NCBI RefSeq assembly: GCF_032854445.1
Contig: NC_088306.1
Location: forward strand, 25,763,764-25,827,763
Origin: Liolophura sinensis
Lineage: Eukaryota > Mollusca > Polyplacophora > Chitonida > Chitonidae
Length of the DNA: 64,000 bases
Reading direction: 5' to 3'
Shown: in pieces, positions 1 to 64,000 of the stretch
How the letters are laid out: the number at the start of each line of letters is the position of its first letter
Position numbering within the stretch: the first letter of the stretch is position 1
Position numbers and translations under genes: made by a program
The notes under the pieces: generated by a model
The model's input: the letters and a program-made list of their open reading frames with translations, nothing else
What the model was told of the DNA's origin: nothing
The model's database searches: none

Positions 1-780
1 TGAACAGTCTCTACAGTACAGTCACTGATCTGATCAGTACATGTCTTATCCCTTCCACATCAGTACTTACATGTACTTCTGAACAGTCTCTTCAGTACAG
101 TCACTGATTTGATCAGTACATGTCTTATCCCTTCCACATCAGTACCTACATGTACTTTTGAACAGTCTCTTCAGTACAGTCGCTGATTTGATCAGTACAT
201 GTCTTATCCCTTCCACATCAGTACCTACATGTACTTTTGAACAGTCTCTACAGTACAGTCACTGATCTGATCAGTACATGTCTTATCCCTTCCACATCAC
301 TACCTACATGCACTTCTGAACAGTCTCTACAGTACAGTCACTGATCTGATCAGTACATGTCTTATCCCTTCCACATCAGTACTTACATGTACTTCTGAAC
401 AGTCTCTTCAGTACAGTCACTGATCTGATCAGTACATGTCTTATCCCTTCCACATCAGTACCTACATGTACTTTTGAACAGTCTCTTCAGTACAGTCACT
501 GATTTGATCAGTACTTGGCTTATCCCCTTCCACATCAGTACCTACATGTACTTCTGAACAGTCTCTACAGTACAGTCACTGATCTGATCAGTACTTGGCT
601 TATCCCTTCCACATCACTACCTACATGTACTTTTGAACAGTCTCTTCAGTACAGTCAGTGATTTGATCAGCACTTGGCTTATCCCCTTCCACATCAGTAC
701 CTACATGTACTTTTGAACAGTCTCTACAGTACAGTCACTGATTTGATCAGTGCTTGGCTTATCCCTTCCACATTGGTAGC
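1..780. repeat. 79-bp tandem satellite, about 10 copies
   Basis: The block TGAACAGTCTC recurs at 1, 80, 159 and 238 and onward to about 715, giving a period of 79 bp. Copies differ by scattered substitutions (for example ACATGT versus CTTGGC after the TGATCAGTA core). The array is cut by the left edge of the window, so its true length is unknown. It lies downstream of the ECT2 stop codon. No coding role is supported; the ORF across 674-922 is only a by-product. Confidence 0.9.
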
Positions 781-1114
781 AAGCAAGTACACATGTAACA
801 AGATTGTCAATTTTAAAGTCTTATTTATTTCATTTTTTTTGTTTTGTTTTTTTTGTCAGATAACTTTAAGCCCCATAATCAAGAATTTCTGTTTTAATAT
901 ACGATGGCAGCCAGTATATTAAGGTTGAAGGAAACTGGAGTAAACCGCCTCTGGCTAGTTATTTTGTTCGACTTTTCCACACCGGACACACTTAACCACG
1001 GGTTCAACATTTCATAAAAGACTGCACTGCAGAGCACCATCAACCACTTCTTGTCACCTTGACATCAAGAGTAATAGAGGTAGAAGAATATTGAAAAAAC
1101 TCTGTCGTGAGAAG

Positions 1115-1445
1115 CGACTGGTATTGAATGTATGCTTAGGTTTCTACATCATACTTCACAATTTTCCAGTCATATGACAATGAGGAGTCATTAGCTGTGT
1201 GTACATATACTGTGTCTTCTTCTGGCAGGGCAAGTCCATGCTGCCAAAGTGTTGCCGTCACTGAAATATCGTGCGGAAGACACCAGACATGACACCCCAC
1301 CCAGTCACATTATACTGACACCAGAACAACCAGTCCTGTTTCCTTGTTCTAACCACTCAGTACTGAGTGCCAAGCAAGGCAGTAACAAGTACCAATTTAA
1401 AGTCTAGCATGACCCTACTACTGGTATTGAGCCCGTGTAGATGGC
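1115..1445 (-). mobile_element. SINE, TCACTCAC-tail superfamily (variant C), antisense
   Basis: The block reads, on the plus strand, TTTCCAGTCATATGACAATGAGGAGTCATTA, then a body with CCAGACATGACACC and CAAGCAAGGCAGTAACAAGTACC, then a reversed B-box-like GTATTGAGCCCG. The same order is seen at 19080-19345, 19950-20250 and 54895-55170. Its tRNA-like head reaches into the predicted last coding exon of ECT2. Confidence 0.7.
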
Positions 1446-1602
1446 TACCTGCACGGAAAAGGCGCCCAGGCTGACGGTGTCGCTATCAGGAAATCCGTCC
1501 TCGTGTATGTTGGTGAGGCTGCTCAGCGGGGAGCTGGCATCCTAAAAGGGAACATGGAAATACACAAGGTATTAAATTCACATGGTCGATTAACTGAAAT
1601 GA

Positions 1603-1641
<39 letters not shown>

Positions 1642-4600
1642 TATGAACATATATAAATCTACATTTCTTATTTTCTATACTTATCTAAAAAAAATGAATG
1701 CTCATTTACACAGACTCTCTATAGTAAACATTTATATATGGTGATTTACCAGTACATCAATAGAGGACAAAATACCTATTCAGTATTGCTTCAGACTTTA
1801 ATGTTATTTCCAACATTATTCCATTACATCAAAAAAACAAACAAGGCCTCATACTTTTTTTTTTGGAATTTGGGCATCCTTTCACTAAATTAATTTGGGC
1901 TAAAATAGTTTTAGATATTAAGAAACCTTAACTTAATGTCTCACATTATTAAAAGACCAACTTATGATGTCAATATCACTAATAAATAAGTCAGTGTACA
2001 TGAATATCAGGATTTTATTGAAGTGAAATTTACAGACAGTATTCCTCAAAATTTGGGCATCTCCAGGTTATCAAAATGTCCTTATATTAGGCCCCAACAG
2101 GACAGCCATATATGTATCTCCTGGGCAGTTCCACCACATTGTTTAAACCGAAAAAGTCAGAAAAAAGAAATACTTCTTTTGTTTCTTACCGTGAGGTCGA
2201 TACTACTGGCTAGTCGCCGCCCTCTCAAGTCACTGCCCGGCGTGCCCATATAGGTATTGGTCTCAGGTGGAAACTGGCTGAACATGTTGGACATGTTGGA
2301 AATTGCACGTTTCAACTTTCGAGGGGTCTTGTTAAACGAGAAAGCCCTGCTCACTCGTTTACCAAATCTGTGAAAATGAAAAACAAACTAATTTATATCC
2401 CATACTAAACAAATAGAAGAGGCTATATTGGTGTTGCCTAATATTACTTTTGGAATTTCGACAGTTGTATTTTCTGGTTCTTTCTCTCATTCTTACTTGA
2501 ATGCCTTGCTGATAGAGTTAGTTCCCATATCTGTCATGTCGATGTTGAACTCTTTTCCATCCACCTGGGTCATTAAATTCTCCTGGAAAATACAATGTTC
2601 AACTGTGAACAACTTAGATAGCATGATTTGTGTACTTTAAACTTTGTTTTGGCCAGACATTCAGAGTAAAATTTAAGTTTCATTGTGAGTTGGAGTTTCG
2701 CATGAAACATAAACATGTAGTTGACAATATTTAACATTTTAAAAATAGCCAAGTTTAGGTGCTTTTTCCTAAGTTTAGATGTTCTTTTCCCAAGTTTATA
2801 CCACGGCGATAGCAAATTTATTTTCACTTTTACAGGCAAACCAACATTAAAAAACCAAAAATGAAATAAACATAAAATAGAAGATCTAAATTTTTATTGT
2901 GTCTGATCCTAATATTTTGAAAGCTTTCCAATCACAAAGATCACCAAGTCTTTAACTGCAACAATTGTTGATACAGTCCACCTTACCCACAAATTAAATG
3001 ATTTTTTAGTTATACTTTAGTTTTTGTACCCTTGTACCCTTTGTAACAAAAAGCAAAATTGGTAAGGCCAATAAACTTTAATTTAAAAAAAGAATGGCCC
3101 CATAATTCTTTAAAATTAAAAGTACAATAATAAAGAAGATCAACCTGCAAACACATGCATAAAGATACTAACATAATCTGCCCTGCACATGGTGTTTGCC
3201 ATATTTTTACTCAGTGCTGTCAGAAAGTCCATTTTCTTTGTCTCATCACAGTCTATTGTAAAACTGTACAATTTTTCCTTGAATTCACTGTTGTTTCTGC
3301 AGATCAGTGCAAAGGCATTCCGACATTCTGCAAGGGAAAACAAAAAACGCGCACATGTGAAATATGAAAATATATTTTTCTTCAAAAAATTGGAAATGGC
3401 TTTGATTGTGGATAAGAATTCATTGAAAAAGAGCAAAAACACTGAAAAAACCAAACCCCTAACACAAAAAAAACACAAAAAACACAGAAGAAAATTATGA
3501 GCCATTACAAATTTAACACAGTTATACCATCTGATTCCACAACATTGAGGACTCTTTTGACAGAGGTCAGGGGCATCATCTCTAAGTGTTTGAAGGCCTT
3601 CTGCGGGGTTTTGTGGGGGGTTTTGTGATGCGGGGACTTCATCTGGTTCAGAGCCTTCATCCGTCGCTTACAGATCTAAGGAAAACAGAAATACAACAGG
3701 CTTATCAGTGCCAAAACTTAACAATTGCCCACTTACCCTAGGTGACTGAACAGAAATGAAGGCAATCAAAATCTCTCTCATCAGTTGCCTGTATTGAGAG
3801 AGGAAATTTTTCAAAGCACTGCTAAATCATTTCACTCTGTTTAAATGAATGGGCAAGCTTTTTCTAGAAGTTACCAGATTTTCTAGTGAGTCAACACCTA
3901 TGAGGGCATTCAGTCTTTGAAAACCACTTGCCCTTCCGACAACTACCTCGAAAAGTTGACTTTCAACAATGAACTTATCATAGTGGCTGAAAACAAAAGC
4001 CTTATTAATAAAACATATCTGCTCCCATTTTTTGTAAGGTACAAGAAACAGATTAACACTCCAAATCTGTAAAAATGAAGAACAAAATGGAGCATGGATT
4101 ATGAGAAATCCTAAGATGATAGGACATTCATAATTATATTGAGGCGGCACTGTCTTCATGGTGTGCACACAGTGTGAACATTGGTGTGCACACCATGTTT
4201 AGAGTGAGTGAGTGCTTAAGTTTTAATGTTATACTTAATAATTTTTCATCACATGAAGAGGAAGAGCCCTTAAGTGTGTGATGCAATCTGCCACCTTTTA
4301 TGCAGGGCTCTTTTATCTGGTGCCACTCACCAAACAAAAAAAGTTTACTTCATAACGGCAAGCTAAAAATGCAAATATCCCTAATTATGCACAATGAGTA
4401 AATCCCCAACAGCAAGCTAAAAGCAAATGCGTGTAATGACCCCGAAGCCTCTGACCAGTGCAGTCGCTGTCAGTTCAAGTCCAGCTCAGTGGGAAGGTCT
4501 GCAGCAACCTGCGGATGGTCGTGGGTTTCCCCTCCGGCTCTGCCCAGTTTCCTCCCACCATAATGCTGGTCGCCGTCATATAAGTGAAATATTCTTGAGT

Positions 4601-7600
4601 ACGGCGTAAAACACCAATCAAATAAATAACAAAAAAGCAAATGCTGCAATTAAAAAAAAATATCAAGTTACAGCCCCAAGTGGGAGAATTTGTCCTTAAA
4701 ATGTAGAAATCCCACATGAAATAGCTGAGAAATTTTCTCCACGAGTGACACACATTGTCAGGTCCAAACCATTGCATTCTCAAACATCATGAATTCTCAG
4801 TCGCTGCAGTACTCACCTCAAGGCTGTCAGAAAAGAGAAACAGGCTGAGGTGGTCTCCCCTTCCACTTAGTCCCCCGCTGATCTCCATCACGTCTATCCT
4901 CATTTCAAAGTTACGATGGAAGGACAACAAGTTGGGCTGCGGACCAAAAGATACAGTAGATGAAAGTGAAAGTGAAAATACAGCAATCAAAATGCACTTC
5001 AGGAATACTGTGTTTAACAATGGAAGCTTAGCTCTACTGGCTGTTGCTATGTGGTTGGCTCCAGGGGCCTCTTGCATAAAGCCAATGTAGGCTAAGTGCA
5101 CAGTGACCACAATGATCACATATGTTTTCAGCATGTGTCTCCATGGTAGTTACAATCAACTTAGCCTACAATCACTTTGTACAAGCAGCCCCAGGATTGC
5201 AAGGCAGTCTTATTAGACTTAGTCTTATCTCATGGAATAATTCCTGAACTAATTTTTTAATTTAATCTTTTTAAATTTTGTCATGTAAAGTCAAAGTCAA
5301 ACTCTAGGTATTGAAATAAAAATCCCTAAAGTAACTGTTGTTACATTTGTAACAGAGTAGTAAACTGTTTGAAAATGAGGCCTAAGTCTGACTTTCGTCT
5401 ATGACAGCTTCATCATCCCGAAGTGAGATCTTTTATTCATTTGGCAGCTGCCCTTTTATTGGCAAAGTAAACAGTGCACAGTGATCATCAGATTTTCAAT
5501 GCATATTAACACTGCATTTCAGCGAATGGTTTACAGGCAGCGAAATTTGGCCTGCCGGCGAAACCCAGAAATCGGTTACGTCTTTTCCGCCTCGCCTAAC
5601 CGATCATTTGGTTACGCCACGTATGTTTATCAACCCGATCGGTTACGCTAATTGTTTATGTGGTTTATGTTTCAGGCATCATTATGGATCATTAATAAAA
5701 GTATTCAGCTCAATGTTATGTTTGTTTTTCTTTTCTATATCTAGCAGCTCATACCGTATGGTTGGTGAACAACAGAAAGAGAAATTTTACACTCACACGG
5801 TGTTTCAACGTTGTGTGTTGCCTGGTTGGTACTTGACTCCTGTGGCACATTTTTACGTGAAATTCCGTTATACAGGCTTATATGTTTGCAATATGCCCAG
5901 TCCAACATTAAGTACTTCCAGTAAGTGTCATTACGGTATTGGCGAGCGAGTTTGGTATCCCTGATTACTGATAATTAACGCAGTTTCCAACGCACGTGGT
6001 GTGAGTCTTACCACAGTGATATATATATATATACTTGCTACAGGGCCGGGAGAGACCTTGACGTCACAGGCCTATGCGTCACAGGCCTGTGCTCTAAATC
6101 AGAACACAGCCAGTGAGGTCCCGTAAGGGTTCCATCAATCTGTACGGTAGACTCGACTAATTTGGGCTCGAGTAGCAGTTAAACTACATGTACATGAAAA
6201 GGTAACCTTGTTTTATTTACTTGCGTGATCGTGAAAAGATAAGTCAAAATAAATAATTTGAGTATTATCTCAAAGCCTGTAAAGCATATATGAATGATTA
6301 CATTTCCATGTGACCAGCACAGGCAGCTGGCTGTGGCTGAAATTGATGTTTCTATTTTTAGACGCGTTGCCATACTGGCCGCGTTGTGATTATGAAAGCT
6401 GTTCAGTCCAGTTTATCTAATGCACACTGACTCTAAGGACGTTCTCGTTGGACAGTTGGCCTAACCGATTTTCCGGTTAGCCAAATTGAACCGCACGTAA
6501 CCGTTGCGCGACCGACGGTTTCGTTCGCGCCAAATTTCGCTGCCTGGGTTTAGTATTTCATCCTCAAAATCAATGACAACACAGCTGTGTATACCCTGGA
6601 CAAAATCTTGTAGACAATACAACCAGCCAGGCAGTAGATTTATTTATTTGACTGGTGTTTTACGCCATACCCAAGAATATTTCACTTATACGACGGCGGC
6701 CAGCATTATGGTAGGAGGAAACCGGGCAGAGCCCTGGGGAAACCCACGACCATCTGCAGGTTGCTGAGAGACCTTCCCACGTACGGCCGGAGAGGAAGGC
6801 AGCCAGGCAGTAGACACTCTTACAGATAAAATCACCTACCGGACAGTTGTCTATATCATAGACAATATCAAACATGGCCACTTTCCCTTCTATTTTCCGC
6901 TTGTCTTCATTGATGTGTCTGAAAATAAAAATTATGACAGGCTCAAAACATTGGCTCTTTAAAACAAAATTTTAAGAATTAAAACTTTATAATCTTTAAT
7001 AACAAATTTAGTAATCCACACTTAATGTCAGCATCAGTAATTTTGTTTCTTCATTTTCTACAGGCTGAAGGCTGACTTCTAAGCTCCTTTGAAGAGTTTG
7101 GGCAAAATTTTTCTGAAAAGATCGTTCAGAGGTGGTCAAATCATCTTACGTCATGGCTTCCTTGAGGGCCGCTAAGGCTTTTTCCACTTTTCCATGGTCA
7201 GCATTGGACTTGTTTGTATGCTTAAGAATATCTGTAAAACAGAACAAAAATTGGTTGAAAAAAAAAAAAACAAAAACAAAAAAACATAAAAACATTCTCT
7301 ATATCTGCAAAAAAAAAATATATACATATATAATCATAAAAAAATCTTTTAATAATGTTTTGCTTGTTTACTTATTGTTTTAATATTCCTGTATTTCTGA
7401 TTTGTACTAAAAATTGCATTTTCAAAAGCACATACAAGTCTTCCTGGTAAAACATTAATAACAGTTCATAAAAAATCATTGTAAAAGGTTGCCCTGTATT
7501 AAAGGTGGATGACAATCAGAATCTAGGAAAATGTGTCACATGAAAATTGCAAAACACACACACAGTATTTCAGTCAAACTACAACAGTTTTCAGCTTGAG

Positions 7601-10600
7601 GCATTCTAACTGCAGATAAATGCTGCCTCACTGAAATGCCATTCTGGTCAGACTGTACTGACATTAGGTCAAAAAATAGAACAGTAGGGTTGCATTGTAC
7701 CAACAAGAAAGTATCAATATAGCCAAATAAAAATCTTTGAGATGACACAAAACAGGAATTGAACATTGTCCACTGAATAACAGTTGAAAGCCACTCTAAC
7801 CACTCGGGTGCTATAATGCAATAGTCTGCAAATCAGTTAAAGCTCACCATTTAATAACAACATGACACTTGGCAATCTCTGTACAGGTCGAATCAGAAGC
7901 TCCTGTAGAGTCTGTCTGCCACACTCAGGTTTTGTCAAACACCTCTGAAAGAAGATCAATGCATTAGTTCAATGTTTTTAAAACTGACCTAAGGTCACAC
8001 ATGATATATGTCACATTTTTACACCTGTGACTTCAAGTCCAGCTCATGCTGGCTTCCTCTCCGCTCATACGTGGGAAGGTCAACCAGCAGCCTGCAGATG
8101 GTCGTGGGTTTCCCCCAGGTTCTGCACAGTTTCCTCCCACCATAATGCTGGCTGCTGTCGTATATGTGAAATATTCTTGAGTACAGCGTAGAACACCAAT
8201 CAAATAAATAAATAAATAAAAATTTTAAACATTTTTACACAACTGTCCTCATACAGTATGGTGCATTTTTACTTTTTTATTTATGTGTATTAATTAATTT
8301 GACTTATGTTTTAATCAGGGGCCTCCATGGCCTAGTGGTTAGCCTGCTAGCGCAGCACAATGCCCCGGGAGTCTCTCACCAATGCGACTGCTATGAGTTC
8401 AAGTTCAACTCATGCTGGCTTAATCTCTGATCGTACGTAGGAAGGTCTGCCAGCAATGTGCACAAGGTTGTGGGTTTCCCCCGGGCTATGCCTGGTTTAT
8501 TCCCACTATAATGTTGGCCATTGTGGCATAAGTGAAAAATTCTTGAGTATGGCGTAAACCACAAGTAAATACATGAAAAAAATGTTTCAGTTCACACTGA
8601 ACAATACCTCTTACATGTGCTGAGGTTTATGAATGGAGGAAACTGAAATGAACTCGGAAGAAAAGTGAAACTAGCTTGGGGGAATCAGAAAGAGCTTGGA
8701 AAAACCAAAAGGAGCCTGGAGGAATGCAAAAACAGCTTGGAGGAAAGTGAAAGGAGCTTGTAAAAGTCCAAAAAGAGCCTGGAAGAAACTAGAAAAAGCT
8801 TGGAGGAATGCAAAAAGAGCCTGGAGGAAAGTGAAAAGAGCCTAAAGAAACTGAAAAGAGCTTGGAAAAAAACTGGAAAGAGTTTGGAAGAAATTGAAAA
8901 GAGCCTGGAGGAAGCCAAAGAGAGTCTGGAGGAAACCACTCCAACTTACCAGGTAGCTGACACAAAGCCACACCACCAATTGCTGGATCTAAACATGTAG
9001 CTTCACTGAAGAAGTGCTACAAATCTTCTGCAAGAACCCATCAGCTGGTGCTGTCCACTTGTGCACATATTTTGCTGTGTATTTTGGTCAATGTCTTGAC
9101 TGTCACAATGTAGAGGCATAGCGGCTGCAAGGCAGTTTCTTTTGATTACTCACCTTGAGGAAAGCATGGAATCGAGGATTAGCTTTATCACATTTGGCAA
9201 TCATCTCCTTTGTTTTCTCGAAAAAGTTGATAAAAGGAGGGTAGATTTTACCCAGCTTCTCTGCCTGCAATACAGATAAAAAAAAAATTTGACACAGGGA
9301 GTTTAGATCCGATCAAAATTGAAACCTTTTGACACAACGGGCCGAGGGAGTTAGCACACCAGTGCTGCACAATGACCCTGGTGCCTCTCACCAATGCAGT
9401 CTCTGTGAGTTCATGTCCAGCTCATGCTGGCTTCAACTCTGGCTCTGTGGGTGTCCTCCCACCATAATGCTGGCCACCGTTGTATAAGTGAAATATTCTT
9501 GAGTACGGCACAAAACACTGATCAAACAAATAAATACATTTTAACACGAGGCACACAAACTCACAGGTCCAGCAGACAAGCACTAGTCACAAATCTGTTG
9601 CTGATATCTTTGGCCCGGTTTCACAACGCTGTCGCCACACAGTGCCAACTGCATTTGCCATGCTGTCGTAAAATGTCTGAACTATGCGTTACATCAGGTG
9701 CATTATGCAGCTGCTGCATCAAACGGCTTCCAGAAATGCAAGTTATTCAACCTTTGAAATGCGAACATGGCTCCACCTACACAGGCTTTCCAGAATACTT
9801 GCATTTTACGTCACGATTATAAAGATAAACAGTGTGAGAACAAAAACATAACCACAGCCAGGATTTTCTACCCTAAAACATGAGTTTTTGAACTCACATG
9901 TTTAAGGATGACATCGCCAATAGAGTGGTCTTCTCTCCAGTTTGACAGGATCTCAGCGAGCTCATCCCGAATCTTGCAGTGCACTTCATAAATCGGAGGG
10001 ATGTTACCGAAAATAATCTTACTCTCCTGAGGTTTCAGAAGGGGTCCATTATACTGAGATGGTTTTTCGATCTCTTCTTTGAAAACCTAAAAATAAGAAA
10101 AAAAACAAGTATAATTTTCATTACATGTACTATATGCTATTCTAATATGCTAACAAGCTTATAAATGCAGATCAGGTATATGTATGGTGTTTTATGTTGT
10201 CGTTTAGAATTTTTCACTTGTCTGCCAGCAACCTGTGGATAGTTGTGGGCTTCTCCATGGCTCCCCCCAGTTGTTTCCTCCCATCATAATGCTGGCTGCC
10301 ATCGGTTAGATGAAAAATTTTTGAGTACAGCATAAATCAGCAATAAAACAAAAGTTACGTTCTGAAATTGAAAATGGGGCATAAAAAATGAAAGTGGAAA
10401 AAAAAAAAATTAATAACTGAGTCAGCCAAAAAAACTCTTAAAACTACAATTTGAAACTATCCAAAGAAACGGAATTCAGAAGTAAGAATTCTGAAAAAAA
10501 AACTGAATTACATATACAGTATTCTGAGTAAATGTACAATTTATTGAAGTATTGAAAAATCCACCTGTCTGGATTGGACCTGGCTGACTTGATTCTGGTA

Positions 10601-13600
10601 CCTATGCCTGATCCACTTTATGTGGACGCATCTTGTGCATTGTCCTACCTTCAGAATTGTCTCTAAAATGCCCACATAGTTTTTCTCTGTCTGTAGAAGT
10701 TCTGTGACAACTTGAAACCTGGGGCTGGCCTTTGTCGTGCTCTGAGGTTTGGGCGGAGAATCAGCAAGTGGCTGGGTCGTGTCTGAAATGGTCCCAGAGG
10801 GGGAGAGAATGATTTGCTGTTATCAATTAACATTCAAAGCTATGATGTTCCAAGTCAATTTGATCTGTCAGTCCTGAGAGCATATATGATTAAAATATTG
10901 CAATAACAACCGGCTCGCCTCAGCAAAAATGAATTTATTAACTTTGTTTTCGGGACACCAGATGATTTTCATTTCATAAGCCACTTCAGGGCCAGCTGCC
11001 TAATGGGAAAGAAAATCAGTGAACAATTCAAGGCTCTGTCTATTTTTCTACCCTGTACAATTTCAACGTTTCTGCTGAATTAGTCTGAATTTCAAACAAA
11101 GAAGTATTGAAAACTTCCAAAAATTAGAACAAATCTTAAATCAATCTTTTAAATAAGATTCAGAGGAATTAAATCTACCATTTATACACAAATGACATCA
11201 AAAGTTGCCTTTTCATATATTTACTTCCTTTACTGAAGTACATGTACATTGCCACCCTTTAAACTCTTTCACTTTCACTATAGCTTTATGTTTTATTGGT
11301 AGAGGAAACAGGAGTGGTCATGGCAAGCAATTCATTTATGGAAACAAAGGCTAGGGAATAAGAGTAAAATAATACAAAAATATACCAACCTTGAAGAAAA
11401 CTGGACTTTTCTGGCGTTCCTGAGGCATCAAGGAAGGAGTTGGGGCTCATGGAGACTCGCTCAAATGAAGGGCGTTTGGCATACATGAAAGGGGAGTCTA
11501 TTTCACCCTCTGATGCCAAGAGAGCGATATTCTCCTTGAGCCTCTTTCGTTTCCGAGCTTTCGACATCGCTGAGGTAGGGGTAAACTTGTTCACGTTCTG
11601 GGGTTCTTGCTACAAAGTTACCACACACACAGCACTATAATAACACCACATCAGCAACTTTTCTGATTAGAAATCAAGCAAAATTTGTCATTTGAGAAAT
11701 GCTAAACAAAGTTTTAGGTGAAATACAGTAATTTATGTATAAGATTGGTGTTTGCAGATTCCCAGGCTGGTAATGATTGATTGATTGACAGACTGACTGG
11801 TGTCATGTGATGTACTTCACTTATACCACTACAGCCTGGTTTACAGAAGGTAAGAGAAAGTGGAGTGACTGAGCTACATGTAACCTGTCCCGCATGCAAT
11901 GGACACAAAAATTGTGTACTGCATATGAAATAAGAGTGTGTTTCTCAGATGCAAAACAACTAAAGAGTAAAATATCTCATGAGAATGGACTCTAACATGG
12001 AATCACATAAAATGTTTTCCAACTTTTATTAACTTTAATTTGAAAACTAGGAGCATCCTTGGGTGGAATTCTACAAACCTTATGTTCATCAAATAAATAC
12101 ATAGTTTCATCTGCACATGCCCCGATCTGAATACTGGCCCAGAACCACTGAAAAAGAAAGTAACATATTAATAAAGAAAAAAGAAAGTAACAAATTAATA
12201 AATAAAAAAGTAACAAATTAATAAAGAAAATAAAAAGAAACTTGTTACTCATTTTACACAACTATGACAACTATGACAGGCTTTCAGTGCTGAATCACTT
12301 TGAACCAACACATCTGTAAAAGGTGGAATGTTTTTAATTTCCTGTGGAAAACAATCTCTGAAATCAGTATTAAGACTGATACACAGGCCTGAAAGTTTTA
12401 GGTAATATAATCTAATGTCCATTTTATTTGTTTTTGAAAGCCTGGACGGTCCTATAAAAAAAACTTCCACTGCTATATTTCCCAGAATGGAATACAATGA
12501 AAATCTCACCTCTAGTCGCACAACAAACTGCGGGGTGGAAATGGGAGGTAACTCTTTGACTGCGTGGTCATCTACCACCAAATGTGTGCTGTCTTCGTGA
12601 CCAATAGGGGCCAGCGTTCCACCTACAAGGGAGACAAACACAATACCAAGTCTTCATTGGCTATAACAGTTTATAACAGGGGCGTTTCACGTTCCAACTC
12701 TTTAGTCGTTGAAGGTTAAAACAGTCATACAGTATCATGTGCCCTGTCAAAACGGATACCCAGCCTGTGTAGTCATTAATTTACCTATTACTTACCTCCC
12801 TGTGTTCCCGAAGCACAGATGACCTCTCTTTCCTTTAGAAACCTGTTCACAAGTTCACAAGTGTTCAGTCGCTCAATTTTCTCCATCGTTCATCTACTCT
12901 GAATAACTTTCTGCCAAACTTCTTTTCAGGCGACCATGTTACAGTAATGTGATCCCGCAATAGACGTCTAACATTTTTTACAGATCACATGATAGGATTT
13001 TTATTACCTTTAGTGATAAAGGAGTTTGAACTGGAAACTCTCCTATTAGGCATGGCAAGTAAATATCAGTACTTCTCACCTGCCAGTTTTGATGAAAGTC
13101 AAAATTTTAATTGTAATTCAAAAGCTTAGTTTTGAAATGTGTGGTGCCTTACACGACGAAGTGCTTTTGGTGAAATATAAACACACTGTTAACCTCAAGC
13201 ATCATAAACTCCACATTCTGTTGAAGTTTTAAATTTGCACCTCTGTCAAAACATGCTTTGTTGAATCACACAATAAAAATTCTTCACCATTCCTTCATCT
13301 TCTTATTCGTCTTTAAAAGTTCAGTTTTACACATATAAAAGGTAATTCTTTACCATTCTCCAAGGTCATCTCTTCCACATGCTTTTTCTCTTCTTCTGAG
13401 AAACCATGAAAACTTAAAAAGCATTTGTAGAATGGTTTCATTCGGTGCTTCATCTGAAAAAACATCACACAATGTTTCAACGGGGTTATCTTCAGGAGCT
13501 ATTCCATAACTTTGATAATTAGTTAATATATGCATCCTCTTAAAATACAAGACGATTTTCATCACCACTTCTGCATGGAAATAACAGCTGATCTCAATTC

Positions 13601-16600
13601 GCAGCAATGTGGCCGGCAAAAATCGAATCTAATGGCTCCAAAACCTTCGGAAACTGTTACAATTTGATTGAAATGGGTAGAGTAAGCAAGTGCAACTTTA
13701 ATTCTTTTGTAGTTTGTATTTTAACTTTCCCTCCATTGTTATAATTAACTTCTTACATGGAAAAGCATATGGGGTGCAGCTGAAATTAATGAATGTGATC
13801 AAAGAAAAGTCATAGAACATTAAACACAGCAAATCTTTCATCGCATAGAATAATAGTGTTACTCTACTGTGCTGAGAGGAAAGGTTCTTACATTGTAGCC
13901 CACAGTTTAAAAACAAAGCACTGTGGCTGCATACAGTACCATGAAGTCATTGTGCAGTGCTGCGAGGTTCATGACTGCACTGTACCATGCAACCCTTGGC
14001 TGTGCGGTATATGTATTTATTACACGGCAATACCTAACGATATTCAGTGGCTCAGATGAGAACGGCACTGTACTGTGAGGTCACAGCTTTGCTGTGGATT
14101 TCTTTGTTCATTTGATTGGTGTTTCACAGAGAACTGAAGAATATTTCACTTATATGACATCGGCCAGCATTATGATGGGAGGAAACCAGGCAGAGTCCAA
14201 GGGGAACACACAACCATCTGCTGGTTGCTGGAAGACCTTTTCACATTGACCTTGGAGAGGAAGTCAGCATGAGCTGCACTTCAACTCACAACGACCACAT
14301 TGGTAGGTGGCTCCTGGGTCACTGTGCCCCGGCTTTGCTCTGGATGATCAGCTGTAGAATTTCTACGTTGCTACTATACTTACCAATTCTCCGCAGTCAG
14401 CTTTGACTGTGATGTCATCCCTCATAGACCAGGCTTTCGACACCCATTCATCATTCATGATTGGCGTTCCACAGCTAAATGCATACTACAACACACAAAT
14501 ATTAATCAAGTTTATAGTACTGGTAATAAACCATTGTTTCTTGCATGTGAACTGTCCTCATGCGCCAATCCTGAGTCATTTCACTGAAAAATTTTGCTTT
14601 TGTCACATTTGATGAACCTTAAGCAGTAGAAAGGTAAAATTAAAAAAAAAAAAAAAAGAGGCAGTATACAAAGTATTGCTATATATGCTCTTTCATTTCT
14701 AATCTTCTAATAAGTTCAGTTTTGACAGGTTTTTCTAAAAAAGAACACTTGTTTATAGTTTGCTTTATCCTCCACTATACAATAAAAAAAACACTTAAAT
14801 AAACTTTCAAATTATGTTTTTGATTTTATGAGTTTATGAAAAAAAAGTAGTCTGAAATCAAATTTAAGACATGCATTTTACAGGATATCCAAAAATTATG
14901 GAACAAATGTTTGTTCACTGCTGTTCAATTTTACACAAGTATTGTGCAGGGCCCGTTCGCGTTCATGTGGCTACCATGGTGATGTAATACCTACTGCACT
15001 GGTCCCCATAAAAGCATTACATGTGTAACATGAAATGGGCCCCAGATGTCCAACCACTCACCTTGTACTTGCTGCCTCCTTTACAATCAGTGGTCAGACA
15101 CGTGGCTTTAGGCGGGATGAAATGGGCCCCAGATGTCCAACCACTTACCCTGTACTTGTTGCCTCCTGTACAATTAGCGATCAAACACGTGACTTTAGAC
15201 GGGATGAAATGGGCCCCAGAAGTCCAAACACTTACCCTGTATTTGTTGCCTCCTGTACAAATAGCGATCAGACACGTGACTTTAGACGAGATGAAATGGG
15301 CCCCAGATGTCGAACCACTCACCCTGTACTTGCTGCCTCCTGTACAATTAGTGATCAGACACGTGACTTTAGATGGGATGAAATAGGCGCCAGATGTCCA
15401 ACCACTTACCCTGTACTTGCTGCCTCCTGTACAATTAGCGACCAGATGTGTGACTTTAGACGGGATGAAATCCTTCCTTATACTCCCTCCCATGTGATGA
15501 ATCAGATCTGCCATCTTCACCTGTGGAACAAAGCATGTTCAGTTACCTGTCGCTTGTTAGTATACTTTGACTAACCATTGCTTTTGACATTATTTCAGTA
15601 ATATCTATTTATTTATTTCTTTATCTGATTGATGTTTTATGTTATACTCAAGAATATTTTCACATATAGTGCCCAGCACTACGCTGGGAGGAAACCGGGC
15701 AGAGCCTACGGGGGGAAACAACCATATGCTGGTTGCTGAAAGACCTTCCCACGAAAGTCCAGAGAAAAAGCCTGCTTAAGCTGGACTTTAACTCACAGCT
15801 ATCGCATAGGTGAAAGGCTCTTGGTGTCACTGTGTCTTGCTAGTACACGTACACTAACCACTCGGTCACGGTTGAGTAATAATAATTAATATAAAAAATC
15901 ACAACAGAATCTCCTCGTCATAGGTTTAGTCAAAGTGCTGCTTCACTGGAATGCCCTGCTATAAATGTAACACCACGCTCTATCACTGGATCTATCCCAT
16001 CCTACCAAGCTCTAATAGGGAAAACCAGTACAATGCTGCTTCACAGGAAAGCCATATCACAGACATGACGGACACCACACCAAGTCACGGCTCACCGACC
16101 TATGAGCCAATGGTTATATGGTCTTTCTTCGCCTATCAACAGACTATTAATGTTGTCAACTTTGCAACACAAAGTTAAGTTTCATCATGTTTTGCAAGTT
16201 TAATTTTGTCAGATGTCTATAATTTACGAACGACTGATTCAGATGTTGACACACACATACACATGGCAAACACACATGACCACAGTGGATATAATAGACA
16301 CACAGTTAACTATAAGTAATTCATTTTTTTTTTTTAAACATATAAACCAGCTGGATAAATTATTAAAATACATACATATTACCTATGTATGTAAATATAA
16401 TATACACTGTATTTCGCCTAAATTTTAGCCTTTCTCAAGTGATGCATTTTGCTTAATTTTGATTGATTCATCCACCTTATACGGCCCCTTAAAAGTCTGA
16501 TTAATCTGTTATCATAGAAATATACATGTTGCAATTTATATCATTTATATGCTCCTGAAAGTGCATTTACCACATACTAAACAGCATATATATTTTTTTT

Positions 16601-19600
16601 TCATTTAAGAAGAAGTTATTCTTAAGCTACATGTAAAGGTAGATGAAGACAATCATTTTTTACCAGTTTTTGTTTTGAGAAGCCTGTAAAGCAGACGATA
16701 AGGCCTCTCATAGATGTGCAGTATAAAGCCCGAGAACACTGAGGAATAGTCTGAAAACAGAAATATCGTCTTTCAAAATCATATGAGCTCATCATATACA
16801 ATAACACAGAATAAAAGGTCAGAGGCCTAAATGTGACAAATTGTCATAAATATCATGAAATAATGTCATTAATAGCCATTAACATGCAAATGTGAAATTT
16901 TCCACGAAGTCATATTAAAACAGATCAGATAATGTAATTTTAAATAACATGACGTGAAATACTGGTCGGCTAAATTATTAATAGAAAAGTACACACTCAC
17001 ATAAACAAGTTGAAAGAATTTTAAACCTAACGAAGGCTTTACAACTTAATGCAAGTTTTTTTTATCACTATGCTTGCCTCTGCACAACTGCTTGCTAATT
17101 AAGACACTCAGACTGAACATATTCAGGAGCTGGATAAAGAAGTAATTTGCTCTGCAGTGTTAATCACACAAAGAGAAAATGCCATTCACTGGATTTGAAC
17201 CCTCAACCACCAAACCTCTAATACCTCACCTGATTGTACTTGGCACATTTGATGACCACAGGAGGCCCGACAATCCTCGCCTCCGCTCTGTGAAGTTTGT
17301 GGAAGACTTCATCCTGAAAATCCCCAATGACAAACAGGAGATCATCCGTGCCAGCCTCTGCGATGTGTTCCAGCCCAGTATTGGAGAAAGTCACAGGAAT
17401 GTCCAGGGCCTGTTACAAATACAAAGTATATCCACATGCACTCTTAATATGATTAAATGTATAAAATCTAAGGCACTCTTCTTGAGTACAAATCAAATTA
17501 AAAATCAAATAAAGTATGCGTACTTCAGAAATTTTTCTTGTGATTACCACTGATGAAGGTGCTGGCTAAAACAGTAAATTGCTTTTCAGACAATAACGTT
17601 TGTCATTCATTCCAGAGACAAATTGCCACATGCTGGATTTGAACTCTGTCACCTCACCTCATTATACTTGGCACACATAAAACATCTATACATCGATTGA
17701 GGGATTGGTGCTTCCTTATTTAGGTATTTGATTGTTGTTTATTGCCATAATCAATAATTTTTTTCAAATGAAAAGTGACATGATCCGTATTAGCCAATGA
17801 ATGTTCTGTGCCAGAAAAATACCAACAGCCGTCACGTTATTAGTTGGATGGAACCAGTGTGTCCCGGGTACATATATGACATAAATTATTTATTTATTTC
17901 ATTGGTGTTTTATGCCTTACGGTGCTCAAGAATATTTCCCTTATATGACGGCAGCCAGCATTATGATGGGAGGAAACTGGGCAGATCTCGCCGGAAACCC
18001 ACGACCATTCACAGGTTATTGGCAGATATACGGCCTGAGAGGAAGCCAGCATGAGCTGGACTTGAACTCGCAGTGAACTGCATTGGTGAGAGGTTCCTGT
18101 GTTATCAAAGACAAGTAGTCTTTGCAGAATGTTGTCTGTGTGAAGGCCACACAACATGCATTGATGAACGGTAAGAGTGTTGCTTCAAGCTGTACCTTTT
18201 ACTCTAAGACATTGCACTTGCACATAATTATGATAGCGGTTATAAAACACCCAACTGTTTGTCCCACATTTAATCCTACACCCAGTTTACCTTTATAGCT
18301 TTCTGTAACTCCGGGTCTTGTCTGCATTTCGTCCCCACAACTATGATCTTGGTTGGCTGCTCATCTGGAGGGAGAGAAAACACTCACAAATTTCATCTTC
18401 TGACAAGGACATCTGCATGTCTTGCGTAGCGACTATTACATACCATTGTAATTCTTCTAATTTTTAGGGCAATAGCAGAGTTTCCTTTTTTTATAAATTT
18501 TTTTTGGTAAAGATGTGTAAACATGTATGTTGTTCATTAAATGGGCTAACTATGTGAGAAAAGAGAAACTGTGTAATCCTGTAATGGCTACATCTATATT
18601 GGTTAAAACCAATATATCAGATGTCCCAAAAATTCGACGAATTACAGTATGTACATACCTTTATAACCTATATGTTGTAATTGTAAAGGATGCAAACAAA
18701 GTGAATTACTAATAGGGAAGTGAAAGTCATGGGTGAACCAGTGAGAGCTGGATTTGAACTGGTGACCTTATTGGTTAGGGTAAACTAGGGCAACTTGATA
18801 GGTTTTTTTTAATCTTCCGACAGAATATCAATTAGCTCATCAGCATAATTAGGACAGTATTCTGTAAAGCCGAATTTCTTGCCGAAGTCCTAAGCAAGAA
18901 GAAAGAACCTGTCCAAAAATGAACATTAAATTTTGAGGGATGAAGGGAATCTGTTACTGGGTTAAGAAATAATCCCCTTTTTGTAATTGTTTAGATGAGG
19001 TCATTCATTTAACAGAAGAAAAAAAACAAGTGTCTGAATGTTTTCGGACTATAATTGCCCTGATAGTTCTCAACCTATACATTAATAACTGGGGCTTTAC
19101 CTCGTACTTAACAATTTTTCAGTCATATGATGATAAAGAGTCATCACATGTGTTTACATATAATATTTCTTCTTGTGACACAGCGAGTTGATGCCGCGAA
19201 AGTGCAGCCGCCACTGAAGTACCATGCAGCAGACACCAGACCTGACACCCCACACAGTCACATTATGCTTGTAAAGTCTTTGGTATGATGCGACCCAGGT
19301 TTGATCCTGGGTGTCCTGACTTCGAGGCACTCAAACCATTAAGCCATTGATTTTTTTTTTTTTTTTTTTTGATTGGTGTTTTACGCCGTACTCAAGAATA
19401 TTTCACTTATACGACGGCGGCCAGCATTATGGTGGGTGGAAACCGGGCAGAGCCCGGCGGAAACCCACGACCATCCGCAGGTTGCTGGCAGACCTTCCCA
19501 CGTACGGCCGGAGAGGAAGCCAGCATGAGCTGGTCTTGAACTCACAGCGACTGCATTGGTGAGAGGCTTCTGGGTCACTACGCTGCGCTAGCGCGCTAAC

Positions 19601-22600
19601 CGACTAAGCCACGGAGGCCCCTTTAAGCCATTGAAGCAGTCACAACCAATGAATGAAGCCCGCAGGAAAGCTACATGCAGCTTCCTATGATCAAGAGCTT
19701 TGATCCTACGTTCAAATTCTCCACTACTGAGGACATTCCAGCTAACTATATGTGGAGAGAATATGATTTTTCAGCCACTGGACAAGAATGTCTGAAGTTC
19801 ATCCACTTTACCTTGACCTTGTGAACAGTGATACAGAGGGTAATCCACCTCCCACTATGCAGAGTGATGTACTAAGATTTCAAACCTTTTTATCATTATT
19901 TGTTAGATATGAACAGCTGAAAATTACAACTTACTTGGGAGTGTGTATGTATACTTAGAGATTTACGTTGCACTTAACAATTTTTCAGTTATACATGATG
20001 AGAAGTCATTAGATGTGTGTACATATATATATGCACTATATTTTCTAGTGGAAGGGCGAGTTTGTGCCAGCACAGTGCACCAGACATGACACTCCCACCA
20101 CAGAAATATCATGCCAAAGACACCAGACATGACACTTCACCCAGTCATATTACGCTTACAGCTGGCCAGTCCTGTTTTCTTGCACTAACCTCTTAATGCT
20201 GACATCCACGCAAGGCAGCAACAAGTGCTTTGCTCAAAAATTAAGTTACACTTATTCTAGAGAGTAGGACAACCAGTATTATATCTGCTACATTTTAAAA
20301 CGTTACTAGACAAACTATTTTAATACTCGTTCACGAACAACTGTAAACTAATAACATGACAGATGCAGGTGCAAGCTGATGAATGTTAGTAGTACGCAGT
20401 AAGCCAGTTGGTTTAATTAGCGAGTTAAAGCATTATGGATTTTCCACGGCAAGCAAAGACCATTATAGCATTATAATCAGTTTTTTGGGGTATTGACAAA
20501 ACACCATGTTCAAGCGTATTACTATGATTACAGAATGTACCAGGGACAGCTACTTAATGTTCTCAGATTTCTCAGGCACACACAAAAAATGCAGAGGGAG
20601 TATTTTTAGAGGTTGACTCATTAGGGCTTGGCAAGTTTCTAATCAAGGTAAGGTTGATTTGATTGTTTTTTAATTATATGAGAACAGTTTGCAACATAAA
20701 GTGCACCTGCTGTCTACAAAGGGAGGTAAATCTAGTAAACCCACAAAACAGTACACTGGTCGATCCTGCTGGATAACACAAAAAAAAATGAATTACATCT
20801 GATATTGAGAGAGGCAGATGGCTCTGCTCTTCCTTTGTACATCCTACACTTATCATATGTTTATACATCATCATGTATGTAACCAAGCCTGGAGGAGGAC
20901 TGAATAAGCAGGAGGACTGGGTCAAAATCACAATGTCTTGCACCACGTGGCAGGGATCAACCATTTGGTGCACTATAAAAACTTTTTTAGTAGCAGCATG
21001 TTTGTAATTATTTCCTGGACCACCTTCATGATTTCCGCGTTTGGTTAGCAACCAATCTGATACAGGCTGCACCCCTGCACTTTTACAGGTAACTTTTTGT
21101 GGGTACATGTGCCTGAAAAAATGGTGGAGTGTTATCATGGCTTGAACACAATGAACACTGCTACAGAAAGTAGAATTTGGGAATCTTGATCCTAGAACGA
21201 TGGTTAAAAATACAAGCTGCACAAGCACTTGGCAAATTTCAGATAACTGATACATGTGTATTTATATTAAAGACTACTACGGGCTCTGCCCGCTTTGCTC
21301 TCACCCTGATGCTGGCTGTCGTTGTACAACTGAAATATTCTTGAGGACATCATAAAACACCAATAAAATAAATAAATATTTTAAAGCTGCAGTCTGACTC
21401 GTCCAAGGTAAAAGTGTTAGGAAAACTAAACTTTGTATTTGTGAACACCCCCCCTCAGCAGGAAGGAGGGTAAAACAGAATAACGAAATGTTCAACCACT
21501 CAAGTACTTTTTTCAGTGGAATTTATGTTTACAATTAATTGATGAAAATGACAATAAAATGATCTGTGCCACAAAATGATTTTTATTTGTGAGAGGAAAT
21601 TAATTAAATTTTCTGAATTTCGGGGTTCAATGAGTTTCTTCTAACTGATCAAGTTCAACACATGTAACCAGAACTTCATCTGCATAAATGGTTACACACA
21701 TCTGTGTTTTTAGTAAATTTCAGAAATTCATCATGTATCAGACTAAGAAAGTAATGTACTCTGTGTAAGTGTAGTATCAGCTGAAAGCCAGGGAGAATAG
21801 ATACATGTAGATGGTAACAATGCCACACAAGCCAATTACTGTGGAGAGAATCAACATACCAGCACAGCATGCACTGTGAGTAATAGAGAGCATGGTGAGA
21901 CTTGAAGCTGTTTTAACCAGCTGTGAATCAGGAGCGCGACGCATGACCTGACAGACCACTGAAAATGTGCGCTTTATGCGACGTCCACCAACAACCACTA
22001 CCACAAAGGAAGACGAAACGAAAAGACGATAAATGAAATGTGTTAAATAAAGGGAAACAAAGACATTAGTGATTAATGAAACAGACGCAACGAAATGCAA
22101 CTACATGTAAGTTACTATAACTGTTCATACAATTCAACATATTTGTATATCTAGATGATATAAATGTACAAGAATCATGTAATTTGAACTGCTAAAATTA
22201 ATTGGTCCGTGAGACATTTTACACATCAGATAACAGCCGTATGGAGAAAACTCTCCGCATCCTCCTTCATTCAAGTCCCACTATATTCTGTCTGACTAAT
22301 ATGGTTTTGCTGTGTCAGATCACTAATCTTTACTATTACCCAAGTTATCAAATAAATATAGGCCTAGATATAGGGAATGTGAAAGCATACATTTCATGAA
22401 AATAAACAACTGTAAAAAAAAAACATCAGAGCACAGAGGAAACACATTCATGGAAACTGAATAAGACGACTGCTCAGTTGGTTTGATCTGTTAGCTGCTA
22501 TGTTTTCATGAGCATAGATCAAAATGGCTTCGGGGCACAACATTCATTCAGGAGACCTGAGGGCAGGGTCGTTTTGTCTTACACAGGGACACATGGATCT

Positions 22601-22993
22601 AAATAATCAACAGTACGGAATCCCTGACATTTGCATAACATTAAAACCCTCCAATTTGCCTGAAATTTTCACAATGATTCATTGTGAGCAAATTGAAATG
22701 ATCTCGGAAATCTTGGATATTATACATGTAACTTGATATAATAAAAAAAACCATAATAATGTCCACAACATTCCGTTTGTAATTAGAAGGCACTTCAATT
22801 CATCGATATTTCGTTTTTCCAAATCACACACACGGTAACAATTTACATTACTATAAGGACAATGCAACTTTGAAGGAGGGTAGGTCTAATCGTTTTGAAA
22901 AAATGAACCCACAAATATGTTTCTGTTACAAATCTTACCGTCATCGTTTAGCAGTTCAGCTCTAGTGGTGTCCAAATTCGTATCCGTCTCCAT
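1404..22993 (-). CDS. ECT2: ECT2: BRCT-DH-PH RhoGEF of cytokinesis, 22 coding exons
   Basis: Rho guanine-nucleotide exchange factor that activates RhoA at the cell equator in cytokinesis. Coding exons, in transcript order: 22993-22939, 18364-18291, 17409-17230, 16750-16664, 15520-15410, 14485-14384, 13453-13354, 12622-12510, 12147-12079, 11609-11390, 10782-10649, 10086-9898, 9264-9154, 7944-7848, 7231-7150, 6918-6840, 4936-4817, 3675-3528, 3327-3173, 2582-2497, 2367-2190, 1541-1404. All junctions are GT-AG with matching phases and give about 875 residues, close to the vertebrate protein. Recognition rests on long colinear identity with vertebrate ECT2, e.g. HHMGGSIRKDF, KPECGRQTL, IRPVQRLPSV and THLVVDD. 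The start (METDTN) precedes BRCT0 directly. The last 14 residues are doubtful because they lie over SINE-like sequence. Exon boundaries are my own reading. Confidence 0.95.
2190..4936 (-). CDS. ECT2: ECT2 PH domain and basic C-terminal tail exons
   Basis: Exons 4936-4817, 3675-3528, 3327-3173 and 2582-2497 encode the PH domain and its end (residues about 602-770): GRGDHLSLFLFSDSLE, HLEMMPLTSVKRVLNV, ECRNAFALICR and ANTMCRADY. For exon 3327-3173 I chose the GTTAGT donor after RADY, because it alone joins in frame to ENLMTQVDG. Exon 2367-2190 carries the polybasic cluster (KRVSRAFSFNKTPRKLKRA), which in ECT2 helps bind the plasma membrane (family knowledge). The last exon (1541-1404) is Ser/Asp-rich. 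Confidence 0.88.
4180..4340 (-). mobile_element. Partial SINE, TCACTCAC-tail superfamily, antisense
   Basis: The plus strand reads GAGTGAGTGAGTGCTTAAG, then TACTTAATAATTTTTCATCACATG, the reversed 3' end of the family seen complete at 28662-29010. It is diverged and truncated. Confidence 0.6.
4428..4627 (+). mobile_element. SINE family A (AATAAATA tail)
   Basis: tRNA-derived head fragment (CAGTGCAGTCGCTGTCAGTTCAAG), then the body GGTCGTGGGTTTCC, TTTCCTCCCACCATAATGCTGG, and the 3' block GTGAAATATTCTTGAGTACGG before the A-rich tail. It lies in an ECT2 intron. Confidence 0.85.
5534..6546. mobile_element. 1-kb non-autonomous DNA transposon with 18-bp TIRs and 6-bp TSD
   Basis: CAGGCAGCGAAATTTGGC at 5534-5551 has its exact reverse complement at 6529-6546. 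The hexamer GGTTTA sits immediately outside both ends (5528-5533 and 6547-6552), as expected for a target-site duplication. Just inside, both ends carry clusters of CGGTTA/TAACCG motifs in inverted order. No transposase is recognisable; the 118-codon ORF at 5608-5964 matches nothing I know. A CAG...CTG end with a 6-bp duplication does not assign a superfamily securely (hAT usually makes 8 bp). It sits in the ECT2 intron 4937-6839. Confidence 0.85.
6636..6805 (-). mobile_element. SINE family A, antisense, 5' truncated
   Basis: The plus strand starts with ATTTATTTGACTGGTGTTTT, then CCAAGAATATTTCACTTATACG and CCAGCATTATGGTAGGAGG: the reversed tail and 3' domain. It ends in the body, without the tRNA head, 35 bp from the ECT2 exon at 6840-6918. 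Confidence 0.85.
6840..10086 (-). CDS. ECT2: ECT2 DH (RhoGEF) domain exons
   Basis: Five exons (10086-9898, 9264-9154, 7944-7848, 7231-7150, 6918-6840; residues about 416-601) finish the DH domain. Conserved features visible are IFGNIPPIYEVH (CR1), FHAFLK, LLIRPVQRLPSVMLLL (CR3, the GTPase-contact helix) and the terminal helix INEDKRK followed by FDIVYDIDNCP. All catalytic-helix residues I would expect look intact. The intron 7945-9153 contains the purine-rich 21-bp array and two SINEs; the intron between exons at 9898 and 9264 contains another SINE. Confidence 0.92.
8025..8222 (+). mobile_element. SINE family A
   Basis: Head end TCAAGTCCAGCTCATGCTGG, body GGTCGTGGGTTTCCCCC, 3' domain GTGAAATATTCTTGAGTACAG and an (AAAT)n tail ending at about 8222. 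It lies in the ECT2 intron 7945-9153. Confidence 0.85.
8318..8578 (+). mobile_element. SINE family A, full-length head
   Basis: It starts with the tRNA-like head GGGGCCTCCATGGCCTAGTG and GGTTAGCCTGCTAGCGCAGC (A box), then ATGAGTTCAAGTTCAACTC (B box). The body and 3' domain (TTCTTGAGTATGGCGTAAA) follow, with a diverged tail. Confidence 0.85.
8655..8938 (+). repeat. 21-bp purine-rich tandem array in an ECT2 intron
   Basis: AGC(C/T)TGG occurs at 8713, 8734, 8755, 8776, 8797 and 8818 and continues to about 8930, so the unit is 21 bp. The plus strand is nearly all purine (GAAAAGAGCTTGGAGGAA type). Because 21 bp is seven codons, the array reads as heptads (SLEESEK type) on the plus strand. That strand is antisense to ECT2 and the ORF has no splice or family support. 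Confidence 0.85.
9330..9542 (+). mobile_element. SINE family A
   Basis: Head remnant GGGCCGAGGGAGTTAGCACACC, B-box region GTGAGTTCATGTCCAGCTC, body TCCTCCCACCATAATGCTGG, and 3' domain GTGAAATATTCTTGAGTACGG with CAAATAAATA tail. ECT2 intron. Confidence 0.85.
10200..10350 (+). mobile_element. SINE family A, truncated and diverged
   Basis: Body block CTGCCAGCAACCTGTGGATAG, then TCCTCCCATCATAATGCTGG and TTTTTGAGTACAGCATAAA. The head is missing. ECT2 intron 10087-10648. Confidence 0.75.
10649..11609 (-). CDS. ECT2: ECT2 linker exons with nuclear-localisation signal and start of DH
   Basis: The 220-nt exon 11609-11390 encodes residues about 298-370 with a basic cluster KARKRKRLKEN (about 314-324), matching the position of the ECT2 nuclear localisation signal. 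SP/TP sites include DSPF, MSPN and GTPEKS; the last aligns with the vertebrate SNTPES site phosphorylated by mitotic CDK (family knowledge). Exon 10782-10649 opens the DH domain at about residue 393 with RFQVVTELLQTEKNYVGIL, the usual first helix. Confidence 0.9.
12079..18364 (-). CDS. ECT2: ECT2 BRCT0-BRCT1-BRCT2 exons
   Basis: Exons 2-3 (residues about 19-103) form BRCT0, with DQ-type KIIVVGTKC and ARIVGPPVV. Exons 4-7 carry BRCT1 (about 104-200): ALYCTSMRGLIVCFTGF, the GG turn of HHMGGSIRKDF, SKVTHLVANCT, and the conserved tryptophan in GTPIMNDEWVSKAW. Exons 7-9 carry BRCT2 (about 204-297): CFLSFHGFSEEEK, STHLVVDD and the closing WFWASIQIGACADE. In ECT2 this tandem autoinhibits the GEF module and binds phosphorylated centralspindlin (known for the family). 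The exon ending at 15410 is followed by four extra partial copies, described separately. Confidence 0.93.
12820..13065. repeat. Unclassified interspersed repeat (copy 1 of 2)
   Basis: This stretch (CACAAGTTCACAAGTGTTCAG, TTTTCTCCATCGTTCATCTA, CTAACATTTTTTACAGATCACATGATA, AAAGGAGTTTGAAC) aligns in the same order with 48945-49240 (TCAAGTTCACAAACGTTCAG, TTTTCTGCACCCATCCATTCG, CTAACATTTTGGACATGCCACGTGATAA, AAAGAGTTCCAAC). It lies in an ECT2 intron. No family assigned. Confidence 0.7.
14108..14335 (-). mobile_element. SINE family A, antisense
   Basis: The plus strand shows TTTGATTGGTGTTTCACAG, GAATATTTCACTTATATGAC, CCAGCATTATGATGGGAGG, then reversed body and head (TTGGTAGGTGGCTCCTGGGTCA). It ends about 50 bp from the ECT2 exon 14384-14485. 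Confidence 0.85.
15017..15523 (-). repeat. ECT2: 87-bp tandem array duplicating the end of an ECT2 BRCT1 exon plus its splice donor (5 units)
   Basis: The block GGGATGA (GAGATGA in one copy) recurs at 15114, 15201, 15288, 15375 and 15462, exactly 87 bp apart. On the minus strand each unit holds the last ~57 bp of the BRCT1 exon (FIPSKVTHLVANCTGGSKYR in the parent) and ~30 bp that are intronic in the parent, beginning GT(A/G)AGTGGTTGGACATC. Donors end candidate exons at 15410, 15323, 15236, 15149 and 15062. All five keep GTAAGT or GTGAGT. The frame is open from 15520 to the stop at 15017. The parent unit is the one nearest the exon's 5' part, since only it joins to HHMGGSIRKD. The later copies carry amino-acid changes such as H to C and N to I. 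Confidence 0.92.
15608..15875 (-). mobile_element. SINE family A, antisense, near full length
   Basis: TTATCTGATTGATGTTTTATG, CTCAAGAATATTTTCACATA, CCAGCACTACGCTGGGAGG, then the reversed head TAGTACACGTACACTAACCACTCGGTCACGG. It lies 90 bp 5' (in transcript sense) of the ECT2 BRCT1 exon that carries the donor array. Confidence 0.8.
17885..18112 (-). mobile_element. SINE family A, antisense
   Basis: ATTTATTTCATTGGTGTTTTATG, TCAAGAATATTTCCCTTATATGACG, CAGCATTATGATGGGAGG and a reversed body end (CTGCATTGGTGAGAGGTTCCTG). ECT2 intron 17410-18290. Confidence 0.85.
18440..18660. repeat. Unclassified interspersed repeat (copy 1 of 2)
   Basis: Blocks AATTCTTCTAATTTTTAGGG, TTGTTCATTAAATGGGCTAACTATGTGAG and CCCAAAAATTCGACGAATTA recur in the same order at 51830-52050 (AATTCTTCTAATTTTTTGGA, TTGTTCATTAGATGGACTAACCATGTGAA, CCCAAAAATTAGACGAAATTA). 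No family assigned. Confidence 0.65.
19080..19345 (-). mobile_element. SINE, variant C of the TCACTCAC-tail superfamily, antisense, interrupted by another SINE
   Basis: GTACTTAACAATTTTTCAGTCATATGATG starts the reversed 3' end; ACACCAGACCTGACACCCCACACAG is the body; AGTCTTTGGTATGATGCGACCCAGG and TTTGATCCTGGG are the reversed head. A family A SINE is inserted next to its far end (19351-19622). Confidence 0.8.
19351..19622 (-). mobile_element. Full-length family A SINE with 12-bp target-site duplication
   Basis: A 272-bp insertion with a T20-type run (antisense poly-A tail), the whole body, and an intact tRNA-derived head at the far end (reversed GCTAGCGCGCTAACCGACTAAGCCACGGAGGCC). TTAAGCCATTGA flanks both sides (19339-19350 and 19623-19634). 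It is the best copy here for defining the family, and looks recent. It lies in ECT2 intron 1. Confidence 0.93.
19950..20255 (-). mobile_element. SINE, variant C of the TCACTCAC-tail superfamily, antisense
   Basis: TTGCACTTAACAATTTTTCAGTTATACATGATG, ACACCAGACATGACACTTCACCC, CTGGCCAGTCCTGTTTTCTTG and AAGGCAGCAACAAGTGC follow the same order as at 1115-1445. ECT2 intron 1. Confidence 0.8.
20256..22938. other. Rest of ECT2 intron 1 (no gene seen)
   Basis: AT-rich intronic sequence. The only element I recognise is a degraded family A SINE at about 21265-21376 (TGATGCTGGCTGTCGTTG, TGAAATATTCTTGAGGACATC, ATAAATAAATA). ORFs here, including the 193-codon one on the minus strand at 20674-21255, lack any family match or splice context that I can see. 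Confidence 0.5.
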
Positions 22994-22999
22994 TGTCTA

Positions 23000-23300
23000 C
23001 GCTTTATCTTTCCACATACTTTTTGAAAAAAAAAACAGATATTCTGTCGGCGAACTCCCAGGCGGAAGATATTACAACAACAACGGTGGGCCACGAGATA
23101 ATCGATCTGCACAATGAACTAGAACGTGGTTTTCCTGTCTAAAATGAGCTAGTGTGATGACTGCGTTGTCGGCATGACTTCTGAACACCTTCACCTACGT
23201 ATTTTCAATAGAAATTAAGACACACCACGTTTGTTTAGTTGTTCTAGCCTGTCAACATAAAATCAAATACCGGGTTACTTCAAAATTGGCGCTTTGAAAG
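23000..23300 (-). promoter_or_regulatory. ECT2: Probable ECT2 promoter / 5' untranslated region
   Basis: The 300 bp upstream of the ECT2 start codon (22993) should hold the promoter and 5' untranslated region. TTGGCGC followed by TTTGAA at 23286-23298 resembles an E2F site joined to a CHR element, the combination used by G2/M genes. No TATA box is evident. Transcription start and any untranslated exon are not determined from sequence. Confidence 0.4.
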
Positions 23301-24774
23301 TAGGGTAACGTCTGAAGATTTCACTTCCGGTTTATTTGAAATACCCATGGGAACATTTCCCATGGATGACAAAATACAAGTCACTCTTATTTTCGTAGTT
23401 TGAGTAAACCTCTGTATTTGCATTTCTTGGAAGTTGTAAACGTCTTTAATTAAATACTTTACGGTGAGTATATGAACAGTTTTTTTAGTAAACATTATTT
23501 TTCAGCACATGGTATGTGTTTGCCCGGATAATATTTTAGTGGGTGTGTAAAGCGCCATCTGGTGGAAGAAATGCACATATACACAATGCTGCTGAGCTTG
23601 AGAGATGTGTAAGTATTTCCAAGGTGTCATCTTTGACAGACTTGTCATTTGAAATGCATGCGTTTGAATTTTTATTAATTCATTTCCTACAGGTGATGTG
23701 TATTCCTTGAACAAGTCGTATGCATGTCCACGGTACACTTAATGTAGTCTTACATATTAAAATTCATAGAAATAAAAAATTAAATTCGAAAAAAAATTTC
23801 CCCTCAAAATAAAGGTTCATGTCAATCTGGCAGCCACGTGCAAAACGAAAATGTGAAAACGGTACAACAGACCTCATGTTATTTGTGCCAAGCAAATTGG
23901 TTAAAAAGTATTGAAATGTGAATGAGGAAGAGAAAGAATTTAAATAATCTAGAAAGCAAAGAAAAAAAAATTACAAAGGAGGCATTTTTACAAGTAAGAA
24001 AAGCGTAGTATCAATGCCAGAAAAAGAAAATAATTGGCACATTAGAAAACGAATAAGAACAAACAAATAAAGAAAGAAATATGTGAGTTATTATTGAATT
24101 GCATTGTGTTTCAATCATTATATTTAATTAAGCAGAAAGAGGTTTATCATTGGTGATTTTCTTCAACATATTTTGAGAAATTTTATTTCATCAATTGTAG
24201 ATCAGTGTAATATATCTCTGGGAAACATTTTTATACATAATCTGAATCACTATTTAAGTAATCTTGTGATTTCAAGCAGGTTTAGACAAGAGAAGGTGGG
24301 GACTCCTATGAACCAACACAGCTAAAAGGCACAATTTTACTGTCTATTGAGCCAATAGGTTTGACCATGTAAGATGTTTACTCAATCCAACAACTGCTTT
24401 GCTGGCTGCCATCATATAAGTGAAATATTCTTGAATACTGCGTAAAACATGAATGAAATACATAAATCATATAAACGAACAAGGTGGCTAAGGAGATACA
24501 TGTAATAGTTCAGCAACTTCATTAGTTGAATTGTCGACAGGCTTTGTGTCCTCTGTTTCAAACGTCACAAAATATTTGTGACAACCATCATTTCAAGGTG
24601 GTCGTGGGTTTTCCTCCCACCATAATGCTGGCTGCAGTCGTATAAGTAAAATATTCTTGAGTACGTCGTAAAATTCCAGTCAAATAAATAGATCATTTCA
24701 AGGAGATCCAAAAGCATGTGTATCTATCTCAGATGCAGAATATATCTGTAATGGTTGAAGGATTTCACTGTGGG

Positions 24775-24850
24775 TTCGAGGATTCGAACTCGGGTCTCTG
24801 CAGGCGAAGTCCAGCGCTCTACTGAGCTAAAGAGCAATTCCCACTAGCTG
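24775..24850 (-). mobile_element. tRNA-like sequence (SINE head or tRNA pseudogene)
   Basis: On the minus strand TAGCTCAGTAGAGC matches a D arm / A box and GAGTTCGAATCC matches a T arm / B box. The anticodon stem has a mismatch and the acceptor ends (TTGCTCT against CCCACAG) do not pair. It is therefore not a functional tRNA gene; a tRNA-derived repeat is the better call. Confidence 0.55.
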
Positions 24851-26194
24851 TTGCTAGTATAAGCACTGGAGAGCTGCTCTAATTGCATATCTATCCCAGA
24901 TGCATCAGTTGCTCACTAATTTTTATTGATAAACTCCTGAATATATCATGCAGACAATGCTTACAGTATGTACGTACACATGGACATGTGATGAGTGCAA
25001 GTGATAATAGGCCTGTGAAGTGAGAAATTTATTGATTTTGCTAGCTGACATTCATGTTGGGGTATACCAAACCATTCCTCAGGCACACCCCCTTAAGGCA
25101 CCTTAACAGGTTAACAATAATTACTGAACAAGGACTGGGATGATTTGCTTAACATAAGAGAAATCAGTTGGCCTAGTTCTGACAAAGAACTTTGCCTAGG
25201 CCAGAAACATGACCTAGATAGTTATTTTAGGAAGCGAGGCATACATGCAGTTGTGCTGTTAGCCTTGTTTAAGGCTAGACAAGCAAGCGTGGGGTAGATT
25301 GGACCAGCGAGACAGCACTGGGTAAGGGTACATCTATTTCATTTCTCTGGGATTATTTGAAACAAATCAGGCGTGCAGCTGTTGCAATGGTTTGCCTTGT
25401 CCAGCACGTCATTCAACATATGTATAGATAATATCCAGTGTACTGCCAGCCGTGACTGGTTTTGGTTAGCCAGAGGGTTGAAGTAGGGACACCGGACATC
25501 ACATCTGCAGACTTAGTCACGTAAGCTGTGATGTAGCAGTATATATATATAGCAAGGTTGGTGTGTTGTCTTTTTATTTTGGGGTGTTTTATTTTAAGCA
25601 TTTCTCTAAAATGAATTATGTCACTGTTAAACTCTGGTTTTGTTTCTTCAATGCATGTGTAGACTTGATGGCAGGGTGTGCAGTGGTTTACTTGTTCACT
25701 GTAGCGTTCTTAAGTACTTGAACAGCCTATTGTATATAGATCAATATATAGTATTATGCAACGTGCCAGCTGTACATATGAATACCTAGCGGACATGTTC
25801 ATGGATTACCTCCCTTCATGGTGGTGTGGAATGCGTTTCAAAGATAATCAGTTCAAAAATTTGAATGGCCTGTAACAAAAGAAAGTCAGAAATGAAATCA
25901 GATAAGAGCTCTGTGTAGTTTGCCCTTTTAGATCAAAGCATATTATTTTGTTCTTGTCCCAATAATTTGCTTGTCCCAATAATTTGCTTGTCCCAATAAC
26001 GTGATTGGGCCCATTTGTTCTCAATATCAGTCAAATGCATTCTAATCATTGGCCATTAAGAGGTTTTAAAGTATGGAGATGGTATGGAGAAGTATGGCAG
26101 GTTTCTTTATATTCTAATCCATAAACCCTTTTGCATGTAAAAGAGCAACATTCAGTTTGATTTATTATGCAACTGTTAATTTTGCCTTCTCTCG

Positions 26195-26312
26195 CAGTAC
26201 ATGGGCATGGCGGGAATGTCTGCCTGATTTCCTCCGGCCGTAATGCTGGCCGCCGTCATATAAGTAAAGTATTGAGTACAGCATACAATACCAATCAAAT
26301 AAATAAATTTAC
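26195..26312 (+). mobile_element. SINE family A, 5' truncated
   Basis: TTTCCTCCGGCCGTAATGCTGG, CCGCCGTCATATAAGTAAAG, TTGAGTACAGCATACAATACC and a CAAATAAATA tail. Confidence 0.8.
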
Positions 26313-26526
26313 TTTTGCTCTGGAGACAAAACTACATTGGTGGGTTGACCTTGTTTAAGGCTGCCCAAAAAGTATAATTCTACACAGAGTAATGACTCGG
26401 AATGTACTTGAATTAACATTTTACACACAGTCAGGACATATAGAAAGGTAGATGAAGTAAACCTTACTTATACATGTAGACCTTGATCCATGTAAGTCTG
26501 GATATTTGTATTAAACCGTTTAGACT

Positions 26527-26772
26527 AGGCCTACGTGGCTTAGTTGGTTAGCATGCTAGGGCAGCGTAATGACCCAGGAGCCTCTCACCTATTCGGTCGC
26601 TGTGGGTTCATGTCCAGCTCAGGGTGGCTTCCCCTCTGGCTGTGGATGGTCGTGGGTTTTCACCAGGCTCTGCCCAGTTTCCACCCGCCGTAATGCTGTT
26701 CGCCGTCGTATAAGTGAAATATTCTTGAGTACGGCGGATCAAACACCAATCAAATAAATAAATAAATAAACC
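26527..26772 (+). mobile_element. SINE family A, full length
   Basis: Head TAGGCCTACGTGGCTTAGTTGGTTAGCATGC (A box), GTGGGTTCATGTCC (B box), body, GTGAAATATTCTTGAGTACGG and (AAAT)n tail. Confidence 0.88.
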
Positions 26773-27312
26773 GTTTAGACTCGAGAAGACCCTTCTTGGC
26801 TACCCCACACAGATTAAGCATAGTGCACATGGATGTTTTACTAGTCAGACTCAGAAGCCCAAACTTGTGCTAACCCTACTTGTTACTTAGAGTTTTTGTT
26901 TTTATTTATAGCACCTCTCTTTTAGCATATGCTTTCAGTACAGAGAGCTCTGTGAAGTGACTGGGGGGTAACTTGGTATAAAATGCTAATTGCTTCGTCT
27001 CAGCCAAATACTGTACACTGTCATGTTTATACATAGATACACACATGTATACACCTGAAGTACCGTGGCTTCTGCATAATAATTTGGGATGTATTTTGGG
27101 TAACTTATGTGTGTGCTTAGGTGCAAATTTTAAACTTAGTGTTTTTTTTGTAACTCAATGTGTTACATATATTTGAGAAAAATTTATATTACAGGTGTGT
27201 GTACAGTATATAGAAATTGAAAAATTTAACTGACACAGCAAGAAATTTAATTTCTGTTTGAGCGTAACATGGTATGGTTGTTTGATGCCAAGAGCATCTG
27301 CATGTACGAGTA

Positions 27313-28345
27313 CAACTGTAACGAGACAGAGAGCAGCACTTGTGTACAGCTGTAACCAGACAGAGAGCAGCACCTGTGTACAGCAGTAACCAGACAAAGA
27401 GCAGCACTTGTGTACAGCTGTAACCGGACAGAGAGCAGCACTTGTGGACAGCTGTAACCAGACAGATAGTGTACAGCTGTAACTAGACAGAGAGCAGCAT
27501 TTGTGTACAGCTGTAACCAGACAGAGAGCAGCACTTGTGTACAGCTGTAACCAGGCAGAGAGCAACACTTGTGGACAGCTGTAACCAGACAGAGAGTGTA
27601 CAGCTGTGACCAGACAGAGATCAGCATTTGTGTACAAATGTAACCAGACGGACAGCAGCACTTGTGTACAGCTGTAACCAGACAGAGAGCATCACTTGTA
27701 TACAGCAGTAACCAGACAGAGAGCAGCACTTGTGGACAGCTGTAACCAGGCAGAGAGTAGCACTTGTGGACAGCTGTAACCAGGCAGAGAGCAACACTTG
27801 TGGACAGCTGTAACCAGACAGAGAGTGTACAGCTGTAACCAGACAGAGATCAGCATTTGTGTACAAATGTAACCAGACGGACAGCAGCACTTGTGTACAG
27901 CTGTAACCAGACAGAGAGCATCACTTGTGTACAGCAGTAACCAGACAGAGAGCAGCACTTGTGGACAGCTGTAACCAGGCAGAGAGTAGCACTTGTGGAC
28001 AGCTGTAACCAGGCAGAGAGCAGCACTTGTGGACAGCTATAACCAGACAGAGAGCAGCACTTGTGTACAGCTGTAACCAGACAGAGAGCAGCATTTGTGT
28101 ACAGCTGTAACCAGACGGACAGCAGCCCTTGTGTACAGCTGTAACCAGACAGAGAGCAGCACTTGTTTACAGCTGTAACCAGACAGAGAGCAGCACTTGT
28201 TTACAGCTGTAACCAGACAGTCAGCAGTACTTGTGTACAGCTGTAACCAGACAGAGAGCAGCATTTGTGTACAGCTGTAACCAGACAGAGAGCAGCACTT
28301 GTGTACAGCTGTAACCAGATGGAGAGCAGCACTTGGGACATCATC
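27313..28345. repeat. 34-bp minisatellite, about 30 copies, with a 229-bp higher-order repeat
   Basis: The unit is GTGTACAGCTGTAACCAGAC plus AGAGAGCAGCACTT, 34 bp; TG(T/G)ACAGCTG sits at 27411 and 27445 and so on. A variant block containing ATCAGCATTTGTGTACAAATG occurs at about 27620 and again 229 bp later, showing that a multi-unit block with a shortened copy was itself duplicated. The unit has no stop codon on the minus strand in any frame, so three overlapping long ORFs appear. They are almost certainly not genes. Confidence 0.92.
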
Positions 28346-28661
28346 TCATACAAGTGGTACCATAGGCTTGCCTCGGGATGGTCTAACCAGAAATTGTGTC
28401 AGACATGTGATAAACTGCTAATATTGTCTATCCTTGCATCTCCGCATTTGCGTCAAGATAATAAAACAGAAAGATAGTGGCAGTTTGGAGTGTAGATGTT
28501 AGGCCTGCTAGGTTTATACTGCTTGGTATGTGTGTAGTAGGCAAATGTACGTGTAACAAAACTGCTGTATTGGAGCAGAACTTTGGCAGTCGGATTAAGG
28601 CCACACCAGTTTAAATTGTTGTTTTACGGGAAGAATACATCTTTTATTTTTCAATGTCGGA

Positions 28662-29012
28662 GGGACCTGCCCTGATAGCACAGTTAATAGAGCCTCTTTG
28701 GGAGCGGTAGGTGCAAGGTCAATCCTAAGGCTTTAAAAGAGGAAATGGTAACTTCTCGCTTGGCGTTCAGCATGAAGGGGATAGTGCAACAACTGGTTTG
28801 CTGGTATCAGTATAATGGCTCGGTTGAGGCGGCTTACTTGCCTTCGGTAAGTCATCTGAGTGAAAATAAATTTATAAAAGAGCAGTGGAAATCCGTAATG
28901 CAACAAGGAGGCACATTACATGCACTCTAAGTATTCCTTCGTCGTCATATGACTGAAAACTTGTTAAGTACGACGTTAAACCCCAAGCACTCACTCACTC
29001 ACTCACTCATAG
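28662..29012 (+). mobile_element. Full-length SINE family B (TCACTCAC tail)
   Basis: A tRNA-like head (GCCCTGATAGCACAGTTAATAGAG, AGGTCAATCC), a body with GGCTTACTTGCCTTCGGTAAG, a 3' domain CGTCGTCATATGACTGAAAAC and CGACGTTAAACCCC, and a (ACTC)n tail. The same body is found reversed at 42668-42990. Confidence 0.85.
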
Positions 29013-29884
29013 TCGGAGGAGGGAATGAAAATAAAAATGAAATTGTACATGTCCTACATTCACAGTTAGCAGGTCTCATACTTTGTATCTTGACATTTTA
29101 TTACCAAATTACCCCACATCTTTACAATTACAGCTTCAAGCCAGGAAAAGCCCTACATGCATGTACAATACTGTATTCATATGTACTGTTGTGTTGTGAT
29201 CCAGATCTAAATGTATGCATCTTGTTTTTGTGTTGAGCTGACTTTGCCTAGAGCAACATGTGTCATTTTGACCTGTGTTAACTACATAATGCACGTCATA
29301 AGTACGGTGCAGTAAATGACATGATAATTTGCTAACAGCTAGGTTGCACACTTTGCCTGATTCTCAGAGGTCTTGTGCTGTAATTTTTCAGCCTCTTCTT
29401 ATGTTAGCAAGGTGTTCTGTTTAGACTGATAAATTACACATTTTTTGAAGCCCTGAATTTGGGCAGCCCAACCAATGCAGTTGTGTCTCCAAAATCAAAT
29501 TAAAAATATACAAAAATTGAACAGAAAGATGCTTTTTTCATAGGCGAAAAGGTTGAGGAATTAGGGTGGTCTTAGAAATTTATTGTTTGGCCTGGTTCAA
29601 GGGTAGGATGATATCCTGGTGGGAAAATGTAACATTCATTTACCTCGAAAAGTGCACCTTTGGGTAATAATTACTGTATTTTAAGGTTTTATGTGTTTTG
29701 CATTTTATCCTAAATAATTTGCCAGAATGTACATGAATGTGTACTTCAGGTGATACGTACAGACTTCATATTATTAAGCACAGCGTAAAACTCCAATCAA
29801 AATAAATAAATACAAATTATACCGCACTGGTTTTACTTGTGCGTATACTGTTTGTATAAATATAATGTTAATAAGAGGAAAGAA

Positions 29885-30032
29885 GTACATGGGAAGGTCT
29901 GGCAGCATCCTGCGGATGGACGTGTGTTTTCAGCATTCTGTGCCCGGTTTCCTCCGACCATAATGCTGGTTGCTGTGGTATAAGGGAAATGTTCTTGAGT
30001 ACGGCACAAAACACCAAATCAAATAAGTAAGT
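29885..30032 (+). mobile_element. SINE family A, 5' truncated
   Basis: GGGAAGGTCTGGCAGCATCC, TTTCCTCCGACCATAATGCTGG, GTTCTTGAGTACGGCACAAAACACC and tail CAAATAAGTAAGTAAAT. Confidence 0.82.
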
Positions 30033-30949
30033 AAATAATAAGAGGAAATGTTGTGGGAGTGGTTGTGGAGGTAAAATAACTATCTACATATATGTAGGCT
30101 ATCTACATATATGTACAGACGGACAAGTGAAGATCATTTACGAAAAGTTACGACAAATATAATGAACAAAATTTTGTTAAAGTGCCCCTGTAGCTAATAT
30201 ACATCTGTTGATCTTAATGACTCCTCTCTCAATACATGTACAGGCAAGTTAACCTCAGTCTATGTGCTGTTATTAGGTTAGTCTTTTTATCAGTCACAGA
30301 TATCTTCTCAAAAAATATGACGGAGTGAAAATAGATATGAAGATTATATATTAACATCTAGAGTTGCATAATTTACTTTCCCTAAAAAGTTAAATTGCAT
30401 AATTCATAAATGTATATGTACATCATACAGCACTTGTGTGTATCTATATAAGCACAGTGTCAGGCGCCTGAACGTTGTAGACCCAGTTCATGTATCTGAC
30501 AATCCAACATCCGTGGGCAAAGTTTTGACAGCTGTTACAGGTTCTTCTCGATGAATATTGTCTTTCATTAATAATCCCCATTGTATGATGCTTTTTTTTG
30601 ACATAATACATGCTGTAATGTTACATCTATGTACATCTGCATGTTAGCCCTTCAGGTTATCTTCAGGTCATGTTCCCGATCTGACTACATTGGCATATAT
30701 TATACATTGTGTACCCATGGAGCTGTCAGACTTATGTGGTGATTTACTTAAGCTTGAATTTGGGCCAAAAACTATTAACTTAGGCCACTAACCGAACATA
30801 TGAAGTTTCCGGGTCCGATGTTTTTGTTATTATTTTTGTACTCCTGTAATTGTATATAAGTAGAAATGAGTTTAGAGACTTCTTTTATTGTTCCATACTC
30901 CACTTAGACCACATTTGTGTATGAATGCAGACCACAGCTGTATACCCGG

Positions 30950-31106
30950 TGTGGGGAGGTCTGCCAGCAACCAGCAGATGGTTGTAGGTTTCTCCCGGGC
31001 TCAGCCCAGTTTCGGCCCACCATAATGCTGGCCGCCATCGTATAAGTGAAATATTCTTGATTACAGTGTAAAACGCCAATAAAATAAATAAGTAAATAAA
31101 TAAACA
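30950..31106 (+). mobile_element. SINE family A, 5' truncated
   Basis: GGAGGTCTGCCAGCAACCAG, CACCATAATGCTGGCCGCCATCG, GTGAAATATTCTTGATTACAG and (AAAT)n tail. It lies about 105 bp upstream of the LIPT2 start codon, so close to or within its promoter. Confidence 0.85.
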
Positions 31107-31212
31107 AATGACGGCTTTATACCAGATGTATGTTTTTATGTTTTCTCAGATCCTGTCCAGAGTTGATGCTTGAAGTTCCATAAGCTGAAAGGCTTCACTT
31201 TCTTTTTTCGTC

Positions 31213-33763
31213 ATGGCACAACGTCTAGTCAGGGTGATCAACCTAGGACGAATGGGATTCATCCCCGCCTACGACATCCAAACCCACTATGCTCGCCGAC
31301 ACCTAGAATACCTTACGCACAAATTTGGAAATCCGGCCGAGGATGTCCTGCTCTTGGTCGAACACAACCCTGTGTACACAATCGGTATTCGACGCGACAA
31401 ATACACAGAGGAGGACGGAGTCCGGCTTAGAAAATTAGGGGCAGAATTTTACAATACTAACCGTGGAGGTCTCATAACATTCCACGGCCCAGGCCAGCTT
31501 GTGGCCTATCCGATACTTAACCTGCAGAACTTCCAGCCAAGCCTTAAGTGGTATGTGAAAGCACTGGAAGAAACGATGACAGGAACCTGCCAGGAATATG
31601 GACTGGATGCTACAACAACGGAACATACTGGGGTATGGGTCAATGATAGAAAGATAGGAGCCATAGGTAAGCTTCATACGCAGTGTATACATGTATAAGT
31701 ACATTTACCACGCGTACACATAAGTTCAAGTCGTGTTGCATGAAGTTTAGCTGGAATCCTTAAAGCATCTGGCATGTTGGGTGACATCTGGCGATTGGGT
31801 AGCCACTATTTCTCGACACCCATTTTCTCCTTTGGAAATAAATTCAACTTGCAATGTCCGATGGATGTCACGCGTTACCATTTCACTCTTCTGTTGTTGT
31901 TGTTAACTGGACAAATGTGCCTCTGCCACACAAGAGTTTCGCCAATAGGTGACATTGCTCTTAAAAATCCAAACAAAGGCAAAGCTACCGGTTCTCTATC
32001 ATCTGATCGCAATATGTTGTATGACTGTAGTTCAACTAAATTAAACTTTGAGGTCTGTTTCCTGTAATTTCTGATACTCAATTCTTAATGTTGGCACTTT
32101 GAGGAATAAAGTTGGCCATTAAGTCCACTCCAAAAACAGCGACACACGCCGATTTTTGGTGTGGACTTAGAAGAGATGGGCGTTCTTGATCACTCCAGTA
32201 AGTTTCAGTCAATTTCAGACTAGTTATATACAGAAAACCTGAAAAATGTTGACTTTTTTTCTTTTCAATATTGTGGTGTGCACGCGCAATGCATTGGGTG
32301 CACCCAAAATCCGAATTGTATCTGAGGCCACAGGCAGAAAACATGGATAACAAAGCAGATGTGCACATGATGTCTGCAAGCCTTGATTGGAACCTTTAGA
32401 ATCGATTGACTTGGCAAATTGCTCTTTCTATTCTACATCCATGATGACCGATGAAATCATCGCTAGTTGTCATTTAAGACATTTATTGTCGTCTTGTCTT
32501 GTTAGGTTGATTTCTGTATCTTTTGGCACCCGGCTGTGAGATTAAAGTACACCCGACTTGCCATGACAGCACAGAGTTATTTTGATGAAGGAGAAGGAAA
32601 TATTTGTGTGGATTTCAACAACATTTCTACTCGGGAATGGATTTACACTTGTGGGAGTGGTAATAAAGGTCCTATTCTTTTAAATGCACTCCATAAATCG
32701 GCGTATACATCCGTTTCAAAGTGGATTTAAATGCCCACTTCATTCCACACAGTGCCTTGTGGCATGGATCTACCGGGCTTTTTAATTCAAGGATTAAACG
32801 TTGAGGCAGGTAAATATTAGAAATTGTCGAAATTATAGACCTCAGCGTTTAATTTAATTGAACTAGTGTGACCAAGACAGGAGAATGATCAATTTATATA
32901 AGGTATGTTATGCATTTGCTTCATTGTGTCATCCATTCCACCAAAGGCATTTTAGTTGGTAATATTTGGCTCTGTCGAACATTGGCTGTGGGCAGGTAGA
33001 TTAAAGCTATTATCTCCCCTGATGGCAGGCCCTTTCCTCTGAGGGCAGGCTCATTTGAGGTGCAGTCTGTCCTGACGGCAGGCACCCAAACATATTAAGT
33101 TACACCACTGGTAATGTATACCAAATATTTATTAAGGAGAGCTACACTACACCAGAATGTAAAAGGTACTCTATTTTGCTCCAGGTTTCAGTTTGTTAAA
33201 TGTATGTATATTTTTAGTGTGTCATGTATGTTGTATAACACTAATCAGATTAATCAATGTTTTTAGAAAGTTAACGTGATTTGAAACCAAACGGAATCCG
33301 CAATTGGTTGGCGATTCCACATATCACACATGGAAAAGGTTTGGCCAAAGGTTGGTGGTTTTACCCTGGGCACTCAGGTTACGTAAAACATGTGAAGCAG
33401 ATTGCAGTCATAAAAGTGAAAATGAGTATGACATTTAACAGAATTTTATAAGTAAATAAAATGTTATTTGCAGGTGTCCATGCCAGCCGTTTCGTCACAA
33501 CACACGGAATCTCCCTGAACTGTATCACAGACCTGGATTGGTTTCAACATATTGTGCCTTGTGGGATTGAAGGCAAATCAGTTACCTCCCTTAGCAAGGA
33601 ACTCTCTAAGAACATTACCTCTTATGATGCTGTGAAACCGCTTCTGCTGAACTTTGAGAAAGCATTTGAGTGCGAATGTGAATATTCCTTGCTGGAAGAT
33701 CAGGACAAGGAAGTTTTACACATTGTCAAAGAACACGGCATCGCGGTGGATAACAGTCAATGA
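31213..33763 (+). CDS. LIPT2: LIPT2: lipoyl(octanoyl) transferase 2, two coding exons
   Basis: Mitochondrial octanoyltransferase of the LipB family; it moves octanoate from acyl carrier protein to GCSH/lipoyl domains, the first step of lipoate synthesis (family knowledge). Exons 31213-31666 and 33474-33763 join G|GT in phase 1 (GT at 31667, AG at 33472-33473) and give about 247 residues, near the vertebrate length of about 231. Hallmarks seen: VEHNPVYTIGIRRDKY, RGGLITFHGPGQLVAYPIL, the catalytic-lysine motif DRKIGAIGV spanning the intron, THGISLNC, and the catalytic cysteine in HIVPCGIEGK. Start: first ATG of the frame, TCATGG context; an acceptor-like TTTTCTCAG at about 31142-31150 hints at an upstream untranslated exon. 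No strong targeting peptide is obvious. Confidence 0.95.
31667..33473 (+). other. LIPT2: LIPT2 intron (nothing else seen)
   Basis: A 1.8-kb intron with GT-AG ends. I see no recognised repeat or exon inside; ORFs at 31774-32067 and 32536-32730 have no family match. Confidence 0.8.
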
Positions 33764-36700
33764 AGTACCGGACTTCTGATCTCTTTTTAAGCTCACAGTT
33801 ACTGTGGTTACATGAAATGGTGGAACGCAACATATAAGGAAGGAGGTGGAGTTCGTGACATGGGGTTGACTTATGTTTTTGTTAATTTTATTTTCCTGTT
33901 TTGCCGTTTCCTTTGTATTGAGAATGTATTATATTTCAATAAGGGTTTTTATTGGGAAATTTCAGATTGCCTCAGAGGTTTTACAATAAGGGAATGACGC
34001 CATTTCATATCATCCTTTTTTTTTCCTAGGGAGGGGACATGGAAATGCTATCCATGCATCAGTCCTTCGGGAATTTTAAATTGAGGTTTGCTGTCAAGTG
34101 GTAGAGTGACGTCTGCATTGAAGAACCAGCTTTTTTTAGGCATCTGAGAATTGATGGGGCTCATTGACTAAAAACTAGTCTTTACAACTGCCATATCTGT
34201 CTGTAACATGTGATTTTGAATAGTTTTCAACCAATTACATGTAGGTTCATACCTGCCCAGTGGCTTGAGGTCAGCAAACAGATAGTTGGGATTTGTCATG
34301 GGTGGCCATTATGGAATCCCCGGCTATCTCACTATTCTGTTTAAGCAGTAGTGCATTATAAAAGTGGCAATAACACATTGGCAGATGAAGTTACTGTCGC
34401 CTGAGCTTGTTTTTGTTCATTTTCGGTGTTGACACATTGTGAAAGAAACAGGGAGGTAATAAATGCAGTGTACAGTGTTAGCATGTCAACGTTTTGTATT
34501 ACCAGCCAAAAAACCATTGTCTACCATCATTGCAGTCAGTCATCATTGTACAAAGTGCCTAATGCACTGACCAATATACAGTACTGCAAAAATTATACAA
34601 CCGGCCCAAATCTAGCTCATAGCTATCCTACGTGTATCGCAATATCTGCTTTCGCAGGAATGTGGGATTTTTTTTTTTCTCTGTGAAAACAGTGGTTAAG
34701 GTTTTTTTTTACTTCATACTGTACTAGAGGCTAGATGATAACTGGCTTTATCCTTGTAGTTACATGTATCCTGGAAAATGGTAGTTACATGTATCCTGGA
34801 AAATGAAGACGACAGGTGCATATATATGTTGTTAATAACTGTTTTTTTAATATGTCAGACCCATCTTAATTACCTCCCCTGTACAATGGAGTATGGTACA
34901 CAGATCAGCCCATAACAGTATTCCATGAAACTGACCTTATTTACTTATGTGTGTGCGAAAATTTTGATTTCACAGCGTGTATTTCTCGGAAACAAAGTGT
35001 ATACATTTACCTTTGTGTACCTTGTTGCCTTTGTGTATCTGGTTACCTTTGGTTAATGGGGTGGAGTGGGTGTATGTTAACTGTATTAAACCTTGTAGAG
35101 CAGGATAAGCTGAGACAGACATGGAATTTCAGCTGGTTTATGTTAATTCTAATTTTTGGGACGCCTGGTCTGCTCTTTTCAGCCATTATATTTGCACATG
35201 TAATTTGTAGCAGGAATATTTAGTTTCTTTTTCTTCACATGGTTAGTCCATATAATAAAAAAAACATATTCATATCTGTACTTTTCAAAAAAATGTGGAG
35301 AGAAATGTAACTCTTTGCTCTCAGCACTACTAATATCTGTTTTAAAAAAAATTAGAAGACATAGGGCCACACGTATAATTTTCAAGGTAAACAGCTTTAT
35401 TGCCTTCTAGCACATATCATATTTTTTTCTCACACTCAGTCATTAATCAGTCAACAGATTTTGATTTAGTACCCAAGGTCAGTAAACTTCTAAAGTTCTG
35501 TTTTTCTGTAGTACATATACCTCAAGCCTGTGATTGGCTCGCTCAACAAAATAAGGTATCTCAGCTTCTTATGGAAGCAGTGTTGTATAGTCATCGTCAG
35601 TCATGGTCTAACCTCTACACAGGTACGTACAACATATTACAGTATCAAGATATTCTGCACATTGACTATTGAATTAACAGTATCAGTACTCGGGCTGATT
35701 AAAAAAGTGTGTATGTTTTAAGGCGCAATCATGTATTAATAGCGTGTGTTTGTCTCTTATATAACTTGTAGGGGCCTTCATGGCCGAGGAGGTTAGCACA
35801 CCAGAACAACCTATCATTTCTTGTTGAGAAAAAACAACTTTTTTCATAACATTTATCACAACCAGATTAGTTACATTTTGCAGATTTCGAATACATATGT
35901 ATTTTTGAAAGATAATATGTAAATGTACCATCATGTTTATCGATTTACCAAGAGCAAAAATAAGTAAACTGCTGCCAAGTTGTAAAAATGTGAATATATC
36001 AACAAAAAAAAAATTAAATTAAAAAAAAATGTAGATAAAAAAGAAAAAAGATCAGTTATATATACTGTGTTTTAAAGACTTCACAGGTCGGTTTGTCACC
36101 ATGTACCCTTCATTACATCATACTGAATTATATAGCCAAGGCTTGAAACTTGCTTTTTTTTTTTCTTTGTTTCATTTTGGTTGGGAGATGTAAGTGAAAT
36201 CCCACCAATCAAAGTGCTTAGTACATACATTTACCCCTTTCATGGTTTTATTTTAACAATTATACAAGATAGTGGCTATTTCCATATCATCCAGTACCAT
36301 TATCATGGTAATTTGATTGATAAATTTAAACACTTGTTATGTTTAATTCAGTATTTTATTGTTTGTTTTTTAATACATTGTAGTTTTGAGTTCTCTGTTC
36401 TCAGATCATGCTACAGAAAGTGTTTGTCTGATTTTGTTTGATAGATGAGGTATGCATCAGGATGTGAATGATTTGAAACTATCTATGCAGACGTCTCATT
36501 TTGTTTTGACTGTGTATATAAAATAAAACATTTTAAATATAATCGGTGATGCATTTGGCTTTACTTGTTGAGTACCAGTACTATTTATGTATTTATTTGA
36601 TTGGTGTTTTACACTGTACCCTACAACATTTCAGTGGTATAATGATGTCTAAGAACACAGTCCTCTGCTGTTATTCTACATACGGTATTGGTGTTAAATT

Positions 36701-38860
36701 TACATACGGTGAAACAGAGCTTCACATTTTAAAAATTCTGTGAAGAGTGTACTGAGGGCTTCTTGTTTCCTTCCATGAAGCAATTATAACTCCCCTTCTA
36801 AAAGATGTATGACAAAGTGAAATTAGCATTTATTGCTTCATGGACTCCACTGGCCAGTTGTTCAAGAGTCTATAAAATTTAAACCAGGCTTAAATCTAAA
36901 TACCAGTCACGTTCTAGTACAAAGCTATTTTGTCTTTAGGGCGGGCTGAAATTAATACCGGGCTTAACTGTTAATACACTTGTCCACGACTGGACCCATG
37001 TTTTTAAAATTCTGTGTAAAATGATGTGAGCAATACATACCAAAAACAAAAAGAGGTGCAAGTGGAAAATGCTTCAATACGGTATTATTCCTGGTTCAAA
37101 TTAATTTAGGGAGATATATCCGCGTGATTCATCATCACAACTTTTGAGGAGAAAACTGGTCCGGTTTTTGTGCAACTATTATAAACTCTTATCCTGCAGG
37201 TTAAACTCAGTAATATTGACATAAACAGACGGGCTCGAACTGGCACAAGATGGGATTAAGATCTGTCTATCTATAAATCCGAGGCAGACCTGACCTTAAA
37301 GGGATACAGAATTGACACTGATTGCCTGAGAGTGGAGAAATGGTTTCCTGGGTTAAATCTTGTAGCCTTGGTCACGCTTGAATAAATGTAAAATACCTAA
37401 AATTCAGCTAAGGCAAGTTATGGCCTATATCTCTCACATCAGCCAATCAGAATCGATTCTGTAGCCCTTTAAGGCATATGTAGAGCACAGACCTTACTTT
37501 CTGACTGAACAAAGCTATCTGCATACCGTCCATGGAGTTTATACGGGCCTACTTAGTTTTCTGTATGTTTGACGCTACATTCTAGCCTTCTCCGCTTATT
37601 AAGCGATGGCGGTATGTTCTGATTATGGTTAGGTGGAACTGGAGCCATTCACTGGCGTTTGGTAAGTTACTTACACGTGTGTGATGTCAGACTTGCATGG
37701 TATATTGCTGAGAAGACTATTAAATATAATTAGGACATTTAAAGGCCCAGCAAACAGCCCCACAACACCGTCAACCAAAACCAGACAAATAACGAAAGAA
37801 ATCTAGAAACCCCATGGCCAAGGTCGGGCTTGAACCCCAGTCTCTCGTACCAGCAGCTGAGAAGAGGGTGTGTGTTGGGAGGGGAGAGGCGGAGGGGTCT
37901 TACAACTAAGCCACGTCTTGTTTCCCAGTTTGTGATCGAGATGGCTAAAAAGGTCAAGTAACATTCTAGGGCGGAACAAATATATGTAAGAGTAGTGGAA
38001 ATGATTTAGGCGTAGAGTTTTGAGGCTAATAAAGATGCCAAAAATCCATGCGCCGAAAGAGATATTCGTATACCAGCCGTCAACCAATAAGGACATTCCG
38101 GGTCAATAATTGCAAGGCCAATTCACAAATCGAAATAAAAAAAGAATATAAAGTACGGAAATAGGACGGAATCATATAATGGGAAGTAATCAACAGTTTT
38201 CAATGATACAAGAAAATGCACGGTGTGCTCTGAGTGAAATCAGAACTCAAACCGTTTACCATTGCAGAATGTAAGTTGTAGGCAATAAAATATGTATCTC
38301 AGTTGCGCTTTGATTGCAGCTGTTCCTATCTCAGTGACGTTCTAATTCAACACGATGATCATACCGCCCCTAGCCCTGGGTTAAGCGGAATTAGACAGAA
38401 TCATGAAGCAGAGTGCCAGAGAAACAGTTTCTAACCTTTGGGGTGTAGGGATTACAAAACAAGAAATCTATCTTTGATATGACGAAAATGACAATAACAA
38501 GCGTATAGTCACCTGTTAGACAAGCACTAACAAATCCAATTATCTAAGACTTTGCGATCAGGGAAGTGAGCTTTTCTTCCTATCTTCCACGAAGTAATGG
38601 GCTGCATATATGTAAAATTTTCAAACATTTTTATTTTTGCTTCCTTGCATGAAGCAATGTTCCAAAACGTGTGAAAAGTGAAATGAGCATTTCCGTCCTC
38701 ACCGAAAACTGTTGACGGCTCCCCTTTATGTGGTTCCGTGCTAATTTCATACTTGATATATTTTCCTCGTTCTTAGGTGATTTGTTATGAACGTTTTTTA
38801 GGAAATCGGTCTTGCGATTACTGGAAGGTCCCTAGTCGTACATTACGTCGAAAACGTGTC
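33764..38860. other. Intergenic stretch (LIPT2 3' region and beyond)
   Basis: Likely LIPT2 3' untranslated sequence first, then AT-rich DNA with no recognised gene. A 25-bp direct duplication (TAGTTACATGTATCCTGGAA) is at about 34758-34805, and a family A SINE tail fragment is at 36588-36640 (minus). A tRNA-headed repeat lies at about 37740-37925. Confidence 0.55.
37740..37925 (-). mobile_element. tRNA-derived SINE of a third type
   Basis: On the minus strand ACGTGGCTTAGTTGTAAGAC resembles an A box and GGGGTTCAAGCCC a B box, followed by a body that does not match families A or B. Only one copy is in the window, so boundaries are uncertain. Confidence 0.5.
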
Positions 38861-39518
38861 CATTTGAGGAGGACGAGGAGAAGGAGGAGGAAGAGGAGGC
38901 ACGGCACGGCACACCACACTATAGTGTACTATACCGTACTATACTACACTATGGTGTACTGTACTGTAAGAACGCGGGCTAAACGACACATGGGGTGGTG
39001 AATGCGTGAAACAAGTAGGCTTGTATATTGTGGGGTGACTGGTCCCGCCAAAACGGATCAATATTGGCGAATTTCGTTGAGGTTTGCGTTTGTGAAAAGT
39101 CTAAAGTGGCTGGCTCGTAGAGTTGAGCGACGATCTGTGTCGCGCCAAAACGGATCAGTGGGAGGGTAGGATTTTCCCGCCCGAATTTCGTTGACATCCG
39201 TGTCGAGTCCTCCAATGAGCGAGGAGCTGAACGGACCAATGGACGTCGGGTGAGCGAAACGCCGGCTGGTAAAGTTGGGTTGAGCAGCTCTATCGTGCCA
39301 AAACTGACCAATGGGTGACGAGCAGACCAAGAAACACAAGATTTGGGGAAAAATTGTCTTGGACGCGGTGTTGACGCGCGAACTTCGTTGATGCCCGCGA
39401 GGGTGGGATAAACAGAGGTGTGGGGAGCCGTGTGACAAGCATCTGCGGCTATAATACCTGCCTACGCAACACCAAGCCACGCTCAACAAGACGCTTTTTA
39501 CTGAAAAGATGCTGCCAT

Positions 39519-40443
39519 TATGAAACGACCTGCTTCTGACAACCTTCTGGTGCCAGAGCATGCTAAGGTGTGAATGCCATCTCACAGCGAAACCGTAACC
39601 AAACTTCAGATCACCCTGTGGCTGTGGGTGGGGTGCGTGATGACAACATGACTGAGATTCTACAATGTCCCATAGACCCCCACTCCCGCACCCAAACGTG
39701 CCGTTCTCGATGGCCAGGGCTGGGCCAGGTTGAAGGAACTGGCTACAGATCTGTACGAGGTGGGCTTGACGATGCGTTAGCCGTCATCCGACGGCTTGTG
39801 TCTCTCCACTCTGTCCACCCCCATGTTCGTCCACGTGAAGAAATGGAGAGCATATCGACCCGACGGTCCGTTCTATCCGACCAAAGAAGGTGTCACCCTC
39901 AAGTACCTAACCAACTGGTAAAACCTAATGGTAGCCATCCCAGACATCTACATGCCGCTGATGGCAGTCGAGGAAGCGGCCGGCAGCGACGATGACGACC
40001 ACGTGAAGGTGGGGCCCGTGACAGTCATCCTGGAGCAGCCGAAACCGGCCTAGCTTGAGTCAGAGCATGACGTGACCCTGACTAACCTGTTGTTGAATGC
40101 GTACCACGTAGGTCTCCAGCCCAGCATCTTTCAGTTTCAGCGCAAAGCGTCCGCCCAAAGCCTCAACACCTCGGCACGACTGACAAGACCTCCCTTCCCC
40201 CTTTCAGGGCTGACAGTCACCATCGTGGATTTAACCCGTACCCGTTACCTGAAAGAGGGACCCGTGCTCATCAATTTCATGCGCCAGGCCCGCAAAGCAC
40301 CATCACTGCCTTGGGATGTAGGGAAGGAAGTGAAGGAGCAACTGCGTCAGTTTTTGCACGAGACGACAATCAAGAAGGCCAACCTTAACTCCGCCCGGAT
40401 GTACTTGAAGCATATGGCAGCCAACCCGCCCAAGCCTCCGTGA
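39519..40443 (+). pseudogene. Broken ORF(s) of the Polinton-like element, function unknown
   Basis: A short ORF beginning MKRPASDNLLVPEHAKV stops at once (39519-39572). Downstream, coding-like stretches in shifting frames (WARLKELATDLYEVGLT at about 39718-39768; FYPTKEGVTLKYLTNW at about 39870-39918; the open stretch 40072-40443 with KEVKEQLRQFLHETTIKK) suggest one or two decayed proteins interrupted by stops and frameshifts. No family is recognised. Nucleotide composition differs from the AT-rich flanks. Confidence 0.4.
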
Positions 40444-40953
40444 CCATCGAGGACAAGCCCGCAGACGAGCAAGCGCTTTTTCCTTCACCCTTGCCACCTT
40501 CGTGTCGGTGACACCACCATTACCCCTTGCCAAGGCATGTGGTGTTCATTCCACCCATGTGTTTACAGGGGCCTTACCAGGATGAGAGTTCTGAACATAG
40601 ACCATTGCCCAGACTTCCATATCGATGATTCATTCATCACCGTCACCACCAAGAGACATTTCCCACGATGACCGGACCTGTTCCCCTGCGTAAAACACAC
40701 ACACACGCACACACAAATGACGGACTTGACACGGGACTTTCTCCGCTGCTGTTTGTGTTCTCATACTGTGCTTTATTTTTTTCCTGTCACTGTTGAAGTT
40801 CACATGTAACAAAAAGAAAAAAATGTGACGTTGAATCCCAGGTCTTTTTGTTGGTTATTTCTCACCTACACCGCTTGTATTATTTAGCTATGGGTAGTCC
40901 ACCTTAAGTGATTTGATTCAAGGCTCTATTGCTCGGTTGGTGACGACACTAGA

Positions 40954-41286
40954 ATGACGATGTGTTTTAACACTTTGTGTCTTTCTAGCCTGGACAACCT
41001 GTGCACCAGGCCCAGGTGGAAAGAATGGGTGGACATCGTCACGGACCTTCGAGGCTACACAGGTGTACTCCGCAGTATGTTTGCGGATGGTATCGTCAAT
41101 CACGCACGTGTGCACGTCATGCGAGCTCACACCGAAGACATCTGCCGACAGGTCACGGATCCCCAGCCCATTCAGCAGTATTATTTAGACACTGTTCTCC
41201 CCACGTTAATGTACGAAGAGCGACTCTCCAACCAGGCGTCATTATTCTGTGGACGCTCCGTGTCAAATGCATGTACACAGGTGTAA
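40954..41286 (+). pseudogene. ORF of 110 codons in the Polinton-like element, function unknown
   Basis: The open stretch includes RPRWKEWVDIVTDLRGYTG and VHVMRAHTEDICRQV and ends in a frame that looks truncated. It is GC-richer than the host genes. It could be a remnant of an element protein; I cannot assign it. Confidence 0.35.
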
Positions 41287-41639
41287 ACACATGTTCACGG
41301 TGCACTGGGGTGTTTATTTTTGAGCAGGAAGGCGAGACCGTCTTGCAGCCCCAGTCAAATGACCGGTGGTCACACCGGGGCTCGAATCCTAAAAAAATCT
41401 GTTATATTCAAACTCGCATACACAAACGCGCGCAAGGACGACACGGGACCATTTCTCGCACCGGCCGCCAGCCTCCTCGCCAGCAGCAGTGATTGCAACC
41501 GCGGGGGCAGAATCGGGGTCAGAGCGCATTCACGGATAGTGATCGAGACTGTCCATGCCACTCTCCATGCATCGTAATAAGAACCTGACAGCCCAGCGGC
41601 TTACAGCGGCGTCCAGCCCTTGCTCAAGGCAGCCCGGCA

Positions 41640-42190
41640 ACAATGACTTACAGAGAGCAGGGTGCGCGTGTCGGCTTGGCTGGCCCAACAGGACATGCAC
41701 ACTGAACCGTCCCACTCGACAGGACTACCCTCGTAACCGGGTCGTGGTTGGGGGGCATAGACAGTCAGTGGCAGACGGACCTGGTCGACATGGGGGCGTG
41801 TGCCAAACACGACAACAACAGTTTCCTACTTACTTGCATTAGTGTCCTTTGCAAGTACGATTGGGTCGTCCCAAAACCAAAACCGTTCGCACCAAAACCG
41901 TTGCTTGTGTGATCGAGGCGTTTCAACACGTTTTCAAGACGGGGTGTCAACCCTTGTGCCTGCAAACGGACAAAGGCAAAGGTTTCTGAACAGACCGTTT
42001 TAAAGCACTTTTACAGGAAAACTGGGCCTTCGCCTTTCACACATTCAACGAGACCAAACCCTCCTTGGTAGAACGGTTTAACCGTACTTTGAAAGGACGC
42101 ATGTACAAGTATTTCACCGCTCACCGTCAGCCCGTCGTGTACACACTGGAGGACTTGAAGAGGGAACGGTTGTCCGGGACGTTTTGAGCA
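41640..42190 (+). pseudogene. Polinton-type integrase (rve), disrupted
   Basis: Motifs typical of Polinton integrases appear in order but in different frames: WLAQQDMHT (about 41672-41700), RNRVVVGG, QWQTDLVDMGA (first Asp of the DDE triad), QTDKGKGF followed by a stop (second Asp), and ETKPSLVERFNRTLK (Glu). At least one frameshift upstream of RNRVVVGG and one in-frame stop after the second Asp make it non-functional. The catalytic residues themselves remain. It presumably once catalysed insertion of the element. Confidence 0.72.
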
Positions 42191-42270
42191 CGCTGATGCA
42201 CTCGCCAATCCCACAACCAGTAGAACGTCTTCTAATACGCCTCACGTGTGTAAATCCGCTCTTTCCCCCC

Positions 42271-42428
42271 GTGCGTCTGCGGGTGCCGGAGCATGTTCGT
42301 CAATCGGACAAACGTCCTGGCACATGAATGGCACGTGAACGTCTCTCAGGGTGGTGGTGTGCGTCCTTTCATTCCTGAGCCAGTTGTCCCGTCTGGAAAA
42401 TGTCCTGGCGCACGTTCGGCAAGCGAAA
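42271..42428 (-). pseudogene. C2H2 zinc-finger remnant, antisense within the element
   Basis: On the minus strand 42339-42271 reads a complete C-x2-C-x12-H-x3-H finger (FTCHSCARTF ... LRHPQTH). 42428-42359 reads a second finger in which the first histidine has become asparagine (FACRTCARTF ... LRNERTH). The two fingers are in different frames, so the gene is broken. It may be an element-encoded DNA-binding protein or a host fragment. Confidence 0.5.
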
Positions 42429-42667
42429 TCCCTCACCGAAGACTCTCCTCTGTCAGACGCTCTGTTGTGCCTTGACGTCCCTGTAAACTCGCGCTGGCTT
42501 TGTGCACATGTGTGAGCCAACATTTGTTTTAACTAGAGATACCGTTTTCACTTTTCAAGCCGTTTTGTACACGCTACACCACGCCAAACAACACCACACT
42601 ACATTACAAGACACTACACTATACTACACTACACTTAAATTTAACCTAGATCCACGGCTGTGCCATT

Positions 42668-42990
42668 TGGTGATTGAGTGAGTGCTTTGGGTTTAACGTC
42701 GTACTTAATAATTCTTCAGTCATATGACGACGAAAAAGTCCTTAGAGTATATGTACGTGTAATGTGCCACCAAATTGCAGGGCGAATATCCACCACTCTT
42801 TCATCTAATGCTGCTTCACTGAAACGACTTACCGAAGGCAAGTAAGCCGCTCCACTGAGCCAATATGCTGATACGGGCCAACCAGTTGCACTGTATCAAT
42901 AATCCAAACCAGGGATCTACAACTTCCTCTATTGTCTTTGGTGTGACTCGATCCAGGATTGACCCTGGATCTACCAGATTTTGGTGGTTT
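42668..42990 (-). mobile_element. SINE family B, antisense, near full length
   Basis: TGATTGAGTGAGTGCTTTGGG, TTTAACGTCGTACTTAATAATTC, CATATGACGACGA, GACTTACCGAAGGCAAGTAAGCCGC and the reversed head GATCCAGGATTGACC. It abuts the right side of the Polinton-like island. Confidence 0.8.
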
Positions 42991-43980
42991 TGCTCACTTT
43001 GGACTGAGATACCTTGTATGTGCAACATCTCCAAAATGAAAAAAAAATGTGTGCTTTTTAAGCTTCCTGTGGAATACTTCCTAATGTTTTCTTCCTTTTA
43101 GGCAAAATTTCGGAAAACAAAACACAGTGGGCGTTATCTGCAATGTATTAGTTTGTTGGCAAACCTAGCATAATGCCTTTATGCTAAAACTTTCATAATT
43201 CATTCGCGTATAATATTCCTTACGCCTCTGCAATACCGCTGAAAACTGTTGACGGCTCGTCTTCGTTGGTGTTTGTGTTGAACATTGTGTTCAAAACTGG
43301 TCTTGGAATTATTTACCCGGAGCGTCGATTTTGGCTGACGGCTGGTATACGAATGTCTGTTTCGATGACTAGATTTGACCAGTACAAAACGGTTGTTCAG
43401 GGCCACCAGATTGTCTTAAGTGGAATATTTTTCTTGTGTAGCACTCAACATAACAAGAGTTTTGTCGGCCTACATTGTCCCATTTCACTAAGAGTGATAT
43501 TAGGCACATCGTCTGGTGTATTCGGTATGATGTTCCAGCTAGTCTGCTTTTTAAGTATATATGATATCAAAAACTTACAACATAGAGAGTAAAACTATAG
43601 CACGTAACCGGTGAAATACAGCCGCTTGTCATTTTATCTCAGTTAGAGTTTCATTTTATAACAGTTCATGTAAATGCTTTAAAAAGGGAATGCACTAATA
43701 TTACTTGCAATTTAAGAGGCGTCACTGGTCTAGAATGACTCAGAATGGTGTGTTGTCGTCACATTTAATGAACAGTAACATGACATAATTGTGTAATGAT
43801 AAAATCGACATAATATTTAATCAAGATTATTGACATACCAAGGGATTTACAGGTGGCGCTGGGGTGAATGGGGTACCGGCAGATTTTCCTCTTACAAAAG
43901 GTGGCACCTGTGTCATAGGATTAGTACGTCAAAAGTCTGTTGTTGCGCGACGCAAAATATGTTGCGTGCTTTTGTTTCAT
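42991..43980. other. Intergenic stretch between element and DCST2 (no gene seen)
   Basis: I see no supported gene. GAAAACTGTTGACGGCTC at 43241-43258 is identical to 38704-38721 on the other side of the Polinton-like island. Confidence 0.5.
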
Positions 43981-43983
43981 CTG

Positions 43984-44264
43984 TGACGTATTTGATATAC
44001 CCCCTGTGACGTCGCGCTGCTGACGCTGCAGTGGAATGCAGGAATACGTTCCACTTCAGACTTCTGCGGGTATCCCATTGGAACTTCCATGTTATAAGTC
44101 TTTTGTTGCGCGACGTCAAACATGTTGCTCGCTGCGCTTTTACTTAACGGCGTATAGACATTGTAGTAGAACGTTCGACGCCACTGACCTGAGGTAACCC
44201 GTCACTTTGGTCGGTATCCAATTCACATGACCGCGTACGTAATTTGACGTCATAAGCTACGTCA
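43984..44264 (+). promoter_or_regulatory. DCST2: CRE-like cluster upstream of DCST2
   Basis: A perfect palindromic CRE, TGACGTCA, lies at 44245-44252, with a half-site TACGTCA at 44258-44264, TGACGTC at 44007-44013 and TGACGTA at 43984-43990. CRE sites near the start of testis genes are bound by CREM in mammals; use of the same logic here is inference. The perfect site is about 155 bp upstream of the start codon. Confidence 0.5.
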
Positions 44265-44405
44265 TCATGGGAGCCAGTTAAACGCGAGAATTATATTGGA
44301 GGAAGGAACAAGCAAAATATCTAGTTCTAACTCTGATATTATTAGTCTGACTAAGCAGTACACCTAATTAGAAGTGGAACTGTGTAATTATCCTCTGGTT
44401 ACAAG

Positions 44406-46522
44406 ATGGATGATGACGCTGAGGAAGATGAGAGCTATATTAAAAAACAAATCAAGCGCTTTTTCTTCGGGACGCCTGAAGACTGTAAACCTTTGAAGAT
44501 TACTCTTGGCTTTCCAGTAGGCCTCGCTATCGGCTTTGTGTTCCACCTCCTTCTGATAGAACCAATGCGAATACCGACATCCATCCGACGGACTTTAGGA
44601 ACAGGACTAGGATTTCTGTTGGCAGCCGGTTTTTCTCTCTCTGTCCAGGTTAGATGCATGATTTGTCTTCTCATTCCAGTGTTCTTTAGTAAGGAGGGCC
44701 GGGCTTATGTGTCCACATTCGCCATCTCTCTGCTTATTTCGGGGCCTGTGTCGAACATCATAAGCAATGCAAGGGAGACTACTCGCTCCTTAAGTTGCTC
44801 CTTGGAGTTGTTGGAGAATCATACCAGGGCCAAAACGGAGCTGCAGATGCAACCTCTGCAAAACTTGGTCACTGAGCTCCAGAAGGACGGGTTTCTGCTG
44901 CACGAAACAATGGCGAGCATCGACAAAGCATTTCAGCCCGTTCGTAAAGAGCTCACGGATGGGACAGAAGTGAAGAAACTGCGGGAAAACACGGACGCCG
45001 TGGACGCAACCCAGAGTGGAAGTTCGCGGAGTCATGAGATCGACAGCCGATACAAGGGACTCAAGAGCGCGCCGAAGGCGGAGAAAGCTGAGAAAAGCTA
45101 CGAAAAAAAGCTAGACTTTCGATGCGAGGACGTGTTTTCCGTGGGTGTGAAGCGCTGTGAAAAAGAATTCATGGACATGGAGGACAAATGCCTGGATGAA
45201 CTTCCTGTTGTTGGCTACATACTGTGCTTGCCACTGAAGTTATCAATAATTTGTCAGCTTATTCGACTCGTGCCGGGCATAATCGGGTTAGACTGTGAAT
45301 CCGTCAATGTCGTCGATCCAGGCATCGGTGAGACATTTGTCTCCACTGACGAAACTCTCAAAGATTTCGACAGTAACTTTCAAGTGAAAATGAAATACAA
45401 GTAGAGCACTCAAAAGAAGACGTCGATGTTGTGACAGCCAAAGAAGTGGCCATGGGCATCGAACGTGAATTTTCCTCGCGTGAAGTGCTGGTCAATTATT
45501 TTCTAAACATGTTACAGCTTCTTCTTGGATTTGCTTTTATTCTCCTGTTCAAGCAAGCATACTCGTACACGAAAGGGTACATCAGTGATTTCCGCTATGA
45601 CAACATTTACATCACGTCTTACTTCAAGAAAATAGACGCCCGAAGAGACGAGTTGGGCAAGTCTACTTTGTTGCCGCTAAAAAAAATGGAGGCAATAAAG
45701 ATCGTGGAACCCACGTCAGTCAAACTACGGTCGGCTGAGAAATCAAAGATCATTAAAGGCACTATTAGGCTCTTGATTAACGTGTTTGTCATCTCCATGG
45801 TGATTTTGGTGGATAAATTGTTGTTCGGCGTCCTCGACATCATACAAAGAAACAGTTTTATAGCGTACAGACAGACCGGCCGACACGACGTGGACGTCAA
45901 GGTCTTCGGCAGTGGCTTCGTTGCTTCTATTGTTCGCAGCATCCTGAAAGGATTCGAATCAAGACACAGCATCGACAACTTTAGCACAAACTTCAACTGC
46001 TTGCCAAAACCAATTACATTAAGTACGAGCAAGATAGTAACAATTTATGGCATCTACTTGCTCATTTGGGTGCTGTTGCTACTGGAGGCGTACGGGCTGC
46101 GTTTCCGAAGAGTCATTTGCTCATTTTTCTTCCGAAAGCGAGAGAAAGCGAGAGTTTTGTTCCTTTACAACGACACGCTAAAGCGTAGAAAGAGCTACCT
46201 CGTTCACGCCAGAAGACAAGTGCGAAAGAAAGCTCGGAAAGCGAAGCTAGTTTTAGAATTAGGTTTTCTACCCAAACTGCGTGAAATGTGGCCCCGTTTC
46301 TTCGGATGGCTTAGAAATTTTGATTTCGCCAAGGAGAAATGTTTAATTTGCGGTGACGTGGAAGACGAATCTTTTTATCGCTGCGAATCAGAGGGTTGTC
46401 GGTTTGGATATTGTGGTGACTGCTGCGAAGACATTGAGGGTAAATGTTACGCCTGCACCCCACCAGAGAAATGGGAACCCGACTCCGGAGAATCGTCGGA
46501 TTCGGGCAGTGAATCTGACTGA
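44406..46522 (+). CDS. DCST2: DCST2-like DC-STAMP-domain gamete fusion protein, intronless, one frameshift
   Basis: Multi-pass sperm membrane protein needed for sperm-egg fusion (DCST1/DCST2; SPE-42/SPE-49 in worms). First open part, 44406-45404 (332 residues): hydrophobic segments GFPVGLAIGFVFHLLL, TGLGFLLAAGF, CMICLLIPVFF and STFAISLLISG, then the Cys-rich ectodomain (CEDVFSVGVKRCEKEF, CLDELPVVGYILC). Second part, open to 46522, in the -1 frame: MLQLLLGFAFILLF, YDNIYITSYF (a DCST hallmark), further membrane segments, RRVICSFFF, and a C-terminal RING-like C-x2-C cluster (CLICG ... CYAC) before an acidic Ser tail. The parts overlap around 45381-45431. Combined length about 700 residues, near family size. 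DCST1 is the alternative. No introns, unlike neighbouring genes. Confidence 0.8.
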
Positions 46523-47457
46523 CCTGAATGAAATTGTTCGGAAAATGGCTCGAAAAAGTATGACCTAAAGCCATAGTTGCAATCTATGTTTCATTAATCA
46601 TTCCAGATGAGCTTACGGGGATTCTCGACTCTGGGGGAATCATCTGGAGATTGAATCCGACTGAAAATTTAACGGAATTTTTCGGAAAATGATTCGGTGT
46701 GACGAAAATTACCGTTATCATTGAGAACTGTACGCTTTGGATTCTGTCTAGATGGGCTTTCAGGATACATCTTATAACGTAGAAGCAAGTGAAGGCGAGG
46801 AAACGGTAAAACGGCATGACCTCAGAGCTATACAGGATCGCGCCAATATCGTTGACTCCCAAGATATATAGGCATACAATATGCACATAATGCATGGATC
46901 CCACACTCCCACCGTGGCAGTGCACGGGAGCGCTCCATTCGGCTCCCTATGTCCACAGGGGAAGAACTGTCCACTGATGTATTGTTCCATCGGCCACCGG
47001 TGGAAATTACTAGTACGTGGCGCCTCTTCCTCCACAGAGGTTGGAAGTGTTGTAGTACCCCATCAGAGGCAATGGAATGACAAAAGGCTACAGAATAGAG
47101 TAAAACTACAGCAGAGATACTGGATTTCCGTTGTGAGGAAGACTGGAACCAATGTATGGGACAGCTGGTTTATTTACTTACAACTGCATATTGATTGTGA
47201 TTGGTCAAATGCGAGTTCTTCATTGACGACAATGGTTTGGTATAAGAATCCACAACAACACGGCACGTTAGGGAGAGGCCATTCATATTACAAGTGCCAT
47301 GACTTGGATACTGAAGTAAATCAAGCTTAAAAAGAGGGGATTAAAATTAAATCTTGGGTTTATAAATGTTCTATATTTCATCATTGCCACGTTCCTGCAG
47401 CAGAATTCTTCTGGACTAAACATCGTTTAGTTGTTATTGTTAATTAAGTTTATTAAA

Positions 47458-47612
47458 GCTTCCTCTCCGGCCATTACATGGGAAGGTCTGCCAGTTATAC
47501 CTGCGTGTAGTCGAGACTCTGCCCTTTTTCCTCCCACCATAATGTTGGTCACCGTGCCATAAGTGAAGAACTCTCGAGTACGGCGTAAAGCACCAATTAA
47601 ACAATTTTATTA
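47458..47612 (+). mobile_element. SINE family A, 5' truncated
   Basis: TTCCTCTCCGGCCATTACATGGG, TCCTCCCACCATAATGTTGG, AAGTGAAGAACTCTCGAGTACGGCG and CACCAATTAAACAATTTTATTAA tail. Confidence 0.8.
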
Positions 47613-48944
47613 AATGTGATGATAACACCGTGAAGAAATTTAGAGATTTTTTTAGACCAGTGCTGTTTAATTATGTGCAGTTAACAACGCTAAATTTTTG
47701 TGCCTAATTCTGTTCCGGCCATAGTTCCAGAATGCGTGTAAAATGTTCCTATCTGCAGAGCAGAATTAAACCTTGACTGAGGTACATTGACAGGAAACTG
47801 GATTTCCGTGTGAACATTTGCCAGTTATCACACTGTCATCGCTGCTTTGGTTCTACTCCCTATGCTATTAGTCTTACAATACTTAAAGAGTTACCTATCT
47901 GAAACACCGTGCCGGAGACAAGGTAAATTGACAACAGGTCTGGTTTTACCAGTTGGGTGTAACCAGTTGACAATTTGCCACTGGACTTTCAACGTCGTTG
48001 CTGCACTGGAGTTGCCCCAAATGCTGTAGCCTTTTTATATTGGTTTTCGGGATTGTCCGGTTTTTTCCATTTTTGATTTTTCAAGTCTACCTAGTTCTTC
48101 CTTCTAACATGTTCCCGCCACGATAGAGCTGCAATAGTGCACTAATCGTTCATTAAAACTTTAAACGATCCAGTGACCAAAAATAGGTCGGTGGAAATAT
48201 CAGGCTTCACAACAATCCACATTCTTATTCCTGGAAATCAGAAGTTGAATATTGGTACTAGGTGGGTTTATATCAACGATCATCTTGAGCTGAAATTCGG
48301 TTTCTTCGCTTCCTGTCCGCAGCCTTATACGAAGGCGGGTAAATCTTACAGGTGGAGGAAACCGGCGTGCCCATAGTAAATCATACTGGCTTTTATAATA
48401 TCAAACAAATGCATGTGTTTTCACACGATTTGTACACAACACTCAAATGGTTCTACTAGCACTACAAGGATAGAATCATTACCTCTGCTCATGTATCTAG
48501 CCACTGAAAGACAAGCAGCTTCAATGCAGCCACTTAACGCCTTCTACTCCATCTAATAAACCACACAATCTTCTGGCATTTGAAATATACACTCATCTGC
48601 ACACATAAATATATTGAGATCACTGTTTTACATATACGTGTAAACATTACCGGTACTTTATACACAAATATATTTTGACAGAAAAAATATATACATACAC
48701 ATATTAACTTTTTTTTCCTTTGTTAAATCGGTGTATTATGCTGTAGTTAAAAATATTTCGTTTTTATGATCTGGGTCAAGATATACATTGGTGTAGAAAA
48801 TGGGGACAACCGAAACATCGTACCAACTGCCTCATACAGTCTCTCACAATATGCCTTAATCTTCTGGGAGAAAACATTAACTGCTCAGTCAGCCTGAGAT
48901 TGGATTCCACATTTGATTTTCCTGTATCAAACCAGGATGGGAAA

Positions 48945-49240
48945 CTTCTCAAGTTCACAAACGTTCAGCTTTTCAATTTTCTGCACCCATCCATTCGTCT
49001 ATTCTATAGACTAAATAACTTTTGTAAAAATTTTCTCACACGCCCATGATACAAAATAGTTACCTAACATTTTGGACATGCCACGTGATAAAGTAGTGTG
49101 ATTCCTTGAATTATGCGCATCTTGAATGTACGAAGCATTGAGCGCCATCTGACGTAAGGGGCAGGGAACTAGCCAAATGATACTGGTCGACTTTTTGTAC
49201 CTTCAGCAATAAAAGAGTTCCAACACAAAACTCGCCGATT
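48945..49240. repeat. Unclassified interspersed repeat (copy 2 of 2)
   Basis: Partner of 12820-13065; the shared blocks are TCAAGTTCACAAACGTTCAG, TTTTCTGCACCCATCC, TACCTAACATTTTGGACATG and AGCAATAAAAGAGTTCC. Confidence 0.7.
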
Positions 49241-49942
49241 GTATATATATATATATATATACATCCATCATATATGTATTTACCAATTTGATGCTATAGA
49301 ACAACTTAAGATTGAAGCAGTCATAGCACTTAAAATTCTTATAAAATGTGGATGTTGCTAACCTCTGCCTCCTGTAATATGGTGAAGTTAACTGAGATTT
49401 TAAAAAGTATCCTTTCTAAAATTCCTTAAAATTCCGTGGGGATAACAAATGTGAGGGCATAAATCTAATCTTCCAATACTGTTCAAACAAATGCCTGATG
49501 TGATGTTGAATCAGGTAGATATGGCATCCGGACACAATATTTTAAAAGCAGTTGAGATTCCACCTCCTTTATGGCAAAATGTCATCCACAAATGATGCAA
49601 AGTACACTGATGTAAAGTGGGTGAACCATAAAAACTTCTTCCACATGATTCTTTCAAATTTCTTACAAAATATACATGAGCTATACACATACTAGTGTTT
49701 GTTACAACACCTTGCCCAGAGAGACATACAGAGATGTTGGTCTGTTTACAAACCATCAAAATTCTTACAGGCTGCACATCAGATACTTTGGAATAAAGAC
49801 AACCCCAACCTTTTCTTCGTTCAGGGGAGAGGGTGAAGAGTGTCAGTATTGATATACTGGATTGTCAGTATACTGGGGCCACATGTTATACATGTCAGAT
49901 GTGAAATGAGCATGGAACAGTTCTTCACACGCAGTCTTGCAT

Positions 49943-52900
49943 CTAGAACATACTTGGTGTTTGCCCATATCCAAACCCCACATGACCCTGACGACCATAT
50001 TGGTTCTGCTGAGAGAAAGGGTCAGCTGGACGACCAGTTGACACTTCTGGACCACCATACGTGGACTGCAGGCCATACGCTGCAGCTGCCTGCTCTGTGT
50101 ATGTCTGACTGGGATAGCGCTTGCGCTGCGTTGCACGGGCATGTACTTGCGCTTCTCGTTGCAGATTTTGCTGTTGTTTGCGCTCCTCTTGCAGGAAATT
50201 CTCTACGCCTGGAATTTGTTTTTGTCGCACAAGATTCTGCAACCCTTCAAAGTGTTTCCTAGTTACCAGATGTAGGTCATCAAAAACTGAAAGAAGCGAA
50301 TAAACCAATATTATTATCATTCTTTCTCAATATTTTCTGCCGCACCAAACTTGAGGAAATAACTGTTCACCGATGCAAAATACACACACAAACCCATAGG
50401 CAGTGTCCAACACATATATCTGGCTAAAAATTCTTTGATAAAATTTTTCTTCATTTATGAACATTCCTAAAAAGCGGTAAAGGAGAATACTAGAGAAAGG
50501 GAGAAGAGTATGGACAGAAATTTGCATTAAAATATGTTTTTCCTTTGTCATTAATCATTGTTCATAGTAATACAAAAGAATATGTGAAAGACAAGAGATG
50601 AAAAAAAAAATGGACATGGAAGAGAGACAATTTGATGCAGAAGGAAGAAAAAGCCCTCACCTTTCCCGGAATAATGTTTTTCATCTTTCGTATGAAGCAT
50701 GATTTTTTGTAGGGAGTTTGCCAATGATCCCGTCACTAAAACCCTCTCCTTCAAAGGGAGACAATCAATGTATTCCACATCCACCTCAAATGGGTTCCTT
50801 GGCACAGGATAAGTGCAAAGTTTGATGAGTTCCGAGATCACATCCCAAATTTTTACGTCTGAGCAAAGTATAATGACACAAACATGTTACCATAGCAACA
50901 ATTTGTGATTCTGGGAAACTGTGTATAGTTCTGTTATTTGTAACATACAATTCCACAATACTTACCAATTATTACGATGATGATAATGAAATAATTTTAA
51001 TCAATGAAATTAATTTATTAAGTTTTTTATATATTTATTTGATTGTTTTATAATGCAATATTCAAAAATTTGTCACTTATACCATGGCAGCCACACACGA
51101 GCATCATCAACCACTTACTGTGGTTACGCAAGCAATGAGAACCGAGGAATCTACAAATTCATTCATTCCACAAAAAATTCATCAAGAACCCCACACCTGT
51201 ATCTTTCCACTTAGCACTGCACTTGAGTTTGAGGGGGCTGTCCCGTTCACCTCCCTCTTCTCCCGTCAGGCGCACCAGACGCTCATGATTTGACCGCACC
51301 CATACATAAGGACAGCTGTACTTGGCATACCCAGCAATCAAAAACACAGTGGAGTTCAAATCCTAAAACAGTTATTTAACATACTCTTGTGAAAAGAATA
51401 CAGTAAAGTCTTAAAATAAACACTTTATAAAATATTCAGATAAACACATGGCAATTTATGCCTATACGCCAATTTATTTGTTTATTTATTTGATTGGAGT
51501 TTTATGCCATACTCAAGACTATTTCACTTACATGACAGAGGCTAGCGTTGTGGTGAACATAAACCCAGCAGAACTGGATGGAAACCCATGACCATCTGCA
51601 ATTTGCTGGCAGACCTACACACGTAAGGATGGAGAGGAAGCCAGCATGAGCTGGACTTGAACTCGCATTGACTGCATTGGTGAGAGGCTCTGGGGGTCAT
51701 TGTGCCGCACTAACATGCTAACCACCAGGCCATGAAGGACCCTGTTTAAGCTTTAACATTTACAGACTTTGGCGACAGCCCAGGATTTAACTTGTTGCTA
51801 GTTTTTTCTGTGTTTTTCTCAAAGTACCTTAATTCTTCTAATTTTTTGGACAGATATTAGTAGTTCCGAAAACAAGGAATAACATTTCTCTGCCAGTTTT
51901 GGGGAAAAGAAGAGATATGAAAATGTTGTTCATTAGATGGACTAACCATGTGAAAAAACCCCAAACAAACAACTAAATATCCCTGCCACATGTATATTGC
52001 CTAAAAAGAGCAGAATACGTTTCCCAAAAATTAGACGAAATTAGGGTTCTGACCTTGCCTACTCTCTGTTCAATGTTAACACTCCAGAGGCCGCACAGAT
52101 TCACAGATTCTACCTCACTTACATTCATCTTGTTCTCCATGCATGAACCTGATGTCTTGTATGTGCTAGAGAAACATTGCTTGTACTGGATGCAACAAAT
52201 AACAAACAAGCGTCAATGAAGTATCTCAATAAAAATATATATATTTCTTTCCTTTCGTATCTCACTGTTGTTGCACAATGATTCAATCAAGCATCCTTGC
52301 GAAAGGGGACATCCTACCTTACTGGGCTCCTCTTCACTGGGCGAGGCTGGGGGTAGCCCCACCCCCTGACTACCGTAACCACTCAGGGCCATCTGAGATC
52401 TCTGTGACATCAGCAAGGATTGCCTAGAACACATTCACTATAAAGTGTACATATATGTCTGTATATCTCTAAGTTATAATTAACTTTTTTTTAGTCATGA
52501 TGATGATCACATGCAGCTGTGTGTATGTGATCAGGGCGAGTCCAATCATCACGTGTGTAATTAAAAAATAGTTACTTGCCCCAAAATGTTACACTGAAAA
52601 TCTCAAAGGGCAAAGAAATATTATTGTTTTTGGGGGTTTAACATGGCTTTCAAACCATCCTAAAACCTATATATTTATAGTGCTACCTCAATGGAGCACT
52701 AGTGGGCCCCTGTGGCCGAGGTTGTTAGCATGCCACCACAGCAACCTGCAGATGGTCATGCGTATTTCCCAGGCTCTGGTTTCCTCCCACGGTAATGCTG
52801 GCCGCCGTCAGATAAGTGAAATATTTTTGAGTACGGTGTAAAACACCAATCAAATAAATAAATACAATCACTGGAACGTTATGCAGAAGATATCAGACAT

Positions 52901-55429
52901 GACTCTCCCCGAGAAACAATACACTGACACTGGGCCGACCAGGGCATGACTAATACCTAACACTGAGAGCCACACCACAGAAATACTGAGATGACCAAAA
53001 TTTTCACAGGAGCAAATTTTCACATGGGCAAATTTTCAACACAAGCTGGTTTAAATGCGAAAGGGACTTTGAGCTAGTTTGACGTTCAAAAAAGGGGGCA
53101 TTTAATCAGGTTTATTTGTGCTGTGTGAACGCTAATTGGAGTAAATGCCTCGGATACATAGAAGTCCAATGACGTTCCAATTACTAAACCGGCTTAAATG
53201 TGACTGTGTGAATGGACAAAAGCCTGAACTGGCTTAAAATCCCCTTGGCCACATGGTGGTGTGAACGTATGCATTTTTACAAATGGCTTAGATTTAAATC
53301 GGTTCAGATTAGATCCGAATGTGAACAGGGTATTTGACTCAGTTTAATTTAATAGATTTAATCTTGACCTCTTTGAGAGCATAATACTTGATATCTTTAA
53401 GAGTATAATGCTTGACATCTTTAAGAGTATAATATTTGGCATATTTAAGAGTATAATACTTGACAGACTTATTCCCCTTCAGTCCAAGAAAACATGAAGG
53501 TATAGTCATTCTTCAACTATTTACGCAACAAAAGCTTTTGTTAGGTGACACAGATATAGTTCTGCCTTACTGGACAAACACTGAAGACACCAGACTTGAC
53601 ACTCCACCCTGACCAAGGGCATTTGCTTGGTTTATGCCCTTTACACCAACGGTGTCCAGAAAAAAAGATGATTTTCTAATTGGCTAATTATCATTTTAGT
53701 TGACTGCATAGACTGCCAGATGAATCTGACTGGTTGATGTATTGTTTTGATAGACATCACATGTTTACCGGCAATTTTGATTGGCTGATGTATTGCACTG
53801 AGTGACAGTGCGGACAACCAGGTTAAGCTGATTGGCTGATGTATTGCACTGAGTGACAGTGCGGACAGCCAGGTTAAGCTGATTGGCTGATGTATTGCAC
53901 TGAGTGACAGTGCGGACTGCCAGGTTATGCTGATTGGCTGATGTATTGCACTGAGTGACAGTGCGGACTGCTAGGTTATGCTGATTGGCTGATGTATTGC
54001 ACTGAGTGACAGTGCGGACTGCTAGGTTATGCTGATTGGCTGATGCACTGTTGCCAGGTGATCCTGACGAGTAAATGCAGCATCTACTGTAAGGATACTT
54101 ACGTGTCATAGGGTAGGTTATGTGATGTGAAACTGCTGCTTGGGTTCACATCAGATGGCAAAATACAAGGTGAGGTGGGTTCACTTGAGCGAGAACCCAG
54201 ATTCTGAAATATACAAATTACATTATACATGTATTTGTTTTCTTGGGGCCTCCGTTGCTCAGTTGGTCAGTGTGATAGCACAGCATAATGTCCCAGGAGC
54301 CTCTCATCAATCCAGCTTCCTCTCTGGCCGTATGTGGGAAGGTCTCACAGCAACCTGCGGATGGTCATGGGTTTCCAGCAGGCTCTGCATGGTTTCCTCC
54401 CACCATAAAGCTGGCAGCTGTCGTAGAGGTGAAATATTCCTGAGTATGGCAATCAAATAAATAAATAAATTTGTTTTCTTAAACTTATCTATTAGTTTGA
54501 TTGGGAGATACAGACTTACTCAAGCAGTTTTGCACTTAATGTTTCTATATTTGTTTTCCATACCTGGATACTTGGATGATGTCAAACACAGTAATTTGGG
54601 GGGACTATCTTCAAGAGTTGAAATACTCTAATGCTTCAACCTTCTTGCAGGCTGCCAAGATGTTTATTCACGCTGTCATACCCTTCAAGTATTACTCTAA
54701 GATTGATAAAATTGTACATTTTGTGCAGCTCTGAAATTGGCCATTCCAATTAATGTAGTTCTATCTGCATAATCAAATTAAAAAGTTGCATAAACCACAA
54801 TGAAAGTGGCCCTTCTATATGTGAAAAGGTAATTAACTGTTTGGGCAAACAACCATATGTATGTATGTATGTATGTATGTTTGTATGTATGTAGGTATGT
54901 ATGCATGGTGTTTAATGTTGTACCAAACAATTTTTCAGTCACATGACGACGAGGAGTCATAAGGTGTGTGTTCACATATTCTGTTTTCTTTCTTGTGAGT
55001 CCACACCGCCAAAATGTTGCCCCCACTGAAGTATCGTGCCGAAGACACCCGACATGACACCCAATCATGCCCACCCAGTCACTTTATACTGACACCGGGT
55101 CAACCAGTCGGGTTTCCTTGCTGCAACTTCTCAGTGCTAAGTGTCATTTACAAAGTACTATTTTTAACGATGGCATATCTGAAGCCTTAATAGTTTGTGA
55201 CTTTAATATGACCTTTAATGAAACGGGATATTCTCAACGTACCACATGCTTCATGCTTAAAAGAGAACACAAAATGTTTACACACATGAGGTTCATTCAG
55301 AATGTTGATCATCATCTCTTCACGTCCTCTCAGATACATAGAGAAATACTTGAATCCTTTGACAGTTCCAAATTTTAGCATGTCGTTCAGAAAAGTCTGC
55401 AGTTTCTTCTTCAACGCTTGGTCCATTTT
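49943..55429 (-). CDS. Unidentified multi-exon protein gene
   Basis: Exons with matching phases, in transcript order: 54203-54103 (NLGSRSSEPTSPCIL), 52423-52318 (QSLLMSQRSQMALSGYGSQG), 51362-51197 (DLNSTVFLIAGYAKYSCPYV), 50858-50661 (DVKIWDVISELIKLC) and 50286-49943, ending at a TAG. Together they give about 304 C-terminal residues. An upstream exon starts at 55429 (MDQALKKKLQTFLNDMLKF) after a good acceptor; its donor is not settled, and nothing between it and 54203 is placed. The central part looks like a compact globular domain with paired conserved-looking motifs (KYSCPYVWVRSNHERLVRL; NPFEVDVEYIDCLP). The C-terminus is Gln-rich and low in complexity. I do not recognise the family. A possible first exon is 57739-57716. 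Confidence 0.7.
51475..51748 (-). mobile_element. SINE family A, antisense, near full length
   Basis: TTTATTTGATTGGAGTTTTATG, TCAAGACTATTTCACTTACATG, body, and reversed head GCCGCACTAACATGCTAACCACCAGGCCATG. It lies in an intron of the unidentified minus-strand gene. A further tail fragment is at about 51025-51095. Confidence 0.83.
51830..52050. repeat. Unclassified interspersed repeat (copy 2 of 2)
   Basis: Partner of 18440-18660; see the shared blocks listed there. It lies in the intron 51363-52317 of the unidentified gene. Confidence 0.65.
52490..52990 (-). mobile_element. Diverged variant C SINE split by a family A SINE
   Basis: TTTAGTCATGATGATGATCACATG and GATCAGGGCGAGTCC resemble the reversed 3' end of variant C. 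ATCAGACATGACTCTCCCC and ACACTGGGCCGACCAGGGC continue its body after a plus-strand family A SINE at 52705-52866 (CTGTGGCCGAGGTTGTTAGC head, CACCATT-type body, GTACGGTGTAAAACACC end). Confidence 0.6.
52705..52866 (+). mobile_element. SINE family A, nested
   Basis: Head GGCCCCTGTGGCCGAGGTTG, GCAACCTGCAGATGGTCATG, CCTCCCACGGTAATGCTGGC, GAAATATTTTTGAGTACGG and CAAATAAATAAAT tail, placed within the older repeat 52490-52990. Confidence 0.83.
53375..53465. repeat. 25-bp tandem repeat, four copies
   Basis: CTT(G/T)(A/G)xxTCTTTAAGAGTATAAT-type units follow each other with a 25-bp period. Intron of the unidentified gene. Confidence 0.75.
53778..54055. repeat. 51-bp tandem repeat, five to six copies
   Basis: TGATTGGCTGATG recurs at 53829, 53880 and 53931 and onward, a 51-bp period. 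The unit contains GTATTGCACTGAGTGACAGTGCGGAC. Since 51 is divisible by three it reads as an open 17-residue repeat on the minus strand, but it lies in an intron just after the exon 54203-54103. Confidence 0.88.
54244..54474 (+). mobile_element. SINE family A
   Basis: GGGGCCTCCGTTGCTCAGTTGG head, GGGAAGGTCTCACAGCAACC, TTTCCTCCCACCATAAAGCTGG, GTGAAATATTCCTGAGTATGG and (AAAT)n tail. Confidence 0.87.
54850..54905. repeat. Tetranucleotide microsatellite (ATGT)n
   Basis: About twelve GTAT/ATGT units with a few single-base interruptions, next to the 3' end of an antisense SINE. Confidence 0.9.
54895..55172 (-). mobile_element. SINE, variant C of the TCACTCAC-tail superfamily, antisense
   Basis: TTTAATGTTGTACCAAACAATTTTTCAGTCACATGACG, CCGAAGACACCCGACATGAC, ACCGGGTCAACCAGTCGGGTTTCC and CAAAGTACTATTTTTAACG, in the order seen at 1115-1445. 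Confidence 0.82.
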
Positions 55430-57715
55430 CTGAAGAAATAAAAATAAAAATATTGAAACTCAAGGATATGTTTTTTCTAAGCTGATTAAATGAATAAAAT
55501 CAAGCTGGGAAAATACACAGATATGCAAGCTGCTTAACTTTACCATGCAGTAAATAAACTTGCTGCACAAATAGAATAATGAAAACTAGTCTGAAACAAT
55601 GTAAAGCTGAGCTTTAAAAATTCCGTGAACACTACAAACACACCAATTATATACAAATGTGCGGTAAAGAAGTGAAATAAAATTATTATAAGCTGATGAT
55701 TGATAATCCAAACAGCTATGTAAGTACAATGTACTCCACATTCAAGAATTTTTCACTTATACAATGATGGTCAGCAGAAACTGAAGTGCCCGCCGGTGCC
55801 CGTTGGTAAACAACCAACCTTTGACCTTTGAAAACTTTCCCATGTGTGACCAATACAGATATGCAAATAGCACTAGTGGAAAGGAAGTGGTCAAGTTACA
55901 TTGTGGAAATGACTAGGAGAACATTGTGGGTTCTTTACTGCTCCTGAGGTCCCAACAACAGTGACGGTGGAGAAAATCCATAAATTCTCTAATCAAGGCT
56001 AGGAATGAACCTGCACCTTATGTATCCTAGCATTTAAAGACAAACTTCTAAATGACTCGGGCCCAGTCTGGACAGTCACAGTAATGGCTGTCCGACCTAA
56101 GGTCATCACGCCTAAACCTTTATGCTAAGCCAGGGAAAGCACTGCCTGCCAATTTTCAAAGCCTTACATTACTTAGAGGTTCATGCCTTCAGTATTATTC
56201 CCCGCAAAGTGTTGTAACTTTTGGCCTGATTCATTCACATGACCTTCTCCAAAATTTGTTCTGGTTTGTTGATTATTATGCAAATTAGACTTTTGATTAT
56301 TATACAAATTAGTCTTTGGTTGACCAATGAAAATAGCGCAGAAATATAGGTAAATTGAAAAACCAGACTAAAATGTCTAGAACACTTCCCTCTGAATTAT
56401 GAATGTGCCAAAATAATTATTTCCTTATATGATGAATCATATGTAGTTTTTGTGTAGTTATCAAGAAAATTGTTCAAAAGTTTGTCAACTGCTTAGCATG
56501 GGGGCTTGCCCAGCTTCATGTAACACTGCATAAAACTAATCTCGTCAGCTTAGAATGGGTACACAGAATCAGCCTTACAATAATGTGTTGTGTATGTCCA
56601 CGGCTATAGACATACAATCTCTGTACCTGCAGTATCAGCCTTACGACAATGTATTCTTTCTGTTAGCAATACAGGTACAATGCAGGATCTTAAGTATATG
56701 AAAACACTGTATTCTTTCTTTTCACTGGTATGCAGAAGTCTGAAGATACAATGTTATTGTACTATGGCAATGCACATGAATGGTACACACAGACTCCACA
56801 TGAGAGAAGTTTAAAAAATTAGCTGCCAGCCCCCTTTCACTAACAAAGTGAAACTCTGGAAATCACTTCTCAGTTTGCCTGCTGCGGGTACACAAAGACA
56901 AACAGAATAAACGTAGTTTGAACACTACTGAAGCATTTACCCTTGTAAATGTTTTCTCAAAATCTGAAGATTGTACAGTATCTCCTTTGGAAAATAAACC
57001 TAGAGATATGAGAGTAACACCATTTGATATTCGAAAGCATAGGGACAAAATTTATTCAACTAAAAATGACTTTATCTCTACCAGAAGAAAGCTTGTAACA
57101 CAGAAATTCTGTTTACTGAAAGTTTTAATTTATTTTATGCTGGGATATTACTGCTGTAGTCCAGACCCGATTAATTCACTAGTCTGCTCTATGATCTGAA
57201 ACCAGTGTGTAAAGCTTGTACAAATTTGCCTCAGTTCACGGTACCGCAAGCGTTTACCTATTGAACTCCTAACAAACTGAGGTTAGAAATATCATGTTAA
57301 AAACAAAACACATTCCTGGTCGTTATATACGTGTCGCTTTTACTGTTTTGTGCAGCATCTTTTCTCTAAGACTTCCTCGTGCATCATTCAAAAGTAAATT
57401 AAAAGTATTCACACATCATCTTTTTACTTGCAGTGCGTAATAACTACAAGCACAACTAAGCTTACGCTCATGTTCATTCCTTCACCCTGCTAGGTTAAAA
57501 ACATGCAAAGAGAAATATGTACAGAACGTAAACAAGTTGTTTACGTTTGCACTCTGCGGCGGTATTTCTAAATTTACAGCCGCATCCGGAATCTACAGGG
57601 AGAGAACTCAATGCTGATCTAGCCGTAAAAATCAATCAATTATGGCATTGTATATCGCACAAATAACATAAACAATGCATTACTTTGTAATCAGAGGAAA
57701 ATGTGTGTAGAATAC
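55430..57715. other. Intron or intergenic sequence upstream of the unidentified minus-strand gene
   Basis: Contains a SINE tail fragment at about 55735-55785 (minus). ORFs here (56590-56814, 56918-57199) have no family match. If the minus-strand gene starts at 57739 this is its first intron. Confidence 0.45.
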
Positions 57716-57781
57716 CATTGATTTAGTTTTCAGACTCATGCGTATCGGTGGACGCCTTATTGAAAAACGAAAACAGTGAAA

Positions 57782-60700
57782 ATGGCGGCGCTGTTGAAGA
57801 AACGTGCACTCGCCGAGTTTAGTCAAGTGATTCAGGTAATCTGTGATTCCTGACAATGCTATAGGTTCACACAAATTCAGCTACTTAACATAAACTAACA
57901 AAGAATTGCTCACTTGCACCAAAGCTGTGCTGAGCGCCGAAGTTTGGTCTTAGAAAACTAGACAGAAACAACAACAACGCGATCTTTGCTAGTCCAAAGC
58001 TAGCCCAGAAAGACTCCTACTGCGTTTCTTATACAGACGTTTTCAATGTTAATGTCGTACTCAAGGAAGGTCCAGGCTGATTGCCGTTGTTTTCGAACAA
58101 GTCTCGCGCAAATAAAAGACACCAACCTAAAACCCTGCTTTCCGCATCCACCGCACCGCCACCATACGTTCCTACATGATTTAGAATAGATTTATTATAG
58201 CCATGAAGGCTTCCACGGTATACTGTCTTCGGCGATTGCCACAATGTTGAGCTGGTATGCACATGTCTTGCTTCTTAGTGGAGTAATGGGAAGATGGCGG
58301 TATATGTTGAGGAGCGTATACCACGGAAACCTTTGCGACTATAATAAATCTATTCTAAATTGAGAAATACCCAACATATTCTCTTTAAGAATTGTATCCC
58401 CTGCAAACAGAATGTTGGATGGGATAAAATTTTCACCACCCTACCTGAAGATGAAAAACTAAGTCCAAACATGGCAGACGTTGATTTGAGTTGTTGCATT
58501 CCAAAGTTTAAAGACCAGGATTACTGCTGAAAGATGGTTTCTCAATGCTGGCTTTGATATATTACATTGCAGGAGTATTACAGGAGTTTAAGGGAATTGG
58601 TAGATAGCTAAAATAAGGTAGGGGTTTGAGACGTTCTTTTTTGGTGAAATTATCCTTTTGGGAGTCTATATATGACCAAAGTTGGGCATTATGGTAGGAA
58701 CGTCCAGCTAGCTTTGGGCTAGATCGTTGCTGGGTCATGAGTGTGATATCTGCAAATACTGTCGAAGATGCATTATCTGATCTATAAGAAAAGCAGCAGA
58801 TTTACTGTTAATTGAAAAGATAAGATGATCTGTTATCAGAATAAATAGCCCTGAGATGGTTATGGGCTCAAAGGGGGATAATTTTTAATTACTTCAGAAC
58901 TAGTCCGAGATAGCGTTAGGTTTGTCAAAAAGTCTGTCCAGCCAAGGATGGCCCACAAACCAGCATCATACATGTAGCTCGCTCCATTTCAAAACCTGAT
59001 GCAGTTGCCGTGGCATGGCATTTGAGACTAAAATTACTCATTATTGAAATGCGTTTCCACAACCTAAAGTGTGCAGACAATTGTGTTCCTTATTTTTTTT
59101 TCTGTTTATTTATCACAAGCACAGTGTCAATGTATTAGGCTGCGTGGGCCCGAGATTCCTTTGTGATGCTCAAAGCGAACAGCCACAACATAATTGATAA
59201 GGGCAGATAACTGCATCAGTTTTTAAAACAAAAAACAAAGCGAAACCTAATGTCATGAATCTTCAGAGTATTCAGAACAGGCGTGAAGCCCTATTTTTTT
59301 TTAGTTGTATTCCTAATGTTTTGTACATTGTTTCAGCAAGGATTATGAAATGTAATTTCAAACACTTTTTTGTAAACATGATTACTGTTGTTTGTCTTCA
59401 AGATTTTGGTTAATGTTTACCATCAGTGAACTTGAGTTTTGAACTGAACTGTCTGTCAACAAAATTTATGTCTCTAGCCACAATGTAATATCTTTCATCA
59501 CAGACCACAGTTTAATATGTTCATGTTCCAGGAGGAGCCCCGTCCTGTGAAAAAGCTACGGTTGATTCAAAAGCCTCCTTCACAGGAAATTAACCTTGGC
59601 CTTGAATCTTCAACATCCTCACAAGATGCACTCCAGAGATTACTTCTGTTTGAAGACTCTTTACCGATTTCCTCAGAGAACATCGCTGGTGTTGTTAGGG
59701 ATTTACTAGTTCATTTTCACAGAGAAAAGGGGACAGCAGTCAGAGTTACGATTGCACATTTGCTGAGTAAACTGGCAAAAGCTCCTGGCTTTAATTGTGA
59801 AGCCATGTTTGACGAAGTGTTGCCCTTGCTGAAATCTGAAAGTAAGATATGATATGGTAAAAACTGAAACATTGTAACTTTGATAAAGCTGTGGAGAATA
59901 TAGCCATGTGTGAGTCAGTGAAGTTCAGTTATTCCTTTTTGGATGTATTGTTTGTTTCAAGACATCAAAAGTCTTTCTGTCAATTCAGACATCACATATT
60001 GTAAATCTTCAACCTTTTCAACTGCTAAAGTACTTTTTTCAATGCAATTTAGGTTTACAATTATTAATAAAATAACGCTAAATGTGAAGTGCTTGTGTCA
60101 TTTAAGATGCCACCTTCATAAAACTGTGCAAATTATTTCTCTGTTCTCCATTGTTATCTAAGAATATTTCAAAATATTGGTTGCAGAGACGGTCGAAAGA
60201 ACTAGGGTTCTGTATTTTTTAAGACTGTAAATTTGTCACTTTGAGTCATTACTTACTACCCCATAGAAATTAACATGTGACATACATTAATAATTATTAC
60301 CGTAGTTGGCATTTTTCTTTGTTGCTCGTTCTTTGACAAATTTGAGGTGAGAAAGGGAAGTGCATCACGAATAATGGTCAGTGTTTGCAAATTTGCTATC
60401 TGTAAACTAAACCTTGTGTAAACTTACGATACTGTTTAATTTTCCTGTTGTGTACCATTTTCTTTTGTACAGAATCTCACAAGGTCAAAGGTCAGCTGCT
60501 GAGTTGCCTGTTGTCCATTGGCCAGTCCTTGCCTCTGCATGCTTCCATTCATCAACAGATAGTCAGTCTTGCCAAAGAGGTTTGTAAAATCCTGCTGCGT
60601 CCATTTAGAAACTTAAAGTAAACAAAGTATGCAATAAAAACTCTTAGCTCGGCAATTTTTGTAGGGTGTTATGCCATGTCCCTTAATTTGACAGCTCTAC

Positions 60701-63700
60701 CTAAATTCCGTCATGGTCTCCTTTTAAAATGATAATTTGTGAAAGGAAAATAAACTGCAGCATCATGTGAGCCCCCCCCCCCCCCCACCACCAAAAAAAA
60801 CTTTTTTTGTAAAGTATATGAATTCGCCTGATTTCCAAGTTGGGATTTCTTCTGTCTTGATTGAAATTTCTGTAGCCAGTATGCCAGGTTATGAATGCCA
60901 AGAAAAAATTGGAAAACACTAATATGAACAGCAACAAAAGCAATGCAAATGCATCCAATCGTTTTTTCCTAGGTAACCCATGCTTAACCCTAGTTGAACT
61001 GCAAGTGATAGAACGTAGACAGGGATTGCATTGAATTTGTCTGTCAAAAGAGTCGTATGGAAGGCAAAACAGATTTAAAAAACTGAAGTTGCACAAAGTG
61101 GCAAGTGTGTTTGTAGCTGCATGTATTAAGCTGTAGATATTGGCAAATCTTACTGTGTCTTGGACATAAAGTGAAAAGGAAAATTCAATCAGCTATTTTT
61201 CTTCAGTGCCTTTTTTGACAGTCTCCAGCCCTTATTTTCTGTTTGTAGCACCAAGTTGTTATTTGGATTTTGGTCAGAAATGATTTCGTGGAATTCGCTA
61301 CAATAATATCAAAGATTCAGAAATTTTGAATATCAATTATATGAGTGTTTATACCTGTTTACATGAATGTTTGTAAGTACTCTCAAAACACTCTAAAACC
61401 AGCTTTCCCTGAACTCACGGCTCATTTGGCTGGGGATCGTCTTCCTCGCTGCTTCTCCCAATCCTGGGTGGGTTTCTCATGTCTCACACATATATTTAGA
61501 AATACTCCTGTACCACTTTGCAGTGGTCAAACAGATCCATATTTCAAGGATGAGTGGAGTCAAGCCAAAAACCTGCAGGTTGGCAGTCTAGGAATGTTAC
61601 TTCCATCAGTGAGTCCTCAGAATTGAAGATTGGTCAATGACTGGCTTCCCAGATGTCAGTACAGTGTAACTGAGTGGAGATCTGATCTCATTGACATGTT
61701 CTTCCAGTGAGGCAGCACTTAGAAATGTCACTTTTGAAACTAGCCAGGCACACAGAAACTCATGAAACGACTGTAATCGTGTTCAAAGTGGCATTAGGCA
61801 ACACCAATTTTTTTGTGTGTTTTCATGAGAGAGCTGACATTAAAAAATGCAAAACTCGAAATTGAAATAAAACTGAAAATCCACCTTTCTATTTTGTCTG
61901 ACCTTGGGTTTTTTGTAATGATTTTCGTGTTTTTCATAGCTTTCTGATCGTATAAATATATATATTCTAACAGGAATAATTGCTGGAACAGTCCACATTT
62001 CCCACAAATAAGAATATAATTTTTAAGTTTTACAATTACACCTTCCATATTCTTCCCCTAAAAAAAAATAATTTAAACTGGTGTAACCTTAAATCCTAAG
62101 AAAAAACATACATTCAGATGCATTGGATATCATTTTGAAATACCTTTAAAGTGAACATATCAGTGAACATCAGTTAATTTTCATTTTATTCTACATCTGT
62201 ATTGCTGCAGCATTTGACTGACACCAGCCATCTTGTCAGGAGCAACTGCTTGGATATCATTGGCTCCCTGGCGTCACATGTCCCAGACCGGCAGGAGGAA
62301 AGCCAATCAAATACCTTGTCACAAGTTCAGAAGTTACTCGGTCAGTTTACTCAGGATTCTGACCCACGTGTTAGAACCAGTGCGTTCCAGGCCATGGTAG
62401 GTCATTTGTGGATCAATAGGCCTCATCTGAATTACCTCCCTTATCACACAATAGCATGCTATGATTTACATGTATTACGAAATTAGTTTTTCAAACGTTG
62501 GATCTTCACTGTTGAAGTACGCCTTAGGCCTACATGTAGGGTATTTCACAACACTATCAATTGTTAATAGGCAAGAGAATGCAGAAGACATCAACCACTG
62601 AGAATCACAGAAATGTCGAGAGATGAACTGTTTTTTCGCCTCATGTAGAATATATGTTTGAGTTTGCAGAAGCTGTCTGTTCTTCACCATAGCCTACACA
62701 TATTTCACTTTTGATTTCTTACACATTTATCCTGGGCTTCATAAATCAGTTTACAATCTTAAAATTTCTCTTGATTTTATAGTTTCAACCAGTTTTTGCT
62801 GCTTTTAACTTTGATACTTGCCATTGGGCATTTTCAGAGTTCCCACCCCTCTGGGGGAGACACTACCGTGTCTAAAATGACACCTATATAGAATAAATGA
62901 GGCTGTTATTCTAATAATCTGCAGTATTTCAGGTGCATCATCTCAAGGTATAAACAGATCACTGTAATTTTTGTGTACAAATTTACCTGACTCGGCTACC
63001 TGCTGATGTTCCTGGGTGTCTCCTGGCGTCTTGGCATCCTCCCTCCCTGTTGTCGTATAAATGAAGTTTTCTTGAGTACGATAATAACTCCAATCAAATA
63101 AACAAATTTATTTCCTGTCTACAGATACAGTTACACCAGAGAGGCTTGAAGCTGGAACAGACTCTGTACAAACAGGCCAACCAAGCTCTGACAGATGACT
63201 ATGAGAGTGTGAGAATGGCTGCTGTTAAGCTGGTCTGGCTGCTCTGTCATCTCTACCCAGAGAGGTGAGATTAGCTGTAGTGTAAAGCCAGGGTTAGGTC
63301 ATCAGGGACAGGTGCCATACATGCAGACCAATCTGGTGTTAGAGGCTGGGGATTGGGGTGGGTGGTGGTGGTGGTGGGGAGGTGGGGAGTGGGTGGGTGG
63401 AGTTGAAAAAGGGGTATCACAAGGCATTTGTAGTGCTGACCTGCAGTCAACTCAGTCAACTCAAAAAGACAGAAACACATCAGTAATGAATGTGAAACTC
63501 AAATTTCGAATCTTTTGCATTTGCACAATGATTATTATTTCGCACATGAAGCACTGAATATTTTATGACAAAAATGAAAATCTTGATGCAAATATCTTAC
63601 CATTTCATCCCGTCCAGTCCCGTTCCTGTTAGCGACTCAGATGAAGAGTTACGCATGGTTGATGACGGATTTGCTAAAATCTGCAACATGGTCAACGATC

Positions 63701-64000
63701 TGTCGGTGCGTGTGAGAACGGAGGCTGCTACACTATTGGTCAGTTTACCTATGTACATTTTTTCATGTTCTCAGTTTTCAGTGGATGGAGATGTCAGAAA
63801 AGAAGAACAAAACAACTGTCAAGTCATTGTGAAGTAATATGTAGTAGTAACATCAATATTTGCATTTTTAGCTTGGTATAACTCTGTATATCACTTTATC
63901 AAGGAAAATTAAAATTCGCATTTAAAATTTAAAATGTGTTGTTGTAGTCAGGATCTTAAGATGCACTTGTCTTCCACCACTACGTTCATATCTGTATGTC
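57782..64000 (+). CDS. INTS4: INTS4: Integrator complex subunit 4, N-terminal 306 residues, runs off the window
   Basis: HEAT-repeat subunit of Integrator, which binds the INTS9-INTS11 endonuclease to form the cleavage module that cuts snRNA and other nascent RNAs (family knowledge). Exons 57782-57835, 59532-59841, 60473-60579, 62211-62396, 63125-63264 and 63618-63738, all GT-AG with consistent phases. Matches to vertebrate INTS4 include the N-terminus (MAALLKKRALAEFSQVIQ), KKLRL, SSQDALQRLLLFE, HLTDTSHLVRSNC, DSDPRVRTSAFQAM, ALTDDYESVRMAAVKLVW and LRMVDDGFAKICNMV. The last visible exon corresponds to roughly residue 330 of about 960 in human. The first exon is short and starts in an AAAATGGCGG context. 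The remaining exons lie to the right of the window. Confidence 0.95.
58179..58360. repeat. Inverted repeat (22-bp perfect outer arms) in INTS4 intron 1
   Basis: ATTTAGAATAGATTTATTATAG at 58179-58200 is the exact reverse complement of 58339-58360. The pairing continues imperfectly inward (CTTCCACGGTATAC against GTATACCACGGAAAC). It may be a small MITE or a hairpin-forming remnant. Confidence 0.85.
60772..60788. repeat. Poly-C run in an INTS4 intron
   Basis: About 15 consecutive C followed shortly by an A-run. A slippage-prone site where length is unreliable. Confidence 0.85.
63000..63112 (+). mobile_element. SINE family A, short remnant
   Basis: CGGCTACCTGCTGATGTTCC, TGTCGTATAAATGAAGTTTTC, TTGAGTACGATAATAACTCC and CAAATAAACAAAT. 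It ends 12 bp before the INTS4 exon 63125-63264, close to the branch-point region. Confidence 0.75.
63349..63402 (+). repeat. G-rich tract with quadruplex potential in INTS4 intron 5
   Basis: GGGG, GGGTGG, (GGT)n, GGGG, GGTGGGG, GGGTGGGTGG runs are closely spaced on the transcribed-RNA-like (plus) strand, satisfying the usual G3+ spacing rule for a G-quadruplex. Confidence 0.7.

Follow-up and report, generated by a model that had tools for sequence, protein, structure and literature searches.

Five in-phase splice donors in a tandem repeat across an exon border of the ECT2 gene of Liolophura sinensis

In a 64,000-nt window of the genome of the chiton Liolophura sinensis (contig NC_088306.1, positions 25,763,764 to 25,827,763 of the forward strand), the end of one exon of the ECT2 gene is repeated five times together with its splice donor. 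This raises the question whether the five donors form a switch by which inserts of graded length are placed in the protein, or whether they are what a neutral repeat leaves behind when it grows across an exon border. All positions given here are those of the window.

The ECT2 gene and the repeat array

For the gene model, the minus strand of 2999-18000 was translated in three frames with stops written as X, and the splice borders were set by hand; the model is based on similarity and splice consensus, and the terminal exons (first and last) lie outside it. The 17 modelled exons give a single open frame of 699 amino acids, in which the end of the last modelled exon (exon q) is uncertain, its donor scoring -1.74. 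The exons from 17409 to 3172 match the human ECT2 chains 4n40 and 6l30 over the triple BRCT region, linker, DH and PH, and the two exons joined via donor 1 match them with E = 4.3e-21 and 1.9e-20, respectively, the junction being aligned without a gap (KFR VAVSLGTP in human ECT2, KYR YAFSCGTP here). The preliminary description of this DNA, which had been made from the letters alone, named the gene (ECT2) and the domain (BRCT1) correctly. As to the neighbours on the plus strand, a lipoyl protein ligase domain lies at 31189-31698 (Pfam LplA-B_cat, E 1.2e-31) and a DC-STAMP-like protein at 45380-46519 (E 5e-57), while three further open frames of the window gave no match to Pfam at 0.001.

Both a reading of the minus-strand sequence over 14201-16000 and a script place an 87-bp unit five times head-to-tail on the minus strand from 15471 to 15037 without indels, and Tandem Repeats Finder reports the array at 15030-15471 (period 87, 5.1 copies, 89% matches, 0% indels, score 702), that is, five full copies and seven further bases (Table 1). 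With head-to-tail copies, clean borders and a 7-bp shared border, the array is a tandem repeat of the minisatellite type. The five copies across the exon end had been recognized in the preliminary description, and so had the make-up of exon end and intron start; each unit holds the last 62 bp of the exon and 25 bp of the intron, rather than the approximately 30 intron bases proposed, and the exon-end motif taken as common to all copies reads AAATACAGG in copy 3 and AAGTACAAG in copy 5. Any two copies differ at 6 to 14 of the 87 sites (7-16%), and 23 of the 87 columns are variable across the five; third codon positions make up 3 of the 17 variable exon columns. Thus, the copies are neither the identical products of an assembly slip nor those of a very recent expansion.

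Table 1. Features of the repeat and its surroundings, in window coordinates; on the minus strand each copy starts at its higher coordinate, and the base named for each donor is the last exon base before it
Feature	Position	Strand	Remarks
ECT2 gene body as modelled	3172..17409	-	17 exons: BRCT0, BRCT1, BRCT2, linker, DH, PH
ECT2 BRCT1 exon spliced from donor 1	15410..15520	-	111 bp, phase 0, ends SKYR with the K195-equivalent lysine
Repeat copy 1	15385..15471	-	62 bp exon end, donor 1 (after 15410, GTAAGT), 25 bp intron
Repeat copy 2	15298..15384	-	donor after 15323, GTGAGT
Repeat copy 3	15211..15297	-	donor after 15236, GTAAGT
Repeat copy 4	15124..15210	-	donor after 15149, GTAAGT
Repeat copy 5	15037..15123	-	donor after 15062, AAG/GTGAGT; least similar to human ECT2
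Terminal ATTTCAT, 7 bp	15030..15036	-	repeats the first 7 bases of copy 1; a partial copy, or the microhomology present originally
First in-frame stop past the fifth donor	15017..15019	-	
Next ECT2 exon	14384..14485	-	YAFSCGTPIMNDEW..., phase 0; the exon to which each of the five donors would join

Other long-period tandem arrays are present in the window at 1-773 (79 bp x 9.8), 27310-28335 (34 bp x 31) and 53778-54045 (51 bp x 5.3), and Tandem Repeats Finder adds those at 8662-8938 and 53347-53465. In addition, a dispersed repeat of about 150-230 bp occurs in many copies on both strands, some within the ECT2 introns; among the matches listed (40 of 151 pairs), its copies include 15608-15834, 14098-14326, 8025-8216, 6638-6803, 4489-4636, 17886-18102 and 19351-19622, and its tail presumably resembles SINEs of molluscs. 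On the plus strand, open frames of 124 and 181 codons run through the array at 15012-15386 and 15029-15574, which probably exist because the repeat length is a multiple of three.

Copy 1 is the one that resembles ECT2 best. In the stretch SKVTHLVANCT it is identical to human ECT2 at 11 of 11 residues, compared with 8, 8, 9 and 4 in copies 2-5, and when the end of each copy is set into the domain, Pfam PTCB-BRCT gives 52.8, 45.1, 45.1, 45.7 and 35.2 bits for copies 1-5. Two longer spliced forms that were tested score higher as whole proteins (61.2 and 72.3 bits, versus 52.8 for the donor-1 form) because the repeats contribute extra partial matches. Copies 2-5 have in common a histidine-to-cysteine change and a base change turning the next valine into isoleucine, a codon that in copy 5 has changed again, to threonine; these shared changes probably reflect common descent from one extra copy that had already drifted. 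The lysine of SKYR is kept in all five copies. A single-sequence AlphaFold2 model of 15520-15062 has repeated strand pairs at a mean pLDDT of 58.3, too low to interpret.

Donor strength, reading frame and chance

The five donor hexamers all conform to GTRAGT, and a 24-base donor pattern with up to three mismatches occurs in the window at exactly these five places and in none of 100 shuffles; a search of viral contigs with the same pattern gave no match. From the acceptor at 15520 the frame is open through all five donors up to the stop, and every donor joins the exon 14485-14384 in phase 0, giving two-exon products of 71, 100, 129, 158 or 187 residues. The canonical donors, open frame and shared phase reported earlier are thereby reproduced by script and ORF reading, and script and gene model return the same insert sizes of 29, 58, 87 or 116 residues. 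With at least two consensus-matching donors upstream of one acceptor, the locus has by its sequence the arrangement of an alternative 5' splice site. A different acceptor at 14851 (9.57, versus 10.07 for 14485) was rejected, its in-phase reading meeting a TAA after five codons.

When the donor scores of the copies are compared, as had been proposed, U1 pairing is strong for all five (-11.1, -11.2, -11.9, -11.1 and -11.8 kcal/mol for donors 1-5): 12 of the 15 other donors of the gene pair less strongly than even the weakest of the five, two (-12.2 and -12.3) outdo all five and one (-11.6) falls between. The donor matrix, trained on those 15 donors (range 5.54-11.65), is highest for donor 5, which at 11.65 ties the best donor of the gene and has the same nine bases, and places donors 1-4 in the middle (7.61-7.98), 9 of the 15 training donors exceeding all four. 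The two measures disagree on donors 1-4, and neither marks any of the five as a dead site. Exon definition is expected to favour donor 1, and nearness to the acceptor donor 5; the sequence by itself gives no evidence that donor 1 wins. The available part of PMC4222953 gives no rule for the choice among equal donors.

RNA structure was rejected as a selector of donors, given an unremarkable fold z-score (-0.84 over 491 nt, the array being not significantly more folded than shuffles) and accessibilities mostly within the range of the other donors of the gene. Averaged over -3 to +6, the accessibility of the ladder donors is 0.21-0.76, versus 0.12-0.79 for the 15 others of the gene, while over +1 to +6 copies 2 and 5 (0.12 and 0.08) fall just under the minimum of the others (0.13). 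In copies 1 and 4, a 13-bp pairing is possible between the intron segment and the exon segment of the copy that follows (15415-15343 and 15154-15082 on the minus strand), which would hide part of the donor; copies 2 and 3 fold differently over the corresponding stretch. Rfam has no match in 14201-16000.

Is there any sign of selection on the copies? They show 26 differences from their consensus (6, 4, 6, 2 and 8 for copies 1-5), 19 of them in the exon part, where 15 are non-synonymous and 4 synonymous; neutral placement expects 5.2 +- 2.0 synonymous changes, and as few as observed have P = 0.36 in 20000 simulations. Copy 5 alone has 7 non-synonymous changes and no synonymous one. Estimates of pN/pS, a weak test at just 60 codon bases per copy, are 0.62, 0.29 and 0.30 among copies 2-4 and 0.62, 0.94 and 0.60 for copy 1 against copies 2, 3 and 4, all on very few changes, and 1.77 to 3.0 in the four pairs involving copy 5. 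The comparison of dN/dS that had been suggested thus yields low values within copies 2-4 and behaves overall as neutral; it weakly suggests that the five copies are under no overall constraint, with room for mild constraint in copies 2-4. Moreover, the BRCT consensus is no longer present in copies 2-5, and over all five copies the changes ignore codon position, so that most of this evidence does not appear to favour a maintained function of these copies.

The intact frame and donors should be weighed against what chance would give. In neutral simulations, which treat changes common to several copies as independent, the frame stays free of stops in 47.5%, all donors remain GTRAGT in 17.8%, and both hold in 8.1%, a joint value that is suggestive, not significant; weak constraint could explain why copies that diverge by 7-16% have kept frame and donors and gained no stop. 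The unit length is divisible by three with a chance of 1 in 3, 10 of the 15 other donors of the gene are followed by 27 nt of intron without a stop, and an 87-bp unit placed at random in the modelled gene would span a donor with a chance of about 0.10 and any junction with about 0.19. The 151 dispersed repeat pairs of the window, which are mutually non-independent, have 296 gap openings per 3876 mismatches; for 26 changes about 2 indels are expected and none has P of about 0.14 (Poisson estimate), so the absence of indels from the array is unremarkable. Chance may well give a ladder that is open and in phase, and considering the divisible length, the common stop-free intron starts, the chance of straddling a donor and the other arrays, this one is a plausible by-product of a minisatellite-rich stretch.

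Position in BRCT1 and the possible readings

The SKYR at the end of the donor-1 exon aligns to EKFR of human ECT2, whose lysine lies 42 residues past the threonine of CFTGF (counted in the 4n40 construct). According to PMC5177604, T153 and K195 of ECT2 BRCT1 are the phosphate-coordinating pair needed for MgcRacGAP binding, human ECT2 with T153A/K195M fails to co-precipitate MgcRacGAP, and unperturbed human cells can complete cytokinesis without the interaction. The spacing of 42 residues matches T153-K195 and thus puts donor 1 two residues past the K195 equivalent. A review (PMC10386641) names BRCT2 as the autoinhibitory part and has BRCT0/1 serve activation and the binding of phospho-CYK4. 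Therefore, an insert here would more likely disturb MgcRacGAP/centralspindlin binding than autoinhibition, and the link to autoinhibition drawn in the preliminary description is weak. If longer isoforms are made, they would change the pocket by which ECT2, an important protein of cytokinesis, binds phosphopeptides.

Taking these data together, we consider it probable that the array arose by mostly neutral, minisatellite-type amplification across the 3' edge of an ECT2 exon, and that donor 1 does the splicing, with the others perhaps used leakily. A first extra copy would have been produced between two ATTTCAT sites, by slippage or unequal exchange; it would have drifted by the histidine-to-cysteine change and the base change from valine to isoleucine and then multiplied into copies 2-5. 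Donor 1 would yield the standard BRCT1, and copies 2-5 would normally leave the transcript with the intron, whose start they form. Since every copy has a good in-phase donor, splicing from donors 2-5 now and then, or in certain tissues, would yield productive mRNAs encoding 29-116 additional residues, placed two past the phosphate-binding lysine; such use at a low level is plausible and would be expected as leakage, not as a maintained switch.

It is unlikely that the donors are instead genuine alternatives, used in a regulated or stochastic way to add 0, 29, 58, 87 or 116 residues after the BRCT1 lysine and so to alter the binding of phosphorylated MgcRacGAP/CYK-4 and recruitment to the midzone. 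The near-equal U1 pairing, the stop-free common phase, the lysine kept in every copy and the low pN/pS among copies 2-4 are all consistent with it, and the dispensability of the MgcRacGAP interaction in unperturbed human cells (PMC5177604) could make such isoforms tolerable. Against it stand the 15 non-synonymous versus 4 synonymous changes, which form no purifying pattern over the five copies, the loss of VTHLVAN in copies 2-5 with a BRCT score dropping toward copy 5, the fact that chance gives in-phase openness fairly often, and the middling matrix scores of donors 1-4. A stronger form, in which the donor minisatellite is a protein-length dial, donor choice and individual copy number setting the number of lysine-bearing BRCT1 segments at the phosphopeptide pocket and thereby grading centralspindlin recruitment in cytokinesis, seems to us quite improbable. 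Slightly less so is the use of donor 5 as the main donor, so that BRCT1 of the normal protein would be lengthened by 116 residues; in competition assays it is often the donor closest to the acceptor that wins, and donor 5 has the best matrix score of the ladder, but BRCT1 would be broken right after its phosphate-binding lysine, neither of the two matched solved ECT2 sequences has an insert there, and copy 5 is the most altered coding copy.

Two further readings are very improbable. In the one, the duplication would have brought about a gain of introns, with acceptors inside the array and a 17-bp mini-exon: each copy holds a TGTACAG (TGTAAAG in copy 5) after a branch-like CTAAT, CTATT or CTGAT, and a tandem duplication crossing an intron-exon border is described in the available part of PMC4974935 to have made a new intron in potato. 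However, the best acceptors in the unit score 2.87, compared with 6.41-17.58 for the 17 acceptors of the gene (which are also the training set of the matrix), there is no polypyrimidine tract, and a 17-bp mini-exon would shift the frame, so that usable acceptors and mini-exons within the array were rejected. In the other, the array or its copy number would be an artefact, and assemblies can indeed misjudge tandem arrays; the 23 variable columns, however, seem too many for duplicated alleles, and the array ends cleanly at the 7-bp microhomology.

Relation to known systems

The ECT2 array shows how in-frame isoforms can come within reach without selection, once a repeat spans a splice border. 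The locus is in effect a natural competition assay, in which five donors nearly equal in U1 pairing follow very similar exon ends at 87-bp intervals before one acceptor and with no frame penalty, and RNA of Liolophura sinensis would directly show how position decides among such donors. No multi-copy donor ladder was found in the open-licence literature searched by title and abstract opening, although one may exist in print.

Three known systems come close, those in the literature being compared on the available parts of the papers. In the potato RdRp gene (PMC4974935), a tandem duplication likewise crosses an exon-intron border and multiplies the splice signals of the parent junction; there it was one duplication on the acceptor side and the new intron was confirmed by RNA reads, whereas here the four extra copies are of the donor side, and the DNA, from which alone the case is known, gives no support for a new intron. 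Tandem alternative donors, such as GYNGYN donors (PMC1779574) and in-frame sites (PMC2279118), also compete before one acceptor, many of them in phase, but they lie 3 nt apart by motif in the former and 3, 6 or 9 nt apart in the latter, while the present five sites are spaced by 87 bp and originated by amplification of a whole junction. Finally, minisatellites, including the other arrays of the window, consist of head-to-tail units of tens of bp as this array does, and what sets the ECT2 array apart from them is a unit that includes coding sequence and a consensus-matching splice donor.
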